Part shown: piece after piece, positions 1 through 64,000 of the stretch
How positions within the stretch are numbered: the first letter of the stretch is position 1
Layout of the letters: every line of letters starts with the position of its first letter
Position numbers and translations under genes: made by a program
Assembly (NCBI GenBank): GCA_963922205.1
Contig: CAWUHX010000090.1
Coordinates: forward strand, 744,001 to 808,000
Direction: 5' to 3'
Source: Romanomermis culicivorax
Taxonomy: Eukaryota > Nematoda > Enoplea > Mermithida > Mermithidae
Length of the DNA stretch: 64,000 nt
The notes under the pieces: generated by a model
Database searches by the model: none
What the model saw: only the letters and a program-made list of their open reading frames with translations
Told to the model about the DNA's origin: nothing

Positions 1-1244
1 TTAGCTAATTATGTAATCTTGATTAGTGACACTATTTTTTCTACTATCTATTTATCCTGTTTTCTGTTGCTATGAAGAAATTTAACGACTTTTCCACAGT
101 AAAAAATTTTTCACTGCGTGAACATTGCGCTTCAAATTAAAATTACTTTTTGGTGTTCCTGCTTCTGTTTTTTTTTAAATAAATGGATTATAGTTTCAAT
201 TCTTCTGCAAATGCAAACAATGATGATTTTATAAAGGCTATGATTAAACGCTCAAACCTAATGGAAGAGTCAGTTGAAGATCAAACTATTGACTCTGATT
301 ATGACATAATCAATTCATTTTGAAATGGCTTAGCGAAACAATGAAAGCTAGTTGGACTCGGGGAGGGGGGATTGCTGGGTTATTACTCTAATAAATGAGA
401 AATACTTTCCCATCCGTCAGTGACAAACAGACCGACCGGAAATTTTTTTCAATAATCTGGTCGACTAAACTGGTCGATACGGTTCTGTTTAAATCAAAAA
501 TAGATAAACATGATGTTGTTATCTTGATTTTGGAATCCTAAAATATTCATTTTTTCCACGGTATTAAGTTTTCCACTCCGTGAATATTGTGCATCAAATT
601 GAACCTACTTTTTTGTTCTCGCTGCATCTTCCGTTCCAAATTAACTGGGCTATAACTGTAGGTTAGGCCTTGAAGTTTCATCTCCTGATTTCATCTCTCA
701 TCATTGCAGTTATAGTCTGTTTTATAATTCTCAGTTCACTTGAATAAGGGATCAGAAGAATTTAATGTTTTTTTGTACTTTTTGGCTGAACCAGAGTCAA
801 TAGAGAAAATTGTAACTTGTGAGTCAAACAACATCATCTACAGCACCGATAAACGTTGTGTGGAAAATTCATGTCTACAAAAGCAGTTATCTATATTTTT
901 TAATTTACAAACATCTAAAGAAAATTAAAATCGCAGACCGTAAAGTCTTCAGATGTTGCATTCTGAAATGAAACATACGATTACTCACTGTGCTCCAGGC
1001 AATGCACCGCAACATGAATGATCAGAACGTTTTTTAATAAATCAAAAACGTTTTTTAATAATCAAATCAAAAAATGACAGTGATTAGGACAAAGAAATTT
1101 TGTCTCGAAAAATTTTTCTAGACTAGTTGAGTAATGTTCACAAATCTTCAGTCACGTACGATTAAGGTTGTGTTAAAATATAGAATAGTACTTTCTTTGC
1201 ACCATTATACCTGCATAGATACTTAAACAGAAACACTGACTGTC
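1..1244. other. AT-rich intergenic DNA with a dispersed repeat
   Basis: I see no gene here; the short open frames have no recognisable motif. About 100 bp near 545-660 (TCCACTCCGTGAATATTGTGC followed by GAACCTACTTTT and an AACTGG box) resembles 60-165, and again 58745-58850, so a low-copy dispersed repeat is present. No terminal repeats were found for it. Confidence 0.5.
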
Positions 1245-1247
1245 TTA

Positions 1248-1958
1248 GGGCCGAATGACAGAACGCGAGTTAAGTCTAACCTAGAGTTAAATCTCGGGTT
1301 AAATCAAGGGTTAACTTTAACCCGTAGTACAGAAGGAGGGTAAGAACTAACTCAAGGTTAAATACAGCCAATTTAACCCAACATTTTAACCCTGCTACGA
1401 GCAGGGTTAAATCTCGGGTTAAGGCATTTTTCAACTATTTTGAATGGCGCTTGATGTTGTTGATTTTCTTGAATTGTTAGATTTTGGAAGTGGAGTGCAA
1501 AACAATGTTGATTTGGATGCACTGGTCTTTACTAGAAAAAATCCGTTCGAATTTTACAACAACCAGCAGTTTTTTCACATTATCGTTTTGCCAAACCAAC
1601 AGTGCGCATGCTGATTGACATTCTGAAAGATGACTTGCAACGAACAACAAAACGGCATAACAGTCTTGCCGTGGATACACAGGTATACTTCTTATTGCAA
1701 CAACACACACTTCCTGTGTTCGAGCGTGGGAACGCTTGCTCAGACATTGAATAAGTAGCACGTGCTTTCTTTAACCCAAGATTAATGAAATTGTCTCTAG
1801 GTTAGTGGCATTAACCTTAGGTTAACTAACCCTACTTTAACCCGCCTTCTGGCATACCGGTTTGGGTTAACCCTAACCCGACAGTTAACTCTAGGTTACG
1901 TAACCCGAGGTTAACGCTAACCTAAGGTTAACTTAACCCCCCTTCTGTCATACGGCCC
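1248..1958. mobile_element. PIF/Harbinger-type element, non-autonomous
   Basis: Terminal inverted repeats begin GGGCCGAATGACAGAA (left) and GGGCCGTATGACAGAA (right, reverse complement), flanked on both sides by a TTA trinucleotide, the 3-bp TWA duplication typical of PIF/Harbinger. Subterminal regions are packed with GGTTAA/TTAACC words in both orientations. A broken transposase N-terminus lies inside. At 711 bp it is too short to be autonomous. Confidence 0.85.
1444..1754 (+). pseudogene. Harbinger transposase N-terminal fragment, frameshifted
   Basis: Frame 1 starts ATGGCGCTTGATGTTG at 1444 and runs to a stop near 1618. It contains an NPFEFYNNQQFF stretch like the helical region that precedes HARBI1/PIF DDE domains. 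The reading then continues in another frame with MLIDILKDDLQRTTKR and AVDTQVYFLLQQ, the pattern (L-x2-L-x-R-x-TKR, then an SVx-QV-x-LR-like segment) seen just ahead of the HARBI1-like catalytic domain. It ends at TAA 1752-1754. The catalytic DDE core is absent. The frameshift and truncation mark it as a relic inside a non-autonomous Harbinger element. Family assignment is from the motif pattern and agrees with the TIR and TTA duplication; no other family was considered as good a fit. Confidence 0.6.
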
Positions 1959-2649
1959 TTAGAGATCTAATTTCAAAGTTTGCATGAGAAATTATGATTT
2001 TGTTATTGCATTCCAAAATTCTGTAATCGTTTTCCTCCTTTGCCTGAAATCATTTAATTTTTTCACTTTCTTCGCTAATTACTCGTTTTTTTGTGTTTTG
2101 TCCTGTTTGTCTCATCTTTTCTTTCAATTTTTTCCCTTGTATTAAATCGAAAACATGAAATATATTTCTAGAGCTGGCTCTTTTTCTTCTTCATTTATCT
2201 TTCAGTTTTTGTTCTTTCGCGTCAAGGTTTTCTAATTAGACACATTTTCTTTTAGGCGCAACTTTCAGTGCATGAAAAGAAAACTTGACCTAATGAGGAG
2301 AAGCGAGGTTTTGACAGGAGCTCAACGTTGAGATTCTTTTCGCAGAAAACTACATCTTTGCGGTTCCTTTATCTATGACTTTTAGAGGCACTACTATACC
2401 GAGTTTTTATTCAGGTGATGTTTTTCGCACTTGCACTACTATATGCATGGAATTTTCAATGAGAGAGATAGACACGATTTTATTGAAATATAATTTGTTT
2501 CTTAAAATTGCTAATGCTGCATTATTGCGCATGAAATTTTTATGGCTATTATTTGTCTTTTAAAATTATTTTTTTTGGGCTAAAGTCATAATGTTCTACA
2601 CCAAAGAAATAGACATTCCTCCTTTTTCCATGTCGATGACTGGAGGTTC
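1959..2649. other. Intergenic, nothing recognised
   Basis: AT-rich DNA with no recognisable coding motif, RNA gene or terminal repeat. A 62-codon frame at 2375-2563 shows no family signature and is taken as chance. Confidence 0.5.
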
Positions 2650-3200
2650 CTAAGCTCGGTATTAATGCGCCTGGTGGCCACCCATCTTATAACGTGTGTA
2701 ATGCAAAAGATGTAAAATGTGCCTACAATAACTGGTTATGACGCGTAATTCAAATCAACAGTACGAACCTGGCTCAGGCCTAGGCTCAGACTCAGGCTTA
2801 GGCAATCGACTCAGGCACAGGCAATCGACACAACGTTACCGAACGAAAGGGAAATTTTTGTTCCGTTCGATTGGAGGTTACTGTCGGTCATTTTCTACAA
2901 AATTGCAGTTATTCTTTCCGATCGAAAGTGGATTTCAAGGCTGAACGTTTCAAGCTGTTGGCGATCCGTTCCGTCGAAAAATAAAATATAAATGACCCTT
3001 TAGGCTTAAGCCCAATTCAGAAGTGAAAAAATCCTAGGACTTTGTCACTGCTGAATTGGGCTTTAGGCTTAGGCTATGATTTAGTAGGCACATTATACCG
3101 TTTATGTCTCCTCACACATTACCCTATTACTGTAGGTTTCTTTTGCATTACACACGTTATAAGATAGGTGGCCACCAGACGCATTAATACCCCTGAACCC
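2650..3200. repeat. Inverted-repeat element with nested MITE
   Basis: Arms near 2658-2722 and 3088-3193 are reverse complements: both carry GGTATTAATGCG, GGTGGCCACC, ATCTTATAACGTGTGTAATG and, at the inner end, AATGTGCCTAC. Between them lie a copy of the GGGTCATTTATA MITE (2828-3000), AGGCTTAGGCTCAGG-like words at 2770-2830, and a near-perfect 18-bp hairpin (3009-3062) with AGCCCAATTCAG stems. No transposase remnant is visible. Confidence 0.65.
2828..3000 (+). mobile_element. GGGTCATTTATA-family MITE, copy 1 (5' truncated)
   Basis: Shares GTTCCGTTCG, GTCGGTCATTTTCTA, AAATTGCAGTTAT, CGATCGAAAGTGGATTT and GGCTGAACGTTTCAAGCTG with 6536-6771, and with diverged copies at 19542-19782 and 28685-28910. 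Its right end reads ATAAATGACCC. The left terminal repeat is missing. Confidence 0.75.
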
Positions 3201-4477
3201 TTAATAGCCATATAGCTGATAAATCCTGAGTGTCCCCACATGGCTATGGTCGACAATTTCTGAAAGAGATTCATATGGCACTTCTCCCCAATTTCCCCCA
3301 ATAACATTATGCAAATTGTAACGTGTGGAACTCAGCGCGATCGAAGGTCGGGCTGAGCTCCAGCTTGGCGTTCGTATAGTATCATCTGACAAATCGTTTT
3401 TATGCCATGTGAAAGATTATGTAGTTTCAGCGACATCAGCGACCAATATCAATTATTGCCAATTTTACTATTCTATTGTCTGTAATAATGGAAATGTAAA
3501 GAAAAGGAAGATATATATATATATATAAATAAATAAATATATATATCGTTTATCCTTACTACTTTATATGTCGTTTGACGTGTCAGCCAGAAATTCCAGT
3601 AAAAAGTGATACATTTCTTATTAAAATTGTAAAAAATTTGCAACATTTGTGCAATATCACTCAGATACTCTGTGGCCTATTGGAGATGCAATGAATTTAG
3701 ACTTTTTTCTCTTTTTTTTTGTGTTTCTTCATTTCTTTCAAAACCAAAATTTCGGCTTTACACCAAGTAAAAGCTATAGGAAGTATTTTTAAATCTGTTG
3801 ATAGGAGTATCTCGATGAGGTGCAATTCCAGTGATTTTATCTGTAAAACTCCCTGAGTCTGCCTCGAACTACTCGTAATGATATGGAACCCTTAGAATGA
3901 TGTTTACAATTTAAGTATTAGTTCATGCCAATCTCCGCTACCGTGGTGTTGGAGAATCCGATATATTTCGAGATTAAACCCTGTCCGACAATTCGCGTTT
4001 GATAAAATTCAGTCTGTAATGACGATATACGACGCCATTTTAAACGCATCGACGTCGAATGTTGGGAATTCTACCTCACCGCATATCGGTATTTCCTATC
4101 TATTAACAATCGGAATGTCTCATTTTAATTCCGCAGAGAATTAGTTACCGTGAACTAAAATTAATGGGTTGAATTTTGATGGACATGTAGTACTGATTTG
4201 GTAGCCCTCAACCTAAGACACATATTTTTCATATTTCAGTACACTACACTCCTGTCGTCTTTACCTGCTGCATGCACAGGTGATCAACACGTTCTAGAAA
4301 CAAACATAGCCCGCCGTCATGTTTGGAAATGAACAAAAATACCTCGGGGCAGAGATTTTTTTTCAATTGAATATCCTAAATTTATGGATGCAATGATGCC
4401 GATGGGCTGTATCCATAGATATGAATATTTTCAGTGATACTCCTTCGTCATATTGTTTTCGAAAAATGATTATGTAG
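3201..4477. other. Intergenic with AT microsatellite
   Basis: No gene is recognised. A TA/AAAT microsatellite occupies about 3510-3546. The rest is AT-rich with no terminal repeats that I could pair. Confidence 0.5.
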
Positions 4478-4679
4478 CAACCTGGCGCCTATCTCACAAT
4501 GGTGCCCGTCTCACTTTGGCGTCCGTCAGCGCCTACTATGTCCGGATATACAAGTGATGTGTTTTCAAATTTTACGGCAAGTTTTACATGACCGTAATGA
4601 TTGAAAATAGTTAAGGCCACTCCGAATGGCATAAGCCCCAGCCTACGTTCAAGTCTTGCCTCAGACTAAACTTAAGCCT

Positions 4680-5893
4680 AAGTCGGTCTATTCCCAATTG
4701 AGCGATTCCCATGTGAGCGATTCCCAATTTAGCGAATTCCCAACTGAGCGAATTCCCAATTGGGCGCATTCCCAAGTGCGCGAATTTCCAATTGAGCGAT
4801 TCCCATGTGAGCGATTCCCAATTGAGCGAATTCCCAATTGGCCGGCTCTAAACGAGTCATGGCGAATTCTTTACCTTATATTTTTGTTTATTTGTATTTA
4901 TTTTTTCTTTCGTTTTCTGGGTGTATTGTTAATGTTTTTTTATGTGTGTGTTTTAGCGTTTTAATTTTTTTTTAATTTTTTTTTTCGTTTATGTGTGTTT
5001 TAGCGTTTTAATTTTTTGGCTCTGCTTTCTTTCATTTTCTTTTTCTTGTCATCCACTTTTTTCTTTTTTGCGAATGAAACAACACATTACAAGTTGTCAT
5101 TTTAAATCGCCGTAGTCTCTTGTATAATTCTTGTACAGTCCGACAAGCTTGGATCTTTCATCGTTATAAGTGTAAAAATCTTCGTAAAAAACATAAACAA
5201 AAGAATGCCTTAAGAAACAAAGCATCAAGACAAAGGCAACGTCAACAAAAATGAAGACATTAAAAATAAGTAAAAATAAGTGGAAAAGCATTAGAAAAAG
5301 AAAGGAAACATGAAAAAAGTGACAAGGAAGAAGAAGCAACATAGTTAAAGCAGCACGAAAGAAAGAAAAAATTGTGAAAAAAGAAAGAATCAGGAGAGGT
5401 TAAAAGCAAAAAACTAGGATGATAAGTAATAAAGAAAAAATCACAAAAGATAAAATAATATGGAAAAACAATTATACGGAAGACTATACTTATTAAAAAT
5501 TACAACTTGTAATTTGTTGTTTCATGAGCGAAAAAGAAAAAAGTAGATGAGAAGAAAAACGAAAATGAAAGAAAGCAGAGACAAAAGATGAAAACGTGAA
5601 AACATACATCAACGAAAATATTAAAAATACACACAAAAAACGAACGAAAAAAATATAAGGTAAAGAAGGAAAATATGACGAAAGTTTTATTACATTCTCG
5701 ATCGCTCGTTTGGAATCGCCCAGTTGGAAATTCACTCATTTGGGAATTCACTCAATTGAGAATCACTTTCGTGAGAATCGCTTTCGTGATAATTGCTCAA
5801 TTCGGAATTCGCTCAATTGGGAATCCCTCACATGGGAATCGCTCAATTGGGAATTCGCTCACTTGGGAATTCGCTCACTGAAGAATCGTTCAC
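4680..5893. mobile_element. Foldback element F2-A with 15-bp tandem-repeat arms
   Basis: The left arm (4680-4860) is an array of about eleven units like GAGCGATTCCCAATT. The right arm (5700-5893) is the same array inverted (GGGAATCGCTCAATT). Inside the arrays, T-rich sequence on the left (4870-5095) is roughly complementary to A-rich sequence on the right (5495-5690). A central 5098-5230 segment matches the reverse complement of 60840-60961 in copy F2-B. The several 60-115 codon frames in it are repeat translations, not genes. Confidence 0.75.
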
Positions 5894-6535
5894 ACGAGAC
5901 TACCCCCTCCCCCCTAAGTCAACATTCCTCGCGCCAAATACGATTTTTTTCAACGTGTTGGTCTGGAAATGCGGAGAATTTCGCTGTCCTTCTGTTTGAA
6001 ATTGAGACGGTTTGTCAAGTATTTATTAGGATAATCATAATGTTGGATAGAATTTAATATGATCATAAAATAATGGAGTGGTTATCGTCTCTTACTTTAT
6101 AAAATGAGTGTTCAAATAGCAGAGTTAGGTGAGGCGCCAAAGTGGGACGATCGCCAAAGTAAGATACTCAAGAAAGATCATTACTAAATAATGATCGCCA
6201 AAGTGAAACGCGTGCAAAGCTGAGGCAAAAGTCTTACTTTGACGTCTATAACTTTGGCCGCAAAATGGGACGGGCGCCAAAGTAGGACGTGCGCCAAAGC
6301 AAGATTGTACGAGTAGAATGAGCGTTCAAATAGCAGAGTGCCAAAATGGTGCCAAAAGTGAGACGAGCGCGAAAGTAACTGGGAGCCAAAGTGAGACGGG
6401 GGCTAACGTGGAATGAGCGTCAAACACATTCAAAAAAGATGATTACTAAACAAACAAGGGGCGCAAAAGTGAGACGGGCGACAAAGTGAGGTGGGGGTCA
6501 AAGTGAGTTGTTCGTCAAGTTGATAACAGCCTAAA

Positions 6536-6771
6536 GGGTCACTTATACTTGTCTTTTTTGGTGGAACGGAACGGAACGGAAAGAAATCGACACAACGTTT
6601 CTGAACGAAAGGAAAATTTTCGTTCCGTTCGGTTCGGTCGGGAGTTACCGTCGGTCATTTTCTAGAAAATTGCAGTTAACCTGTCCGATCGAAAGTGGAT
6701 TTTCAGGCTGAACGTTTCAAGCTGTTGGCGATCAGTTCCGTTCCGTTTCGCCGAAAAAGGCTAAATGACCC
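6536..6771 (+). mobile_element. GGGTCATTTATA-family MITE, copy 2 (full length)
   Basis: Starts AAAGGGTCACTTATACTTG and ends GGCTAAATGACCCTTT, so the ends form an inverted repeat of about 15 bp. It sits within the tandem array of the F1-A right arm. The internal region matches copy 1 closely. The family has no coding capacity. Confidence 0.8.
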
Positions 6772-7001
6772 TTTACTTTGCGCCCATAACATGCGCGGCC
6801 AAAGTGTGACGAGTGCCAAAGTGAGACGGGCCCAGAGTAGGATGTCGCCAAAGAAAGACTGTACCGAAAAGACTCACTCATCTATCATTTGCTGTTACGG
6901 ATGATTATTTCCTCTCCGGATTAGAGCTTCTAGACTTTTTTCGATGCTTCGATTTGTCAACTTTGTCCGCTAAATAATTACTGTCTGTCCATATCATATC
7001 A

Positions 7002-8106
7002 CTAGTTTATTAGAAAATGCCCCGATGGGGCAGAAAAAAGGAGAATATACTTGCTTCGATAGTTGCCATGCTAGAAAAAGAAGTGGACTAGACTTCTGAG
7101 AACTTGGGTCAAAGTTGGAAAAAATTCACTTCCTTTATATTGGATTTTCATTCTGTCTCAAAAAAGTTTTCTATGTTTGTGAGAAAGTATATTCTGCAGC
7201 TGAGTGCATCAACACACTTTCCAACCGAACATATGCATCTCCGAAATTTTGAGGAAGGCACAGGGGTGGATTTTTTGGCGTTTTTTGTGACAAAATTTAA
7301 AAAAAAAGTTGAACAAAAAACTATTCTTCATAACAAATCTTCCAGTTTCCAAACCCTTGGTGAAGTTTGTACTCCCCATGTCCTCCCTCTCACACATGAG
7401 TGTTTCTAACTGCATGAGCTTTTTTTCTAAATTTAGTGTCAATAAGACAGGAATCAACTCTGAGAAGGTGACACATGAAATCCCCCTCAGTTTTTTTAGA
7501 AAATGCTACAGCACAAAGTCTTCTTAGAACTAAATCGATTGTGTAAGATGTGTGTAATTCACTCATTTTATTTAACATATCCTATGGAATTCACTCCATA
7601 AATAACCAAGGCCCAGTTGCACTAAAAGGGTTTAAGCTCCAGTCAAGATAGTCTCGAACAAAAAGACGACTCGGTATGATTTCAGGTTTAGTACAATTTG
7701 AATGTCATCAGGACTTGTCGGAATTATAACTATAATATGTCTCCCTCACCATTTTTCAGCTAGTGTGAGAGGCAGAAGTTTTGAATCGGTCGGGAGATAG
7801 AATGCCATTGGTTTACCATTTTTTACATTTGAAGTCATGTGCCATATTATTTTCATATGGAAAAATGTTACTGTGGTTGATGCCATGGGAAGGACAAAGT
7901 GCACGATGCTGCAGAATATACTTTCTCACAAACATAGAAAACTTTTTTGAGACAGAATGAAAATCCAATATAAAGAAAGTGAATTTTTTCCAACTTTGAC
8001 CCAAGTTCTCAGAAGTCTAGTCCACTTCTTTTTCTAGCATGGCAACTATCGAAGCAAGTATATTCTCCTTTTTTCTGCCCCATCGGGGCATTTTCTAATA
8101 AACTAG
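7002..8106. mobile_element. Left lobe, TIR element (ACTAGTTTATTAG ends)
   Basis: Terminal inverted repeats of about 170 bp run inward from ACTAGTTTATTAGAAAATG at both ends and include GGAGAATATACTTGCTTCG and ACTTGGGTCAAAGTTGG. The same element occupies 10643-12378. Flanking target duplications cannot be read because its neighbours are part of the larger palindrome. Confidence 0.65.
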
Positions 8107-8389
8107 TTCACTTCTTTTTAGTGGGCCTCAACCATGCACGAAAACTTTCATAGAAGCACATTGAAGTTTTAAATTTGGTCATGTGCACTTCAAAAAAAAC
8201 TATAAAAAAAACTTCAACCAACGAATTCTCACCTCCAGCAAAAGTAAAGCATGTGTAAAGCGCATAGTACTTAAAAAACGTTGTAAAGATACTGAAAGGT
8301 GACCATATCTATTGAATTCCCCATGGTTCAGAATACTTCAACCCAAAAAATCTCAGAAATACCTTTGTTTACACAACTGATTTTTCTCG

Positions 8390-9130
8390 TGTTAAACTGA
8401 CTCCGTCCATTGAATTCCCCATGGTCAGAAACATCTTCCCTCAAAAATAGTAGAAATACATTTGTTACACTCAATATGAATTAGTGTGTAAAGTGATCAT
8501 TTTCATTAAATTCTCAGTGGTCGAAAACCCCTCCCACAAAAAGCTCACGAAAACAGGCTTGGTTAAATTCGGAATAATTTTTTTTGTGTAAAGTGACACA
8601 TGCATTGAATTCCCCGCAGTCGGAAGCCCCTTCCATAAAAAATCACGAAAATACGCTTGTTTACACCCGCGATAGTTTTTTTTTGTAAGATGATCGCATT
8701 CATCAAATTCTCCGTGATCGAAAACCCCGTTCACCAGAAAATCACGAAAGTACGTTTGTTTACAACTGGGATAAGTTTTTGTGTAAAGTGATCGCATTTA
8801 TCAAATTCCCCGTGGTCGAAAACCTCTTCCAGCAAAAAATCACGAAAATACGTTTGTTTACACACGGGATATTTTTTGGTGTAAAGTGATCACATTCATT
8901 AAATTCCTCGTGGTCGAAAATCCCCTCCACAAGAAAATTACGGCAGTACGCTTGTTTACACCGTGGATAATTTTTTTGTGTAAAGTGAGGACGTCTATTG
9001 AATTTCCCGCTGTCGAAAACTCCCTCCACTGAAAAATCACGGAAATACGCTTGTTTACACCCGGGATAATTTTTCGTGTAAAGTGACCGTGTCCATCAAA
9101 TTCCCAATGGTCGAAAACCCTTGCAGTCCA
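8390..9130. repeat. ~98-100 bp tandem repeats, left arm
   Basis: GTGTAAAGTGA recurs at about 8486, 8586, 8684, 8781, 8879, 8978 and 9076. Each unit contains AAATTCCC(C/G), GGTCGAAAACCCC, AATCACGAAAATACG and TTGTTTACAC. Between units TTTACAC faces GTGTAAA across about 18-20 nt, so every junction can also form a small hairpin. Repeating peptide-like frames ([15 protein letters not shown]) arise because the unit is not a multiple of three; the frame changes from unit to unit, so I do not call a gene. Confidence 0.8.
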
Positions 9131-9172
9131 AAAATCGCAATAAGGCAACAGGTTTATTTGAAACTGCAAAAA

Positions 9173-9612
9173 AAATTAGTAGTGCATTATGCTGCAAAAA
9201 ATCATTTTTTTGAACCCATAAGTATTATATAACAAAATTGGGGAATTTGGCGTTTTCCGGGACTTTGGACAACCATATAATTGAATTGAGGCCATATTTC
9301 AAAAAAAGAAAAATTCGCATTTGAGATTACACCCCCAAGATGCATAGGCCGAAGTATGGAGGTTGGATATGGCACACCGATTGCTGGGCATGGTGGAACT
9401 GGGGGGCCTTAAAAAGTGCGTTTTTTACCTGTTTTTGGGGCCCCACCGAGCACCACTCGCAGATAGAGGCGAAATGACAAAAGGCACCCCATAGTTTGCC
9501 CCCATGCCCGATATTATGCAAAAAACCCGAAGGTTCTAGCTCTTACCGTTTTGGCTCTAGAGGGGGGGGACATGAAATTTGGGTGCCAGCATAATGCACT
9601 ACTAATTTTTTA
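9173..9612. mobile_element. Central TIR segment / loop of the palindrome
   Basis: Bounded by AATTAGTAGTGCATTATGCT and its reverse complement AGCATAATGCACTACTAATT. The interior is more GC-rich (GGGGGGCCTT, GGGGCCCCACC) than its surroundings. It may be a nested MITE at the axis or simply the unpaired centre of the palindrome. Confidence 0.55.
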
Positions 9613-9689
9613 GCAGTTTCAAATAAACCTGTAGCCTTATTGAGATTTTTGGGCTGCAAGGGTTTTCGACCATTGGGAATTTGATGGAT

Positions 9690-10430
9690 GCGGTCACTTT
9701 ACACAAAAAATTATCCCGGGTGTAAACAAGCGTATTTCCGTGATTTTTCAGTGGAGGGAGTTTTCGACCGCGGGGAATTCAATAGACGCCCTTACTTTAC
9801 ACGAAAAATTATCCCGGGTGTAAACAAGCGTATTTCCCTGATTTTTCAGTGGTGGGAGTTTTCGACTGCGGGGAATTCAATAGACGTCCTCACTTTACAC
9901 AAATAAATCATCCACGGTGTAAACAAGCGTACTGCCGTAATTTTTTTGTGGATGGGATTTTCGATCACGAGAAATTCAATGAATGTGATCACTTTACACC
10001 AAAAATTAATCAGTTTGTAAACAAACGTATCTTCGTGATTTCCTGGTGGGCGGGGTTTTCGATCACGGAGAATTTGATGAATGCAATCATCTTACAAAAA
10101 AAACTATGGCGGGTGTAAACAAGCATCTTTTCGTGATTTTTATGGAAGCGGTTTTCGACTGCGGGGAATTCAATGGATGTGTCACTTTACACAAAAAAAT
10201 TATAAGTATGTTTTCGTGAGTTGTATGTGGGAGGGGTTTTCGACCACTGGGAATTTAATGAAAGTGATCATTTTACACACTAATTCATATTGAGTGTAAA
10301 CAAATGTATTTCTGCGATTTTCGAGGGAAGATGTTTCTGACCATGGGAAATTTAATGGACGAAGTCAGTTTACACGTGTAAACAAATGTATTTCTGCGAT
10401 TTTTTTGGTTGAAGGATTCTAAACCATGAG
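9690..10430. repeat. ~98-100 bp tandem repeats, right arm (inverted)
   Basis: The same units as 8390-9130 in the opposite orientation (GTGTAAACAAGCGTATTTCC, GGGTTTTCGACC, GAATTCAATAGACG, CACTTTACAC). Unit order and divergence suggest the arm was inverted as a whole rather than built separately. Confidence 0.8.
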
Positions 10431-10642
10431 GAATTCAATAGATATGGTCACCTTTCAGTATCTTTACAACGTTTTTAAAGTAATATGCAGTTTACACATC
10501 CTTTACTTTTGCCGGAGGTGAGAATTCGTTGCTTGAAGTTTTTTTATTGTTTTTTTGAAGGGCAGATGACCAAATTTAAAACTTCATGGTGCTTCTATGA
10601 AGGTTTTCGTGCATGGTTGAGGCCCACTAAAAAGAGGTGAAC

Positions 10643-12378
10643 TAGTTTATTAGAAAATGCCCCGATGGGGCAGAAAAAAGGAGAATATACTTGCTTCGAC
10701 AGTTGCCATGGTAGAAAAAGAAGTGGACTAGATTTTTGAGAACTTGGGTCAAAGTTGGGAAAAATTCACTTCCTTTACATTGGATTTTCATTCTTTCTCA
10801 AAAAAATTGTCTATGTCTGTGAAAAAGTATATTCTGCAGCTGAGTGCATCAACACACCTTCCAACCAACCATGTGCATCTCTGAAATTTTTAGGAGGGTA
10901 CAGGCGTGGACCTTGATGTTTTAGCATTTTGTGAGACAAAAAATTCAAAAAAAGGTTGACCAAAAAATTTTTTGCATAACAAATTTTCCAGTTCCAAAAC
11001 CCTTGTGGAAGTTTGTACCCCCATGTCCTCTCTCACACATGTTTGCTTCCAACTGTGTTGAACATTTTTACTGAATTTGGTGTCAACAAAAGGAATCATG
11101 TGGGAAAGTGGCTTATAAAATCCCATTCAGCTTTTTTAGAAAAAGAGCTACAGCACAAAGTCTTTTAAGAACTAAATTGATTGTGCAAGATACGTTTCAT
11201 TCACTCATTTTATATGAAATATCGCATAGAATTCACTCCGTAAGTTCTACCGATTGCAAGCTAGAAACAAATTTATTCTCTTCTATTTGACTATTGAACA
11301 AAATAGCATCATTCACAGTTTTTGAGAGCATCATTCACAGATTTAAACTGAAATTTGCAGAAAAAGCGCTTTTTGCGGGATTGCAAATGGGAAGCAATTT
11401 CACCCATCTTTGTCGCTCCAATCTTGCTTTCAAAAAAGTCGTACTGTTGCCGTGGGAGTGCGAGTAGAGTCCGGGAGAACCGGGTACGTGATTTCGCGCA
11501 CACTCCTGATATAGGCAGGCCTAAATCAGGTGCGTTTTTGTATGCTTTACTCTGTTCTCCCATTTGCAGATCGGTGCCCAATCACTGTAACCAAATTCCA
11601 GTTGCACTAAAGGGGTCTGAGCTCGAGCTCAAGATAATCTCAAACAAAAAAACCACTCAGTTTGATCTCAAGTTCGGTATAATTTTAATGTCATCCAGTT
11701 CATAATGAGCTCAATGTCGAGATTATCCTCAGCTTGAGCTGTTGGGTTGCACTAAAATTTTCGCATAATTTTCTCATCTCTAAAGCAAATAAATATAAAA
11801 ATTTCTGCAATTCCCAAACCCGAACTTAAACCTCAGTTTTAGTTAATCCTGAAGTGAGTATGATTTGTGCATTGGAAGAAAATAATTTGGACATTGTGAA
11901 TAGCTCAAACTCAAGATCATCAATTTAATCCCGATGTTGAAATTATCTTCATGTTGGGTTAGTGCAACGAACCTCAGGTTCCTTTGTAGTTCTGAAAATG
12001 ACTATAATATACCTCCCTCACTATTTCTCGGCTAGTGTGAAAGGCAGGAGTTTTGAATTGGTCGGGAGTTAGAATGCTATCGGTTTACCATTTCTTTACA
12101 CTTGAAGTCAGGTGCATATAATTTTCATATAGGAAAAGTTTACTGTAGTTGATGCCAGTTGAAGGACAAAATGCACGTGCTGCAGAATATACTTTTTCAC
12201 AGACATAGACAATTTTTTTGAGAAAGAATGAAAATCCAATGTAAAGGAAGTGAATTTTTCCCAACTTTGACCCAAGTTCTCAAAAATCTAGTCCACTTCT
12301 TTTTCTACCATGGCAACTGTCGAAGCAAGTATATTCTCCTTTTTTCTGCCCCATCGGGGCATTTTCTAATAAACTAGT
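10643..12378. mobile_element. Right lobe, TIR element with internal insertion
   Basis: Same ends as the left lobe. It is longer because about 11290-11980 contains extra material, including a segment bounded by CAGTTGCACTAAA (near 11599) and GGGTTAGTGCAAC (near 11960) that looks like a small TIR element. A diverged part of that insert is also seen in the left lobe at 7609-7720. Confidence 0.55.
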
Positions 12379-14705
12379 AATAAATAATGTGCGTAAGCGG
12401 CCGCTTTTTTCCAAAATTGAATATAGCAATTAGAACTATTAATTGAAAAATAGACTGTTGACTTATGGTGCAATATCGCCTACCTCCGGATTTCTTCTGA
12501 CTTTTTACACGTTTCAAGGCTCATTTAAAAATGAACAGAGTATCATCAGATGTTCACTAGACTAATTAGCAGGTGACAACGTAAAGCAATTCGAATTTAT
12601 ACGGCTACAAAAAAAACTTTCGCAAATTGAATGAAGAGTCTCTGAGCACTCATTCTCCATTGAACTGCTTTTAAGTCATATTTATGAGAAGATCAAGCGA
12701 AAATACACCAAATTAATTTTTAAAGGGCCTGTCGTAGTTGTGGACCCCTCAAACAGCTAGAGGACTTCCAATCCATTAGCCTACAGATTTCTTTGCATTC
12801 CGAGACTAATTTGGAAATAAATGGACTGTAGTAGATGCGGCGATTGTTTTTTCTGCTGCCGTCGAACATCCAGAAAAAACTGACTGGCGTGTTTTTGAGC
12901 AAGCATCATCATAATGGTTCCCCCACTCATTACCTTCCTGACAGACTGAATTCCAAACTTCGATTTTGAGACCCACGTCATCCTTAATTGGGAAATCCTT
13001 CTGTTTCTAACGCATTTTATCTTGTTTGCATTGTTGTTAGATCAGACTTTTTTGACTCAAAATCCGAAAGTATGCTCATTAGTAGGCCAGCAGCTCAATC
13101 AATCCGCTCAGAAAGATAAAAAAGGGTGTCATTCTCACGGTGGGTCCTCAAAGCTTCTCATGTCATTTATAGGAGGCAGAAGTAGGCCACATTTGGCTCC
13201 TCAAGATAGCCTGAAACGTAATTGTCTGACTATGAATCTGTAGAATATTTTTTGCTATGATGGCATGCCTTATTTTGCCCTTTTAAGGTTACTTAGGCTA
13301 ATACTAAAATCCCAGTGAGCTATCAAACGTTGTTTCTTTGTGTCCTCTATTTGTGCCTGATGTTCATAGACGTTGATCGAGAAGGCTCGGCACGGTATGA
13401 TTTGTTCCTTCTCAAACTTGTTTTTTAGATAGATTTTTCGGATTATTTTAAATTCCGGGTAGGGGATGAATTTGTATAAAATCTTTAAGAAATCAATGTA
13501 TAGTCAATTTTTCTCCTAAACGCCATTCAATTTGAAATAATCGATGCAGCGGTATGAGTTTTGATAAATCTCTATAATCTCGAAATCATTGAAAATAATG
13601 ATCATCAAAGGGTCTATATCATGGAGGAAAGATTTATTGAATACAGTCAATTAGCCTTCCATAATTCTTGATAAAGGTTTAGCTGCGACCTCGCTGCATC
13701 GATCATTTTAAAATGAATGGAGTACAGTGGTGCACCATGAGCCGTACTCTTTAAACCATTGCTTCTTGATGTCAATTTTTAATTTATTTCTTCGAAGTTT
13801 TTGATCAACAGTGCACCTTAACAGCAATGGTATGGCATATATAGTTAAGCTACAACCTAAACTGCAGCTCAGCTGGAGCTTAAGTTTCTTTGATGAAATC
13901 GATCCCAGGAATAAAAGTGATAAAGGAAATCTTGGTATCATAAAATGGTGCATATTTCTTTACGCGGTGACGTTCATTTAAAAAAGGAATATTAGTAGCC
14001 CTTGGGCGTCAACTGACCAGGAAAACATTTCATACAATGCCTTTCAAAAAGACGTGACAATGCGCAGGTTTCTGTTCCTATCTTTCTAGTACATAACTTT
14101 GACTTGAAATTATCTTGCTGGAAGCCTGATTGAGTCGACTAACTTGTCGTCAGATTATTATAGCACACTTTAATGATAAGCTTGCTACAGTGGCAATACA
14201 GCAAACTCGGAGCTTCAGCACATTCTCGGTCTTAGCTCATGCGACCATTCTGGAAACACGCTCCGGGTCAAACGCCTGTTTTTCTCACACAGTTCATTTT
14301 CCTACCATCTTTTTTAACCGAAATAATCTTGTGCACGATATCCGCACAGTGTGTCTTACGTAAGATTTCCTGGAGTTCTAAAAAATACAAATTATTAATC
14401 CGAGTTTTTTGATAATATGCTATAGGCAGCTCAAAAAACCCTTTTCAGCACTTACTGCTGTTATTAATGATTTTTTATGTAGGTATTATCCACCTCATAG
14501 TCTTTTGGCAAAGGTCTCACTATTGGAGAGAAATGAAGTCAGTGTTCTAGCAGAAGTTAATAAATTAATGATTTTATCAACTGACTATCATGACTATTTT
14601 TTCTTTGCGTGGTGCCAATTCACATTCTACCGTAGAATCTAAGTCTACTTTTTTGACTTTCAAGCTCATAGATTCTTTTCTACAATAATTCTCTAGAATT
14701 AAACC
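12379..14705. other. Intergenic upstream of the GPCR gene
   Basis: No gene is recognised. Frames on the minus strand at 12720-12981 look faintly transposase-like but break repeatedly. A short segment at 13810-13890 (AAGCTACAACC, CTGCAGCTCAGCTGGAGC) resembles the AGCTGCAGCTTAA repeats of 58255-58470. No core promoter of the GPCR could be assigned with confidence. Confidence 0.4.
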
Positions 14706-17700
14706 ATGTGCGAAAACGACAGCCTAATCGCCTACTATTGCGACTCCCTGTACCGTAACGAAAGTTCGGAACTGATGGAAAATTGTTACTTGGAACAATG
14801 TTTCATACCGAAACGCGTTCCTTACGCCCTGTCCGTTCCTCTGACCACCGTTTATACGTTCATTTTCGGATTTGGATTGGTCGGAAATTTTTTGACATCG
14901 ATCGCCATATTGTTTAGCAAAGACTTATTAGCCACCACGACGGCGAAATATTTGCTAAATTTGGCTATTGCCGATATGATAACTCTGATATCGGGGATAC
15001 CGTTCGAGGTATTATTGTTATGGAATCAATATCCTTGGCTGCTGCCCGATTTCGTTTGCAATTTAAGGTGAGCTGTTCACGGATGTACCCTAGACCCTCC
15101 ATCGGACGCCATCAGAATTGTTCTATTACTATAACTCTTTCGCCAAAGTTTTGATTACTCGATTATTTTCCGGCGATTTTCCGATGAGGAAAAAGAATTT
15201 ATTAGAAGTTTTTGTATCAGTACGAACTACTTCTTGTACTTGACTATCTGCAAATTGTAAAAGCTGGTAGGAAAGACCTGGAAAGAGTTTTAATTATGTG
15301 ATGATTTCTGATCCACCTGAAAATCATAAATATTGATATATTCCGAGAACTGCAAGCTATTGTCCATATATTTTGAAATGAGCATCGAAATGCAAAAATA
15401 TGCAAAGAAATTTGTAGGCAGATCATGACCATGCATCACAGACAAAACTTTCTTTGTCCAAGTTGTGGTCCTAACTGCTACGGTCAATTTGAAAGAAGGG
15501 TTGTATCTCCATTCCCCGACCATCCTTTTCCCCGATCATCCCTTTTCTCCGACCAATGCTTTAAATTCCCGATTCCCCGAGCAATGTGAAGTTTCTCGGA
15601 CGATTCAATCTTTATAATAACCCCATTTCCACGAGCATTGATATTTATGGCACATTTTTTTGTTTAAAATTTCTTAATCAAGAAAGCAATTACATACAGG
15701 GTGTTTCATGAAAAAAGATGTACATAGTTATTTCGTTACCGAGTAAATCAGAATGTAAAATTTTGATAGCTTCAACAAATAACCGTTTACATATCTCCAA
15801 AAAAAGATTTTGAGGAATTAAACCGATTCTTTTCTAAATCGGCTATGGAAGATTATGGTGATTCTAGCTTCCAGTGCCGTAAGTGAATGTCATTTCAGTA
15901 CAGCAGGACATATTACTACAGATTCATGGCGAAGGTTCAGTTGCTGACTTTCTAGAAATGAAAATTTAAAAAAAGTAACCCAGGTTCGACTCCTGGCTAC
16001 ACCCTATTTTTCAGAAGAATCAGTTATTAGAAATACTTTTATGTAGCAACTTCGATTTGCTTTGATTTAGGGCCATGTTTTTTGCATTATCATACATTTT
16101 TATCATTGTGACACATTTTAAAAAAGTGGGTGCGTAAGATTTATTTTTTTGAAAAAGAAAAAAATGATCGGGATTAGCCAAACTCTCCCATTTCAATAAA
16201 TTCGATTTTCGATGTTTGGTAAGAATAAATGTTGCAGAACCATAATCTTCCATTTTTGAGAAGAAATTAAAGAACGAAGACTAAACTAATCCAACATTCT
16301 TTGCTTTATATACCTGCTGTGGGCTTGAAGTTTTGTAAAGCACAGTGGGAAAACATCCGTGGGAAAATAATGTGTAGCTCAGTTTAAATTTTCTTGCAGG
16401 CAAGTTTTTGTAATAAGGCATAATTTTTTCTTACTATTTATAACATTAGTCGGGGAAAAGGGATGGTTGGGGAATAGGGATGGTCGGGAAAAGGAGATTT
16501 TTTGTATTTAATTTTAGCATTAGTCGGGGAAAAGGGATGATCGGGGAAACGGGATGGTCGGGGAAACGGGACGGTCGGGGAAAAGGGATGGTCGGGGAAA
16601 GGGCACACAATCGAAAGAAGGCGCGGCGTACGCGGGTTCAATTTTTCTTTCCAAGAACAATTTTACGAAACCGTAGTACAGTAACAGTACTTTCGATCTT
16701 GTAAACGATTGCATCTCAAAAACAGGGTTTACTTATTGTTTATACCGAGTTAATTTTCCCTTCTGGTAAAGCATTTTTGCAGTAATGAATCACCACAATA
16801 ATAGTCAAGCCGTAGTTTTTGATTTTCACGCAGTAAAAGTGAAAATGGACATCTAAACATGCTTTGACTGACCGAAGTATTGCAAGCCTTTCAAGCAGGC
16901 CGCTTTTAAATACACCGTGAATTTTTCTCAATGTCGGGCAAAATTCGAAAAATGAAAATGTACAGCCTTTTTTATACAAAACCGTCATCGTGCGACTGAG
17001 ATTTTAGGCTCTTGATCCCGAGCGAAACTGAAGCCTTTGCTGACACTTCCGATGATATGATTCATTTTGAATTGATTCTAAACGTGCGTGTGTTTTCAGT
17101 TCTTCTAAGGAATTTTTTGCTTTAGGGCATGCGCACTGGAAACTACTTACTACGTTTCCGCTTTGACTATACTGGCTTTTGCTTTCGAACGATATTTGGC
17201 AATTTGCCACGTACTTTTCATACGAAAAATCGTGTTCTACCAACAACATTTGGACAAATTGCTTATTTCCTGTTGGATTTTGGCCATTTTATCTTCGATT
17301 CCGTATGCCATAAACCACAAAACCGATTATTTAGTGGACAAATGGTTACCGTACCCGGACTACGGGCCATTGAAATCGACCAAGGTTTGCATGCTACCGT
17401 TGATGAACAACGACATGGAAACGTATCAGAAATTGAAATTATTGTTTCACGGTTCGGCTTTCGTCTATTTTCTTTTACCATTTTTCGTCATTTCCGTTTT
17501 ATATTGGCGGATACAGAAAAATTCCAGAAGCCGGATGATGGACGGTCACTCGCGAAGATGGGTGCAGAGACTGAATTCGAACAAAGATGCCAAACCGCAT
17601 AAAAAAGTGTGGAAGATTCTAGGTATTAAAATCGATGTGAACTTGTCTGTTATTGCCGAAAGGCCTGCAGTTTTGCTGAAATCTAAACACGAATTTGCAC

Positions 17701-18759
17701 GAAAAGACGATTGATACAAAAATATTGAAAAATAAGCATATAAAAAATTCGAGATTGGTTGCTGAGTTGATGGATCATCACTGTGCGTCATAAAATTAGA
17801 AGCTGAAAGTTTGATCAAGTTTGGAAAATGTAATGGATTTATGTGCATCGAACAGGTGACTGAGTAAATATACTGATCATAAACAATAAAGGACGAGGGC
17901 TCTGAAACGACCTCCGGTAGATCGGCTTGACAGCTAGTGGAATTCACGGTTTAGAAAAAAATAGTAAAAATTTCAATAATATATTTTCACTATCTTAAAT
18001 CTCCTAAAATACTTTACCGACTTTTACTGTAAATGTAATTACATACAGTTTTTTATAAAATATTTGTTAATCGGAAAATTATAAGAATTAATTCAGAACT
18101 ATTTACGTAACGACTTCAGAACTTCCTGCTCAAATAATTGTTAAAGTTAGCTGAGTACATTAACAAATTTGCACTTCTATGCGACTTTTAGTTCAGCAAA
18201 AAGTCGTGAAAATATAAAACAGGATTTTGAATTTTATTATTCAAGCATTTCGGGAAAAATATACCATATTCACAGGTAGATAGAAGACGCTTTTACTACT
18301 ATTATCTCTGCTACGATCACTACTACTAATATTACTCCTGCACACACTGTATCCTATGAAAAAGTTCCGAAATCGTTCGCTCCCTAGTTCTTTTAATTTA
18401 TGAATATTTCAGGGAATTCAGATTTTAAATTTTCTAGTGTCTGTGGTCGCGGTCTTTTTTACATGCTACGCACCTTTCCAAGCACAACGTTTGATCTTCT
18501 TCTACATCGATGATCCACAACTGTTACCAAAAATCAACGAATATTTGTACATCATATCTGGTAAGGGATTTCCGGTGACAAATTTTCTGCTTCATATACC
18601 ACTGAAATCATATTCATTATAGGAATCCTATTTTACCTCAGTGGCGTCCTCAATCCGTTCTTGTATAATTTGATTTCGCCCAAATATCGACACGCTCTAC
18701 AAGAAATTTTTAGATCAAAAAGTTCATCGATAAAGTTGAATTATGAAACGGCTTTGTAG
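14706..18759 (+). CDS. Neuropeptide-type class A GPCR, four exons
   Basis: A 372-codon seven-transmembrane receptor of the rhodopsin family, most like the neuromedin-U/pyrokinin/CAPA receptor group. Exons are 14706-15067, 17126-17606, 18422-18560 and 18623-18759; phases close exactly and every intron is GT-AG. Exon 1 starts at ATG in AAACCATGT and gives a glycosylatable N-terminus (NESS), TM1 with a GN pair, TM2 with NLAIADM and a W/C extracellular loop 1. Exon 2 begins in TM3, holds ERYLAICH (the D/ERY motif), the TM4 tryptophan and TM5 with LP. Exon 3 is TM6 with FFTCYAPFQAQRL. Exon 4 is TM7 with NPFLYN and a short tail. The usual TM6 toggle tryptophan (CWxP) is tyrosine here. The exon 2 donor (GTGTGG at 17607) is weak and was chosen on phase and alignment; GTGAAC 30 nt downstream is an alternative. 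An AATAAA lies at 18809. Confidence 0.85.
15505..16620. mobile_element. Foldback element F3 in GPCR intron 1
   Basis: The left arm (about 15510-15605) carries units such as CCCCGACCATCCTTTTCC. The right arm (about 16448-16605) carries the inverted unit GGTCGGGGAAAAGGGAT in tandem (17 bp, at least six copies). About 840 bp separate them, with no transposase remnant. The plan matches the F1 and F2 foldbacks but the unit is unrelated. It accounts for about half of this 2 kb intron. Confidence 0.7.
18000..18270. repeat. Dispersed repeat copy (R5)
   Basis: Within GPCR intron 2. It shares ordered blocks with 36965-37175 (AAAATCGTGAAAATCTG-like, TTTTATTATT-AAGCATTTC, AATTGTTAAAG) and with the shorter 28545-28640. 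In the third copy the repeat interrupts a CR1-like ORF, showing that it moved. Confidence 0.5.
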
Positions 18760-18808
18760 ATCATTGTGAAATAATATTGCATACTATGTCTATAAAAATA
18801 TTTCTTAA

Positions 18809-18814
18809 AATAAA
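18809..18814 (+). terminator. Polyadenylation signal AATAAA of the GPCR gene
   Basis: AATAAA 50 nt after the TAG stop of the last GPCR exon, in AT-rich sequence. Position and motif fit, but no cleavage site can be seen. Confidence 0.5.
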
Positions 18815-19541
18815 TGAGATATTTGAGTGATTCGAAGAATAGTGCATATGGAGCAGTTAAAAATTTTAAATATAAAAATTACGTTGGTGCGTGATTTCAG
18901 AACCCGTGTCCAGTCGTATGAAAAAATTAGTCCTGAAGCAATGTCAAGCTCGAATCAATTACGACTTCAATGGAAAATCAATTTTGTCGGTTGTTCATTA
19001 TATTCTTGGCCCAAAACGAACAGCAGAAAAATTTTTGTTGTTATTATGCAGAATACAGTTTTTGAATAATACTGAATTCAGTATTACATACTAACTGAAA
19101 ATTTTCTATGCAAAAGGCCACTGGCTCGGACCGATCGTATCAACCTACTCGACCATGCGGCCAGACGACTCTTCTGAAGGCTTATTTATACTTGCCTTTT
19201 CCGACGGAACGGGATGAAAAATTTTAGATTGTTCCATCAGAATATGAATTGTTTGGTTGTGCTGTTACAGAGATGAACAAGACCTTTATTGATGATTAAT
19301 ATCAAAGAGTTTGATGATAAATTTGCAGACGAACATTGAAATAATATGCTAAATAATGGTTGATTATCATTATGACTATTAATTATTTCTCGACTGTCTT
19401 TCTCTGTAATGTTAAATAATGAAATTGGTAAGCAAAGTACCATTTCGTAATTTTATGTTTTCCTGAACAACACATCATATAATCAGAAATCTATGGAAAA
19501 ACTCAAGTAACAAGAAATTTTTTAAACTCCAAAATCTCATT
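18815..19541. other. Intergenic with MITE fragment
   Basis: No gene. 19163-19215 (TTATTTATACTTGCCTTTTC, CGACGGAACGGGATG) is the terminal fragment of a GGGTCATTTATA MITE. The rest is AT-rich and unassigned. Confidence 0.5.
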
Positions 19542-19782
19542 TATGCTTCCCTTTTACGACGGAACGGGATGGAACACATCGTCAACAGCTTGAAACTCTC
19601 AGTCTGAAAATCCACTTTCAGTCCGAAATGATAACTGCAGTTTTGCAGAAAACGACCCGCTGATAACCTCCAGACGAACCGTACAGAACAAAAATTTTCC
19701 TTTCGTTCGGTTACGTTCCATCAATTTTATTCCGTTTCGTTTCGTTGTCTTCCACCAGAAAAGGCAAATATAAATGACCTGT
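19542..19782 (-). mobile_element. GGGTCATTTATA-family MITE, copy 3
   Basis: Opposite orientation to copies 1 and 2. It contains AACAGCTTGAAACTCTCAG, GAAAATCCACTTTC, GCAGTTTTGCAGAAAACGAC and TTTTCCTTTCGTTCGG, with a right terminus GGCAAATATAAATGACC. It abuts the TGTCACGTG end of Gypsy-1b. Confidence 0.75.
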
Positions 19783-20519
19783 CACGTGCTGATCAAAATT
19801 AGCAACGTCACGTGATTTCTCACGCTGATACTTTATTATTTTGATCATTTGTCATTTTCACGCTTTTCTGTTTCGTTTGTGTTTTGTCACACATTTGTTT
19901 CGGCTACAGTATGCCCCATTAGCATAAGTTTCCTTCGATGGGCACTCCTTGCTCACAGCTATTTCGGGTCACATTACATGCCCTTGTGTCAACAAAGCGA
20001 GCGTGGCTCCTGCTGACGCAAACAAACTTTTGCTAAAAAAAGTGGGAACTTTTGCTAAAAGATGTTCATATGTTTAGCGCAGGCACTAAGTTGGCTCCAA
20101 TGGTAAACGTATTCGAGCTGGGCAAATGACTATGTGCACACAGGCCCTGTTCAGCGGAGAAGGAGCTACGGAATTTGGCCTGAGCATTGTTAACTCCGCC
20201 CTAGTCTTACTGTAGCCGACAAGTGCTTATAATCGCGTGTCGCCCTATGTTATGGCTCATTTCTGGTTTTCAGCATTTTCCCTTGTGCTTTAGCTTTCCC
20301 GTGCATTCTCCTTGTTTCGATTTATTTGCATACTTTTATTGGTACCTGTCATCTTCGAACTGGACCCCTCATCTTTATTGTCAGTGATCCTTCATGTAGA
20401 TTATTGTTTGAATAAAGCCATCTACTGGACACCGTTTTAGCCTTCCTTAGCTGTTCTCCACCCGAAGGTAGCCGATCCTCCCCATCCCACTTTGCCATCC
20501 ACTGTGACCTGTGTTTTAC
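19779..20519 (+). mobile_element. Gypsy-1b 5' end (LTR region), part 1
   Basis: Starts TGTCACGTGCTGATC, like the TGTCACGTGCCGCTC start of the 15 kb Gypsy-1 element. It stays co-linear with the Gypsy-1 terminus through GGCTACAGTA, TTTTGCTAAAAGATGTTCATATG, ACTCCGCCC, ACTGTAGCC and ATTTGCATA. It has a TATAA (about 20228) and an AATAAA (about 20411), as an LTR promoter and poly(A) site would. It is interrupted at 20520 by the MULE; the remainder resumes at 27937. No coding part of this copy remains. Confidence 0.65.
20511..20519. repeat. 9-bp target site duplication of the MULE (left)
   Basis: GTGTTTTAC immediately precedes the left terminus GGTACAGTCC. The identical nonamer follows the right terminus at 27928-27936. 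Nine bases is the duplication length characteristic of the Mutator superfamily. Confidence 0.85.
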
Positions 20520-20529
20520 GGTACAGTCC

Positions 20530-20766
20530 TACTTTGGCGTCCGTCTTAACTTGGCGCCCTTCTTACTTTGGCGTCCATCTTAACTTGGCGCCCGTCTTAA
20601 CTTGGCGCCCAATGTTATAGGCGCCAACATGAGATATTTGTCTAAACTTGGCGCCCGTCTTACCTTGGCGCCTATAACTTGGCGCCCATTGATTTGCCTA
20701 ATCCTTTTCAACATGTATTAACTTGGTGTCCATCTTAACTTGGCGCCCGTTCATGGCGTCTGGTTT
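20530..20766. repeat. Left minisatellite arm of the foldback MULE
   Basis: At least eight degenerate units of ACTTGGCGCC(C)GTCTTA, some with CTTTGGCGTCCGTC. Inverse of the array at 27722-27920. Confidence 0.85.
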
Positions 20767-20834
20767 TGTTTGTTGGTTTTTTAACCTCCTAGAAGATGCT
20801 CTTCAAAGTCAATCCACTAGACAATTGAAGGGGT

Positions 20835-23800
20835 CAGGGCATAAAAGTGCTAAGTGACAAAAACCTGTTTACTAAAAAAACACGTTTTTCTTCTGGAGTG
20901 TGCGGATTTTCAGGAACTTCTTTGTTCGTGCTCAAATTTTCTGTGATGGTTGAACATAATGACAAATTTCTCATTTCAAAATTTGGTTTATACCCACTTA
21001 TTGGTTGCCGAGTTTTTAAATGTTTTGATGCACATAGCACCTTCATGCTCTAGGTAAAATGTTTTTTGAAATGTCAAAAATTATTCAAACAGTATTTGTT
21101 CAAGTTTCAAGTTTATTTAATACTCAACATCAAACTCCTTCAAGTTATTAGATCAAACACAATCAAAACTCTTCTTCGTCACTTTCTTGCTCTCCATGAG
21201 TCAAGTTGGCATAAAAGCCGCGGTGAATGCGCGGTATGTAGGGCATCAACTTTTGCAAATCCACTAGCTTGTTTTCTTTGATGCTACGTCCTGGTTGTTT
21301 AGCCAACGTGCGTGTAAGCTCATCCATTGATGCGACACATGGTGGAAACCGCCGACCTCTAACATCGACTTCTTTCCACGCTTCTGACTCATCAAAAGTG
21401 TACCTAAAAATCACAGTTTTTTAAGTGCAGTACATAATCTCATAAGGTGTGAGGGAGATTCTATATACGATTCTATAAGCTTCAAGAACACTACGAGTTT
21501 GCTTGATACTATCTGTGTAACTCTGGTATAGGCACAAACCGGTATTTAAAAAATCCAGGAGTATCAACTCGAATCCACCGAACTTCACGAAAACGAATTT
21601 TTTCGCCTGTCACACTCTTGGTCTTCTTTGTTAAATTCAGAACGATCGGTAGCCGTTTCGCTTCGATCAATCCGCCACTAATGTCATGAACTGAGAAAGG
21701 ATTTTTCGTTTTGCACGACCTTATTATGCTTCGGTATTCCTCGGCCATATACACATTTTCAACCTACAAAATATCATCTATATGCAATATTTTTTACTTA
21801 ACTATCACTACTATTTTAATGCGCACCTTTCTGGCTGCTTTTTCGATTAGAGCGAAGTCTCTATCGGAGTCCATATACGTGTGTCCAATTTCCCGAAATT
21901 TGTGGTCGACGATCTTGAACCATTTTGTCATGATAAGCATCTGCCAGAAAGAAACAATGACAAAGTTCTTGTTTTGACCCGCACAAGAATCTGACCAAGC
22001 CACGAGATGATCCGTTTTCTGAACATTGAGGTCAAAAAAAGCCCACAAACATGACACAATTTCTTCACAGCCTCTTCCTGCTTCATTTTCGGTCCAATTG
22101 AACATAAACCCGTTTTCATTTTCTTTCAAGATCATGTGTACGCCACAGTTGTAGAACCATAGTTGCCGCAGGTAAAAAGCGATCAAAGTAGAAATCTTAG
22201 GCAACGGTAACGTTTTTTCCAAGTCAAACGTCAAGAACATAATGCCATGATCTTGTTTAGCTCTTTCTCGATCATTTTTCATGGCTTCAGTTGCATTATG
22301 GTAGTTTGCCTTGTGTGTTTGGTCGTCTGGATCAGATGTACATTTTGCGCAAGTGTCTGTTTTAGGATGTCCAAACCCAAGATTAAACTTTGTCATGAAT
22401 ACTTCTCTGTAGATGAATTCCGAAACCCACTTTCTATTCTCCTCTACACTGGATTCCAAATACAACTGATACATTTTGCTGATCGACAGTGTTGGTGAAA
22501 GATACAAATGGTTCGGGTTGCAGCTTCTTGAATAATGCGACGATTCAGCTGGAGAGCTACAGATGTGAGACTCGATCCGCTCAATTTCGTCTTCTGGAAC
22601 TTTGTTAGGCCGATTTTCATGCTTTCCCTGACGTCCCCGAGCTGGACCCTGATCCAGACTGGTCTTTGACATCTTTAGTCGCTCAAGTACTTTTTTACTG
22701 ATCGCGTAAAGTGAACACAACGCCTTTTGACACACGCGCACTTTTTGATTGTTGCAAAACACCGGGTAAGTAAAAGACCAACTTTTGGGCTGCTTGGTAT
22801 TTTTTCTGGGCCGCTGAGGTTTCTTCGTCCACATGATTGAATCAAACAAAATCTGGTCCTTCGTTTCTTGCGTTACGTTGTAGAAGTGGTCAAAAAACTT
22901 GATTTGATCAGGATTAGTGACCTTTGTGTTGCACTTGAAGCGGCATCCTTCCGAACACAAGCATCTGTCCAACCCCGGCATCTTGGCTTCAATTATTTTT
23001 CCTTTAACATTTTGGTGTGCTTGACCCAGCTGACGTTGCTTTGCTCGAACGTTTCGTTTCCACGACTCGGGATTTTGAAAACCTTTTCGGCTTTTCCGTG
23101 ATGTGTTTGGCTCCTCTTCAAAATTTTCAAAAGGTATAATGGGCATTAGCGGCGAAAATGGCGGATGACTTGAGCAATCCAAGTCTAAGGACGACTGTTG
23201 ATCAGAATCAGAATATGATTCATTTGCCAAATAGTTCGGGTCATTGTCGTCAGATTCGGCATAAACAGTGCTTGCGTTAGCTGCAATAGAAATTTAATGC
23301 ATTTTGTTCAGTGAATCTATAAGAAAACTCTCTACCCGTTATTTCGTCAAGTATTCCCTGAACCATGTTCCCGGTTCTTTTGTCGGTTAACAGCGCAGTT
23401 CGCCGAACATCAGTTAATAAATCGTCGTCGGAATCCAATTCAATTGCAATTTCTGAATACCTTCTTAGCTTAGGCATCACGAAAAGTAGGCAGTTACAAT
23501 TAAAAGTTTTAAAAACTCTAAAAATAAAGAACGTATTCCACAATGTTCTATTAATAATAAACTTAATTCGTACAAAGCAAAATGAGATTAAACCAGTGTA
23601 CAGTGATAAAAAGTATAAGTACAGTGATATTATTGGGCATAAAGGAGCAAAGTGACAATTTTTCGTGTGCAAGAAAGTGCTAAGTGACATGTATAAATCA
23701 CATAGCACTTTTATGGCCGAGATGGGCAGATTTTTTTTGTTACTTAGCACCAAAATTGCCAAATAATCTTCGTGAATATTACAGATACGTGTACAATTAA

Positions 23801-23890
23801 TGTACGAATAGATAGATCATATGAAAAGAGGATGAAATATATGTATAGCTCGATTTCGATGAAAATGTCACTTGGCACCTTTATTCCCTC
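20835..23890 (-). mobile_element. Sola-like DNA transposon nested in the MULE
   Basis: Terminal inverted repeats AGGGCATAAAAGTGCTAAGTG (left; next bases ACA) and AGGGAATAAAGGTGCCAAGTG (right, reverse complement). Related subterminal GTGCTAAGTGACA words occur at 20848 and 23672-23690. It contains one complete spliced transposase-like gene. I could not read a clear target duplication. The Sola name rests on the protein pattern and is tentative. Confidence 0.65.
21163..23477 (-). CDS. Sola/DUF7869-like transposase, four exons, intact
   Basis: Exons on the minus strand are 23336-23477, 21827-23280, 21540-21763 and 21163-21403. All introns are GT-AG and short (55, 63 and 136 nt). Phases add to exactly 687 codons with the stop, so the gene looks intact. 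The N-terminus is acidic and low-complexity. A cysteine cluster (CLCSEGCRFKC) follows, then HYSRSCNPNHLYLSP and DTCAKC. The catalytic-like region has TFDLEKTLPLPK, FYLRQLWFYNCG, WSDSCAGQNKN and GHTYMDSDRDFALIE, the D...D...D/E spacing of a transposase family common in invertebrates. The C-terminus ends in an acidic ESDEEEF. It sits inside a TIR element, so it is most likely its own transposase rather than a host gene. The family name is my recollection and should be treated as provisional; the gene structure is read directly. Confidence 0.7.
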
Positions 23891-25190
23891 ACTGTTTATT
23901 TATCAATCATCATTATAATGAACCCACCAATTTGGTTGGTTACTGACCTAAGAGGTACCTAACGTGGTGCATATATGGCTCAATTTCTAACAACAATACA
24001 GCAAAATTTTCTGCATTTCCTGCAGCAGCCCTGCATTGAATAAAATTAACTTTTGCACGGGACATATTTGCATCAACCTGGATGTATCAGGCTTCTGGTT
24101 GTCTTGGCCTTTCACCCTGTTGCATTTGCCTTATTCATACTTGATTAACGTGATTAGTTTGCTGCAGCCAATCGAGAAAAGTATTCAAACGGGGGCGTGG
24201 GTGGCCAAAGTTGTGGTTAAGACGATTGTGCCATCCTTCGGCATGATTGGTCGTTCGAGGACCTGGGGAACCCACTAAAGGCGCATCCCTCCATTCGTTT
24301 GTGAAATGATTCCAACTGCTGATGTTCCATCGACCATTGAGCCAATTTCCCTATGGAAAACACTGCACTAGACCCGTGTGTAAAACAGCAAGAGGATTGA
24401 AATGAGGACAAAAGAAAGAAATACAAAGAAAAAAGTAACAGAGAAAGAAAAAATATAAGAGAAGAAAGAAAAAATGGAGGAAGGGAAAATAAACAGCAAA
24501 TTTTCTCGCCAGTCCAGAAACCACCCGCTCAAAAAAACAGGTTAATTCGCCTTGGCCATCACCCCCACTTGCAGACTGCGGTTATATAACGAGTGCAGAA
24601 GAGTGCAGAACATAGATGCACAAAGGGGGGAACCCTCCCCTTGGGACCCTGGATGCCTCCCTCAAAATTTCAGATGTCTCTGTTTATTCAAATTGCCTAA
24701 ATAGTTTTCAGTTTACTTCAAAGTAAGCTGCAAAGTCATTAAGTTTCTGCTGTAACAGCTGATTATCCACTTGTGGGGGGCGTGTGCAGCCAATTTTGCC
24801 ATGTTGGAATAACAAGATCAACTGGCAGCATTGACAAAGCTTTCAGCAGATTGATCCAATCGTTGATTGCTCCATTTTGATCCTCGTACTCGACCATAAG
24901 TCCTAACCTTTGTACATTTTGAAGCAATGCTTGACCGAAATGAAAAGTGCAGCCATGTGTTATCACAGCTGGTAACTCGTCCTGAGCGGCCAGGTGAGCT
25001 GCAGATTCAAAGTCGAAAAGTACCGTATGCACACGACCGAGTCGGCCATGGACATTGATGATAGCATTATTGATTGCACGAAACATGTGACCAAACGTTT
25101 GTCGACGGCGATCTGGCAACAAGGCATGACAACAGGGTATGCCTAGAAAGGAAGCTTTTCTCAGCATTTTTATTCCAACAAATTCATATA

Positions 25191-25598
25191 CAGTTGCGTG
25201 CAAAAGTTTTTGCCCTCCTAATTTTTTTGATGTTTACAACTTTTGATGTTTTTTGAACACTTTACAACAAAGCTTTTACCACGGTCAGAAAGAGTGATGT
25301 TTAAAGCACCCTGTAACAGTTTTTCGGTACTTTGCACTAGCGTTCTCTTATAGTTACAGTATGCTGAAGTCAAATTAAGTGATGTAAAAAAATGGGTCAG
25401 TGAGGTCACACGGATTTCTACAGTAATCCTTTGGCTTAGCAACAATAATTTTGTCATATTCGTAAAGAGCGATATTGAAAACCCCTTATGTCAAACGGGC
25501 AGCTCCGAAAAATAACTGCAAGGTACCGTAATCTTTCAGGCATTCTAGTGGTCAAACACCAAAAAAAGCAGGGGGGCGAAAACTTTTGCACGCGACTG
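25191..25598. mobile_element. Tc1/mariner-type MITE in MULE intron 2
   Basis: TIRs CAGTTGCGTGCAAAAGTTTT and, from the right end, CAGTCGCGTGCAAAAGTTTT, flanked by TA on both sides (25189-25190, 25599-25600). This is the standard Tc1/mariner target duplication. 408 bp, no transposase. It lies between the intron donor (25701) and acceptor (25143), so it does not break the coding sequence. Confidence 0.85.
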
Positions 25599-26099
25599 TA
25601 TCGATTGTGTAGCGGGTGGCCGACTGTGCCATCTGGCCGACTGTAGCACAGAGTTATTAGAAAAGTTAAGTGTATGACATTAATTAATATATTTTTATTA
25701 CCTTCACCATTTTGGAACCCATGTATAGTGTAAATTTGCAAAAATTCGACAGGACAAATTTCAAATGTTCCATCGCAAATCCAAAATTCGGATTGATGGA
25801 ATACAGCTAGATCCAAGCTTGACCCGAAAATTAGCAAACCATTCTGGTTGTAGAGCATAAAATTTTCATGTTGGTAAATTTCAGGCTGATTCCGTAGCAG
25901 GGCCTCCCGTCCTCGAATGGTGAGCTGGTATTCTTGAGGAAGATTTGCTATATCATTAATCGGTATCAACCTTTTTGCAGCAGCCCTGAAATTGTTATGC
26001 ATATAATTTATGATCCAGTTATGCCCGGAAACATAGTCATGACTGATCAGCTCTCGGGCTAATGAAATCATCTCATTTTTTCTTTTAGTTTATATCGCA

Positions 26100-26480
26100 G
26101 TCTACTTATTTTTGTTTCTTTTTCTCTTTTCTCATCTTGTTTATCTTTTTTTCTCATTTTTTCTTTTGTCTTTTTTCATTATTATTTCAGCTTCTTTTCA
26201 TGTTTTTCTTCTGTTCGTTCATTTTCTCATTGTGTTTTCTCTCTTTTCCTCTTTAATGTTTATCTATCTTCTTCATACCTTTTCTCCTCTTTCAGTTGCT
26301 TTTTTCTCCCATAATTACCAGTTTTTTTGGCTTTTATTTTTGTTCTCCACATTCACTATCTCACTTTTCCATTTCTCTTATTTTTTTTGCTTTTAAATTT
26401 TTCATTCATTTTTTCTTTTTATTCTTTTCTTTCTTTCCTCCTTACTCTTTGCTTGTTATACCCTTTGCCTTTGCGCTTTC
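26100..26480. repeat. T/C-rich low-complexity tract in MULE intron 1
   Basis: Long TTTTCTTTT/TCTCTTTTCC sequence on the + strand, A/G-rich on the gene strand. Open frames of phenylalanine and serine here are composition artefacts. Confidence 0.7.
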
Positions 26481-27721
26481 CATTGTGCTTCAAAACATTA
26501 TATCCAGCACTTTCAAATGTAAGATGAAAAAATGTGCTTCAAAATATATTGGTCCTTCCTTGTTGCTCACAATTAAAATTATTTTAAAATTTGAAGATGG
26601 TTGGTCAAATATGACCATTTTAAACCAAAAGTGTGACTTTTTATTCCAAGACCATGGTAGGGGGTGACTGGTCAAGCAATGGGACTGTAATTCATCTGGG
26701 GTCACCATATTTCTTATCGTGTAATGGGCCACTTCCCGGTTTCGGGTAGGAGCCCTCCATACAGTTACGAGTACGCATGTGTTTCCATCGTTCATTTTTT
26801 CCATTTTATTGGCTTTGAACTGTGGTGATCTACGTAATCTTGCATTTTTCTTGTCTGACCCTCCCTATTAACATGACAAACGTACCTGTACAAAGAGGGT
26901 CTCACTGACGCGTATGTTGGCAATAGCTGTTCCACTTGGTTTTGCATATCGATCGCAGGAAATCTTTGAGGAACTTTGGCCAATTTTTCTCGATAAACCC
27001 GTATTGGTTTGGTGCCGTTTTCAGCACTTTTGATCATTTCACATTTAAGACGTTTGCTTTCCATTTCAGCCTCACGTAGAGGCGCACAAAGGGGATTGTG
27101 GCCATGGTCCAGGTTTGACTTAACCCTGCCTTCACGAACTGTAACTCGACCCATCGGATTTCCCAATTTGTGGCACGTAGTACATTCAAAATACATTACT
27201 TCTACACCTATGGCTAACCATTTGACTTTCTTTTTTTTGTACAAGTAAAAATGATTCGGGCTGACCCCGCTTTCACATACCAGCAGGGACATTTGTCCTT
27301 GCAAGGACAACATAAATCGTGCTTCGCCAAAGTCAACCATTTCAGTTTCCAAAGAAAACCGTTTAGTTTTGTGCTTTCTAACTCGTTGATGTTTTGAAAA
27401 AGTTATGCAGATTTGCATTTGTTGTGGGCTATCAGGGTGGCCCCTCTACTCATTGAGCTATTTATAGAGTTTTTCGAAATTATTTAAATGAAGGTTGGCT
27501 TTCTTTGGTAGGTATAAATGCGTTTTTATTTTTTTTCTTTTAAATTTTTCTACGCAACAAAACTTCGACACGGAAATCATATTACTCGTATATTACGGAG
27601 TGATGTACGAGAATGTTACTCAAAAAAGGCAGTCTTGTTATAGAAAAATGTAAAAAAAGAATGAAAGAAAAAGAATATAAGAGCAAAACAAAAGATAAAG
27701 AAAAATCAGGAAAAATAGTGA

Positions 27722-27927
27722 GATGGGCGCAAGGTCAACATATGGAGGCCAAAGTAAGCCGGGCGCCAAGGTAAGATGGGCGCCAAGGTAAGACGGGCGC
27801 CAAGTTAAGACACTGCTTGGGCGCCAAAGTAAGACAAGGCGCCAAGTTAATACGGACGCCAAGTTAAGACGGATGCCAAGTTAAGATGGGCGCCAAGTTG
27901 AGATGGGCGCTAAAGTGCGTCACAATC
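27722..27927. repeat. Right minisatellite arm of the foldback MULE
   Basis: About ten units of GGGCGCCAAGTTAAGAC or GGGCGCCAAGGTAAGAC, the inverse of 20530-20766, ending at GTGCGTCACAATC just before the second GTGTTTTAC (27928-27936). Confidence 0.85.
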
Positions 27928-27936
27928 GTGTTTTAC

Positions 27937-28420
27937 CCGACTGTTTGCCGTAGCTGCTCCCCAGCCAGACTAGGTAAGTTTCAGGGTATGTTTAGTGCTG
28001 GGGGTAGTTAAGGGTATTTCCGTCTAAGCAGGGTTTCCTCCCTAACCTTTCCCCTAGTTACCAATGACACCCCCTCTCTGAGGTTGGGTCAAAAGGCATC
28101 TTTTGGTTCACAATCAGGATCCCAACAACCAGGTCATCATGCCGGTGGCCCTGTCCATTGTCTAGACAGGCTGGACCAATATTTGTTCACCCCTAACCTA
28201 GTGGCATTGTCCTTACCCTACAGTAGTAACCCCAAAGCAGCACCGCAACACCTATAGTTCCTTTTATAGCCAGTACTCACCGGGTTAGGTTAAATGGGAA
28301 AAGTTTTCACCTTAGTACTGGGCCCACTGCCTTTATTTTGGTGACCTATCTCTCTTACTGGGACATGGGGGTATAGTTCACATGCAGTGACATGGCCAGG
28401 CTATCTCACTAACAATCTGA
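27937..28420 (+). mobile_element. Gypsy-1b, part 2: LTR end, PBS and leader fragment
   Basis: Continues Gypsy-1b after the MULE. It contains ACTAG|GTAAGT (27970-27979), the counterpart of ACTAG|GTGAGT in Gypsy-1, then TGGTTCACAATCAGGATCCC (about 28103-28122), the counterpart of TGGTTCATAATCGGGTCC in Gypsy-1 and a possible primer-binding site. Further blocks match Gypsy-1 (CCTGTCC, TTACCCTACAG, ACCTATAG). Homology fades after about 28420 and no gag follows, so the copy is truncated. Confidence 0.6.
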
Positions 28421-28684
28421 CAGACCATTAAGATGAATGCTGTGTGTGAACGATTCTGAAAACAACAAATATCTAGCAAAGAAAACAATATTAAAAGAAA
28501 TGGTAACAAGAGCAAATATACAATTCGAAAAATACCAGAATGGGCACTGTCACCAAAATCATTTGTACAAATCTTTTACTGTCTATTTTTTATTCAAAAA
28601 GTTGTTGAAGCTTAGTTGAATATGCAAATAATTCTCCAATCCAATGTGACATAGGGCTGGACAGAAAAACATTAAAAATATGAG
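28421..28684. other. Intergenic with R5 repeat fragment
   Basis: No gene. 28545-28640 shares CACCAAAATCATTTGTAC and ATTCAAAAAGTTGTTGAAG with the R5 copy at 36975-37050. Confidence 0.45.
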
Positions 28685-28910
28685 GGGTCATTTATACTTA
28701 CCTTTCCTGATGGAACAGAATGGAATGCAGTTGAGGAAACGCAACTGAACGAAAGGCAAATTTTCGTTTCATTCGGTTCAGTTGGAGTATATTGTTGGTC
28801 TTTTTCCACGAAATTGCAGTTATCTTTTCTGAGGGAAAGTAGATTTTCAGGCTGAATGGTTCAACCTGTTGACGATGCATTCAGTTGGAAAATACAGGTA
28901 TAAATGAGCC
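28685..28910 (+). mobile_element. GGGTCATTTATA-family MITE, copy 4
   Basis: Starts GGGTCATTTATACTTACC and ends GGTATAAATGAGCC. The internal GGCAAATTTTCGTTTCATTC, AAATTGCAGTTATC and TTCAGGCTGAATGG match the other copies at lower identity. Confidence 0.8.
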
Positions 28911-28956
28911 TATAATGAGGCCTAGGAATTCGGTTTTCAAATAGGACTGTCTTGAA

Positions 28957-29390
28957 AGATTGTGTCACAATTTGGCGCCCCTCTCACAGTGGCGTCTGTA
29001 TTACTTTGGCATCTGTTGTATCCTGGTATACAAACTATGTGTTCATATCTATGCCAATTTTATGCGCAGGTTTTTACATTACAATTCTGACTATTGCTCA
29101 GGCCACCTCGAATTGCCTGAGCCAAGCCTAAGCTTAAGCATGAGCCAACATTTCTCATGCCAAAAATGATTTTCTTCACGTCATGTTGGTGATCCGCTAT
29201 TCTTAATATAAATCAGTGTTGCAATAAAATAATGTGGTGGTGATCGCCTCTTGCCAAATGATTAGAAAGAGTGTTGACATAACAGAGTACATAAGATGGA
29301 AGGGCTAAGTCAGATGGGCGCCTAAGTATATCAAGACAGATCAGACAATGGGCCCCAAGTTAAGATGGCCTCACTTTGGCTCCTATAACA
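28957..29390. mobile_element. Foldback F1-B, short copy
   Basis: Starts AGATTGTGTCACAATTTGGCGCC, like the end of the big MULE, and shares 29000-29300 with F1-A (GTATACAAACTATGTGTTCA, GGCCAC, CCTAAGCTTAAGC, GTGTTGACATAACAGAG-like). The right arm is only three or four units (GATGGGCGCCTAAGT, GGGCCCCAAGTTAAGATGG). It is an unexpanded relative of F1-A, useful for seeing where F2-A inserted. Confidence 0.6.
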
Positions 29391-29549
29391 TTGTGCATCA
29401 ACCTAGCTAATGCGTAAACCACATTAGCCCATCTGTGTATAAGCCGCACCATTCCATTATTCAAATAACTTGATGTTAGCCACATTAGCTTGTTAAATTT
29501 TCCATGCTAGCTGCTTTAGCATCTTAATCACATTTGTCAAGCCACATCA

Positions 29550-30058
29550 TGTTATATAATTTTATTTTCTTTATTTTGTTGAGACTCTCATTTGGTGATC
29601 CACCAAAAATATTTAAGATTTGATTTTGAGTTCAAAATGATTTTGACAGGAGTTTTATCCAAGAGGTTCAGACCTCAATGTTAAGACTTACCTAGTGTTG
29701 AGCCGGGGCATGTACTCCTCTTGAAATTCGGACAAACGCTCAAAATATTTCACAAATTGGAATATTCTAAATTGAGAAACCTTTGATTTCTTTATTTAAA
29801 ATATTTATTATGGTGGTGGGAAAATAGCATGGCCATGGTTTATTAGGGGAGATGACCAGACAGCAAGAATATAAAAATGAATAATAATGAATCACTGACT
29901 GAAATTCCGGCACAGGACCTAATGACTACAGTAATTGCATCGCCCACTTTGAATTAAGATGGCATGCTTGAGACATGCTCATCTTTGGTTATAAAGATCA
30001 GAGGGTTGTAAAGTGACATTGAGACAGTTGTGGCACACTGGAAAATGTCACTACAACA
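29550..30058 (-). repeat. Gypsy-2 3' LTR
   Basis: On the minus strand starts TGTTGTAGTGACATTTTCC and contains TTTATATTC and CTAATAAACC (AATAAA). Aligned with 40299-40655 plus 41588-41743; many substitutions show an old insertion. Confidence 0.85.
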
Positions 30059-30072
30059 CCCCTCCCCTCTTG
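30059..30072 (-). other. Gypsy-2 polypurine tract
   Basis: Plus-strand CCCCTCCCCTCTT reads AAGAGGGGAGGGG on the element strand and directly abuts the TG of the 3' LTR. This is the expected plus-strand primer site and it fixes the LTR boundary. Confidence 0.8.
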
Positions 30073-31684
30073 CAGCAGATTGCCTTAAGCAATCAAGACT
30101 ACAAGGTGTGTTAGAGTCATTGTAGTGGGAGAATTTTCTGAACCTCACTTGTGGTAGAATGAGGGCAAGACGTAACAGAATCCAAAATAGTGAGAAAGTG
30201 AATTTATAGATACTTACTTAATTTAGGTGAGAAACGGCAATGCAAATCAGTTGTGTGAATTTAGTCGTCACAAAGTATAATGCGCACTTAAAAAATAATT
30301 TCACAAGGCTGGTCCGAAAACTGTACAAAAGCTCTAAAAATGAAGGTAAACCCGAGGGCACCGAGATTATATTTTTTCAGCAGAGGAATTAAAGAAAACA
30401 AACAAAACAAATGCAGAAGAACTTAACCATCAGCAGTTATGATAGACTGTTGATCTAAGGATGAGCAGTGTGAGAACCAGAACGTTGATGTGACTGTTGC
30501 CAAGGTTGTAGAGTATCAAGTAGAATGAGAATGTTTTGAACTTTGGATTTGTTTTGAAAGATTTGAAAAGTTTGATTTTTGGAAATTTTAATATTTGCAA
30601 ATGTAGTTTGATTTTAGGCAGACAGCTTTCTTGATTATGGACTTGAGCACGACCTTCACTACCAAAGTTAACTTGTGATTAACTCTAGAAGCAGTCTCCA
30701 GCCTCAGCATGGGAATGTGTGCAAGCTAGGCCAAGGCATAACGATTGATCAGATCGATGAAAACTGACCACTGGAAGTCCTGTTGGCTCTCAGGCAGTTG
30801 GATGATGAGCACAGTGGGAAACTCAAACTAGAAAGACCAAGAAAGGAAAGAACATGCACATAAAGCTTATAAAAATGCATGCAACTTACCATCCGTAAAA
30901 ATTGAAACATAATTTTGATGTCCCAAAGAATTGGCCTAAGCGGCATACTGCCCCTGGGCATTGATGCCGACACTAAAAATTGGCAGTGGTGAGCAATCGA
31001 AGGGTTGTAGCAATGGCGGTGGCCCACAGGCTACTACAATGGGGAATTGCGCCATAAAACTAACTCAAAATTTTCAAATGCAAAAATTCAGTGAGCAAAC
31101 TTTGAAATAAAAATTTCTATGCTAAAGAATGAAAATAAAATAAAGCAATTGCAACAGATTCAAAACAAAAACAAGCATCATGCAAGAAGTGAAATCCTGC
31201 AGGTCATTCAAGGTCTGCTCTCAGAGGTTTGAGGGTCAGTGTCAGGTGAAACTGAGCTGAACGACCACTTGCGGTTCAGAACCTATAGCTATGGGTAAAT
31301 CTGTCTACCTATGTCCATAGGGTAGATGCAGGAGTTTACACCAGTAATGCAGTCATGAAGGGACATGTATATAAGTCATGTTTAGCATGCATAACATACA
31401 CCTCAAGATTTTGAGTAAGATTTTCCTACATGGAGGGGCAAAATATGGACAACTCTGACTACTTTTGAAGAAGTAGTCTGAGCCGAAAAAATTTGGTTGT
31501 TTGGGGGGGGGACGATACACATAAATACAATACAATGCAGAAGTGAAGTGCCAAAAACGATAAATTTTAGAACTTTTGTTAATTTGTGAAAAATAGATAT
31601 GTACAGAAAATAAAAACAGATATATGAAGAAGTTAACTTAATTATTAGGTTTGGTAGGTGGCTGAGGAGAACCACTGGCTTCAG
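30073..31684 (-). other. Gypsy-2 3' internal non-coding region
   Basis: 1.6 kb between the pol remnant and the polypurine tract. No envelope or other domain is recognised; the open frames are short and AT-rich. It may be a decayed third ORF, but nothing in the sequence shows it. Confidence 0.45.
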
Positions 31685-33409
31685 CTAAAAAGATTTCCCC
31701 AGCAGAACATGGAATATAAATTTAAGGCGAGATGTGGACACAATTTGAGGCCTACCAAGAGAATCTAATGCATCAATAGTGACGGCATTATGCTCAAGAA
31801 TAGAGGTATCAGTATTTATGTAGGGGCTGATGTAGTCATGCTGTATTTTATTACCTTTCTTAAAGTTAACCAGTAACACCAGATCATTTATGGTGATCTC
31901 ACCATGTTTGGCTTTCTTATCATAATAGGATTTACTGGTGGTTGCAGCTTTTTCCAGGTTTTCACTAACATTTTTATAAAGATTCAGATGAGATTGAGTG
32001 AGAATATGCTGATACGTGTCATAGTTTAAAGGTAAAGTTAGACGTTTTGTGCATTCATTATCAAATGTAATTCGAGGCTTGTGACCTCTCAACAATTTAA
32101 AAGGAAAATGACATGTGGCAGTGTGAGGAGTAGCATTATATGCAAAGACTGCATAGGGTAGGTAACATTCCCAATTATCAGGGCCTTCCATGGTATAGCT
32201 TTTAAGTTGAGAAATTAACGTTTGATTGAATTTCTCAATCATCCCATTGCACTGAGGATGAGCATGATAGTAGTGTCTAGCAATGGGTTGCGCATCACCA
32301 GTATTGATGTTCACCATGAGTTCATGAGTAAAGGTACGGGGATCACCAGGTAAGCTGAAGGCATCCTGATACCTTTTGAGTATCTTAATGGCTTCAGCCT
32401 TCTGAGTGGGCGAGACAAAGGTATTTTGAGTCATTTTTTGAAGAGCTAAGTGAAGTTTTTGAGAATCAGAAGTGTTAGGTAAAGAGTGATCTAATGCAGC
32501 AGGCTGGTGATCGGCTGGATCAGGCTCTGATGCAGCTACAGCAACATGAGAGAGGATATCCCATGAGCCAGTGTGCGACTTTTCCAGATAGTGCTTTACA
32601 ACAGCGACTACTTGGTCAGCGTGAAGCTTAAGACAGTTTTTAGAGTTATTGATAAACAGAAGTGTACAGGTTCAATTACAGATATTAATCACTGAAGTCT
32701 CTACGGGAAATTCTTTGCCATTAGAGGTATTAGGTGGAGGTTGAACTATAAGATTAGGTATGGATGCATCTGTTTGTGGAAAAACATGACCAAAAATCCA
32801 GTGTTGAGAATAAGGTTGAATCTTAACAGTAGCAGCAGCAACAATAAAGATACAATCCGCAAGTTCAGTGACAAATAGATTGTTGGAGTCAACAACTGTG
32901 GAAGTGTGGGTTTGAACAAGTTGATCAGAGGATTCAGGTTCAATCTCTTCAACTTGCTCATCACTTTCAGATGATGGATAGTTTGAAGATTGGGCGTGAA
33001 TCAGAATTTCTTCAGTGATAGGTTCTTAAAGACTGGTGAGAGTAGAGATTATTTCAGGTGAGTTAGGCAGGTATCTAGGAATTACAGTAAGAGATTGCCA
33101 TTTATTGGCTATCTCAACGTATCTTTGCTTAAAGTTCAGAATGGCTTGGACATCAGGATGAGTCAGAAAGTCAGTACCAATGATGCACTGGTCCCCAGTG
33201 TCATCATCAAGAATGACACATTTGACAAGATATTGACCAAAATCAGATTCCATGGTAAATAGAACCAGACCATGGGTCATTACCACTGCTCCATCTGGGC
33301 CACAGACAGGTAGAGGGGTATCTATTTTTTCAAAGGCTCTTCTAACAAGGCCAGATGATAATACAGAACACTGAGCACTGGTATCGATGAGAGTGTTTGC
33401 AGTTACCAT
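31685..33409 (-). pseudogene. Gypsy-2 protease-pol remnant with RT/RH/IN core deleted
   Basis: The protease part (33026-33409) has LIDTSAQCSVLS (DTS in place of DTG) and CIIGTDFL, the two halves of a retropepsin. The linker 32435-33020 is readable but has stops. The last open part (31685-32434) begins like the segment before Gypsy RT (FTHELMVNINTGDAQPIARH). Within a few residues it is at the C-terminal part of integrase (HPQCNGMIEKFNQ, LPYAVFAYNATPHTAT, FKLLRG). The whole RT catalytic domain, RNase H and the integrase HHCC and first two acidic residues are missing. The remnant cannot replicate by itself. The pogo element splits the protease from its upstream strand (34023 onward). Confidence 0.8.
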
Positions 33410-34020
33410 ATTTATTCCAATAAACGGCGTGCTGTTTATTATTTCAATGCCTTATTTGCTGCGCCATTTATTAGAGGGCGCCGTTAATTAGAGGGCGCTG
33501 TTAAATATATTTTTCACGAAGTTTGGGTTTGCTTTTCCATTTAATAATTCATAAAACAATGTGTGATCCATTGAAAAATGATTTTTCTTACTCTGGATTC
33601 CGATATATTCAATCGACTTGCAACTGGACGGTTTCCTTCCTTTTCCGCTGCAGTGACAGCAGAAAGTTTGAAATCCAAAGAATATTTCTTTTTTGACACC
33701 GTTTTATCAACATGAGTTTCATCAATAATATTTTCCATGATAATAAAGAAAGAAATTCAACACATTAAGTAATGACCACAAGAAAACAAAATTTGCATTC
33801 ACTACTGTTAACAGTTAACGCTGGTCTACAGTTTACACTGACATTTGGTACCTAAATTTCTCTATTAAACGGTGCACCGGATGTTGCGACATGGAATCCT
33901 CTAATAAGCGGCGCGCCGTTTATTGGAGGGCCCTGTCTATTACTTTTTCCAGCTTGTAGTCGCGCCGTTTATTAGAGGGCGCTGCTTATTAGAGGGTGCT
34001 GTTTATTAGAATAAATACGG
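33406..34020. mobile_element. Pogo-type (Tc1/mariner) non-autonomous element
   Basis: TIRs CCATATTTATTCCAATAAAC and CCGTATTTATTCTAATAAAC, flanked by TA (33404-33405, 34021-34022). TTTATTAGAGGGCGCTG words recur inside the ends. 615 bp, with only a DNA-binding-domain fragment. It interrupts the Gypsy-2 protease frame. Confidence 0.85.
33541..33738 (-). pseudogene. Pogo transposase N-terminal HTH fragment
   Basis: 65 codons with KKKYSLDFKLSAVTAAEKEG, NRPVASRLNISESRVRK, the KxYxxxFKLxVVxxAxxxGNRxAAxxFxVxExxVRxW pattern of the Psq/CENP-B-N-like helix-turn-helix found at the start of pogo/Tigger transposases. It stops at position 65; no DDE domain follows, so it is a relic carried by the small TIR element. 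Confidence 0.7.
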
Positions 34021-34022
34021 TA

Positions 34023-35390
34023 TGCGTCCAATTTTGATAGGAATCAGAAAGGCATTAGTAGGCAGGTAATTTTGTATATAGTTATCAGAGACAGGAGTAC
34101 AGTTACCTATATGGCATATTGCTGGGTATGCGATCCAAGGGTCATTCCCTGAGATGTTTTCCACATCCCAACTAATAATATCAGGAGAGAAGAGAGTGGC
34201 ATTAGCAGATCTATCAGACTTAGAATCAGTTTGTACCATGTTAGCAGAAGGTGGTTGAGAAACTATTTCAGATTGTTGACTGGGTTCGGAGGTATTAGAA
34301 GTCAGAGTCTGAGATTGAAGAGGAGGTAAGGCAAGAGGACTAGAGGTTGTCTCAGTTAGGTGTCTACTATTAGGAGAAAACTCAGCCCAAGGATTTGCCA
34401 GAGCAGTACCATTGGCATAAGTGTGATACTCAATAGGAAAGTTACTGAGGAGCAGAAGTGATAACGTTGCAAACATCAGCATCAGGGTTAGCATATGTGT
34501 TCAAATACAAACCACAACTGAAAAGGTAATAAGAGGTTCCTCTATTACTGTAGCTGCCTCTATTGTTTCTCCAATTTAGGGTGATGCAAACATCATTGCC
34601 AAAGTTTGGATTGTAATGGTTTTGATACCTATTAGCAGTGTAAGGAACTATTTGACAATCAAAAGAAAGTTGAGTTTGAGGATTGATGCACTTTAACCAT
34701 TTGCAATCTGCAGTGTTGTGCGTGTTGCTCATATGAGCTTACCACTAACAACTGGTGGATTGAATAGATAAAGGTCGATTACGATCCCTACTCTGAGATC
34801 TATCATAGTGAGAGTGAAAGTCAGTACGATTGTCAGAATGTGAATGACCATGGCTACCTGGTGCCGAGAAGTCATGGTGAGCAGAGCTATTGTGACTTCT
34901 GTTAGTCAGATATTGAGAGCGAGAAGGTCGAGACTCAGAAGTGAAAACAGGTTGCCTATGATTATGAACTCTATCAGTGATTTGCTGAAGAAGATCAGTA
35001 ATCTTACCTACAGGAACAGTAGGTTCACTAAAGAGGACTCTAGGTTTATCAGAAGTAGAATTATCAGAAACAGGATTAGCAGAATGTGACTCTGGAAAAC
35101 GTCTTCTGTCATAACATCTCTGAGAAGGAGCAGTAGGAGGTTGAGGTTGAGATTGAGGATCAGCTTGATTGATAAGAATAGGTTGTTCTGCAGAACCAAT
35201 CTTGGCTTTCATAGCATCAAGAATCTTACAAGCTTCAGAAACAGCAGTGACAAGTTGTTGAACAGTAGAAAATTCCTGTGCATCATCACCAATTGAAATT
35301 TGGCAGAAAATAGGCATTTTCATCAAAAACCTCTTGATGACTTTCTGATGGCCGAATTTCTGATTCTTATCTTGAAAGAGAAGTTTTAGA
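34023..35390 (-). pseudogene. Gypsy-2 gag C-terminal region
   Basis: Open pieces at 34745-35326, 34442-34732 and 34023-34494. The first has a S/R/H-rich linker (HSHSDNRTDFHSHYDRSQSR). The second has an HNTADCKWLKC stretch resembling a damaged zinc knuckle. The third ends in an IPIKIGRI strand that normally leads into the retropepsin active site, which now lies beyond the pogo insert. Frame changes between the pieces show decay. Confidence 0.55.
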
Positions 35391-35462
35391 ATAGAATAGT
35401 TTATTTGTCATTAGAAAAAATACATTCACAAAAGAATAGAGAAAAAAATTATTATCACGAGC

Positions 35463-38400
35463 TTAAAGGCGATTAGTATCGCGCGGATATAAGCTCAAAA
35501 ACGCAATGCATCGTTTTTTAAATACATGAACATTAACGGCAGATGTAACATGACTAGGTAACTTATTCCACGTATCAATATATCTATTACAAAAATCTTT
35601 TTCAAGTAATCGTGAACAAAATTTTGTCTTATATAATTTATGTGGATTGTTAATACGATAATTAAATTTACTGTATACAAAAAAATTATTTGAGTCCAGA
35701 ATATTGTTAGAGATTATAGAATAAACATAGCATAAATCAGTTATAGTTCTCCTAAATTCAAGAGAATGCAGATTGGCGGACTCCAATCTTTCTTGATAAT
35801 TCCTAGAGTTAAAACCATATAATCGTTTTGTGAACCACCTCTGAACTTTCTCTACCCTTTGTATTTCACCCATTAGAGAAGGATTCCAAATAGGACTACC
35901 ATACTCAAGGATTGGGCGAACATAAGTTTTAAATGCCCTGATTTTCAATTCATTTATATTTGAGTTGAAACATTCAAAAATTAGATTTGATACCCTAGAA
36001 GCCTTCTTAATCATGTAATCACGGTGCGGAACAAAACTGAGTTTTTCATCAACATAAACACCAACATCTTTCATTTCAGTGACAGCATCAAGATCACATT
36101 CACCAGTTTTGTACTGATTTGATGGATTATTTTTCCCCAAATGTAAGACTGCACATTTCGGCAATGACATACTGAGTTGCCATTCCTCAGACCAATTATA
36201 GAAACTGTTTAAATCTTCCTGGATTAATACTGTATTACATGCATCATTAAAAATTTTAGCATCATCTGCAAATAGATAGAGATCACTTTTAATTATATCA
36301 CTCAGATCATTTATAAATATCAGGAACAATGTTGGACCTAACACACTTCCTTGAGGAACACCACTAATTATTGGAGTTGGAGCAGAAATGGTATTACTTA
36401 GTTTTACACATTGAGTTCTATTTGTAAGGAAGTCACAAATCCAATTCATTGTGAATTTATCAATTTTATATCCTTTTAATTTTTGTAAGAGCTTTGAATG
36501 TGAGACAGTATCAAATGCTTTCTTAAAATCAATGTATACAACATCAACAGGAACTTGATCATCCAACTTCTTAACCCACTTAGTTTTACATTCAAGAAGT
36601 TGTAGGACACGTGATTTATTCTTTCTGAATCCAAACTGCCTACTACTGAATAAGGCATATCTGTCAAAATGACCTACAATATCCTTATTAATTATTCCTT
36701 CCATGATTCTGCATGGTACACATTAAAGTGATATGGGCCTGTAGTTTTCAACTTTGCCACGGTCCCCTTTTTTGAAGATTGGAACAGTGTATGATGTTTT
36801 CCATAAATCATGTAATGTGCCAGTCGTATAAGAAACCTCAAAGATAATACTAAGAGGTTCGGCAAAAACAACGTGTAACCTTTTCAGAAAGTAGGCACAC
36901 AGACCATCAGGTCCAAGGGAAAATGTGGGTTTTATAGTCTGTTTTTTATAAAATGCTTCCAAATAGAAAAGTGACACAAATCAGTACTGTCGTCAAAATC
37001 GTTTACACGGAGTTTTTGCCGTAAAATTTTTTACTCAAAAAATTGTTAAAGGTAAGATTAGTATGCTCAGAAATTTTCAGACCTATATCGTATATTATTC
37101 ATTAGAAAATCGTGAAAATCTGAAATACTACTTGCTTTCGACTTTTATTATTTAGAAGCATTTCAAGAAAAACAGACTATAGATTTTTCAGTGTCAACAA
37201 AACTTTCATGAAATCAAATTTAACTGACTTGAAATATTCAAATCCTTTACCAGGAAAAGGAGGACTTTTTCCATCATCAACAGTAAAGACACATGCAAAA
37301 TATTTGTTGAAAATATCACATTTATCCAAATCACTACTAACTTCAATATTATGATAATGCAATGTAGGGATCATTTCCCGCTTTACAGTTTTGCTGTTGA
37401 CGAATTCATAGAACTTTTTTAAGGAGGGGTATTTAAATAGAGTTTCTTCTTTCTTAGCATAATGGATATTCATTTCATTTTTGAGTTTCTTTGAAATTAA
37501 CTTCAATCTGTTCTTGTTTTCAGTATTTCTGTTGTTGGCATATATAGTCCACAATTTACGTTTTCTCTTTTTTAGTCTTCTCAAAAATAAAGGTAGTTTT
37601 TCCCGCTTCACCTGTTCCTTTCTTCGTGGTACAGATTTATCAATAAAACCTGCTAAAACTCTTAGGAAGACTTGATAAAAATGATTGGGGGCAATGCAAT
37701 TATTGAAAAGAATATTCCAATCCACCTTTGCTAGTATGATCTGGAGAGATTGATAGTCAGCATGGTTAAAATCGTAAGGCTGAACATTATATATATCCTT
37801 TGACCTTGACTCGTGCTTTAGTCTCTGAAGAATATCAAATTTAACCATATTGTGATCACTGGTAGAAAAGTTTTCAGCAACAGTAACATTGCCTATCAAG
37901 TTTGGATGATTAGAGAACACCAGATCAAGAAAATTTTCTCCTCGAGTAGGGTCTAACACTAATTGTTCAAATCCCGAAATTAAGAAACTATTGTTGATGA
38001 CTTTAGAGAGATGGTCCATATTGTCTTGGTAGCCATAATTTTTCAGCAAGGGCAAATTGAAGTCGCCCAAGATAATATATCTATTATTATCCAACACAAG
38101 GGTTTCTACTAATCTGGCTAATTTATTCAATATATTGATATCATTTCTAGGTGGCCTGTAGAACAAAATGAATCTTATTTTGTCCAAGAATAAGGTTGTT
38201 TCGACAACTAGTACTTCAGGTAGAGAAAGTTCGTGTGGAATATTTACAAAACTCAAGTTTAACTTTTTGTGAGAAACAATAGCAACACCACCACCAGTCT
38301 GATTTATCCTATCACAGCGTAAGATACGATACTCAGAACTTTGACAAATGAGAGCATCCGGAAAGAACTCTGATAACCATGTTTCAGTTAAGAAAATCAT

Positions 38401-38529
38401 GTCATATTGACAAGTATTGAGTAGATCTGTAAATTCAGTTAATTTGTTCATTATGCTACGGGAATTGAATAAAAGACAATGAATTTCCTCAGTTTTTGAA
38501 CATTCAGTCTTCAGAGCTTTAATCCGCAA
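35463..38529 (-). pseudogene. CR1-like ORF2: endonuclease and reverse transcriptase
   Basis: 38529-37177 is an APE-type endonuclease (LLFNSRSIMNKL, LTETWLS, RCDRINQTGGGVAIV, ILGDFNLP, STSDHNMVKFDI). After a ~200 bp R5 insertion the RT begins (SLGPDGLCAYFLK, VPIFKKGDR, ENYRPISL). A TAA at about 36722 follows, then the same frame goes on (36704-35463) with VVYIDFKKAFDTVSH, GVPQGSVLGPTLFLIFINDL and LFADDAKIF, the FADD box carrying the catalytic aspartates, and a typical C-terminal thumb-like region (LEYGSPIWNPS). Two independent lesions make it non-functional. Clade call CR1/Jockey is from the RT motifs and the 3' tail. Confidence 0.8.
36965..37175. repeat. R5 dispersed repeat interrupting the CR1-like ORF
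   Basis: Separates the endonuclease end from the RT start. It shares blocks with 18000-18270 and 28545-28640. The CR1 reading is recognisable on either side, so this is an insertion. Confidence 0.55.
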
Positions 38530-38535
38530 TGCTTC

Positions 38536-39987
38536 TCATGCACGATAAATTTTGTTACCTCTTTTAAAAAGTACACCTCTAGTATAATCAATTGCTTGAA
38601 CGTAAGTCATGACTTGGCTGAGAAAAACAGCCGGGTCTTCCCCAGAGCTCGGTGTCATCAAGTTTAACTCACATTGGAGAGTCATCTTATCACAGGTGGG
38701 AGCAAGGGAGAACATTAACATATGCTTAGCTTCTTCATAATCATTCATATCGTGAATGGTATCACTAGGAGCATCACAAGTTAGTCTGGGAAGTGGGCTT
38801 ATCTTAACATAATTACTTAAATCAAAACTGATCTCACTTTCGAGATGAATGAAGAACCATAATAATTTCTTATCACGGATAGCTTTGCTAATGTAGAGAG
38901 GAGTCATATTCTTTACTATTCCTTCAATTCAGCTTTCCTCATCATGATGTGATGGGTAGCAAATGTCAGTGGTGTGGTAACCATAGTTATGTGAAAAATT
39001 TACAGGAGGATAGTCAGAAAAATCAGGAGGAGGAACAGTATGTGAGGAATTATGAGGTCTTAGAGTGAAGTATACGCTCTTCTTCGATTACGGAAGAATC
39101 CCAGTGACTAGGAGGATTAGATTGCTCAGAATTGTGAGTTTTTAACTTAATTGTAGGAGCTATAGCAGGTATGTGAGACGTTACAGGTACAGTAGTAGTA
39201 GCAGGTACACTATGAGAAGCGAGATGTTCAGGTTGAAGTACAGAGAGAGAGGAGGATTACTTAAATTACTTGTGTGATTTATGGCAGAAGAATTAGCAGA
39301 ATTAGCAGAAACTAGAAGCTTAATTTGTTCCATCAGAATACTTAGAGTAGCAGACATGGTGGCAGTTTCATTATGGTGCTTCGCCTGAAGTTCATTCAGG
39401 AGTCACAAATTTCGTTCCTCACTTTCTCGGGCTTTGTCTTCGACAAAACCGAGAATTTGATTAAAAGTAGCAGTACTGGGGATATTTTGTGTAACTGACT
39501 TAGTAGCTTCTGCCAGGGCAGTTAGCTGTGCTGAAGCTTCCAATCAAAAATTTTCAATCTCAGCTGTACAGGCATCACTGATGCTTTTAGGCTGGGGTTT
39601 CTTACTCTTACGAGGGTGAGATGAGGGCAGTAGTGAATAATCAACATTTGCAGAATCAGAATCAGAAGAAACAGGTTGAAGGGAAGTTTGTTGAGAGCTT
39701 GAATTAGCACAACCCAATAGCGACAGCTGAATTTGCAAGGCAATGTTTGCTTGAGAACCAGTGACCCCAATAGGAGCAGTTGCCGATTGCAAAATCGGAG
39801 CTGCAATGGACTGAGGCAGTGGAGCCAAGGAAACTGGATTATCAGGAGTAGTTTGAGCTGAATTCAGAAGGTTAATTACATAAGATGACTGAGCAGTTGA
39901 ATTTTGAGGTACCTGAGATTGATTACTGGGCGCCAGATTTGCCAATAATTGCGCCTGATCTACAGAATCCTGTGGACCCGATCCCAC
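38536..39987 (-). pseudogene. Gypsy-2 gag N-terminal region
   Basis: 39544-39987 begins ATG and is Q/S/P-rich (N-terminal Gag-like, low complexity). 38536-38907 has a more structured segment (TPSSGEDPAVFLSQVMTYV) and ends at the CR1-like insertion. The stretch between (38908-39543) has stops. No gag domain could be named with certainty; position between the 5' LTR and protease is the main evidence. Confidence 0.5.
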
Positions 39988-40281
39988 CTGTGGTGAAGTG
40001 AGAGTTGAGGGTGCAACTATCTGGGCATCTTGTGCCAGTTAGGCAGAAGCAAAAGTACTTGAGGACTCAGAGGCAAATAGTGAAGGGCTATGTGCCATGG
40101 GAGCAACTAGCAAAGCACTATTCATCGATGGGGTACAAGGAATTTTTTGGAAATTGGTTAGCATTTTATAGTAACCTGGAAAGTATCCTAAGGCAGATGT
40201 CCTACTAGGTCTAGCCTCTAGAATTTAGTTGGAAGTTAAGGAAACTAGGCCTCAATGCAGAGAAGATAAGTACTTGACAAA

Positions 40282-40298
40282 CCTAAATGGATCACCAA
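40282..40298 (-). other. Gypsy-2 putative primer-binding site
   Basis: On the element strand TTGGTGATCCATTTAGG follows the CA end of the 5' LTR by one base and begins with TGG, as a site pairing to a tRNA CCA end would. The tRNA species is not assigned. Confidence 0.5.
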
Positions 40299-40655
40299 TG
40301 CTATATAATTTTCCTACTTTTAATTTTGTTGAGACTCTCATTTGGTGATCCACCAAAAATTTTTAAGGTTTGATTCTGAGTTCAAAATGATTTTGGCAGG
40401 AGTTTTGTCCAAGAGGTTCAGAGATTAATCTTAAGACTTACCTAGCATTGGGCCGAGGCACATATGCCTCTTGAAATTCAGACAAACGCTCAAAATATTT
40501 CACAAATCAGAATATTCTAAATTGAGAAACCTTTGATTTCTCAATTTAAAAAATTTATTATGGTGGTGGGAAAATAGTGCAGCCGTGGTTTATTTATAGA
40601 GATGACCAGACAGCAAGAATATAAAAACGAATAATAATGATTCACTGACCGAAAT

Positions 40656-41587
40656 CAGTGTTACCAACTTCTGCCTTCAAAATCCCCAAAAAACCCCCAA
40701 TTTTGGGAAAAAACCCCAAAGTTTTCAAAACGTATATGTATGGAACAATGCTCAATTTAGCATAATTGTATGATAAAACAACACATTCTTCAAAATTTTT
40801 ATTCAAATTTCATCCAAAACTTCATCGACTTCATTAGCACACACATTATCATCATTATCATTTTCAAACTTTTTAAAATCGTACATTTTTACATTGAAGT
40901 TTTTCAATATTGACTGAGTTACATTCATGGAAAAACAACTTTCACCACGCAGAGCTAAACAATAATGAACAGTCAAAATTCCATCGAGCATTTCAACACT
41001 CATACGATTTTTTGGGCTTTCTGAATTTTGGGTCACTTCTGTTTCGGAGAATCATCTGACTCAGATTGGTTGCTGCTGTCGTCAATATGAATAGGACTAT
41101 GAGCACTATCTTCGTCCGACATTATGTTATTATTAATCTTAAAACAAATAGCATAATATTATCAATTATACTGTTTTTCTGCGATGCGACATCATTTTCT
41201 TGATAGACATAATGTATGAGCCTAAAACGTTTTTCCTAATTTTCAAAAAATTCTTAATTCCCTAGAAAACGCTGAAAAACGTCCGAATACTCGATAAACT
41301 CTCAATAATTAGTAAAGAGTCCGAAAAATCTTCATAGTTGCAAAAAAAATATTAGACTAAAAAAGGAGAAAAGGCACTAAAGAAAAACGGTGATGATGAA
41401 TGATACTTTGTAAAAAATACAGTATTCTACTTTAAAAAGTAATTACTATTTGCTGAACAGAATCCCCAAAAAAACCCGAATTTAAAAAAACCCGAAGAAA
41501 ACCCCACACTATGTAAAACCCCAAAAAAACCTCAAATTGAAAAAAAACCCCAAATTTTGGGGAAAAACCCCACAGTTGGCAACACTG
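40656..41587. mobile_element. hAT-type transposon remnant with 8-bp duplication
   Basis: Ends CAGTGTTACCAAC and CAGTGTTGCCAAC (reverse complement), flanked by ACCGAAAT at 40648-40655 and 41588-41595. The 8-bp duplication and CAG-TG termini are diagnostic of hAT. Subterminal regions are full of AACCCC/GGGGTTTT words. 932 bp. Confidence 0.9.
40803..41036 (-). pseudogene. hAT transposase C-terminal fragment
   Basis: 77 codons including MSVEMLDGILTVHYCLALRG and FSMNVTQSILKNFNVKMYDF, the type of C-terminal dimerisation-region sequence found at the end of hAT transposases (short helix, then a tail after the last catalytic residue), followed by an acidic tail. Everything upstream of it, including the catalytic residues, is absent. 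It sits inside the CAGTGTT element. Confidence 0.55.
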
Positions 41588-41743
41588 ACCGAAATTCCAC
41601 CACACAATGACTACAGTAATTGCATCGCCCAGTTTGAATTAAGATGGCATGCATGAGACATGCTCATCTTTGGTTGTAAAGATCAGAGAGTTATAAAGTG
41701 ACATTAAGAGAGTTGTGGCAGACTGAAAAATGTCACTACAACA

Positions 41744-42470
41744 CACATTAGCCTGCTGTATGTAGCTTGATTTCTGATGCTCAATTGCATCCGAAAAACG
41801 TAAATACATCCCGTCTGGCTCCATTTGCAGGGAATTTCTTCTCTTAGTTCTGTGAAGCTGTGCAGGATATCGAGTGGGAAATTCTATAGAGGACTTCAAA
41901 AGAAATAAATTGTTCAAAACTGTTGAATTTCGAATTTTTCCGAGCACTACCTGATCAAGCTGAATGCGATTTGGGACAGAAAATCCCTTTTCCCTCATGC
42001 TGATTTGTCAGCAGAAAAGCTCTTATTTCGAGATTCACTTTATTTTTAGGTACAAAGAATCAATGAGAACTTTTCATACAACATATTTCTCGATTTCACG
42101 CATTCCTCAGTTTGAATAAATGCAGCTTGAGTTTTGACGACACGCAGCTGATCAAAAGTTAGTTTGGCTTGTGGTTTATAATTTAATGTAGAAAGAGTTG
42201 ACCTGCAACCATGTTCGGCTGTTTATATTGAGTGGATTCTGTCAATGTTTTTTTCAATCATTATGGACAAAATCCGGTCAACAGAAGATGTTATGTGAGG
42301 CGGGTTTGATATTGATCGGTCGATTAGATTGAGAATACAGTAAACATGTTATTTTCTAGTCAGTTTCAACAGAATATGCAGACGTTGTTCTCAAAATAGG
42401 TTAAAAAAGACATCCGACCAGTTAAAGCAGCTTCTCTACCAAATTTTTGAACTTATGATTTGCTCTTTTA
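41744..42470. other. Intergenic between two LTR elements
   Basis: No gene I can name. The minus-strand frame 41744-41998 (MREKGFSVPNRIQLDQV..., about 85 codons outside the LTR) has mixed, protein-like composition but no family signature; it may be an exon cut by the Gypsy-2 insertion or chance. Confidence 0.35.
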
Positions 42471-42716
42471 GGGGCCAACTATACTTCACCATGGCGCTGT
42501 ATGGTGCCGTACGGCACCACATTTAGCTGCTATACTTCGCCGCACGTGCCGTGCGGTGCCGTGCGGCACCTGATGAATGGCTGCTATACTCCATGCCGTT
42601 GGTAAATGATAATGACTAAATGAAAATGATGAGTAGCGGTTACACTTACGTGCCGTACGGCACTGTACGGCGCTGTAAGGCACCGTATGGTGCCGTACGG
42701 CGAAGTATATGCTTGC
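42471..42716. mobile_element. GCCGTACGGC-rich palindromic small element
   Basis: Ends CCAACTATACTTCACC and, from the right, GCATATACTTCGCC. The interior is a run of GTGCCGTACGGCACC, TGCCGTGCGGTGCCG and related self-complementary words. Very high CpG against an AT-rich background. 58035-58250 has the same type of ends around GCCGGATGCCGG words. Confidence 0.55.
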
Positions 42717-42856
42717 AAAATGCTTGCAAATACCTGGATCTTTTTATTCAGTTTTTTTCTAAAATTTCTTTGATGCTATTCCCTTTAAAATTAAAATTTT
42801 CCCGCCAATTCTCTCTCGTTGATGCATTCAATGATTATCTCGGATAGGTCTATGCA

Positions 42857-42862
42857 CATACA
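42857..42862. repeat. Target duplication of Gypsy-1 (left)
   Basis: CATACA directly precedes the repeated terminus (42863) and also directly follows the other terminus (57975-57980). The shared word extends to CACATACA. Confidence 0.65.
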
Positions 42863-43177
42863 GCGTAACAAAAACGACGCTAATTTTTGATGATAAGAGG
42901 TGCGTGAGCGCACCAAAAATAGCCATGTGCTCGTGGAGCACGACTGGCGGAAGTTTTTAGCTAAAGGGCCTACTGTAGCCCGCGTTTGTAAAGAAATAAA
43001 AATACAACAAAACGAAGCATAGAAAATGCATGAAAAATATAAAAACGAACGTAAAATGCATGTGTAAAAATGAAATAAACAAACGCATGATCGAGTAATA
43101 AACGAAACATGAAAAAATAACAAAATGTCGGCATGATCGGAATCACGTGACGTTGGAGAATTGAGCGGCACGTGACA
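42863..43177 (-). repeat. Gypsy-1 3' terminal repeat
   Basis: On the element strand starts TGTCACGTGCCGCTC and ends GTTACGC. No AATAAA lies inside. Compared with Gypsy-1b and the 5' end, it may be only the first third (U3) of a longer LTR. The upstream sequence has no strong polypurine tract (GAAGGACCGCCG directly abuts). Confidence 0.8.
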
Positions 43178-43695
43178 CGGCGGTCCTTCGAAAAAGGGCG
43201 TCCTCGTCCTTGTAGTGGTCAGTAGTGAGGTTTTATGCGGCGTGTCCGTGGTCGTAGGTCATTCCAAGGTGTGACGGCGAGAGTGGTCGAATAGGTCCGT
43301 TGGGTTGTCGGCGGATGAAGCCTTCTTTGATCGTAATTCGTTCGGTGATATGGTGACCGGAGGTTGTTGATGCGTGAAGTTGCTGACATTGAATATCCTG
43401 TGCGAAAGTCTGGAACACAGAAAAGAAAAATTTTCAGGGCAAGATGTAGGCTATCGCCGAGGATGCGCCCAATGAGGTACAGATTGTCGGGCTATCGCAG
43501 AGGATGCACCCTGAGAGATGTAGGCTATCGCGTGAGGATGCGCCTAAGGCGTGACGCTTAGGTTGCTGAACGCTCTCTTCTATCCACTAAGATCCAGCAT
43601 GGACAAGAGTGGATACTTCGTGAGGGGCACGGCGGTCCTTCGAAAAAGGACGTCCTCGTCCGTAAGCGGGGACAATGAAGAGAGTGCATCCTGAG
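43178..43695 (-). repeat. Gypsy-1 3' region with short tandem repeats
   Basis: CGGCGGTCCTTCGAAAAAGG with CGTCCTCGTCC occurs twice (43178-43211 and 43628-43662). GGCTATCGC followed by AGGATGC occurs three times (about 43451, 43490, 43524) at about 35-40 bp spacing. No ORF. Possibly cis-acting sequences for 3' processing or plus-strand priming. Confidence 0.6.
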
Positions 43696-46600
43696 TTACG
43701 GGTCGGGGACCTCTGCATCAAGATGTGGGTCAATCAGATTCGGTGTGAAGTCCTGGCTTATTGAGGGATACAATAAGGGTGCCGAATCTGTTGCCTGTGA
43801 AGTGGGAGGTGTATCCTCTGCTTCACTCGGTTGTTCAGGGGACACGTAAAGTCGAAGCTGGTTGACATGTACAGTGTCTTCCTGATCCATCTCGAGACGA
43901 AGTGTGACATTGGGATATGCCACACTTGTTACAAGGTAGGGTCCATCGTAGATGGGCAGCAATTTAGGAGTGAGTCCACGTTTGCTGGAGGTGCGCAGTT
44001 TGAGCACCTGATCCCCTACTTTGTACGAGACATCATGTGCCCTCCGGTCGTACGACCGTGCATAGGCTTCCTGTGCTTTCTCAATCCGACTCTGGATTAA
44101 GGTTAACGCATTCGTGAAATGACGTTTGACCTCCATATCATATGAGGAAACATTAATGATATGGGCCGGAGGGTTGAATGAGAGCGCGGCGTCAACAGGG
44201 AGCATGGGTGTGCGACCGTACATGAGTTCAAAGGGCGAGTACCCTGTTGACTCATTCATGCTGATATTGACGGCAAACACAGCATATGGTAGGTGTTCAT
44301 CCCAATCGGTATGTCCTTGATGAACATACATACGTAGCCGTGTGGCTAGCGTCTGATTAGCTCTTTCCACTTCGCCGTTGGTCATCGGGTGATAGGCGGT
44401 AGAGTGGATTTTCTTCGTTGCGCAGATCGCAGTGATCTCAGTCATCAGTTTTGATGTGAAATCAGTGCCACGATCCGACTGAAGAATCTGCGGTGCCCCG
44501 TGCCGGCAGACAATTTGCGTTACAAACAGCCGGGCTATGGTGTGCGCAGTGATGTCCGGAGTAGCAAAAGCTTCGACCCATTTCGTAAAGTAGTCGATAA
44601 AGACTACGATGAAACGGTTGCCAGCTTCGCTAGTGGTCATTGGTCCCATGCAGTCGACACCTACCCGGTGAAACGGTCCCGTGATGGTGATAGGTTTCAG
44701 GGTCGCAGTGGTTTTCTGTCGAGCGGGCTTATTCCGTTGGCAAAGATCACACCGCTGACAGAAGGACTTAACATCCCGACTGAGGGAGGGCCAGTGGTAT
44801 CTGCGAGCAATGAGCCGCGCAGTACGTTTAGCACCGAAATGTCCAGCTAAGATGTCATCGTGATGAGCCCGGATAATGGTAGTAACCATGGATCTGGGTA
44901 TGACGATCTTGTTGGACTCGCCTGTCCATTTCTGAAGAACGTTATCCAACAGATGGTAGCCTCGCACATCATTCTGGTCGCCCAGAGGCTTAAGAGAGCG
45001 AATGATGTCGGCTAACTCCGGATCCTCCAGCTGAGCAGCGAAAAGGTCGGGGTGCTGCGCACCGACGGATATCTCGGCATAAGACTCTGATCGTACCGGG
45101 CGCTCCGCGCCAGCAGTGATCGGTGCTGAATTACTTGAACGCGCCAGGTGCTGCACACCATCGGTCAAGGTCCTGGATCGCGCCAGGTGCTGCGCACCAT
45201 CGGTGATCATCATAACGTGCCCCTCAGGTCTGTAAAGGGGAGTATCATCAATACTCTGACCGGTGAGGGAGTTAGGATCCGGCAGGCGTGATAATGCGTC
45301 AGCATTACCATTAGACTGACCTTTTCGCGGCCGAATTGTCAGTTTGAATTCGGCGAGCGCGAGTCCCCACCGAGCGATCCGAGCAGAGGGGTTCGGCTTC
45401 TCCAACACTGCTTTGACCGCGGTATGGTCAGTCTGAACCACCACCTCGTGCTGGAAGAGGTATGGTCGAAAGTGCTTGACGAAATGGACAACAGCGAGAG
45501 TCTCCAGTTCTGTAATGGAGTAGTTTTTCTCGGCCGCTGTTAACCCTCGGCTGGCGTACGCGACAGGATGGTCGTATCCATTTTCGTCTAACTGGCTAAG
45601 AACCGCTCCTATCCCCGAAATACTCGCATCAGTTTGAAGGATAAAGGATTTCGAAAAGTCCGGATGGCGCAGGATAGGAGGGTTGGTCAGCAGGCGGCGG
45701 AGTTCATCGAACGCCTCCTGCTGAGGTTTTGACCACTGGAAAGTAGTTTCCTTCTGTAAGAGCTTGGTGAGTGGCTCGCTGAGCCGGGCACAACCAGGGA
45801 TGAAACGCCTGTAGTAAGACACGAGGCCTAGGAAGGACTTGATGTCTTTGGCGTTTTGTGGAATGGGTAGGTTTTGGACGGCGGCCAGCTTGGCTTGGTC
45901 AGGTTCTAGGCCGCTCTGTGAGATGCGATAGCCTAGGTATTCTACCTCTGAGTGCGAGAATTTGCACTTGCTCAGTCTGAGCTTCATTCCACCCCGGCGA
46001 AGACGGGCGAACACATCTGCCAGGCGCTCAAGCATTTGGGTGTGAGAGTTCCCGAACACCAAAATGTCGTCGAGATAAGTCAGAACCGTGCGCCATTGGA
46101 TTCCAGTAAGGAGGAGGTCCATAAGGCGTTGAAATGTCCCTGGCGCGTTGCATAAACCGAAAGGCAGATAATTGAATTCGTAAAGTCCAATAGGCGTATT
46201 AAAAGCCGTCTTTTCCTTATCGGCCTCGGCAATCAGGATTGACCAATAAGCGTTAGCCTGGTCAAGGGTAGTGAAATACTTCATACCCTTGAGTGTGTCG
46301 AGGATGTCATCTATCCGCGGGAGAGGGTAGACATCCTTTTTCGTGACCTCGTTAAGACCACGAAAGTCAACACACATACGGTGAGAACCGTTTTTCTTGC
46401 GCACCAGGACAGTATTAGTAGCCCACGGAGACGTGCTGGGCCGAATAATACCTTTCTCCTGGAGCGCCTTGACCTCCTGCATGATGAGATCCTTTTCCTT
46501 AGGTGAGGACCGGTAAGGAAAACGGCAGACTGGGCGGGCATCACCCGTGCTGATTTCGTGCTGGACGAGATCAGTGGAACCTGTGTCCTTTTCATCAAGA

Positions 46601-49600
46601 GCATAAAGGTCGGTGTATGCAACCAGTAGATCGAGTAAGGCTGCCCGGTCCCGAGGGGAGATGTCCGGTAAGATCACAGCATTGGCCTCGACCCACTGAC
46701 GATCGAGGACGGTGTCTGAGTCGACCGGTGATTCCCGTGAGGGCTCACTATGCATTTGCACATGACCGATGGTCGTGTGCGGGTAGAGAACCACGGAATG
46801 AGTACTCGGGTTGACTACCTGAAGCGGTATGTGACCGTTGGTCACGGTACTGACGCTTCCAGCAAAATATACGTGTCGTTGAGACCCGGTGAGGTGCTTC
46901 GGAAAGAAGGCCACCTCAGGCACGTTCGTATAGATTGGTGGGACAGGTACAGTGAATCGTGTCATGGAGCGAGGCTCGAGAATCACCAAGTCCTTCAGGG
47001 GCAAAGCGCCGCGGGCAGAAGGTGGGCTGTGGATGAGACCGTCACAGGGGATTCTACTCTCTTTGAACTGGAGGAAAGATTTCTCCCAGTTCAAGCTGAC
47101 ACAATTGAACCGGCCGAGGAAGTTGGTTCCGAGGACCAGTTCAGCTGAACAGTTCTCCTGTATTTGGACCTGAATCCGTTCAGAGACATCAGCCACTGTA
47201 ACTGTGATGTAGGCTGCTCCTAGCAGTGGGATCGGGGACCCGTTGGCTGCGATAGGGCGTGCCCTGGTTGGTGATAGTGACAAGTTGGGCAGCTGGGCCG
47301 CTAACTTGTGGTCCAAGAGTGAGAAGACAGCTCCTGTGTCGACCAGTGCCTTGGCTTCTACCCAGTTGTTGAGGAGAACTTTGATATGGGGTGTCCGAAT
47401 ATCATTTGGGTAAAAAGCCGTGACCACATGACCGGAATCAGGTGTGGTGGCACCACTAGCATGTTTGGTCTTACCGGACCGCTTTGGAATCGGCAGTCCC
47501 GTACGACGCAGAAGACCCACTAGAGCATATCCGACGGAGGGTTCCGGGTCATTGAGAAGGGTGGACTCATCCTGCACCGTTAGTACGTGGTCTGAGTGAT
47601 CCTTCGGGCTCTGAGTAGCTCCTAGTGATTCAACCTCAGTGTCCGATAGCGGAGGCGCGTTTGGCACGGGTGATGTCGGAGCATCTGAATCACTTGGCTC
47701 ACGGTATCGGCCCTTCTCTAGCGTAACTGGAGAGGTTCCAGGCGGAGGTCGAGAGCAACCTGACCCGTGCAAGGTCGACAGGTGACGACTTGCCCGTCTA
47801 GAAGAGGCCCGGGATCCCCTAGTTGACCCACGTGATGAGGCAACTGAGGAGGCCCGTGAGTGTGGCCGAGAGATGGACGAAGCCCTGGACCGCAATCGTG
47901 ATCCCGACCTGTGTGAGTTTCGCGAGAGAGCAGGGGTGTTCTCCCACCAGGGGTCGATCTGGTCAATCTCCGGCGTGGTCAGCAGGAGGGGTAATTCTAC
48001 CGCGTCCAGCCGACAAACATTACGTTGGTAGTCAAACATAATGTTCTTGAACTGTTCTAAGAAGTCCAGTCCGAGTATGAGGTCAACAGGTGCCCAGAAG
48101 GGAGACGTAGTCTTGCACACATGGAGATGTACATCGATCCGTGTGTTCGGCTGGCGGTTTCCGGGCAACATGATTTCATATGGTCCCGAAAGGATGGTAT
48201 GAACGGCTTTACCATTGATGCTCATCAATGGGTTAAAGTCGTGATGTTGCTGGAACGCCATGACCGCCTTCGGACTTTCTTTAGCCAAGGCCTTATGAAG
48301 GCGTTGGCTAATGATAGTGCGTGGGCAACCCGTGTCAAGGAAAGCAGGAGTTTCCTTGGTGTCCAGCAGCACGACGAAGCACGGTGTGATTCGGTCAAGC
48401 TGGGAGGGCACATCGTTTTGCACGTAGTGAAAACCGATCCAGCGTTGGACTTTGCGGTAAAGACCCAACGGGGAGAAACGGCTAACAAACCTGACCTGTT
48501 TGCTCCGCAGACGGTAGCTGAGATAATAAGATACACCAAGATAGGCAAGGTATCCGGCACCGATCAGCACTGTCAGGGTAATTAGGATGTTAAAGATCAA
48601 CTGGACCGGCCCGCTCAGGACAGCATGCAAGCCCTGGGCGAGGGTGTGCTCTTGACCCGTAATAACATGGTTTGCTGCCAAACCGACACCTTCCAGAGAG
48701 GCCTTGATGTCGGTTCCTACCCCTGCAAAGGCCTGGTAGATGGCGTCTGGTTGCAGGGATAGACCAGCGGTAAAGTTTACCAGCCGGTTGAGTACCGATT
48801 CAATTTGCTCAGTCTTGTAAACGTACTGTTTAAAGAAGGCAAAGTTTGAAGGGGTCATCGCCAACTGGTCATGGAAGAGCGCTGGTGCCTCAAAGTGAGT
48901 GATGTTGAAGCGCTGCTTCCAGAAGAGTTCCAGTGGGATGTGGCTCACATGGACCGCACCAGACTCAGTAAACCAGCCCGAGCGATTTCGGAAAATCCCT
49001 GTAAAGTGGTGATGACACGGCACAATTGGGCTAGATTTAATGAGATCCGGACCACCGGGGGTGGCGAAGTAGATGGTGCCGCCAACCTGTACAGGTAAGT
49101 ACTTGTAGCAAACGTTCCCCACCCGGTACGAATGGTAAACGTAGGTGGCGTTGACCTTCTGACACGGCCATATTGTCAGCGCATCGCCTGTGAATTCCGC
49201 CGTCAGGTCATTCCTCTGGAGGAATGCCCGGGCACCCAGGGTAGGGTCGAAGCGAAGCAACTGCCAAGTCAGATCAAGATAGCGTTGAGCGTGAGAGCAA
49301 AGCTCAAGCCACGTGAACCGGAAACCGTTAATTTCCGACTCCTTGATCTGCTGAGCCAGGTAGTTCAGTTTGGCATTGACAGGATCGGGACGGCTGTCCG
49401 TTGCCACTCTGAACATGTTTTGGGTCAAATTGTATCTCCCGTGGATGCGAAGGAGAAGACCCTGATCCGTCCGGACTGTGGTGGAACGTAGTTCTGGGCA
49501 CAGTTGGAAGACACGGGAGTTTCCCGGGATCTTGAGGGCAACCTGTAGATCATCGATGATGACGTGGTTCCCTGACATGGACGCAGTGTAATTTCCCTTG

Positions 49601-52600
49601 GGGTGATAATGACACCGCGCCGTGAAGTTTTGTGCAGGCCAGACAATGACCCCGTCTAGAGTAGTGCACTGGCCTGCAGTGGGACTGCATCCACCTACAT
49701 CGCCTAAGGTGCTTAGGGCCGTAGTGCCGTCCCACGAAGCGACTTGTCCCTCCTCGATGAAGAGGTTAGTCACTGTCTTGCAGACGTCGCTGCAGCACCA
49801 TTCGTACATCACTTCCAATGTTTGGTTCGTGCTATAAAAGCCAGGGCGAATGCCGACAAGTTTTTGTGAACCAAACATTTTAGTGCGATGTGCTAGCGTG
49901 CATGCCGCAGGCGCTAAGTGCTGAGTGGTGATGACGTCTGCAGTGATGCCCCTAGAGCCGAAGAAACCAGTGTTGGTGCAGACTTTGCGGGAGCGCAATG
50001 TGCATTTCCACGCTGTGGTTGTAATCGGGTCTGAGCTAGGGACATACACCGTAACATTCATGCGCCGCGGGCTCCATGAAGATTGCGGTGGTTTACACTC
50101 TACACGCTGGGGTAACTCAAGTGGATGTCCGCTTCTTGAGAGACCACAAAATTGATACTGAGCCGCCGGTGCTGACAAACTCACCCCTAGAAACAGTGAT
50201 GCTACCAAGGTCAATTTTATTGTCAAAAACAACTGTACAAACGTAATTTGTAAGTGTTCACTCAATTTCACAAATCTGGCCTGAGGGGCAGTGTCAGATT
50301 TCTTCTTCGTCGCTGTCGGACGAGATTGGTTCCTGGTCGGGGAAATCGAGGACCAATTCACCGCTGGGGAGGATTTCCCGAAGGGTACCGACTTTCGGCG
50401 ACCGTGGGTTGACTGCCGTTGGGAACGGTGATGTTTCAACAATGCTGACATCCTCATTAACTGGACGTAAGGTCTCGTCGACGGCCATGGGTTCGACGAC
50501 GGGCGACTTGGTCGCGGCGGTCGGAGATGTCGTGCGGGCTGGTGCCGGCGAGTTGACGTGGGCTGTTGCCGACGATGTATGTTGGGCTGGTGCCGGCGGT
50601 GTAGGATTATTTGCAAGTTCCTTGGCCGGGGGCGAGGAAGCAGTAATATCCATTTTCGTTGGCGATGTCGCGGCAACAGGGTGTGCTGCTGCCGGTGATG
50701 TGGCGGCGGCAGCAGGCAGGAGAATCCGACTGGCCTGTTCGACTGCTCGGCGGACGGCATCGACTGAAGGCGAGGATGGCTCCCCGTCCAATAAGAACTT
50801 CTCGACGGGCGAGATGGTGATAGTTCCATTGGCAATGAACTCGAGTGCCCGGCGGGCGACGTGGGGTCGTAAGAGGCGCATCGAGACGGGTGCTGCAAGC
50901 ACGACGTCGGCGGCCGTGAGCGCTTCGACATTTGATGGCTCGTTGAGGAGAGTCCACGGCAAATGCGGGTACTTTTTGGCCAGGTCGACTGACCAGATGG
51001 CCAACATCGCGTCTTGGACGGGCGATGGCGCTGTGAACAAGAAATCAATAGAGTCGTGGACTGAGATAGATTCCTGGTTCCTGCTCTAGGATCACCTGAA
51101 GAAGAAGGTAGTATACCTGACAAATTCATGGGCTCGACCTGGTCGAGGACTTCCGTAGCCGAATCCGTGGGGATCGAAGGCGGTGGTCCTGGAGGGACGA
51201 TGCGGGCCGGTGGCGCCGAAGACGTCGTATTCGCGGCTGGAGCTGGCCCGGCAGTCTTGAGTTTAGGTATGCGATACGATGCGAGGATGTTAGCGTGGCC
51301 AACAAACTGCGGTGTCGTCGAGGGGTCCAGAGTGACCGGCATCGCATACTTTGGTGGTGGTGGTGGCAGCGGTATGTCCGATACGTTCATCGGTACGGGT
51401 ACCTGGGCTGCTTGGACCACTGAAAATCCAATACTGATTACGCAGACAGGATAACACTGTTGTGAAGAATCTGTCAGGTGTTCAGCAAGTGCCTCATCAT
51501 CCAGGTCAAGAGGATCTGGATGAGGAGGGCCATCGGTAGCCCCAACGGCGTTGTTGCGGCGTATGGGCTGCCGATAATGGTTTCCTGTCCCGTTGGGAGG
51601 GTGATAACCATTTCTGTGATGATACACATTTGTCCCCTGGGAAGAATAACCAGTATCTTGGTAGACATTCTCACCCGTGTTTGCCGGATTGCGCTGCGGA
51701 CAGGCAGTTGATCGGTGCACTCGCACTTGACGACAATGAGGGCATGGCCTATCACATCGGTCCGTGGGGTGGGCACGTGTACGGCAAAAATAACAGCGAC
51801 CACCGTTAGCGGCGTTGTTACCGGGAGCGGCACCGGTGGGACGCTGGGCCCGGCAGTCGGCGTCGCTATGTGTACACAGTCCGTGGAAGGAGCACGTTTG
51901 AAGGTGTGCTCCCGACGAGCGTCGCCCGGCGGACTGATTTGGTGTCGACGGCTGTGGAGGCGGCGTCTGTTGGATTGGCGCGGGTGCACGTTGCTGGGCC
52001 GTGAGCTTCACTACGTGGGCCGTGAGCCTGGCCATTTCCTGTTTCAAGCGGCGAACCTCATCGGCGGAGGATGACGACGTTGGAGCGTTGCTCTGACGAC
52101 CGTTTGCGCTTCTGTTAGGCATATCGGGATTATATCCGGCCTGTTTAGGTTCTGAAGAGAAAACGGCGTTAGATGGAGCAGTGTACCGGATCTCGTCCCG
52201 AAAGATTTGGGATTCTGCGTAACAGGCTGCCTTGAGTGTCTCTTCAAGAGTCGTGAACTCCCTAAACTTGATACTATCTCGGAGGACCGGCTTCAGTCCC
52301 CGCAGAAAGATAGGTTTGATGATAGAATCTCGGACATCCGTCGCGAGATCTGGATACGCTACCCTGGATAGTCTCTTGAGGTGCTCAAGGTAGACTATCG
52401 CGGATTCTGTCGGCTTCTGCAGTCGATCTTGGATCAGCTGCTGATGCAGATCAGAGTCGCGCCCTACCGGAAAATCTCTCCGTAGAAAAGCCGTAAACTC
52501 TTCGTAGCGGGTAGGTATTGGAGTGCTGCTGCTAAAGTCCCGGTAGGAGGCGAGAGCAGGACCCGTGAGGCATGACTCCAGAAAGGCGATTTTATACGCA

Positions 52601-52836
52601 TGATCCGTTTCGCTTACACCCTGAAGTGTAAAGAAACGAGTAAGATGCGACATAAAATCGGTGATAGACTCACCAAAAGCACCGGAGAAGGTGGGAGGGG
52701 CCATAAAGCTGGACACGGGAGGGTGCCTCCGACCATTCATGGCCTCTAACTTTTGGTTGAGGGGTCCAAGAGCATTCTCAAATGCTGCCTGGACTTTGTT
52801 CTCGATTTGTGAAGGGAGATCGATTTCCGACTTCAT
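43696..52836 (-). CDS. Gypsy-1 Gag-Env-Pol polyprotein, 3046 codons
   Basis: Domains by residue. 50-210: Retrotrans_gag-like capsid region. 315-379: cysteine/histidine motifs, including two CCHC knuckles (C348-C351-H356-C361 and C365-C368-H374-C379). 600-846: S/R/P-rich, probably not translated in this frame (see the 50294-51085 frame). About 853-1480: Env-like glycoprotein. PR1 has DTG at 1501-1503 and LGLDFL near 1590. An RS-rich linker follows. PR2 has DTG at 1833-1835 and LGTNFL near 1905. RT runs about 2090-2280 with YLDD at 2254-2257. RNase H has QTDAS near 2405. Integrase has HHCC near 2665-2700 and D, D, E near 2728, 2787 and 2822, then a GPY-type C-terminal domain (YDGPYLV). The start is the ATG at 52834-52836. 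Absence of stops over 9.1 kb and ~98% terminal repeat identity suggest a recently active element. Expression must involve processing or splicing; a single 3046-residue product is an inference only. Confidence 0.85.
48399..50280 (-). CDS. Env-like glycoprotein region of Gypsy-1
   Basis: Part of the long frame, about residues 853-1480. It has a hydrophobic signal-peptide-like segment ([17 protein letters not shown]) and a cysteine-rich ectodomain with about nine N-x-S/T sites. Near 1405-1440 there is a strong transmembrane segment ([20 protein letters not shown]), then a basic cytoplasmic tail that runs directly into the first protease. No methionine precedes the signal peptide closely in this frame. 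A good splice acceptor (CTGCCCCTCAG, minus strand, AG at 50281-50282) lies immediately upstream, so a spliced message is plausible. The cysteine pattern reminds me of mononega/chu-type viral glycoproteins taken up by LTR elements, but that is unproved. No furin site or fusion peptide is claimed. Confidence 0.65.
50281..50291 (-). promoter_or_regulatory. Predicted splice acceptor for an env message
   Basis: Element-strand CTGCCCCTCAG followed by GCC: pyrimidine-rich and ending in AG just after the overlapping gag-type frame stops and before the Env signal peptide. It could pair with the leader donor at 57033-57038. Sequence-based prediction only. Confidence 0.45.
50294..51085 (-). CDS. Overlapping -1 frame: probable Gag C-terminus
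   Basis: 263 open codons in the frame one base back from the main ORF, from after a TAG at 51086-51088 to TGA 50294-50296. The first ATG is at 51005-51007. The sequence looks like real protein: a helical segment ([34 protein letters not shown]), then an A/P/T-rich linker and an acidic tail SSDSDEEEI. The main frame over the same DNA is S/R/P/H-rich with no structure, as expected of a shadow. Most likely the Gag protein shifts into this frame (-1) near 51085, or this is a separate accessory ORF. I see no canonical slippery heptamer. The stop lies 11 nt before the proposed env splice acceptor. Confidence 0.6.
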
Positions 52837-54240
52837 ATCCGAGGGTTCGTTTTCCCGTAAGGTGGTTAGAACAGACGTCCTTGCCCGTGAAGCAATTAAG
52901 TCAAATTGAATAGAGAGCGGCTCACTGGTCTGTACAGGCTGGGTACTGAGACGGCAGGAACGACGGGGTGTCTCTATTGTGTAAAATGAAAGTGAGTACT
53001 ACTTTTGAATTCGCGGCGAAAGAGCGCGTGAATTCGGAAAAACGCGTGTGCGACGGCGTTTAAGACGTAAATTGACCTAGCTTAAGACTAGCGACCACGG
53101 AAAGGGAGCTAGAATGGAATAGGATTATAAGATGTACGATCAGAGTACATCAGGGTGACGCAGAAGGGAATTTATCTGGTCGCCCGTGATGGACAGAGGC
53201 ATGGCTTGAGATATGGGGAATCGATCCCGACCAAAATGTAGAATTTGGGGCCTGGACCCGGCAATTAGAATAGGTGAAGAGGACAGAAGATCATGTAGAA
53301 GGGAGAGAAGAGGCGGTTTTTCCTGCCGAGAAAATAAGGTGACGGATAAACCCGCTCAGGAGGGATTTTTCCTGGAGGTTCGACCGCTGTACTAGTTTAC
53401 AAACCTTGGGGCGAGGCGGACTCGTAGCCGGCAAGATTCCACTCACCAGGAGTAGCGCATAAAGTGGCATAAGGTAAAAAGGATGGGGTCAACTGAAAAT
53501 GAACTTAAGAGGGAGCAATAAATAGGGACAAAACTAATTTACGAACCCAGTTACGCAAAGGGGTCGCGCAGTTACGCAACGGGCCTCACTCCCCAGGAGC
53601 GATTGCGATCTCTGCATAGTGAGACGGACTATACAGGAGGTTCCGTGCTGGACGACATTCGCAAGTAACTTACAGCCGTGTCCGAAACGGGAGCCCGCAT
53701 TCCGAACAGAACGGACACTCTCCAGGAGTATTATACACAGCTGGTGGCCGGGTTTGCCGATCACTGAGATGAAGTGAGGTTCGCAGGTCACGCAGTAGAA
53801 GAGGGAAGGAGCACGGGTACCAAGGGTGCTATTCTGACACACTCAGTCAGTTAAAATGAAATAGTCTGGATGTTTTGAGGGCGCACCCGAAAACATCTAA
53901 GGGATCACGGGTACAAGGTGTCCCTGATTGAATATGAGTGTAAAGTATGTATCGAGGCGTACTCAATACCTTCGCTGAGGCGGACTCAACGGTGCCTATT
54001 ACTTACATGACTAATAAAGGGTAGACCGCGGAGGCGGACTCTGGGTCAGTGGCGACTCTAGCGCGGGCATCGTTAAGCCAGTTAACGAAGGCGTTCGAGT
54101 GAAAGAAATATGACAGGGGGTCCTATACACTCTAGGCCCAACCGGAGGCTGTGCCGCGGTCCCTTGGGAACCACTACGGCGGGGACACTAAAGAAGATCT
54201 ATGTATGACAGCTCGATGAGATGAAAGAGAATGAGTGAAT
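52837..54240 (-). other. Gypsy-1 leader, proximal part
   Basis: Non-coding. The word GAGGCGGACTC recurs at about 53414, 53979 and 54032. GTTACGCAA pairs at about 53550-53580. No ORF is recognised. Confidence 0.5.
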
Positions 54241-54269
54241 TTAGATAAGAAATTTACAAGAAGATTGCC

Positions 54270-55315
54270 GAACCCTTGCAGACGTCAGACACAGGCAGTA
54301 CCGACTGCAAATGCCTATCGTCTGCACGAGTCAAGCAACCAACCCAGCTGAGGCCGAGTGTAACTCGTTCAAACCTGCAGTTAAAGCTTGAAAACAGCCA
54401 CATACTGATCAACAGTGCCGCTACCCGGGCGGACAACCTGATCAGTACGCAGGCTAGTGAGCATCTCAGGTGGTGTATATATGTGGACTGATGTTTCCCA
54501 GGCATCAGCCCCCAGACACACACAAACCCTTGGACAAGAGAGGTAGGTGATAGGACCATGCGCCAGCGACCACCTACAACTCAAGTGGAATACTCATAGG
54601 GCTGACAGTAACCTGGTGCGGACGTCAAAAGGTAGGGGGTATGAACCAACACATGACCTTGGTGCTGACTGCAGGTGCCTGGGATAAGAGTATCCAAGTA
54701 TCATATCGCAGTTGCAGACGCCAGGGGTGAGTGCCTAAGGCCAGCAAACCCCTGCAGTAGCACGTGATGTTACCGTTGCAGACGTCAGAAATAGGATCAT
54801 GTAACCTCAATTCCTGCTGCGAGAGCATGATACATTGTCATTGCTGACGTCAACAATAGGGCCCTGAAGCCAGCTATCGGTGTACAGCAACACGTGATGG
54901 TGCCATTGCTGACGTCAAAAGGTGGAACCGAGGGTCTGATACCTTAGGTCAATGACATGAGATGCAGTTGTTGCAGACGTCAAATGTGGCACCCGTAAGA
55001 CCTGCACATCTTCGAATAGTGACACGGTGCGTCACCATTGCTGACGTCACAGATGGGGTGCAGAGAACCAGCCGAACCTGTTGCAACAACGTTGGCTTCA
55101 CCTGTTGCAGACGTCAGAAGTCATTACTGCGGGAGTGTTAACTTGAACAACAACACGTAGTGTCGGTTGCTGACGTCAGGAGTAGAACCCGGAGGGCTAC
55201 CCACCCCTTAAAGCAACAGCAAGTGAAGCGGCTGTTGCAGACGTCAGTGGATGCATCCGTGGGGCTGAACCACGCAACAACAACAACCCGTAATGTTGTC
55301 GTTGCTGACGTCAAA
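54270..55315 (-). repeat. CRE-like array: about twelve ~65-bp GACGTCA units
   Basis: TTGC(A/T)GACGTCA occurs at about 54277, 54776, 54841, 54906, 54971, 55038, 55104, 55167, 55234 and 55302, with degenerate copies at 54618 and 54712. From 54776 on the spacing is 63-68 bp. Five copies are the full palindrome TGACGTCA. Several units also carry CACGTGATG (an E-box) about 14-20 bp before the core. The cores are far better conserved than the DNA between them. The position, leader of an LTR element upstream of gag, is like that of the Su(Hw) site cluster of Drosophila gypsy, though the motif differs. A role as enhancer or insulator is inferred. Confidence 0.8.
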
Positions 55316-55453
55316 GAACATGACCCGTAAAGTCTATGGTCTAGATGCAACAACCGGAAAGTAGAAGAAACAGACCTTACAGTAAGTAGAAATGAAGAAG
55401 AGAGAAACTTATGTAAGGGTGTCATACTGTAGCGGTGGTATCCGAAAAACAGA

Positions 55454-55457
<4 letters not shown>

Positions 55458-55509
<52 letters not shown>
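55458..55509. repeat. 52-base homopolymer T tract (poly-A on the element strand)
   Basis: Uninterrupted T52 on the + strand in the Gypsy-1 leader, beside the CRE-like array. Length may be affected by assembly or slippage. Confidence 0.85.
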
Positions 55510-55512
<3 letters not shown>

Positions 55513-56019
55513 ACCACTCAGATGACTAAGAAAGGGAAAACAGGAGGGAAAATAACCAAAGACGGGGAATACGAAAGTTGGACATACGCGTGTTAAATGT
55601 GTAAACAGTCGGTGTAAAATTTTGGGGCCAGAAAAGTGAGCGATTCCGACAGTTTCCGCCGACAGACAAAAATACTGTACACAATTAACAAATCGCAGCC
55701 ACGTATGACGTCCAGAATCATACGTGGAGGGTGTACGGTATCATGGGGTCACGGACCACCAACAGTCAGGAGAGGCCGTAAACCCCTACAGCTGTGATAC
55801 CAGTACCCGCGTATGGGTATACTGTAGTTACAGTACGGGAATGGGCACAGGCGTACTGTAATGGCACCCACCCGGAGGGCTACAGTATACCACCCAGGAT
55901 TAGAGGAGGGGAGGGGAATAGGGGAAAAGAAAACAGAGAGAGTAGTTTACAACACAGACTAAGTTTGTGGAATGTACAGAATGGATCAGAGGAGAAATAC
56001 AGAATACTCGATATATAAC

Positions 56020-56480
56020 TCAACTCTGGGACAAATAACACGACTCTGGGGATAAATAACTCGACTCAGAGGGGAATTTATTACTCATAGGGGGTTATAC
56101 ACACGCATGAGATAATTATTTACACATATAGATCACATTTAGATCACTCGTAAGGGCAAATCCCGTCTTACAGTAATCAAATTTGATGTTCAGGGATAAA
56201 TTCCCGACCTACAGTAATAACTCTCGGTGGCACGGCAAAAATTTCCGACTACAGTAATAACACGTGACGTGAGGTGGGGGTATCCGACCTACAGTAGCGG
56301 TAATCCGAAATAAGGGGCATTCCCGACCCATTAGGCAGTAAACCCGAATTTGGGGGGGGTCTCCGACTTATTGGATGGCTAGTGCCCAATTTTAAGGGGG
56401 CTTGTCCGACTTAAAATGGGAGTTGACCCGGCCTGGGGGTAGATCCGACCCAAGGGTAAAGTTTTACACTTAAGGGCGAG
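56020..56480 (-). repeat. Degenerate tandem repeats in the Gypsy-1 leader
   Basis: First AACACGACTCTGGGGAT-type units (56020-56080). Then ATTCCCGACCTACAGTAATAA-like units at about 56165, 56205, 56250 and 56290. Then a TCCGACTTA/CCGACCCAAGGG series to about 56480. Units of about 40-60 bp with much drift. Confidence 0.6.
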
Positions 56481-56890
56481 TGCCAGACTTAAGGTCGATT
56501 TTCCAGCCTCGCCATGTCACATTTTACGCCATGTCACGTGTATGACATGTTGATCTTGGGAGAGCTGGAGAGGTTTGGGTATCTCATCAGGTAATACCGT
56601 GTTTTAGACGTCACATTGATGGTGAACCATATCAGATTGATCCTATTACAGTGAGTAATAGGCTGTGACTCCTGATGGATACTGGCATTTTCCCCAGGCT
56701 TCCCAAGTTGGCGTTGGGGCCTAACCTGGCAATTGGTGGCTATAGAGAGGTCTATAGTTGGTTCTCTTGGGTTGTCCTTGGGGTCTTGCTGTAGGGTAAT
56801 GGACAACGCTGCCAGGCTAGGTGCGACAATCCCCGAGTCCTACTCAGTGAGAGTGGGGACAGGGTCACCCGTAAAATGACCTAAACTATG

Positions 56891-56908
56891 GGACCCGATT
56901 ATGAACCA
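56891..56908 (-). other. Gypsy-1 candidate primer-binding site
   Basis: Element-strand TGGTTCATAATCGGGTCC is conserved with TGGTTCACAATCAGGATCC in Gypsy-1b while the flanks are less so, and it starts TGG. If it is the PBS, the 5' LTR spans about 56910-57974 and the 3' copy is truncated. Confidence 0.45.
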
Positions 56909-57032
56909 GACAGCCCCTTTTAGCCCGAACCTGAGAGGTGGAGGCCCTACTTATCTGTGGAACCCTTGGGAAACCGACTTAGGAAGGATTTCCCAACAAA
57001 TAACCCACAAACAACAACAATCCCCTGAGAAG

Positions 57033-57038
57033 ACTCAC
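57033..57038 (-). promoter_or_regulatory. Predicted 5' splice site in the Gypsy-1 5' region
   Basis: Element-strand ACTAG|GTGAGTC; the homologous position of Gypsy-1b is ACTAG|GTAAGT (27974-27979). Conservation of a strong donor between two diverged copies supports function. Confidence 0.55.
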
Positions 57039-57661
57039 CTAGTCCTGTTTCTCAAGCGATTACGACGCAACGGGCGGCAAGTCCCTGGATGCTTTCGGTC
57101 TTCTGGCACTGGGAGCGGGGGATGCGATCCTCAAACGTCCTAGGCGGCGAGCGGCGGCGAGCGGCGGGGAGCGGGAGGGAGCGGGAGCGAGCGGGAGACG
57201 AAACTCCAACGTTTAATTCACGAACCGGGGCGGTCGGACACCTGGCACTGATGGGCAGCGGGGGTACTGTAGACGATACGCGGCGGACGCAGTGAACACG
57301 GGTAAATTTATGCAAATTTATTGATAGTAAGGCGGCGGACGCACAGGTATATAATAAAATTATGCAAATTTGACGAGGAGGCGGCGGACGCGGAGTGACA
57401 ACTGGACGAAAGCTTGGTGAACCCAAGAATGAGCGAAAAACTAAAGAAACATGTCCTTTTAAGGACATGTTTGGCTACAGCTGCAGCTTGGGCGGAGTTT
57501 CTCGGCGCTCGAGCTTACTTCTGCAGCTAGACGCGATGCAGAAGATGCCTATGAGCACATAGACATTTTTTCATTCACATGCGTTTAGCACTGAGGCCGG
57601 CTGCAGTGCCTATGCTAAGCATATGAACGTCTTTAGCTAAAACTTCTTAGCTAGTCGTTTT

Positions 57662-57974
57662 GCGTAACAAAAACGATGCTAATTTTTGATGTTAAGAGGT
57701 GCGTGAGCGCACCAAAAATAGCCATGTGCTCGTGGAGCACGACTGGCGGAAGTTTTTAGCTAAAGGGCCTACTGTAGCCCGCGTTTGTAAAGAAATAAAA
57801 ATACAACAAAACGAAGCATAGAAATGCATGAAAAATATAAAAACGAACGTAAAATGCATGTGTAGAAATGAAATAAACAAAAGCATGATCGAGTAATAAA
57901 CGAAACATGAAAAATAACAAAATGTCGGCATGATCGGAATCACGTGACGTTGGAGAATTGAGCGGCACGTGACA
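57662..57974 (-). repeat. Gypsy-1 5' terminal repeat
   Basis: Matches 42863-43177. Downstream on the element strand, a TATATA (about 57350) and an AATAAA (about 57320) lie outside this repeat. This is odd for a complete LTR and argues that the LTR once extended further inward. Confidence 0.8.
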
Positions 57975-57980
57975 CATACA
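57975..57980. repeat. Target duplication of Gypsy-1 (right)
   Basis: CATACA, matching 42857-42862. Confidence 0.65.
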
Positions 57981-58034
57981 TTGTATATGCAAAAATCAAT
58001 CAAACACGCGCTTCAATTGAAATTACATACAAAA

Positions 58035-58250
58035 TATGCTTTCGGGCATCCGGAAAAGTACAAACTGTTTCTACTCTTCCCATCCTGCAAAATTCCAGTC
58101 TTCCGGCAAAAAAATGAGACAGCAGTGTGGGAAAAAGAAAAAAATGACGTCATCCGGTGCCGGACGATTTGCCGGATGAAAAATCTAAAAATAGACTTTT
58201 TCCAGGTGCCGGATGCCGGCCGCCGGATGCCGGACGAAGTATGAATCTGC
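58035..58250. mobile_element. GCCGGATG-rich small inverted-repeat element
   Basis: Left TATGCTTTCGGGCATCCGG; right, read inward, TTCATACTTCGTCCGGCATC. Internal GGTGCCGGACG and GATGCCGGCCGCCGG words. The ends resemble those of the GCCGTACGGC element at 42471-42716. Confidence 0.5.
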
Positions 58251-58254
58251 CTTA

Positions 58255-58470
58255 ACTCGTACACGAAACATATCGAGAAAGTTAAGCTGCAGCTTAAGCT
58301 GTAGCTTAACTCTATATGTTATAGCATTGCTGTTAAGGTGCAGCTCAGCTGTAGCTTAACTTTCTCGACATATTTGTGTACTAGGTAAGCTACAGCTGAG
58401 CTGCAGCTTAATAACATTGGTATAACATATAGAGTTAAGCTGCAGCTCATTTGGAGCTCGCTTTGATCAA
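58255..58470. repeat. AGCTGCAGCTTAA repeat cluster
   Basis: GTTAAGCTGCAGCTTAAGCTG and variants run in both orientations, with GAGAAAGTTAAGCTG and CTTTCTCGAC marking an inverted pair, and TATATGTTATAGCATTG / AACATTGGTATAACATATA a second pair. A related fragment is at 13810-13890. Confidence 0.65.
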
Positions 58471-59549
58471 ACCAGCCCCAAGTGCCCAACATGAGCCCAG
58501 TTAGTATCTTGGTGATAAGATGTGGCAAATGAGGTGGTGGACCTACTTTGTTACTGAGTATGTAGCAGAACAAACCCTGCTTTGTCATGCAGAAGCGAGC
58601 CTGTGAAATGTCGCAGGCACTAGGCAACAAAAAGCACCCGGAAAGTGACTGTCATATAAAGTGGGCACTTTTATAACCCTTTAGTCTCCTGTTTAGCTTG
58701 GGTTTCCAACTATAAGAAAATGGATGCAGGCAGGTGTATCCCCAAAAATTGAAAAAAAGTTATGGATTCAATCGAACTGAACCTACTTTTCCAGCTTTTG
58801 CTGCATATACCATTTTAAATTCAATTGGCTCTAGAGACTATAAATTGTTGATAGTTCCATGTGATTTATGATAGACCCAAGCCACACATTGGACTCATTG
58901 GTGATTTAGCAGCATAACAGCACCTATCTGAGGTTCTCGTCCTTTCTGAAAGTTGCCTCAATGAATGGACAACTTTGCCATTGAATCAGATAACTGTTTG
59001 ATACTAGTGTCAAAATTCAAACTCTCTGTACTCTTTTACTGTAACTTAAGCTCTACTCTTCTACAGTTCTCTACAGTGCTCCCCAAACGCCTGCCATGCT
59101 GTACGTCACCTTCAGATTTGAGCTAGCTTATCGCAGCTCCAATGCTTTCCTAGCCTGTGACTAGAACAGTGCTTGTGAAGTGAATTTGTGAAGTGAATTT
59201 GTGAACTGTGAATACCTATCAAAAAGCTGACTGTTAGGTTCTAAGAATTTGTTTATTAATTTTTTTTCCTTATTTAGTGCTGGTACATCTACCTTTTTTC
59301 CTGTTAGCTGGAAAGGCAGGCTTTACAGGATATATGGTCATATAAGTGCTCACCTTATGTGAGGGGTGCTTTCTGGGTGCTTTTTAGCACCTAGTGGGGA
59401 CCACATTCCACAGGCTGATGTCCACAACTTGTTCCACTTGCTACTTTATAGAGGATTATGCACAACTCCTCATTCACAGCGCCATCACCAAAATGCCGAC
59501 TGGGCTGAGTAGACCCTGGTAAGCAGTGTTACAAGTTTGCCTACACAAT
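58471..59549. other. Intergenic
   Basis: No gene is recognised. 58745-58850 repeats the sequence of 545-660. GTGAAGTGAATTT is duplicated at 59177-59206. Confidence 0.45.
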
Positions 59550-59754
59550 TTATCTACTCCGAAAGAATGAAAGGCTGTGCCTGCCTGGGCCCGTATTACT
59601 GCAGCTGGTGTTATAAATATGTCTGGCTAGGATTATTACAGTAATCAATAATTTTGAAAAATATACTGCATATATACTCATCATTATAATGCTATAAGAT
59701 AGTGTGCACAAGCTGCAGTAATAACCCTGGGCCAACAACCAGAAATTCAATTTC

Positions 59755-59827
59755 GGGTTACACCTGGAATCAAACCTGGTCCTTGAGGCTAGCATTCAGA
59801 GGCAATAACCACTACACCAAGCCGACC
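59755..59827 (-). ncRNA. tRNA-derived SINE head
   Basis: On the minus strand GGTCGGCTTGGTGTAGTGG contains a good A box (TGGTGTAGTGG). About 33 nt later GGTTTGATTCC is a one-mismatch B box (GGTTCGATTCC). No proper acceptor stem closes, and sequence to about 59550 continues without a tRNA 3' end, so it is a SINE rather than a working tRNA. Pol III transcription is inferred from the boxes. Confidence 0.65.
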
Positions 59828-60064
59828 TAAGAATCTAGGCCTTGCCTTTTGATTTCTGACCTTTACTAAGAATCCAGATCATACCATTTAATCATGGTTC
59901 CCTTCTGTTCTGCCTGCCTCGACATAATCACGATTGATCAGTTCATTTGGTTGCCACTGCATTGATGTTTTCTGCCTGTCTGTTCATCATCTTTCTATCA
60001 AAATCGACATTTATTATACATATTATGCAATGCACAGTCGATTATAAACATTAGGATCAACAGG

Positions 60065-61405
60065 GGTATTCCCATGTGAGTCATTCCGAAATGAGCGATT
60101 CCTAACTTAGCGATTCCCAAGTGAGCAAATTCCCAAGTGAGTGAATTCCCAATTGAGCGATTCCCATATGGGCGATTCCCAATTGAACGAATTCCCAAAT
60201 GACCCGATTTCCAAGTGAGCAATTCCCATGTGAGGGATTCCCACATGGACGATTTCCCGAATGAGCGAATTGCCATGTCAGCGATTCCCCATTGAGCGAA
60301 TTCCCAACTAGGCCATTGCAAACGAGCAATCGAGAATGTAGTAACATTTTCTTCATATTTTCCTCGTTTACCTTATGTTTCTTTGTAGGTATTTTTTTCT
60401 TTGTTTTTTGCGTGTATTGTTAATGCTTTCCTTTATGTATGTTTCTACGTTTTCATCTTTTGTCTCTGCTTTCTTTCATTTTCGTTTTTCTTCTCATCCA
60501 CTTTTTTCCTTTTTGCTCATGAAACAATAAATTGCAAGTTCTTATTTTTAAAAAAGATAGTCTCCCGCATAGTTTTCTTATACAATTCGGCACGCTCTAT
60601 TTTCTACATAATTTTATCCCTTGTGCTTTTCTTCATTATTTTTTATCTGAGTTTTTCCTTTCAATCTCTCCTGATTTTTTCTCTTTTGTTCTTTTTTCAG
60701 GTCTTTTTCTTTCTTTCTTGCTGCTTTCTCTATGCTGTTCCTTCTTTCTTGTCAATGTCTTTATGTATTCTTTTTTTTGATGCCTATTTTCACTCATTCT
60801 TTATGTCTTCATTTTTGTTGACATTTCATTTCTCTTCATGTTATCTTTGTTTCAGCATTCTTTTGTTTATGTTTTTTAGAAAGATTTTCACACACACAAC
60901 GATGAAAGACTCAAGCATGTCGAACTGCACTAGAATTATTCAGGTGACTACAGTTATTTAAACTGACAACTTCTAATGTGTTATTTCATGAGCAAAAAAG
61001 AAAAAAATACATGACAAGAAAAACGAAAAGGAAACAAACCAGACAAAAAATGAAAACGTTAAAACATTCATAAATAAAAAAATTAAGAATACACCCAGCA
61101 AATGAAGAAAAAAAGAAATACATACAAAGAAAAATGTCAGGTAAAGATAGAAAATATGAAGAAAATGTTACTACATTCTCAATCGCTCGTTTGGAATCAC
61201 TCAGTTTAGAATTCGCTCACTTGGGAATTTTCTCCATTAGGAATCGCTCACATCTGAATCGCTGAAATGGGAATTCGCTCATTTGGGAATTCGCTTAAAT
61301 GGGAATCCCTGGGAATTCGTTCACTGGAGAATGTGCTCACTGGGGAATTGCTCACATGGGAATCGCTCACATGGGAATTACTCAATTGGGAATTCGCACT
61401 ATTGT
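60065..61405. mobile_element. Foldback element F2-B
   Basis: Left arm 60065-60320 of GAGCGATTCCCAA units; right arm 61185-61400 inverted (GGGAATCGCTCAC). The inner T-rich (60340-60530) and A-rich (60985-61170) segments are complementary and match those of F2-A. CAATCGAGAATGTAGTAAC (60328) and GTTACTACATTCTCAATCG (61165) mark the array edges. The core 60840-60961 is inverted relative to F2-A. The 186-codon F/S-rich frame at 60401-60961 is a composition artefact. Confidence 0.75.
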
Positions 61406-61944
61406 TGTAGTGTGTTTCCGCCGATTTTTGCCATTTTTGTCAATCCGCGAATGAGGCCCGCAAGTGCCAAGTGAGTGAACGACGCGGACCATCAACAGTT
61501 GTCTTACTGCAGCACACCTCAGTACGCATGCGCTGCCTCTTTTTTAGGGTGTATTATTCTTATGTTTTTGTTATAACGTGTGCCCGGCTGGCCACTTTCT
61601 CTCTACTAGCCGCCTCCCCGCACGCACGTCTTTATTTGTTTTTCTCCCCAGTGCGTGGGAGTGAATCGTCTGTATCCTCCCCTCGTATCATCGCTTCTAA
61701 GTAAGTGCTTTTCGTTTTCGTAAGATAAAATTAGAAAGGTCTCTCCTTTCCGGTTTATATTTTATTGGGGAGACAATTAAGGAAACATCCTTTCCTTAAT
61801 TGGTAGGGTTATTAGTGTCGGGTTTAAGTACAATTAATCAAGTTAATCGAGTAAGCATGGGGGCAGGAAATATGTACATTAAGGACGAACCCTGGGATCC
61901 CAATCCTGCCTGAATGCGAAGACCAAAGCCCCGACCACTTTTAA
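61406..61944. other. Unassigned GC-richer segment, possible promoter
   Basis: 61500-61700 is more GC- and CpG-rich than its flanks. It contains TACGCATGCGCTGCC (NRF1-like) and CTAAGTAAGTGC (GTAAGTG, donor-like, at 61699). It could be the 5' exon and promoter of a host gene or part of an LTR; nothing decides it. Confidence 0.25.
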
Positions 61945-62060
61945 AATACAACACTATTGGGAATTCGCTCACCTGAGAATAGCTCACCTGGGAGTCACTG
62001 ACTCGGAAATCACTCACTTGGGAATCACTCACTTGGGAATCACTCACTTGTGAATAGACC
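61945..62060. repeat. F2-type GGGAATCACTCACTT array fragment
   Basis: Six or seven units (GGGAATTCGCTCACCTGA, GGGAATCACTCACTT) without a partner arm, so probably a solo arm or truncated foldback. Confidence 0.65.
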
Positions 62061-64000
62061 TATCTGCTGCCTCATCTGCTCCTTAAAGCCCTAACTTAAC
62101 TGTAACTCAAATTCATAAAACTCCCCATTAGAGTGTGAATAGGCGAGCCTGTACTTTGTAAGAACCCACTTCTCTCATTGTGGATAAACTTAGGGTGGCA
62201 GTCATCCCAAAACTATGCAAAATAGACTACTGTGCAGAACCAGCATGTGAAGAGTGTGATATATCTTACTTATTATTTCTTGTGCTGTGTACAATGTGCC
62301 CACAGTACCTGTTGCCTTGGTCGTTTTACCCCTTGTAGTTGGGAGATATCAGTGCAACACATTGTTTGCATAATATATTATTTACTATTTAAACTTGCAT
62401 CAAAAGCAGAAGTGGGCGCCTGTAATTTCGAACAACTAAACTTGCTAACGACGAACTTACAAATTCTGAATATTTTCTTCAGTGAGTGTTTTAGTCTTAT
62501 GTATTAGCCTGCTGGAAGCTTCTGGGCTAACTGTGTCAGCTTTTCTATTGAAGGTACGTGTCGCTTTTAGTTTCAGTAAACTTAGGTTACAGTGCAACTG
62601 CATTGAGTGTTTAGCTGTTAAATAGTTGTTGCACACTACTAACCATGATAATAGGAAATTCTCTTGAGTGACTTCCATCAACAAGTTGTGTACAAGCCAA
62701 TAGCCTCTTCAGTTGTATTTCTGACGTCTTTTGACCTAGGCAGAGATTTAAACCTAACGCCCTGGCTATTGAAGAATGACTCCCAAACATATCGTAAATT
62801 GTTGTGCAACTTGAACTTCAAATTGTTCAACAAACTTATAAATAACGAGAGCTATAGTAAGACACTTGCTGACCATTATCTGACAAAATTCATGAAGCGA
62901 TGATATATACACAACAATACATACATAATGAAAGAAAATGATAAAATAAATGTAACTTCTGATTTTTAAGTTACTATAGCACACCAAATTGCAGAATGAT
63001 GTCAGTTAGATTTTTAACTTCAAAAAGTACCCCACGTATACATTTTCGAAGTATTGATGTGTTCGGACCTATGAACTCAAATGTTCTGATACAACTGATG
63101 CAAGCTGGAACTCATAAATTGATCATCTGTTTATTTGCAAAAATATTCATGTGTTGTCATTTTAATCAATTGAGAGCCGCGAATTTATCACATCTACTAC
63201 TAGTTAGATGGGTCCATCAAAACGCAAATTACCATCAATATATCTGTCAATCATATGTTTCTTTTGGCAGTTCTGGATCGACATTGACATTGTTCCACGA
63301 TTGTTCTTGGAGTAGAGAAGGCACACTATGTGGTCCAGGGATGACATAAATCATTCCTCATCGATAGCGCCTTTGTAGGTATTCATCTCAAGAAAATCAG
63401 CTTTTAACTAAATAAATAAAGATTAACAGATTTGGTCGTAATGCATAAGCATAGGCAATGGTTAAGCATAGGTTTGAAATGTTTTAATATCCAAGGATAA
63501 TGGGACCCTTAAAACTCTATAAAACACAATCACAGGCCGTCCCTTCCTGTCAACATTCCAACTCCTCTCGTTTTTCCCATGATTTTTCTCTATGTTCTTT
63601 GACAGCTTTTCATAGTATCCCAGTCTGCTATGGTGAAACATGGCACACATCATAATATAGAACAGGTATATTATACCCTTGTTAAAGCAATCTATTCCCA
63701 CTGCTCGAGTTTTAGTAAAAGTTAGGCCCTGTCCTAGGCCAGAACCTGGTACCTTGCGGCTATCTTTTCTGCTTCTGAAATGGTATTACATGTTCTATAA
63801 ACTTTTGTTTTTTTGTGCAATTTCACAAAAATGCAGGAAATCAGAGATGATGGCCACAAAGTATTATATAACATGTGCCTATGTTGTAACATTGCTCCAT
63901 AGGCATCCCCTCTCCTCTTTTTGTTTTGAGATGGACTTTTTAGCCCTATACTTAACCATTGGCTATACTTCAGCATTGTGATAGGACACACTACTAACAG
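62061..64000. other. Intergenic to the window end
   Basis: AT-rich. Open frames up to 117 codons have no recognisable domain. No terminal repeats or RNA genes were identified. Confidence 0.45.

What the first reader, a model, noticed from the sequence alone, without database searches (positions are those of the whole stretch)
43696..52836. LTR element whose Env lies between Gag and Pol in one continuous frame
Read directly: one 3046-codon frame with Gag zinc knuckles, then signal peptide, glycosylated cysteine-rich ectodomain and transmembrane segment, then proteases, RT, RNase H and integrase. In retroviruses and known env-bearing Gypsy, BEL and errantivirus elements env is a separate ORF downstream of pol. 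Here translation from the env start would give an Env-Pol chain anchored in the membrane with Pol on the cytosolic side. The near-identical terminal repeats suggest it is a working design and not a decayed chimera.
Basis: partly seen in the sequence, partly recalled or inferred. Interest (0 to 1): 0.92.

Follow-up and report, generated by a model that had tools for sequence, protein, structure and literature searches.

The report
Gag-Env-Pol LTR retroelement family
This is a recently active, virus-like jumping gene of an animal genome that carries its cell-fusion (envelope) protein in the middle of one giant protein instead of at the end; that arrangement was already noted in planarian worms, but here it appears in several families, and this family adds a hidden second reading frame at the joint.

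Summary
On the minus strand, 43696-52836 is one open frame of 3046 codons: Ty3-type capsid, zinc knuckles, signal peptide, class III (Monjiviricetes/gB-like) fusion glycoprotein, transmembrane segment, two proteases, RT, RNase H, integrase. It lies in a 15.1-kb LTR element (42863-57975) with a target-site duplication. The genome holds at least 40 copies at 99% and five Env groups 39-57% identical to each other, each with copies in which Env precedes Pol in one frame. Three database polyproteins from other sources have the same order. Env and RT trees agree. It is a real, working design, not a chimera.

Two corrections. The order is not unprecedented: Arkhipova and Yushenova (2019, PMC6431247) reported env in frame between gag and pol in planarian Burro elements. 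And in the window's own family, about 245 codons of the long frame before Env are not the selected frame: substitutions show that the -1 frame (50294-51085, ending in a stop before Env) is under selection. A conserved 65-nt candidate intron would switch Gag into that frame; reading straight on gives Gag-Env-Pol. In the other families sampled only the long frame is open there. Function is untested and the host not identified.

The parts
57662..57975 (-). 5' LTR (314 bp)
   Evidence: blastn of the two LTR regions, 310/316 identical; target-site duplication TGTAT at 57976-57980 and 42858-42862
52837..57661 (-). long 5' leader, no ORF over 138 aa on the element's strand, with 65-67 bp spaced repeats at 54754-55315
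43696..52836 (-). continuous 3046-codon frame Gag-Env-Pol (frame 0)
52222..52668 (-). Gag capsid domain (Ty3_capsid)
   Evidence: Pfam E 1.5e-7
51700..51795 (-). two zinc knuckles, residues 348-379 (CX2CX4HX4C and CX2CX5HX4C)
   Evidence: read by eye from the translation
51031..51095 (-). candidate 65-nt intron CAG|GTGATC...TTCACAG|C; its removal would join frame 0 to the -1 frame (inferred)
   Evidence: approximate splice scores: donor rank 12 of 15084 positions, acceptor rank 6 of 733 AGs (the donor spot also scores as the second-best acceptor); GT and AG kept in 20 of 20 copies and 15 of 15 subfamily copies
50294..51085 (-). -1 frame ORF, 263 codons between two stops, selected frame of the linker; ends just before Env
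   Evidence: codon-position counts; 145 places scored, 135 without a stop
50176..50232 (-). internal signal peptide, residues 869-887; no Met of the long frame between residues 796 and 900
   Evidence: hydropathy and Met scan
48601..50175 (-). Env ectodomain, class III type, 16 Cys and 9 N-glycosylation sequons in 870-1410
   Evidence: PF24664 E 2.1e-14, 11 of 11 Env pieces, herpesvirus gB by profile E 1e-5, counts
48544..48600 (-). transmembrane segment, residues 1413-1431
47962..48396 (-). first aspartic protease (PR1); no match to it in the 13 other-family loci
47047..47466 (-). second aspartic protease (PR2), shared by the other families
45907..46869 (-). reverse transcriptase, Ty3 type
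   Evidence: RVT_1; best solved structure Ty3 RT 4ol8 E 2.9e-44
45427..45906 (-). RNase H
44386..44901 (-). integrase H2C2 and catalytic core; GPY/F motif further on
42863..43178 (-). 3' LTR (316 bp)

Best explanation
A recently active Ty3/Gypsy LTR retroelement of an old lineage in which a class III, gB-like fusion protein is fused in frame between Gag and protease-RT-RNase H-integrase. Shown: order, frame, domain types, conservation across families, selection on Env and the protease region in frame 0, selection on the -1 frame in this family's linker. Inferred: full-length RNA is translated as Gag-Env-Pol; the internal signal peptide threads the Env part into the ER, the transmembrane segment stops transfer, and protease and Pol stay on the cytosolic side (like the capsid-then-glycoprotein polyproteins of flaviviruses and alphaviruses, recalled), to be cut by signal peptidase and the element's proteases. 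In the window's family, removal of a 65-nt intron moves Gag into the -1 frame and ends it before Env, giving Gag alone; reading straight on gives Gag-Env-Pol.
For: Order and open frame. Other sources. Env class. Env and RT-RNase H of 7 elements give the same unrooted tree. Purifying selection on frame 0 in Env and on to residue 1980 and in the linker of family C (6/9/21 by codon position over the 200 codons before Env). -1 frame selection in the linker of family A: codon positions 8/11/32 among 20 copies, 27/33/87 in 15 subfamily copies. No Met of the long frame near the signal peptide in the window. Splice-like sites conserved.
Against: No RNA or protein data. In family A, frame 0 of the linker could be open by composition: chance 0.042-0.055 given the -1 protein and its own codons (0.00015 with env-pol codons), and depletion of new frame-0 stops is not robust (P 0.002 without, 0.30 with neighbour-base matching; the third frame, a control, is depleted too, P 0.06 and 0.02). 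No copy lacking the 65-nt stretch was seen among 35. The candidate donor spot scores even better as an acceptor (rank 2) and stronger donors exist in the leader. The raised variant density in the candidate intron (10/65 against 73/1155, p about 0.01) is matched by 127 of 1155 windows. The Env model is of middling quality (pLDDT 65.8, pTM 0.35) and no fold search could be run. Selection on RT and integrase was not measured.
Confidence: 0.68

Rival explanations
1. In the window's family the continuous frame is a coincidence or relic: Gag (frame 0, then -1 after a splice or shift) stops at 50294, and Env-Pol is made only from a separate spliced mRNA using an acceptor at 50281/50280 and an upstream ATG, much as retroviral env.
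For: -1 frame is the selected one and ends 13 nt before the first base after the candidate acceptor TCTGACACTGCCCCTCAG|G, which is identical in 20 of 20 and 15 of 15 copies; no Met of the long frame near the signal peptide; frame-0 openness is only marginally unlikely with local codons.
Against: All other families sampled have frame 0 as the only open frame through the linker, so a fused frame is the general state; frame 0 of the linker is open in 20 of 20 and 14 of 15 copies. The acceptor ranks only 89 of 733.
Confidence: 0.35
2. The -1 ORF is a separate accessory protein (first ATG after the acceptor at 51030) made from its own spliced mRNA, not a Gag tail.
For: Acceptor at 51030 ranks 6 of 733 and strong leader donors lie at 57038 and 53446; ORF bounded by stops in the copies listed; no Pfam family.
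Against: The short donor-acceptor pair 65 nt apart joins it in frame to Gag; no direct evidence either way.
Confidence: 0.2
3. Gag enters the -1 frame by programmed ribosomal frameshifting instead of splicing.
For: The shift needed is exactly -1 and the two frames overlap from residue 585.
Against: No canonical XXXYYYZ heptamer seen by eye in 50960-51100; no systematic search was made.
Confidence: 0.15
4. Chimera or misassembly, or an env captured by a dead copy.
For: None found.
Against: At least 40 near-identical copies, 45 of 81 scored Env places in frames of 2000 codons or more, purifying selection, same order in other sources.
Confidence: 0.01

Closest known systems
Burro (GYPSM1) giant Gypsy elements of planarians (PMC6431247, section 7 read)
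   Same: env in frame between gag and protease in one ORF; env hits fusion glycoproteins of arthropod and fish mononegaviruses; Gypsy-type Pol
   Different: Burro exceeds 30 kb with a 4873-5140 aa ORF1 carrying BCL2-like, SUMO-like, dUTPase-like and other motifs (MATH, BIR, ankyrin); the paper also gives its env HHpred homology to gypsy Env. The window element is 15.1 kb, 3046 codons and shows none of these extra domains at a convincing score. No Burro sequence was available for comparison
Envelope-carrying Gypsy elements of metazoans ('errantiviruses'; Chary and Hayashi 2025, eLife 108449, seen only as a citation in PMC13172572, passages; paper itself not held)
   Same: Ty3/Gypsy Pol with an Env; type III fusion glycoproteins are mentioned for mosquito gypsy elements
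   Different: [quoted passage not shown] whether gag-env-pol is described in the 2025 paper could not be checked
Anakin, BEL/Pao elements with a chuvirus glycoprotein (PMC7642597, passages, some from the abstract)
   Same: glycoprotein of the chuvirus type on an LTR element
   Different: BEL/Pao Pol, not Ty3; the place of the glycoprotein in Anakin is not told in the passages seen
Troyka (PMC12440569, parts 1-3 of 5 read)
   Same: single Gag-Pol frame
   Different: no envelope, CG...CG ends, 3-bp duplications
Cer1 of C. elegans (PMC10309623, passages)
   Same: no stop between gag and pol; spliced and unspliced RNAs from one element
   Different: extra ORF downstream of pol that does not resemble retroviral Env

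Membership tests
Ty3/Gypsy (Metaviridae) | RT of Ty3 type | tested here: met
   best solved relative Ty3 RT 4ol8, E 2.9e-44; no RT tree with named clades was made
Ty3/Gypsy (Metaviridae) | PR-RT-RNase H-integrase order | tested here: met
Ty3/Gypsy (Metaviridae) | GPY/F motif in integrase C-terminus | tested here: met
   found in window, B, E and P0006; pattern not found in P0003 and P0004 (4 of 6)
Ty3/Gypsy (Metaviridae) | LTRs, TG...CA ends, 4-6 bp target duplication | tested here: inconclusive
   duplication of 5 or 6 bp (TGTAT or TGTATG) met; ends read GTGT or TGTC...ACGC, so the CA end is not met
Ty3/Gypsy (Metaviridae) | tRNA primer site after 5' LTR | tested here: inconclusive
   no TGG-type site seen by eye right after the 5' LTR; host tRNAs not available
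Errantivirus | separate env ORF after pol | tested here: not met
Errantivirus | baculovirus F-type (class I) Env | tested here: not met
   no such Pfam family among hits up to E 1; Env matches PF24664 and herpesvirus gB instead
Burro | env in frame between gag and pol | tested here: met
Burro | over 30 kb, MATH/BIR/BCL2/ankyrin/dUTPase motifs | tested here: not met
   15.1 kb; no such Pfam hit above cut-off, BH4 only at E 0.12
Burro | sequence relationship | not testable with these tools
   no Burro sequence was available here
Anakin (BEL/Pao) | BEL/Pao Pol | tested here: not met
   Ty3-type RT
Troyka | CG...CG ends and 3-bp duplication | tested here: not met
Class III viral fusion proteins | sequence homology to gB/Monjiviricetes fusion proteins | tested here: met
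   PF24664 in 11 of 11 Env pieces, PF00606 in 2 of 11; gB by profile E 1e-5; single-sequence PDB search not significant
Class III viral fusion proteins | class III fold | tested here: inconclusive
   model with a long helix 300-344 then beta strands, pLDDT 65.8, pTM 0.35; fold search not answered

The most novel reading that the evidence does not exclude
An ancient lineage of enveloped Ty3/Gypsy retroviruses in which a gB-like Env is an internal domain of a Gag-Env-Pol polyprotein, with Pol delivered as an Env-anchored membrane protein; in one family a facultative 65-nt intron is the switch between Gag alone (-1 frame, own stop) and the full polyprotein (unspliced, frame 0), so splicing does the job that frameshifting or readthrough does in retroviruses.
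Probability: 0.33. Interest if true: 0.85.

Novelty: new variant of a known kind. Interest (0 to 1): 0.6.

Why it matters
In simple retroviruses Env comes from its own spliced message and lies after pol (stated in PMC10309623). A diverse, recently active set of elements that keep Env fused between Gag and Pol, with Env and Pol trees that agree, shows that this order is a stable solution and not a one-off of the giant Burro elements. It makes testable how a retroelement can build a membrane glycoprotein inside a cytosolic polyprotein, and how Gag is made in excess when there is no stop after it. The selected -1 frame gives a concrete candidate switch.

Tried and rejected
Considered and dropped: misassembly or chimera; env after pol in other copies (never seen in the stretches examined or in P0002, P0003, P0004 and P0006; P0005 holds no Pol match); Troyka. 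Led nowhere: single-sequence PDB search of Env (no significant hit); PDB search of the capsid piece; viral contig scans with Env and RT, no relatives; Rfam and tRNAs, none; relatives of the -1 protein: a 23% match over 164 positions to P0005 residues 199-349 at E 6e-4 and nothing convincing in 11 other-family loci. Third protein search with the Env profile: only P0001 and two fragments, 3 hits among 8000 scored. Stop-depletion test for frame 0 in the linker: inconclusive. Host identification by COX1: not completed. Whether the 2025 eLife paper describes this order: not held. That I found no description besides Burro rests on paper searches only.

Full report
WHAT IS THERE. On the minus strand, 43696-52836 is one open frame of 3046 codons. 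Pfam on seven pieces covering all of it finds, in order, a Ty3-type capsid (E 1.5e-7), a viral fusion glycoprotein PF24664 Monjiviricetes_fusion at residues 1153-1297 (E 2.1e-14), a retropepsin, RT (E 1.3e-34), RNase H, and integrase H2C2 and core. Zinc knuckles lie at 348-379 (by eye). The two strongest hydrophobic 19-mers of the frame are at 869-887 and 1413-1431, where a signal peptide and a membrane anchor would be; a weaker one lies at 463-481. After the anchor come two retropepsin-like domains, the first divergent. The LTRs are at 57662-57975 and 42863-43178, 310 of 316 positions identical with 2 gaps, with TGTAT on both outer sides (the duplication may be 6 bp, TGTATG, if the LTR starts one base later). 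The element is therefore 15.1 kb with a 4.8-kb leader.

NOT AN ACCIDENT. In the window's own assembly (359 Mb, 595 contigs) the Env DNA has at least 40 copies at 99%; only the 40 best of 1099 candidates were scored. Of the 20 of these held with 500 codons on either side of Env, 18 have no stop in the frame; L004 has two near the edge of the held stretch and L007 one inside Env.

OTHER FAMILIES IN THE SAME GENOME. A divergent Env (P0001) finds 81 scored places, of 3637 candidates; 45 lie in frames of at least 2000 codons and 40 in frames of at least 2400. Among L001-L050, the 40 Env pieces without a stop (10 loci left out) fall into 5 groups at an 80% cut, 39-57% identical between groups. I gave 13 of the 30 other-family loci to a piecewise tblastn: in 13 of 13 protease and RT follow Env on the same strand; in 9 all matches share one frame, in 4 (L031, L036, L041, L043) they are split over frames. 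Several loci are decayed, with many stops upstream. For families B and E the Env frame runs on through RT, RNase H and integrase to a stop after them. Seven further places (L053-L059, not clustered, some clearly alike) show capsid, zinc knuckles, linker and Env in one frame with no stop between, while the other two frames hold many stops (7 of 7). In one locus each of families B, C, D and E frame 0 is likewise the only open frame over the 260 codons before Env. One family (L055, L058) has a protease before Env as well as one after it (L060). No stretch examined had Env after Pol.

OTHER SOURCES. With a piece of the frame as query and only the Env region scored, the protein database gives 5 proteins among 8000 scored candidates. 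P0003 (2797 aa), P0004 (2535 aa) and P0006 (2490 aa) are single proteins with Env followed by protease, RT, RNase H and integrase; the capsid piece matched P0003 and P0006 but not P0004, a zinc knuckle is in all three, and the protease match is weak in P0004 (E 0.003). P0002 (1424 aa) is Env-PR-RT-RNase H. P0005 (1186 aa) is Gag-Env only. Their hosts are not named. Trees of Env and of RT-RNase H for the seven elements with both have the same unrooted topology; bootstrap support runs 77-92 for Env and 46-100 for RT. For B the RT piece was incomplete. So Env and Pol appear to have travelled together.

WHAT THE ENV IS. All 11 Env pieces match PF24664, 4 match BDV_G and 2 Glycoprotein_B. A profile of them finds herpesvirus glycoprotein B in the PDB, best 5cxf at E 1e-5; 43 of 44 hits up to E 1 are gB or carry names I read as gB genes (ORF8, BALF4, GP110), the last a designed protein at E 0.8. 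A single-sequence search had no significant hit: bacterial adhesins at E 0.02-0.17 and one gB at 0.17. An AlphaFold model has a 45-residue helix (300-344) followed by beta strands, as would fit a class III core, but mean pLDDT is 65.8 and pTM 0.35, and the fold search machine never took the job.

THE JOINT IN THIS FAMILY. Comparing 19 copies with the window copy, differences in Env and the protease region sit at third positions of frame 0 (Env 17/5/47; PR1 9/3/11; PR2 to residue 1980 3/6/41). The first held stretch (353-440) shows no clear frame (16/16/22), partly because lengths differ by 24 nt and the ends align badly. In the linker 601-850 differences sit at the second position (11/32/8), which is the third position of the -1 frame (chi-square p 4e-5). 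Sliding windows place the change at about residue 600 and the return to frame 0 between about residue 800 and Env, where few variants fall. The -1 ORF is 50294-51085, 263 codons between stops, and reads as an ordinary protein ending DSDEEEI. At least 145 places carry it at 91-100% identity (145 of 1478 candidates scored), 135 without an internal stop; its length between stops is 263 or 255 codons in all but three rows (253, 257, 265). In 15 copies that I chose from its more divergent rows, 92-95% identical in DNA, the counts by -1 codon position are 27/33/87, and synonymous/nonsynonymous 83/64 in the -1 frame against 26/121 in frame 0. So the -1 frame is translated and selected here. In family C (9 copies against one, two of them decayed) the 200 codons before Env count 6/9/21, selected in frame 0; in family B, whose set included decayed copies, the pattern is mixed.

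HOW GAG COULD REACH THAT FRAME. Just before the switch lies CAG|GTGATC...TTCACAG|C, 65 nt, whose removal joins frame 0 exactly to the -1 ORF. With rough splice tables the donor ranks 12 of 15084 positions and the acceptor 6 of 733 in the element; the donor spot also scores as the second-best acceptor, and better donors exist in the leader. GT and AG are kept in 20 of 20 and 15 of 15 copies. Variants are denser in this stretch than around it (10/65 against 73/1155, p about 0.01), but 127 of 1155 windows are as dense. No canonical frameshift heptamer was seen by eye. If the intron is kept, frame 0 continues through the linker into Env. Frame 0 of the linker is open in 20 of 20 close copies and 14 of 15 subfamily copies. 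Given the -1 protein, chance openness is 0.042-0.055 with local codons and 0.00015 with env-pol codons. The lack of new frame-0 stops is significant without (1 seen, 7.7 expected, P 0.002) but not with neighbour-base matching (2.1 expected, P 0.30), and the third frame, a control, is depleted as well. So for this family continuous translation of frame 0 is likely but not shown. A second splice-like acceptor lies right before Env (50281/50280), identical in all 35 copies though only rank 89 of 733, so a separate Env-Pol message is a live rival.

PRECEDENT. Arkhipova and Yushenova 2019 (PMC6431247, section 7 read; [quoted passage not shown] The order is thus known. Differences are size, the absence of Burro's extra domains, and the overprinted linker. 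Chary and Hayashi (2025) on envelope-carrying metazoan retrotransposons is cited in PMC13172572 but is not held, so it may describe this order too.

VERDICT. A real, recently active member of a Gag-Env-Pol lineage of Ty3/Gypsy elements; a new variant of a known kind. The -1 linker frame and its candidate intron are the most novel part and the easiest to test with RNA.

Noticed in passing
L055, L058 (G000 C52, C188) and L060: One related family carries a retropepsin before Env and another after it; the first resembles the proteases of the other families of the same genome.
   Followed up: partly
window 54754-55315: In the 5' leader, repeats spaced about 65-67 bp hold TTGC[A/T]GACGTCA, a palindromic cAMP-response-like core (name recalled); could be an enhancer.
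   Followed up: no
window 43176-43209 and 43628-43661: A 34-nt stretch next to the 3' LTR is repeated 452 bp away at 97%; perhaps a duplicated plus-strand primer region.
   Followed up: no
window 57640-57662: No obvious tRNA-complementary primer site follows the 5' LTR (by eye), and the LTR ends in ACGC instead of CA.
   Followed up: no
P0005: A related protein stops after Env: Gag-Env without Pol, on an 18.8-kb contig; a cut gene model or a truly separate Pol.
   Followed up: no
window 35463-38529: Endonuclease and RT ORFs of a non-LTR retrotransposon on the minus strand.
   Followed up: partly
window 29570-30059 and 40320-41744: Direct repeats of 89-94% identity about 11 kb apart around the non-LTR element; possibly ends of an older element.
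   Followed up: no
window 21794-27418: Minus-strand ORFs with DUF7869 (21794-23230) and a weak RYYR-CCHC match (26792-27418).
   Followed up: no
window 6997-12382: Dense cluster of direct and inverted repeats, up to 381 nt, including a 98-bp array at 9644-10315.
   Followed up: no
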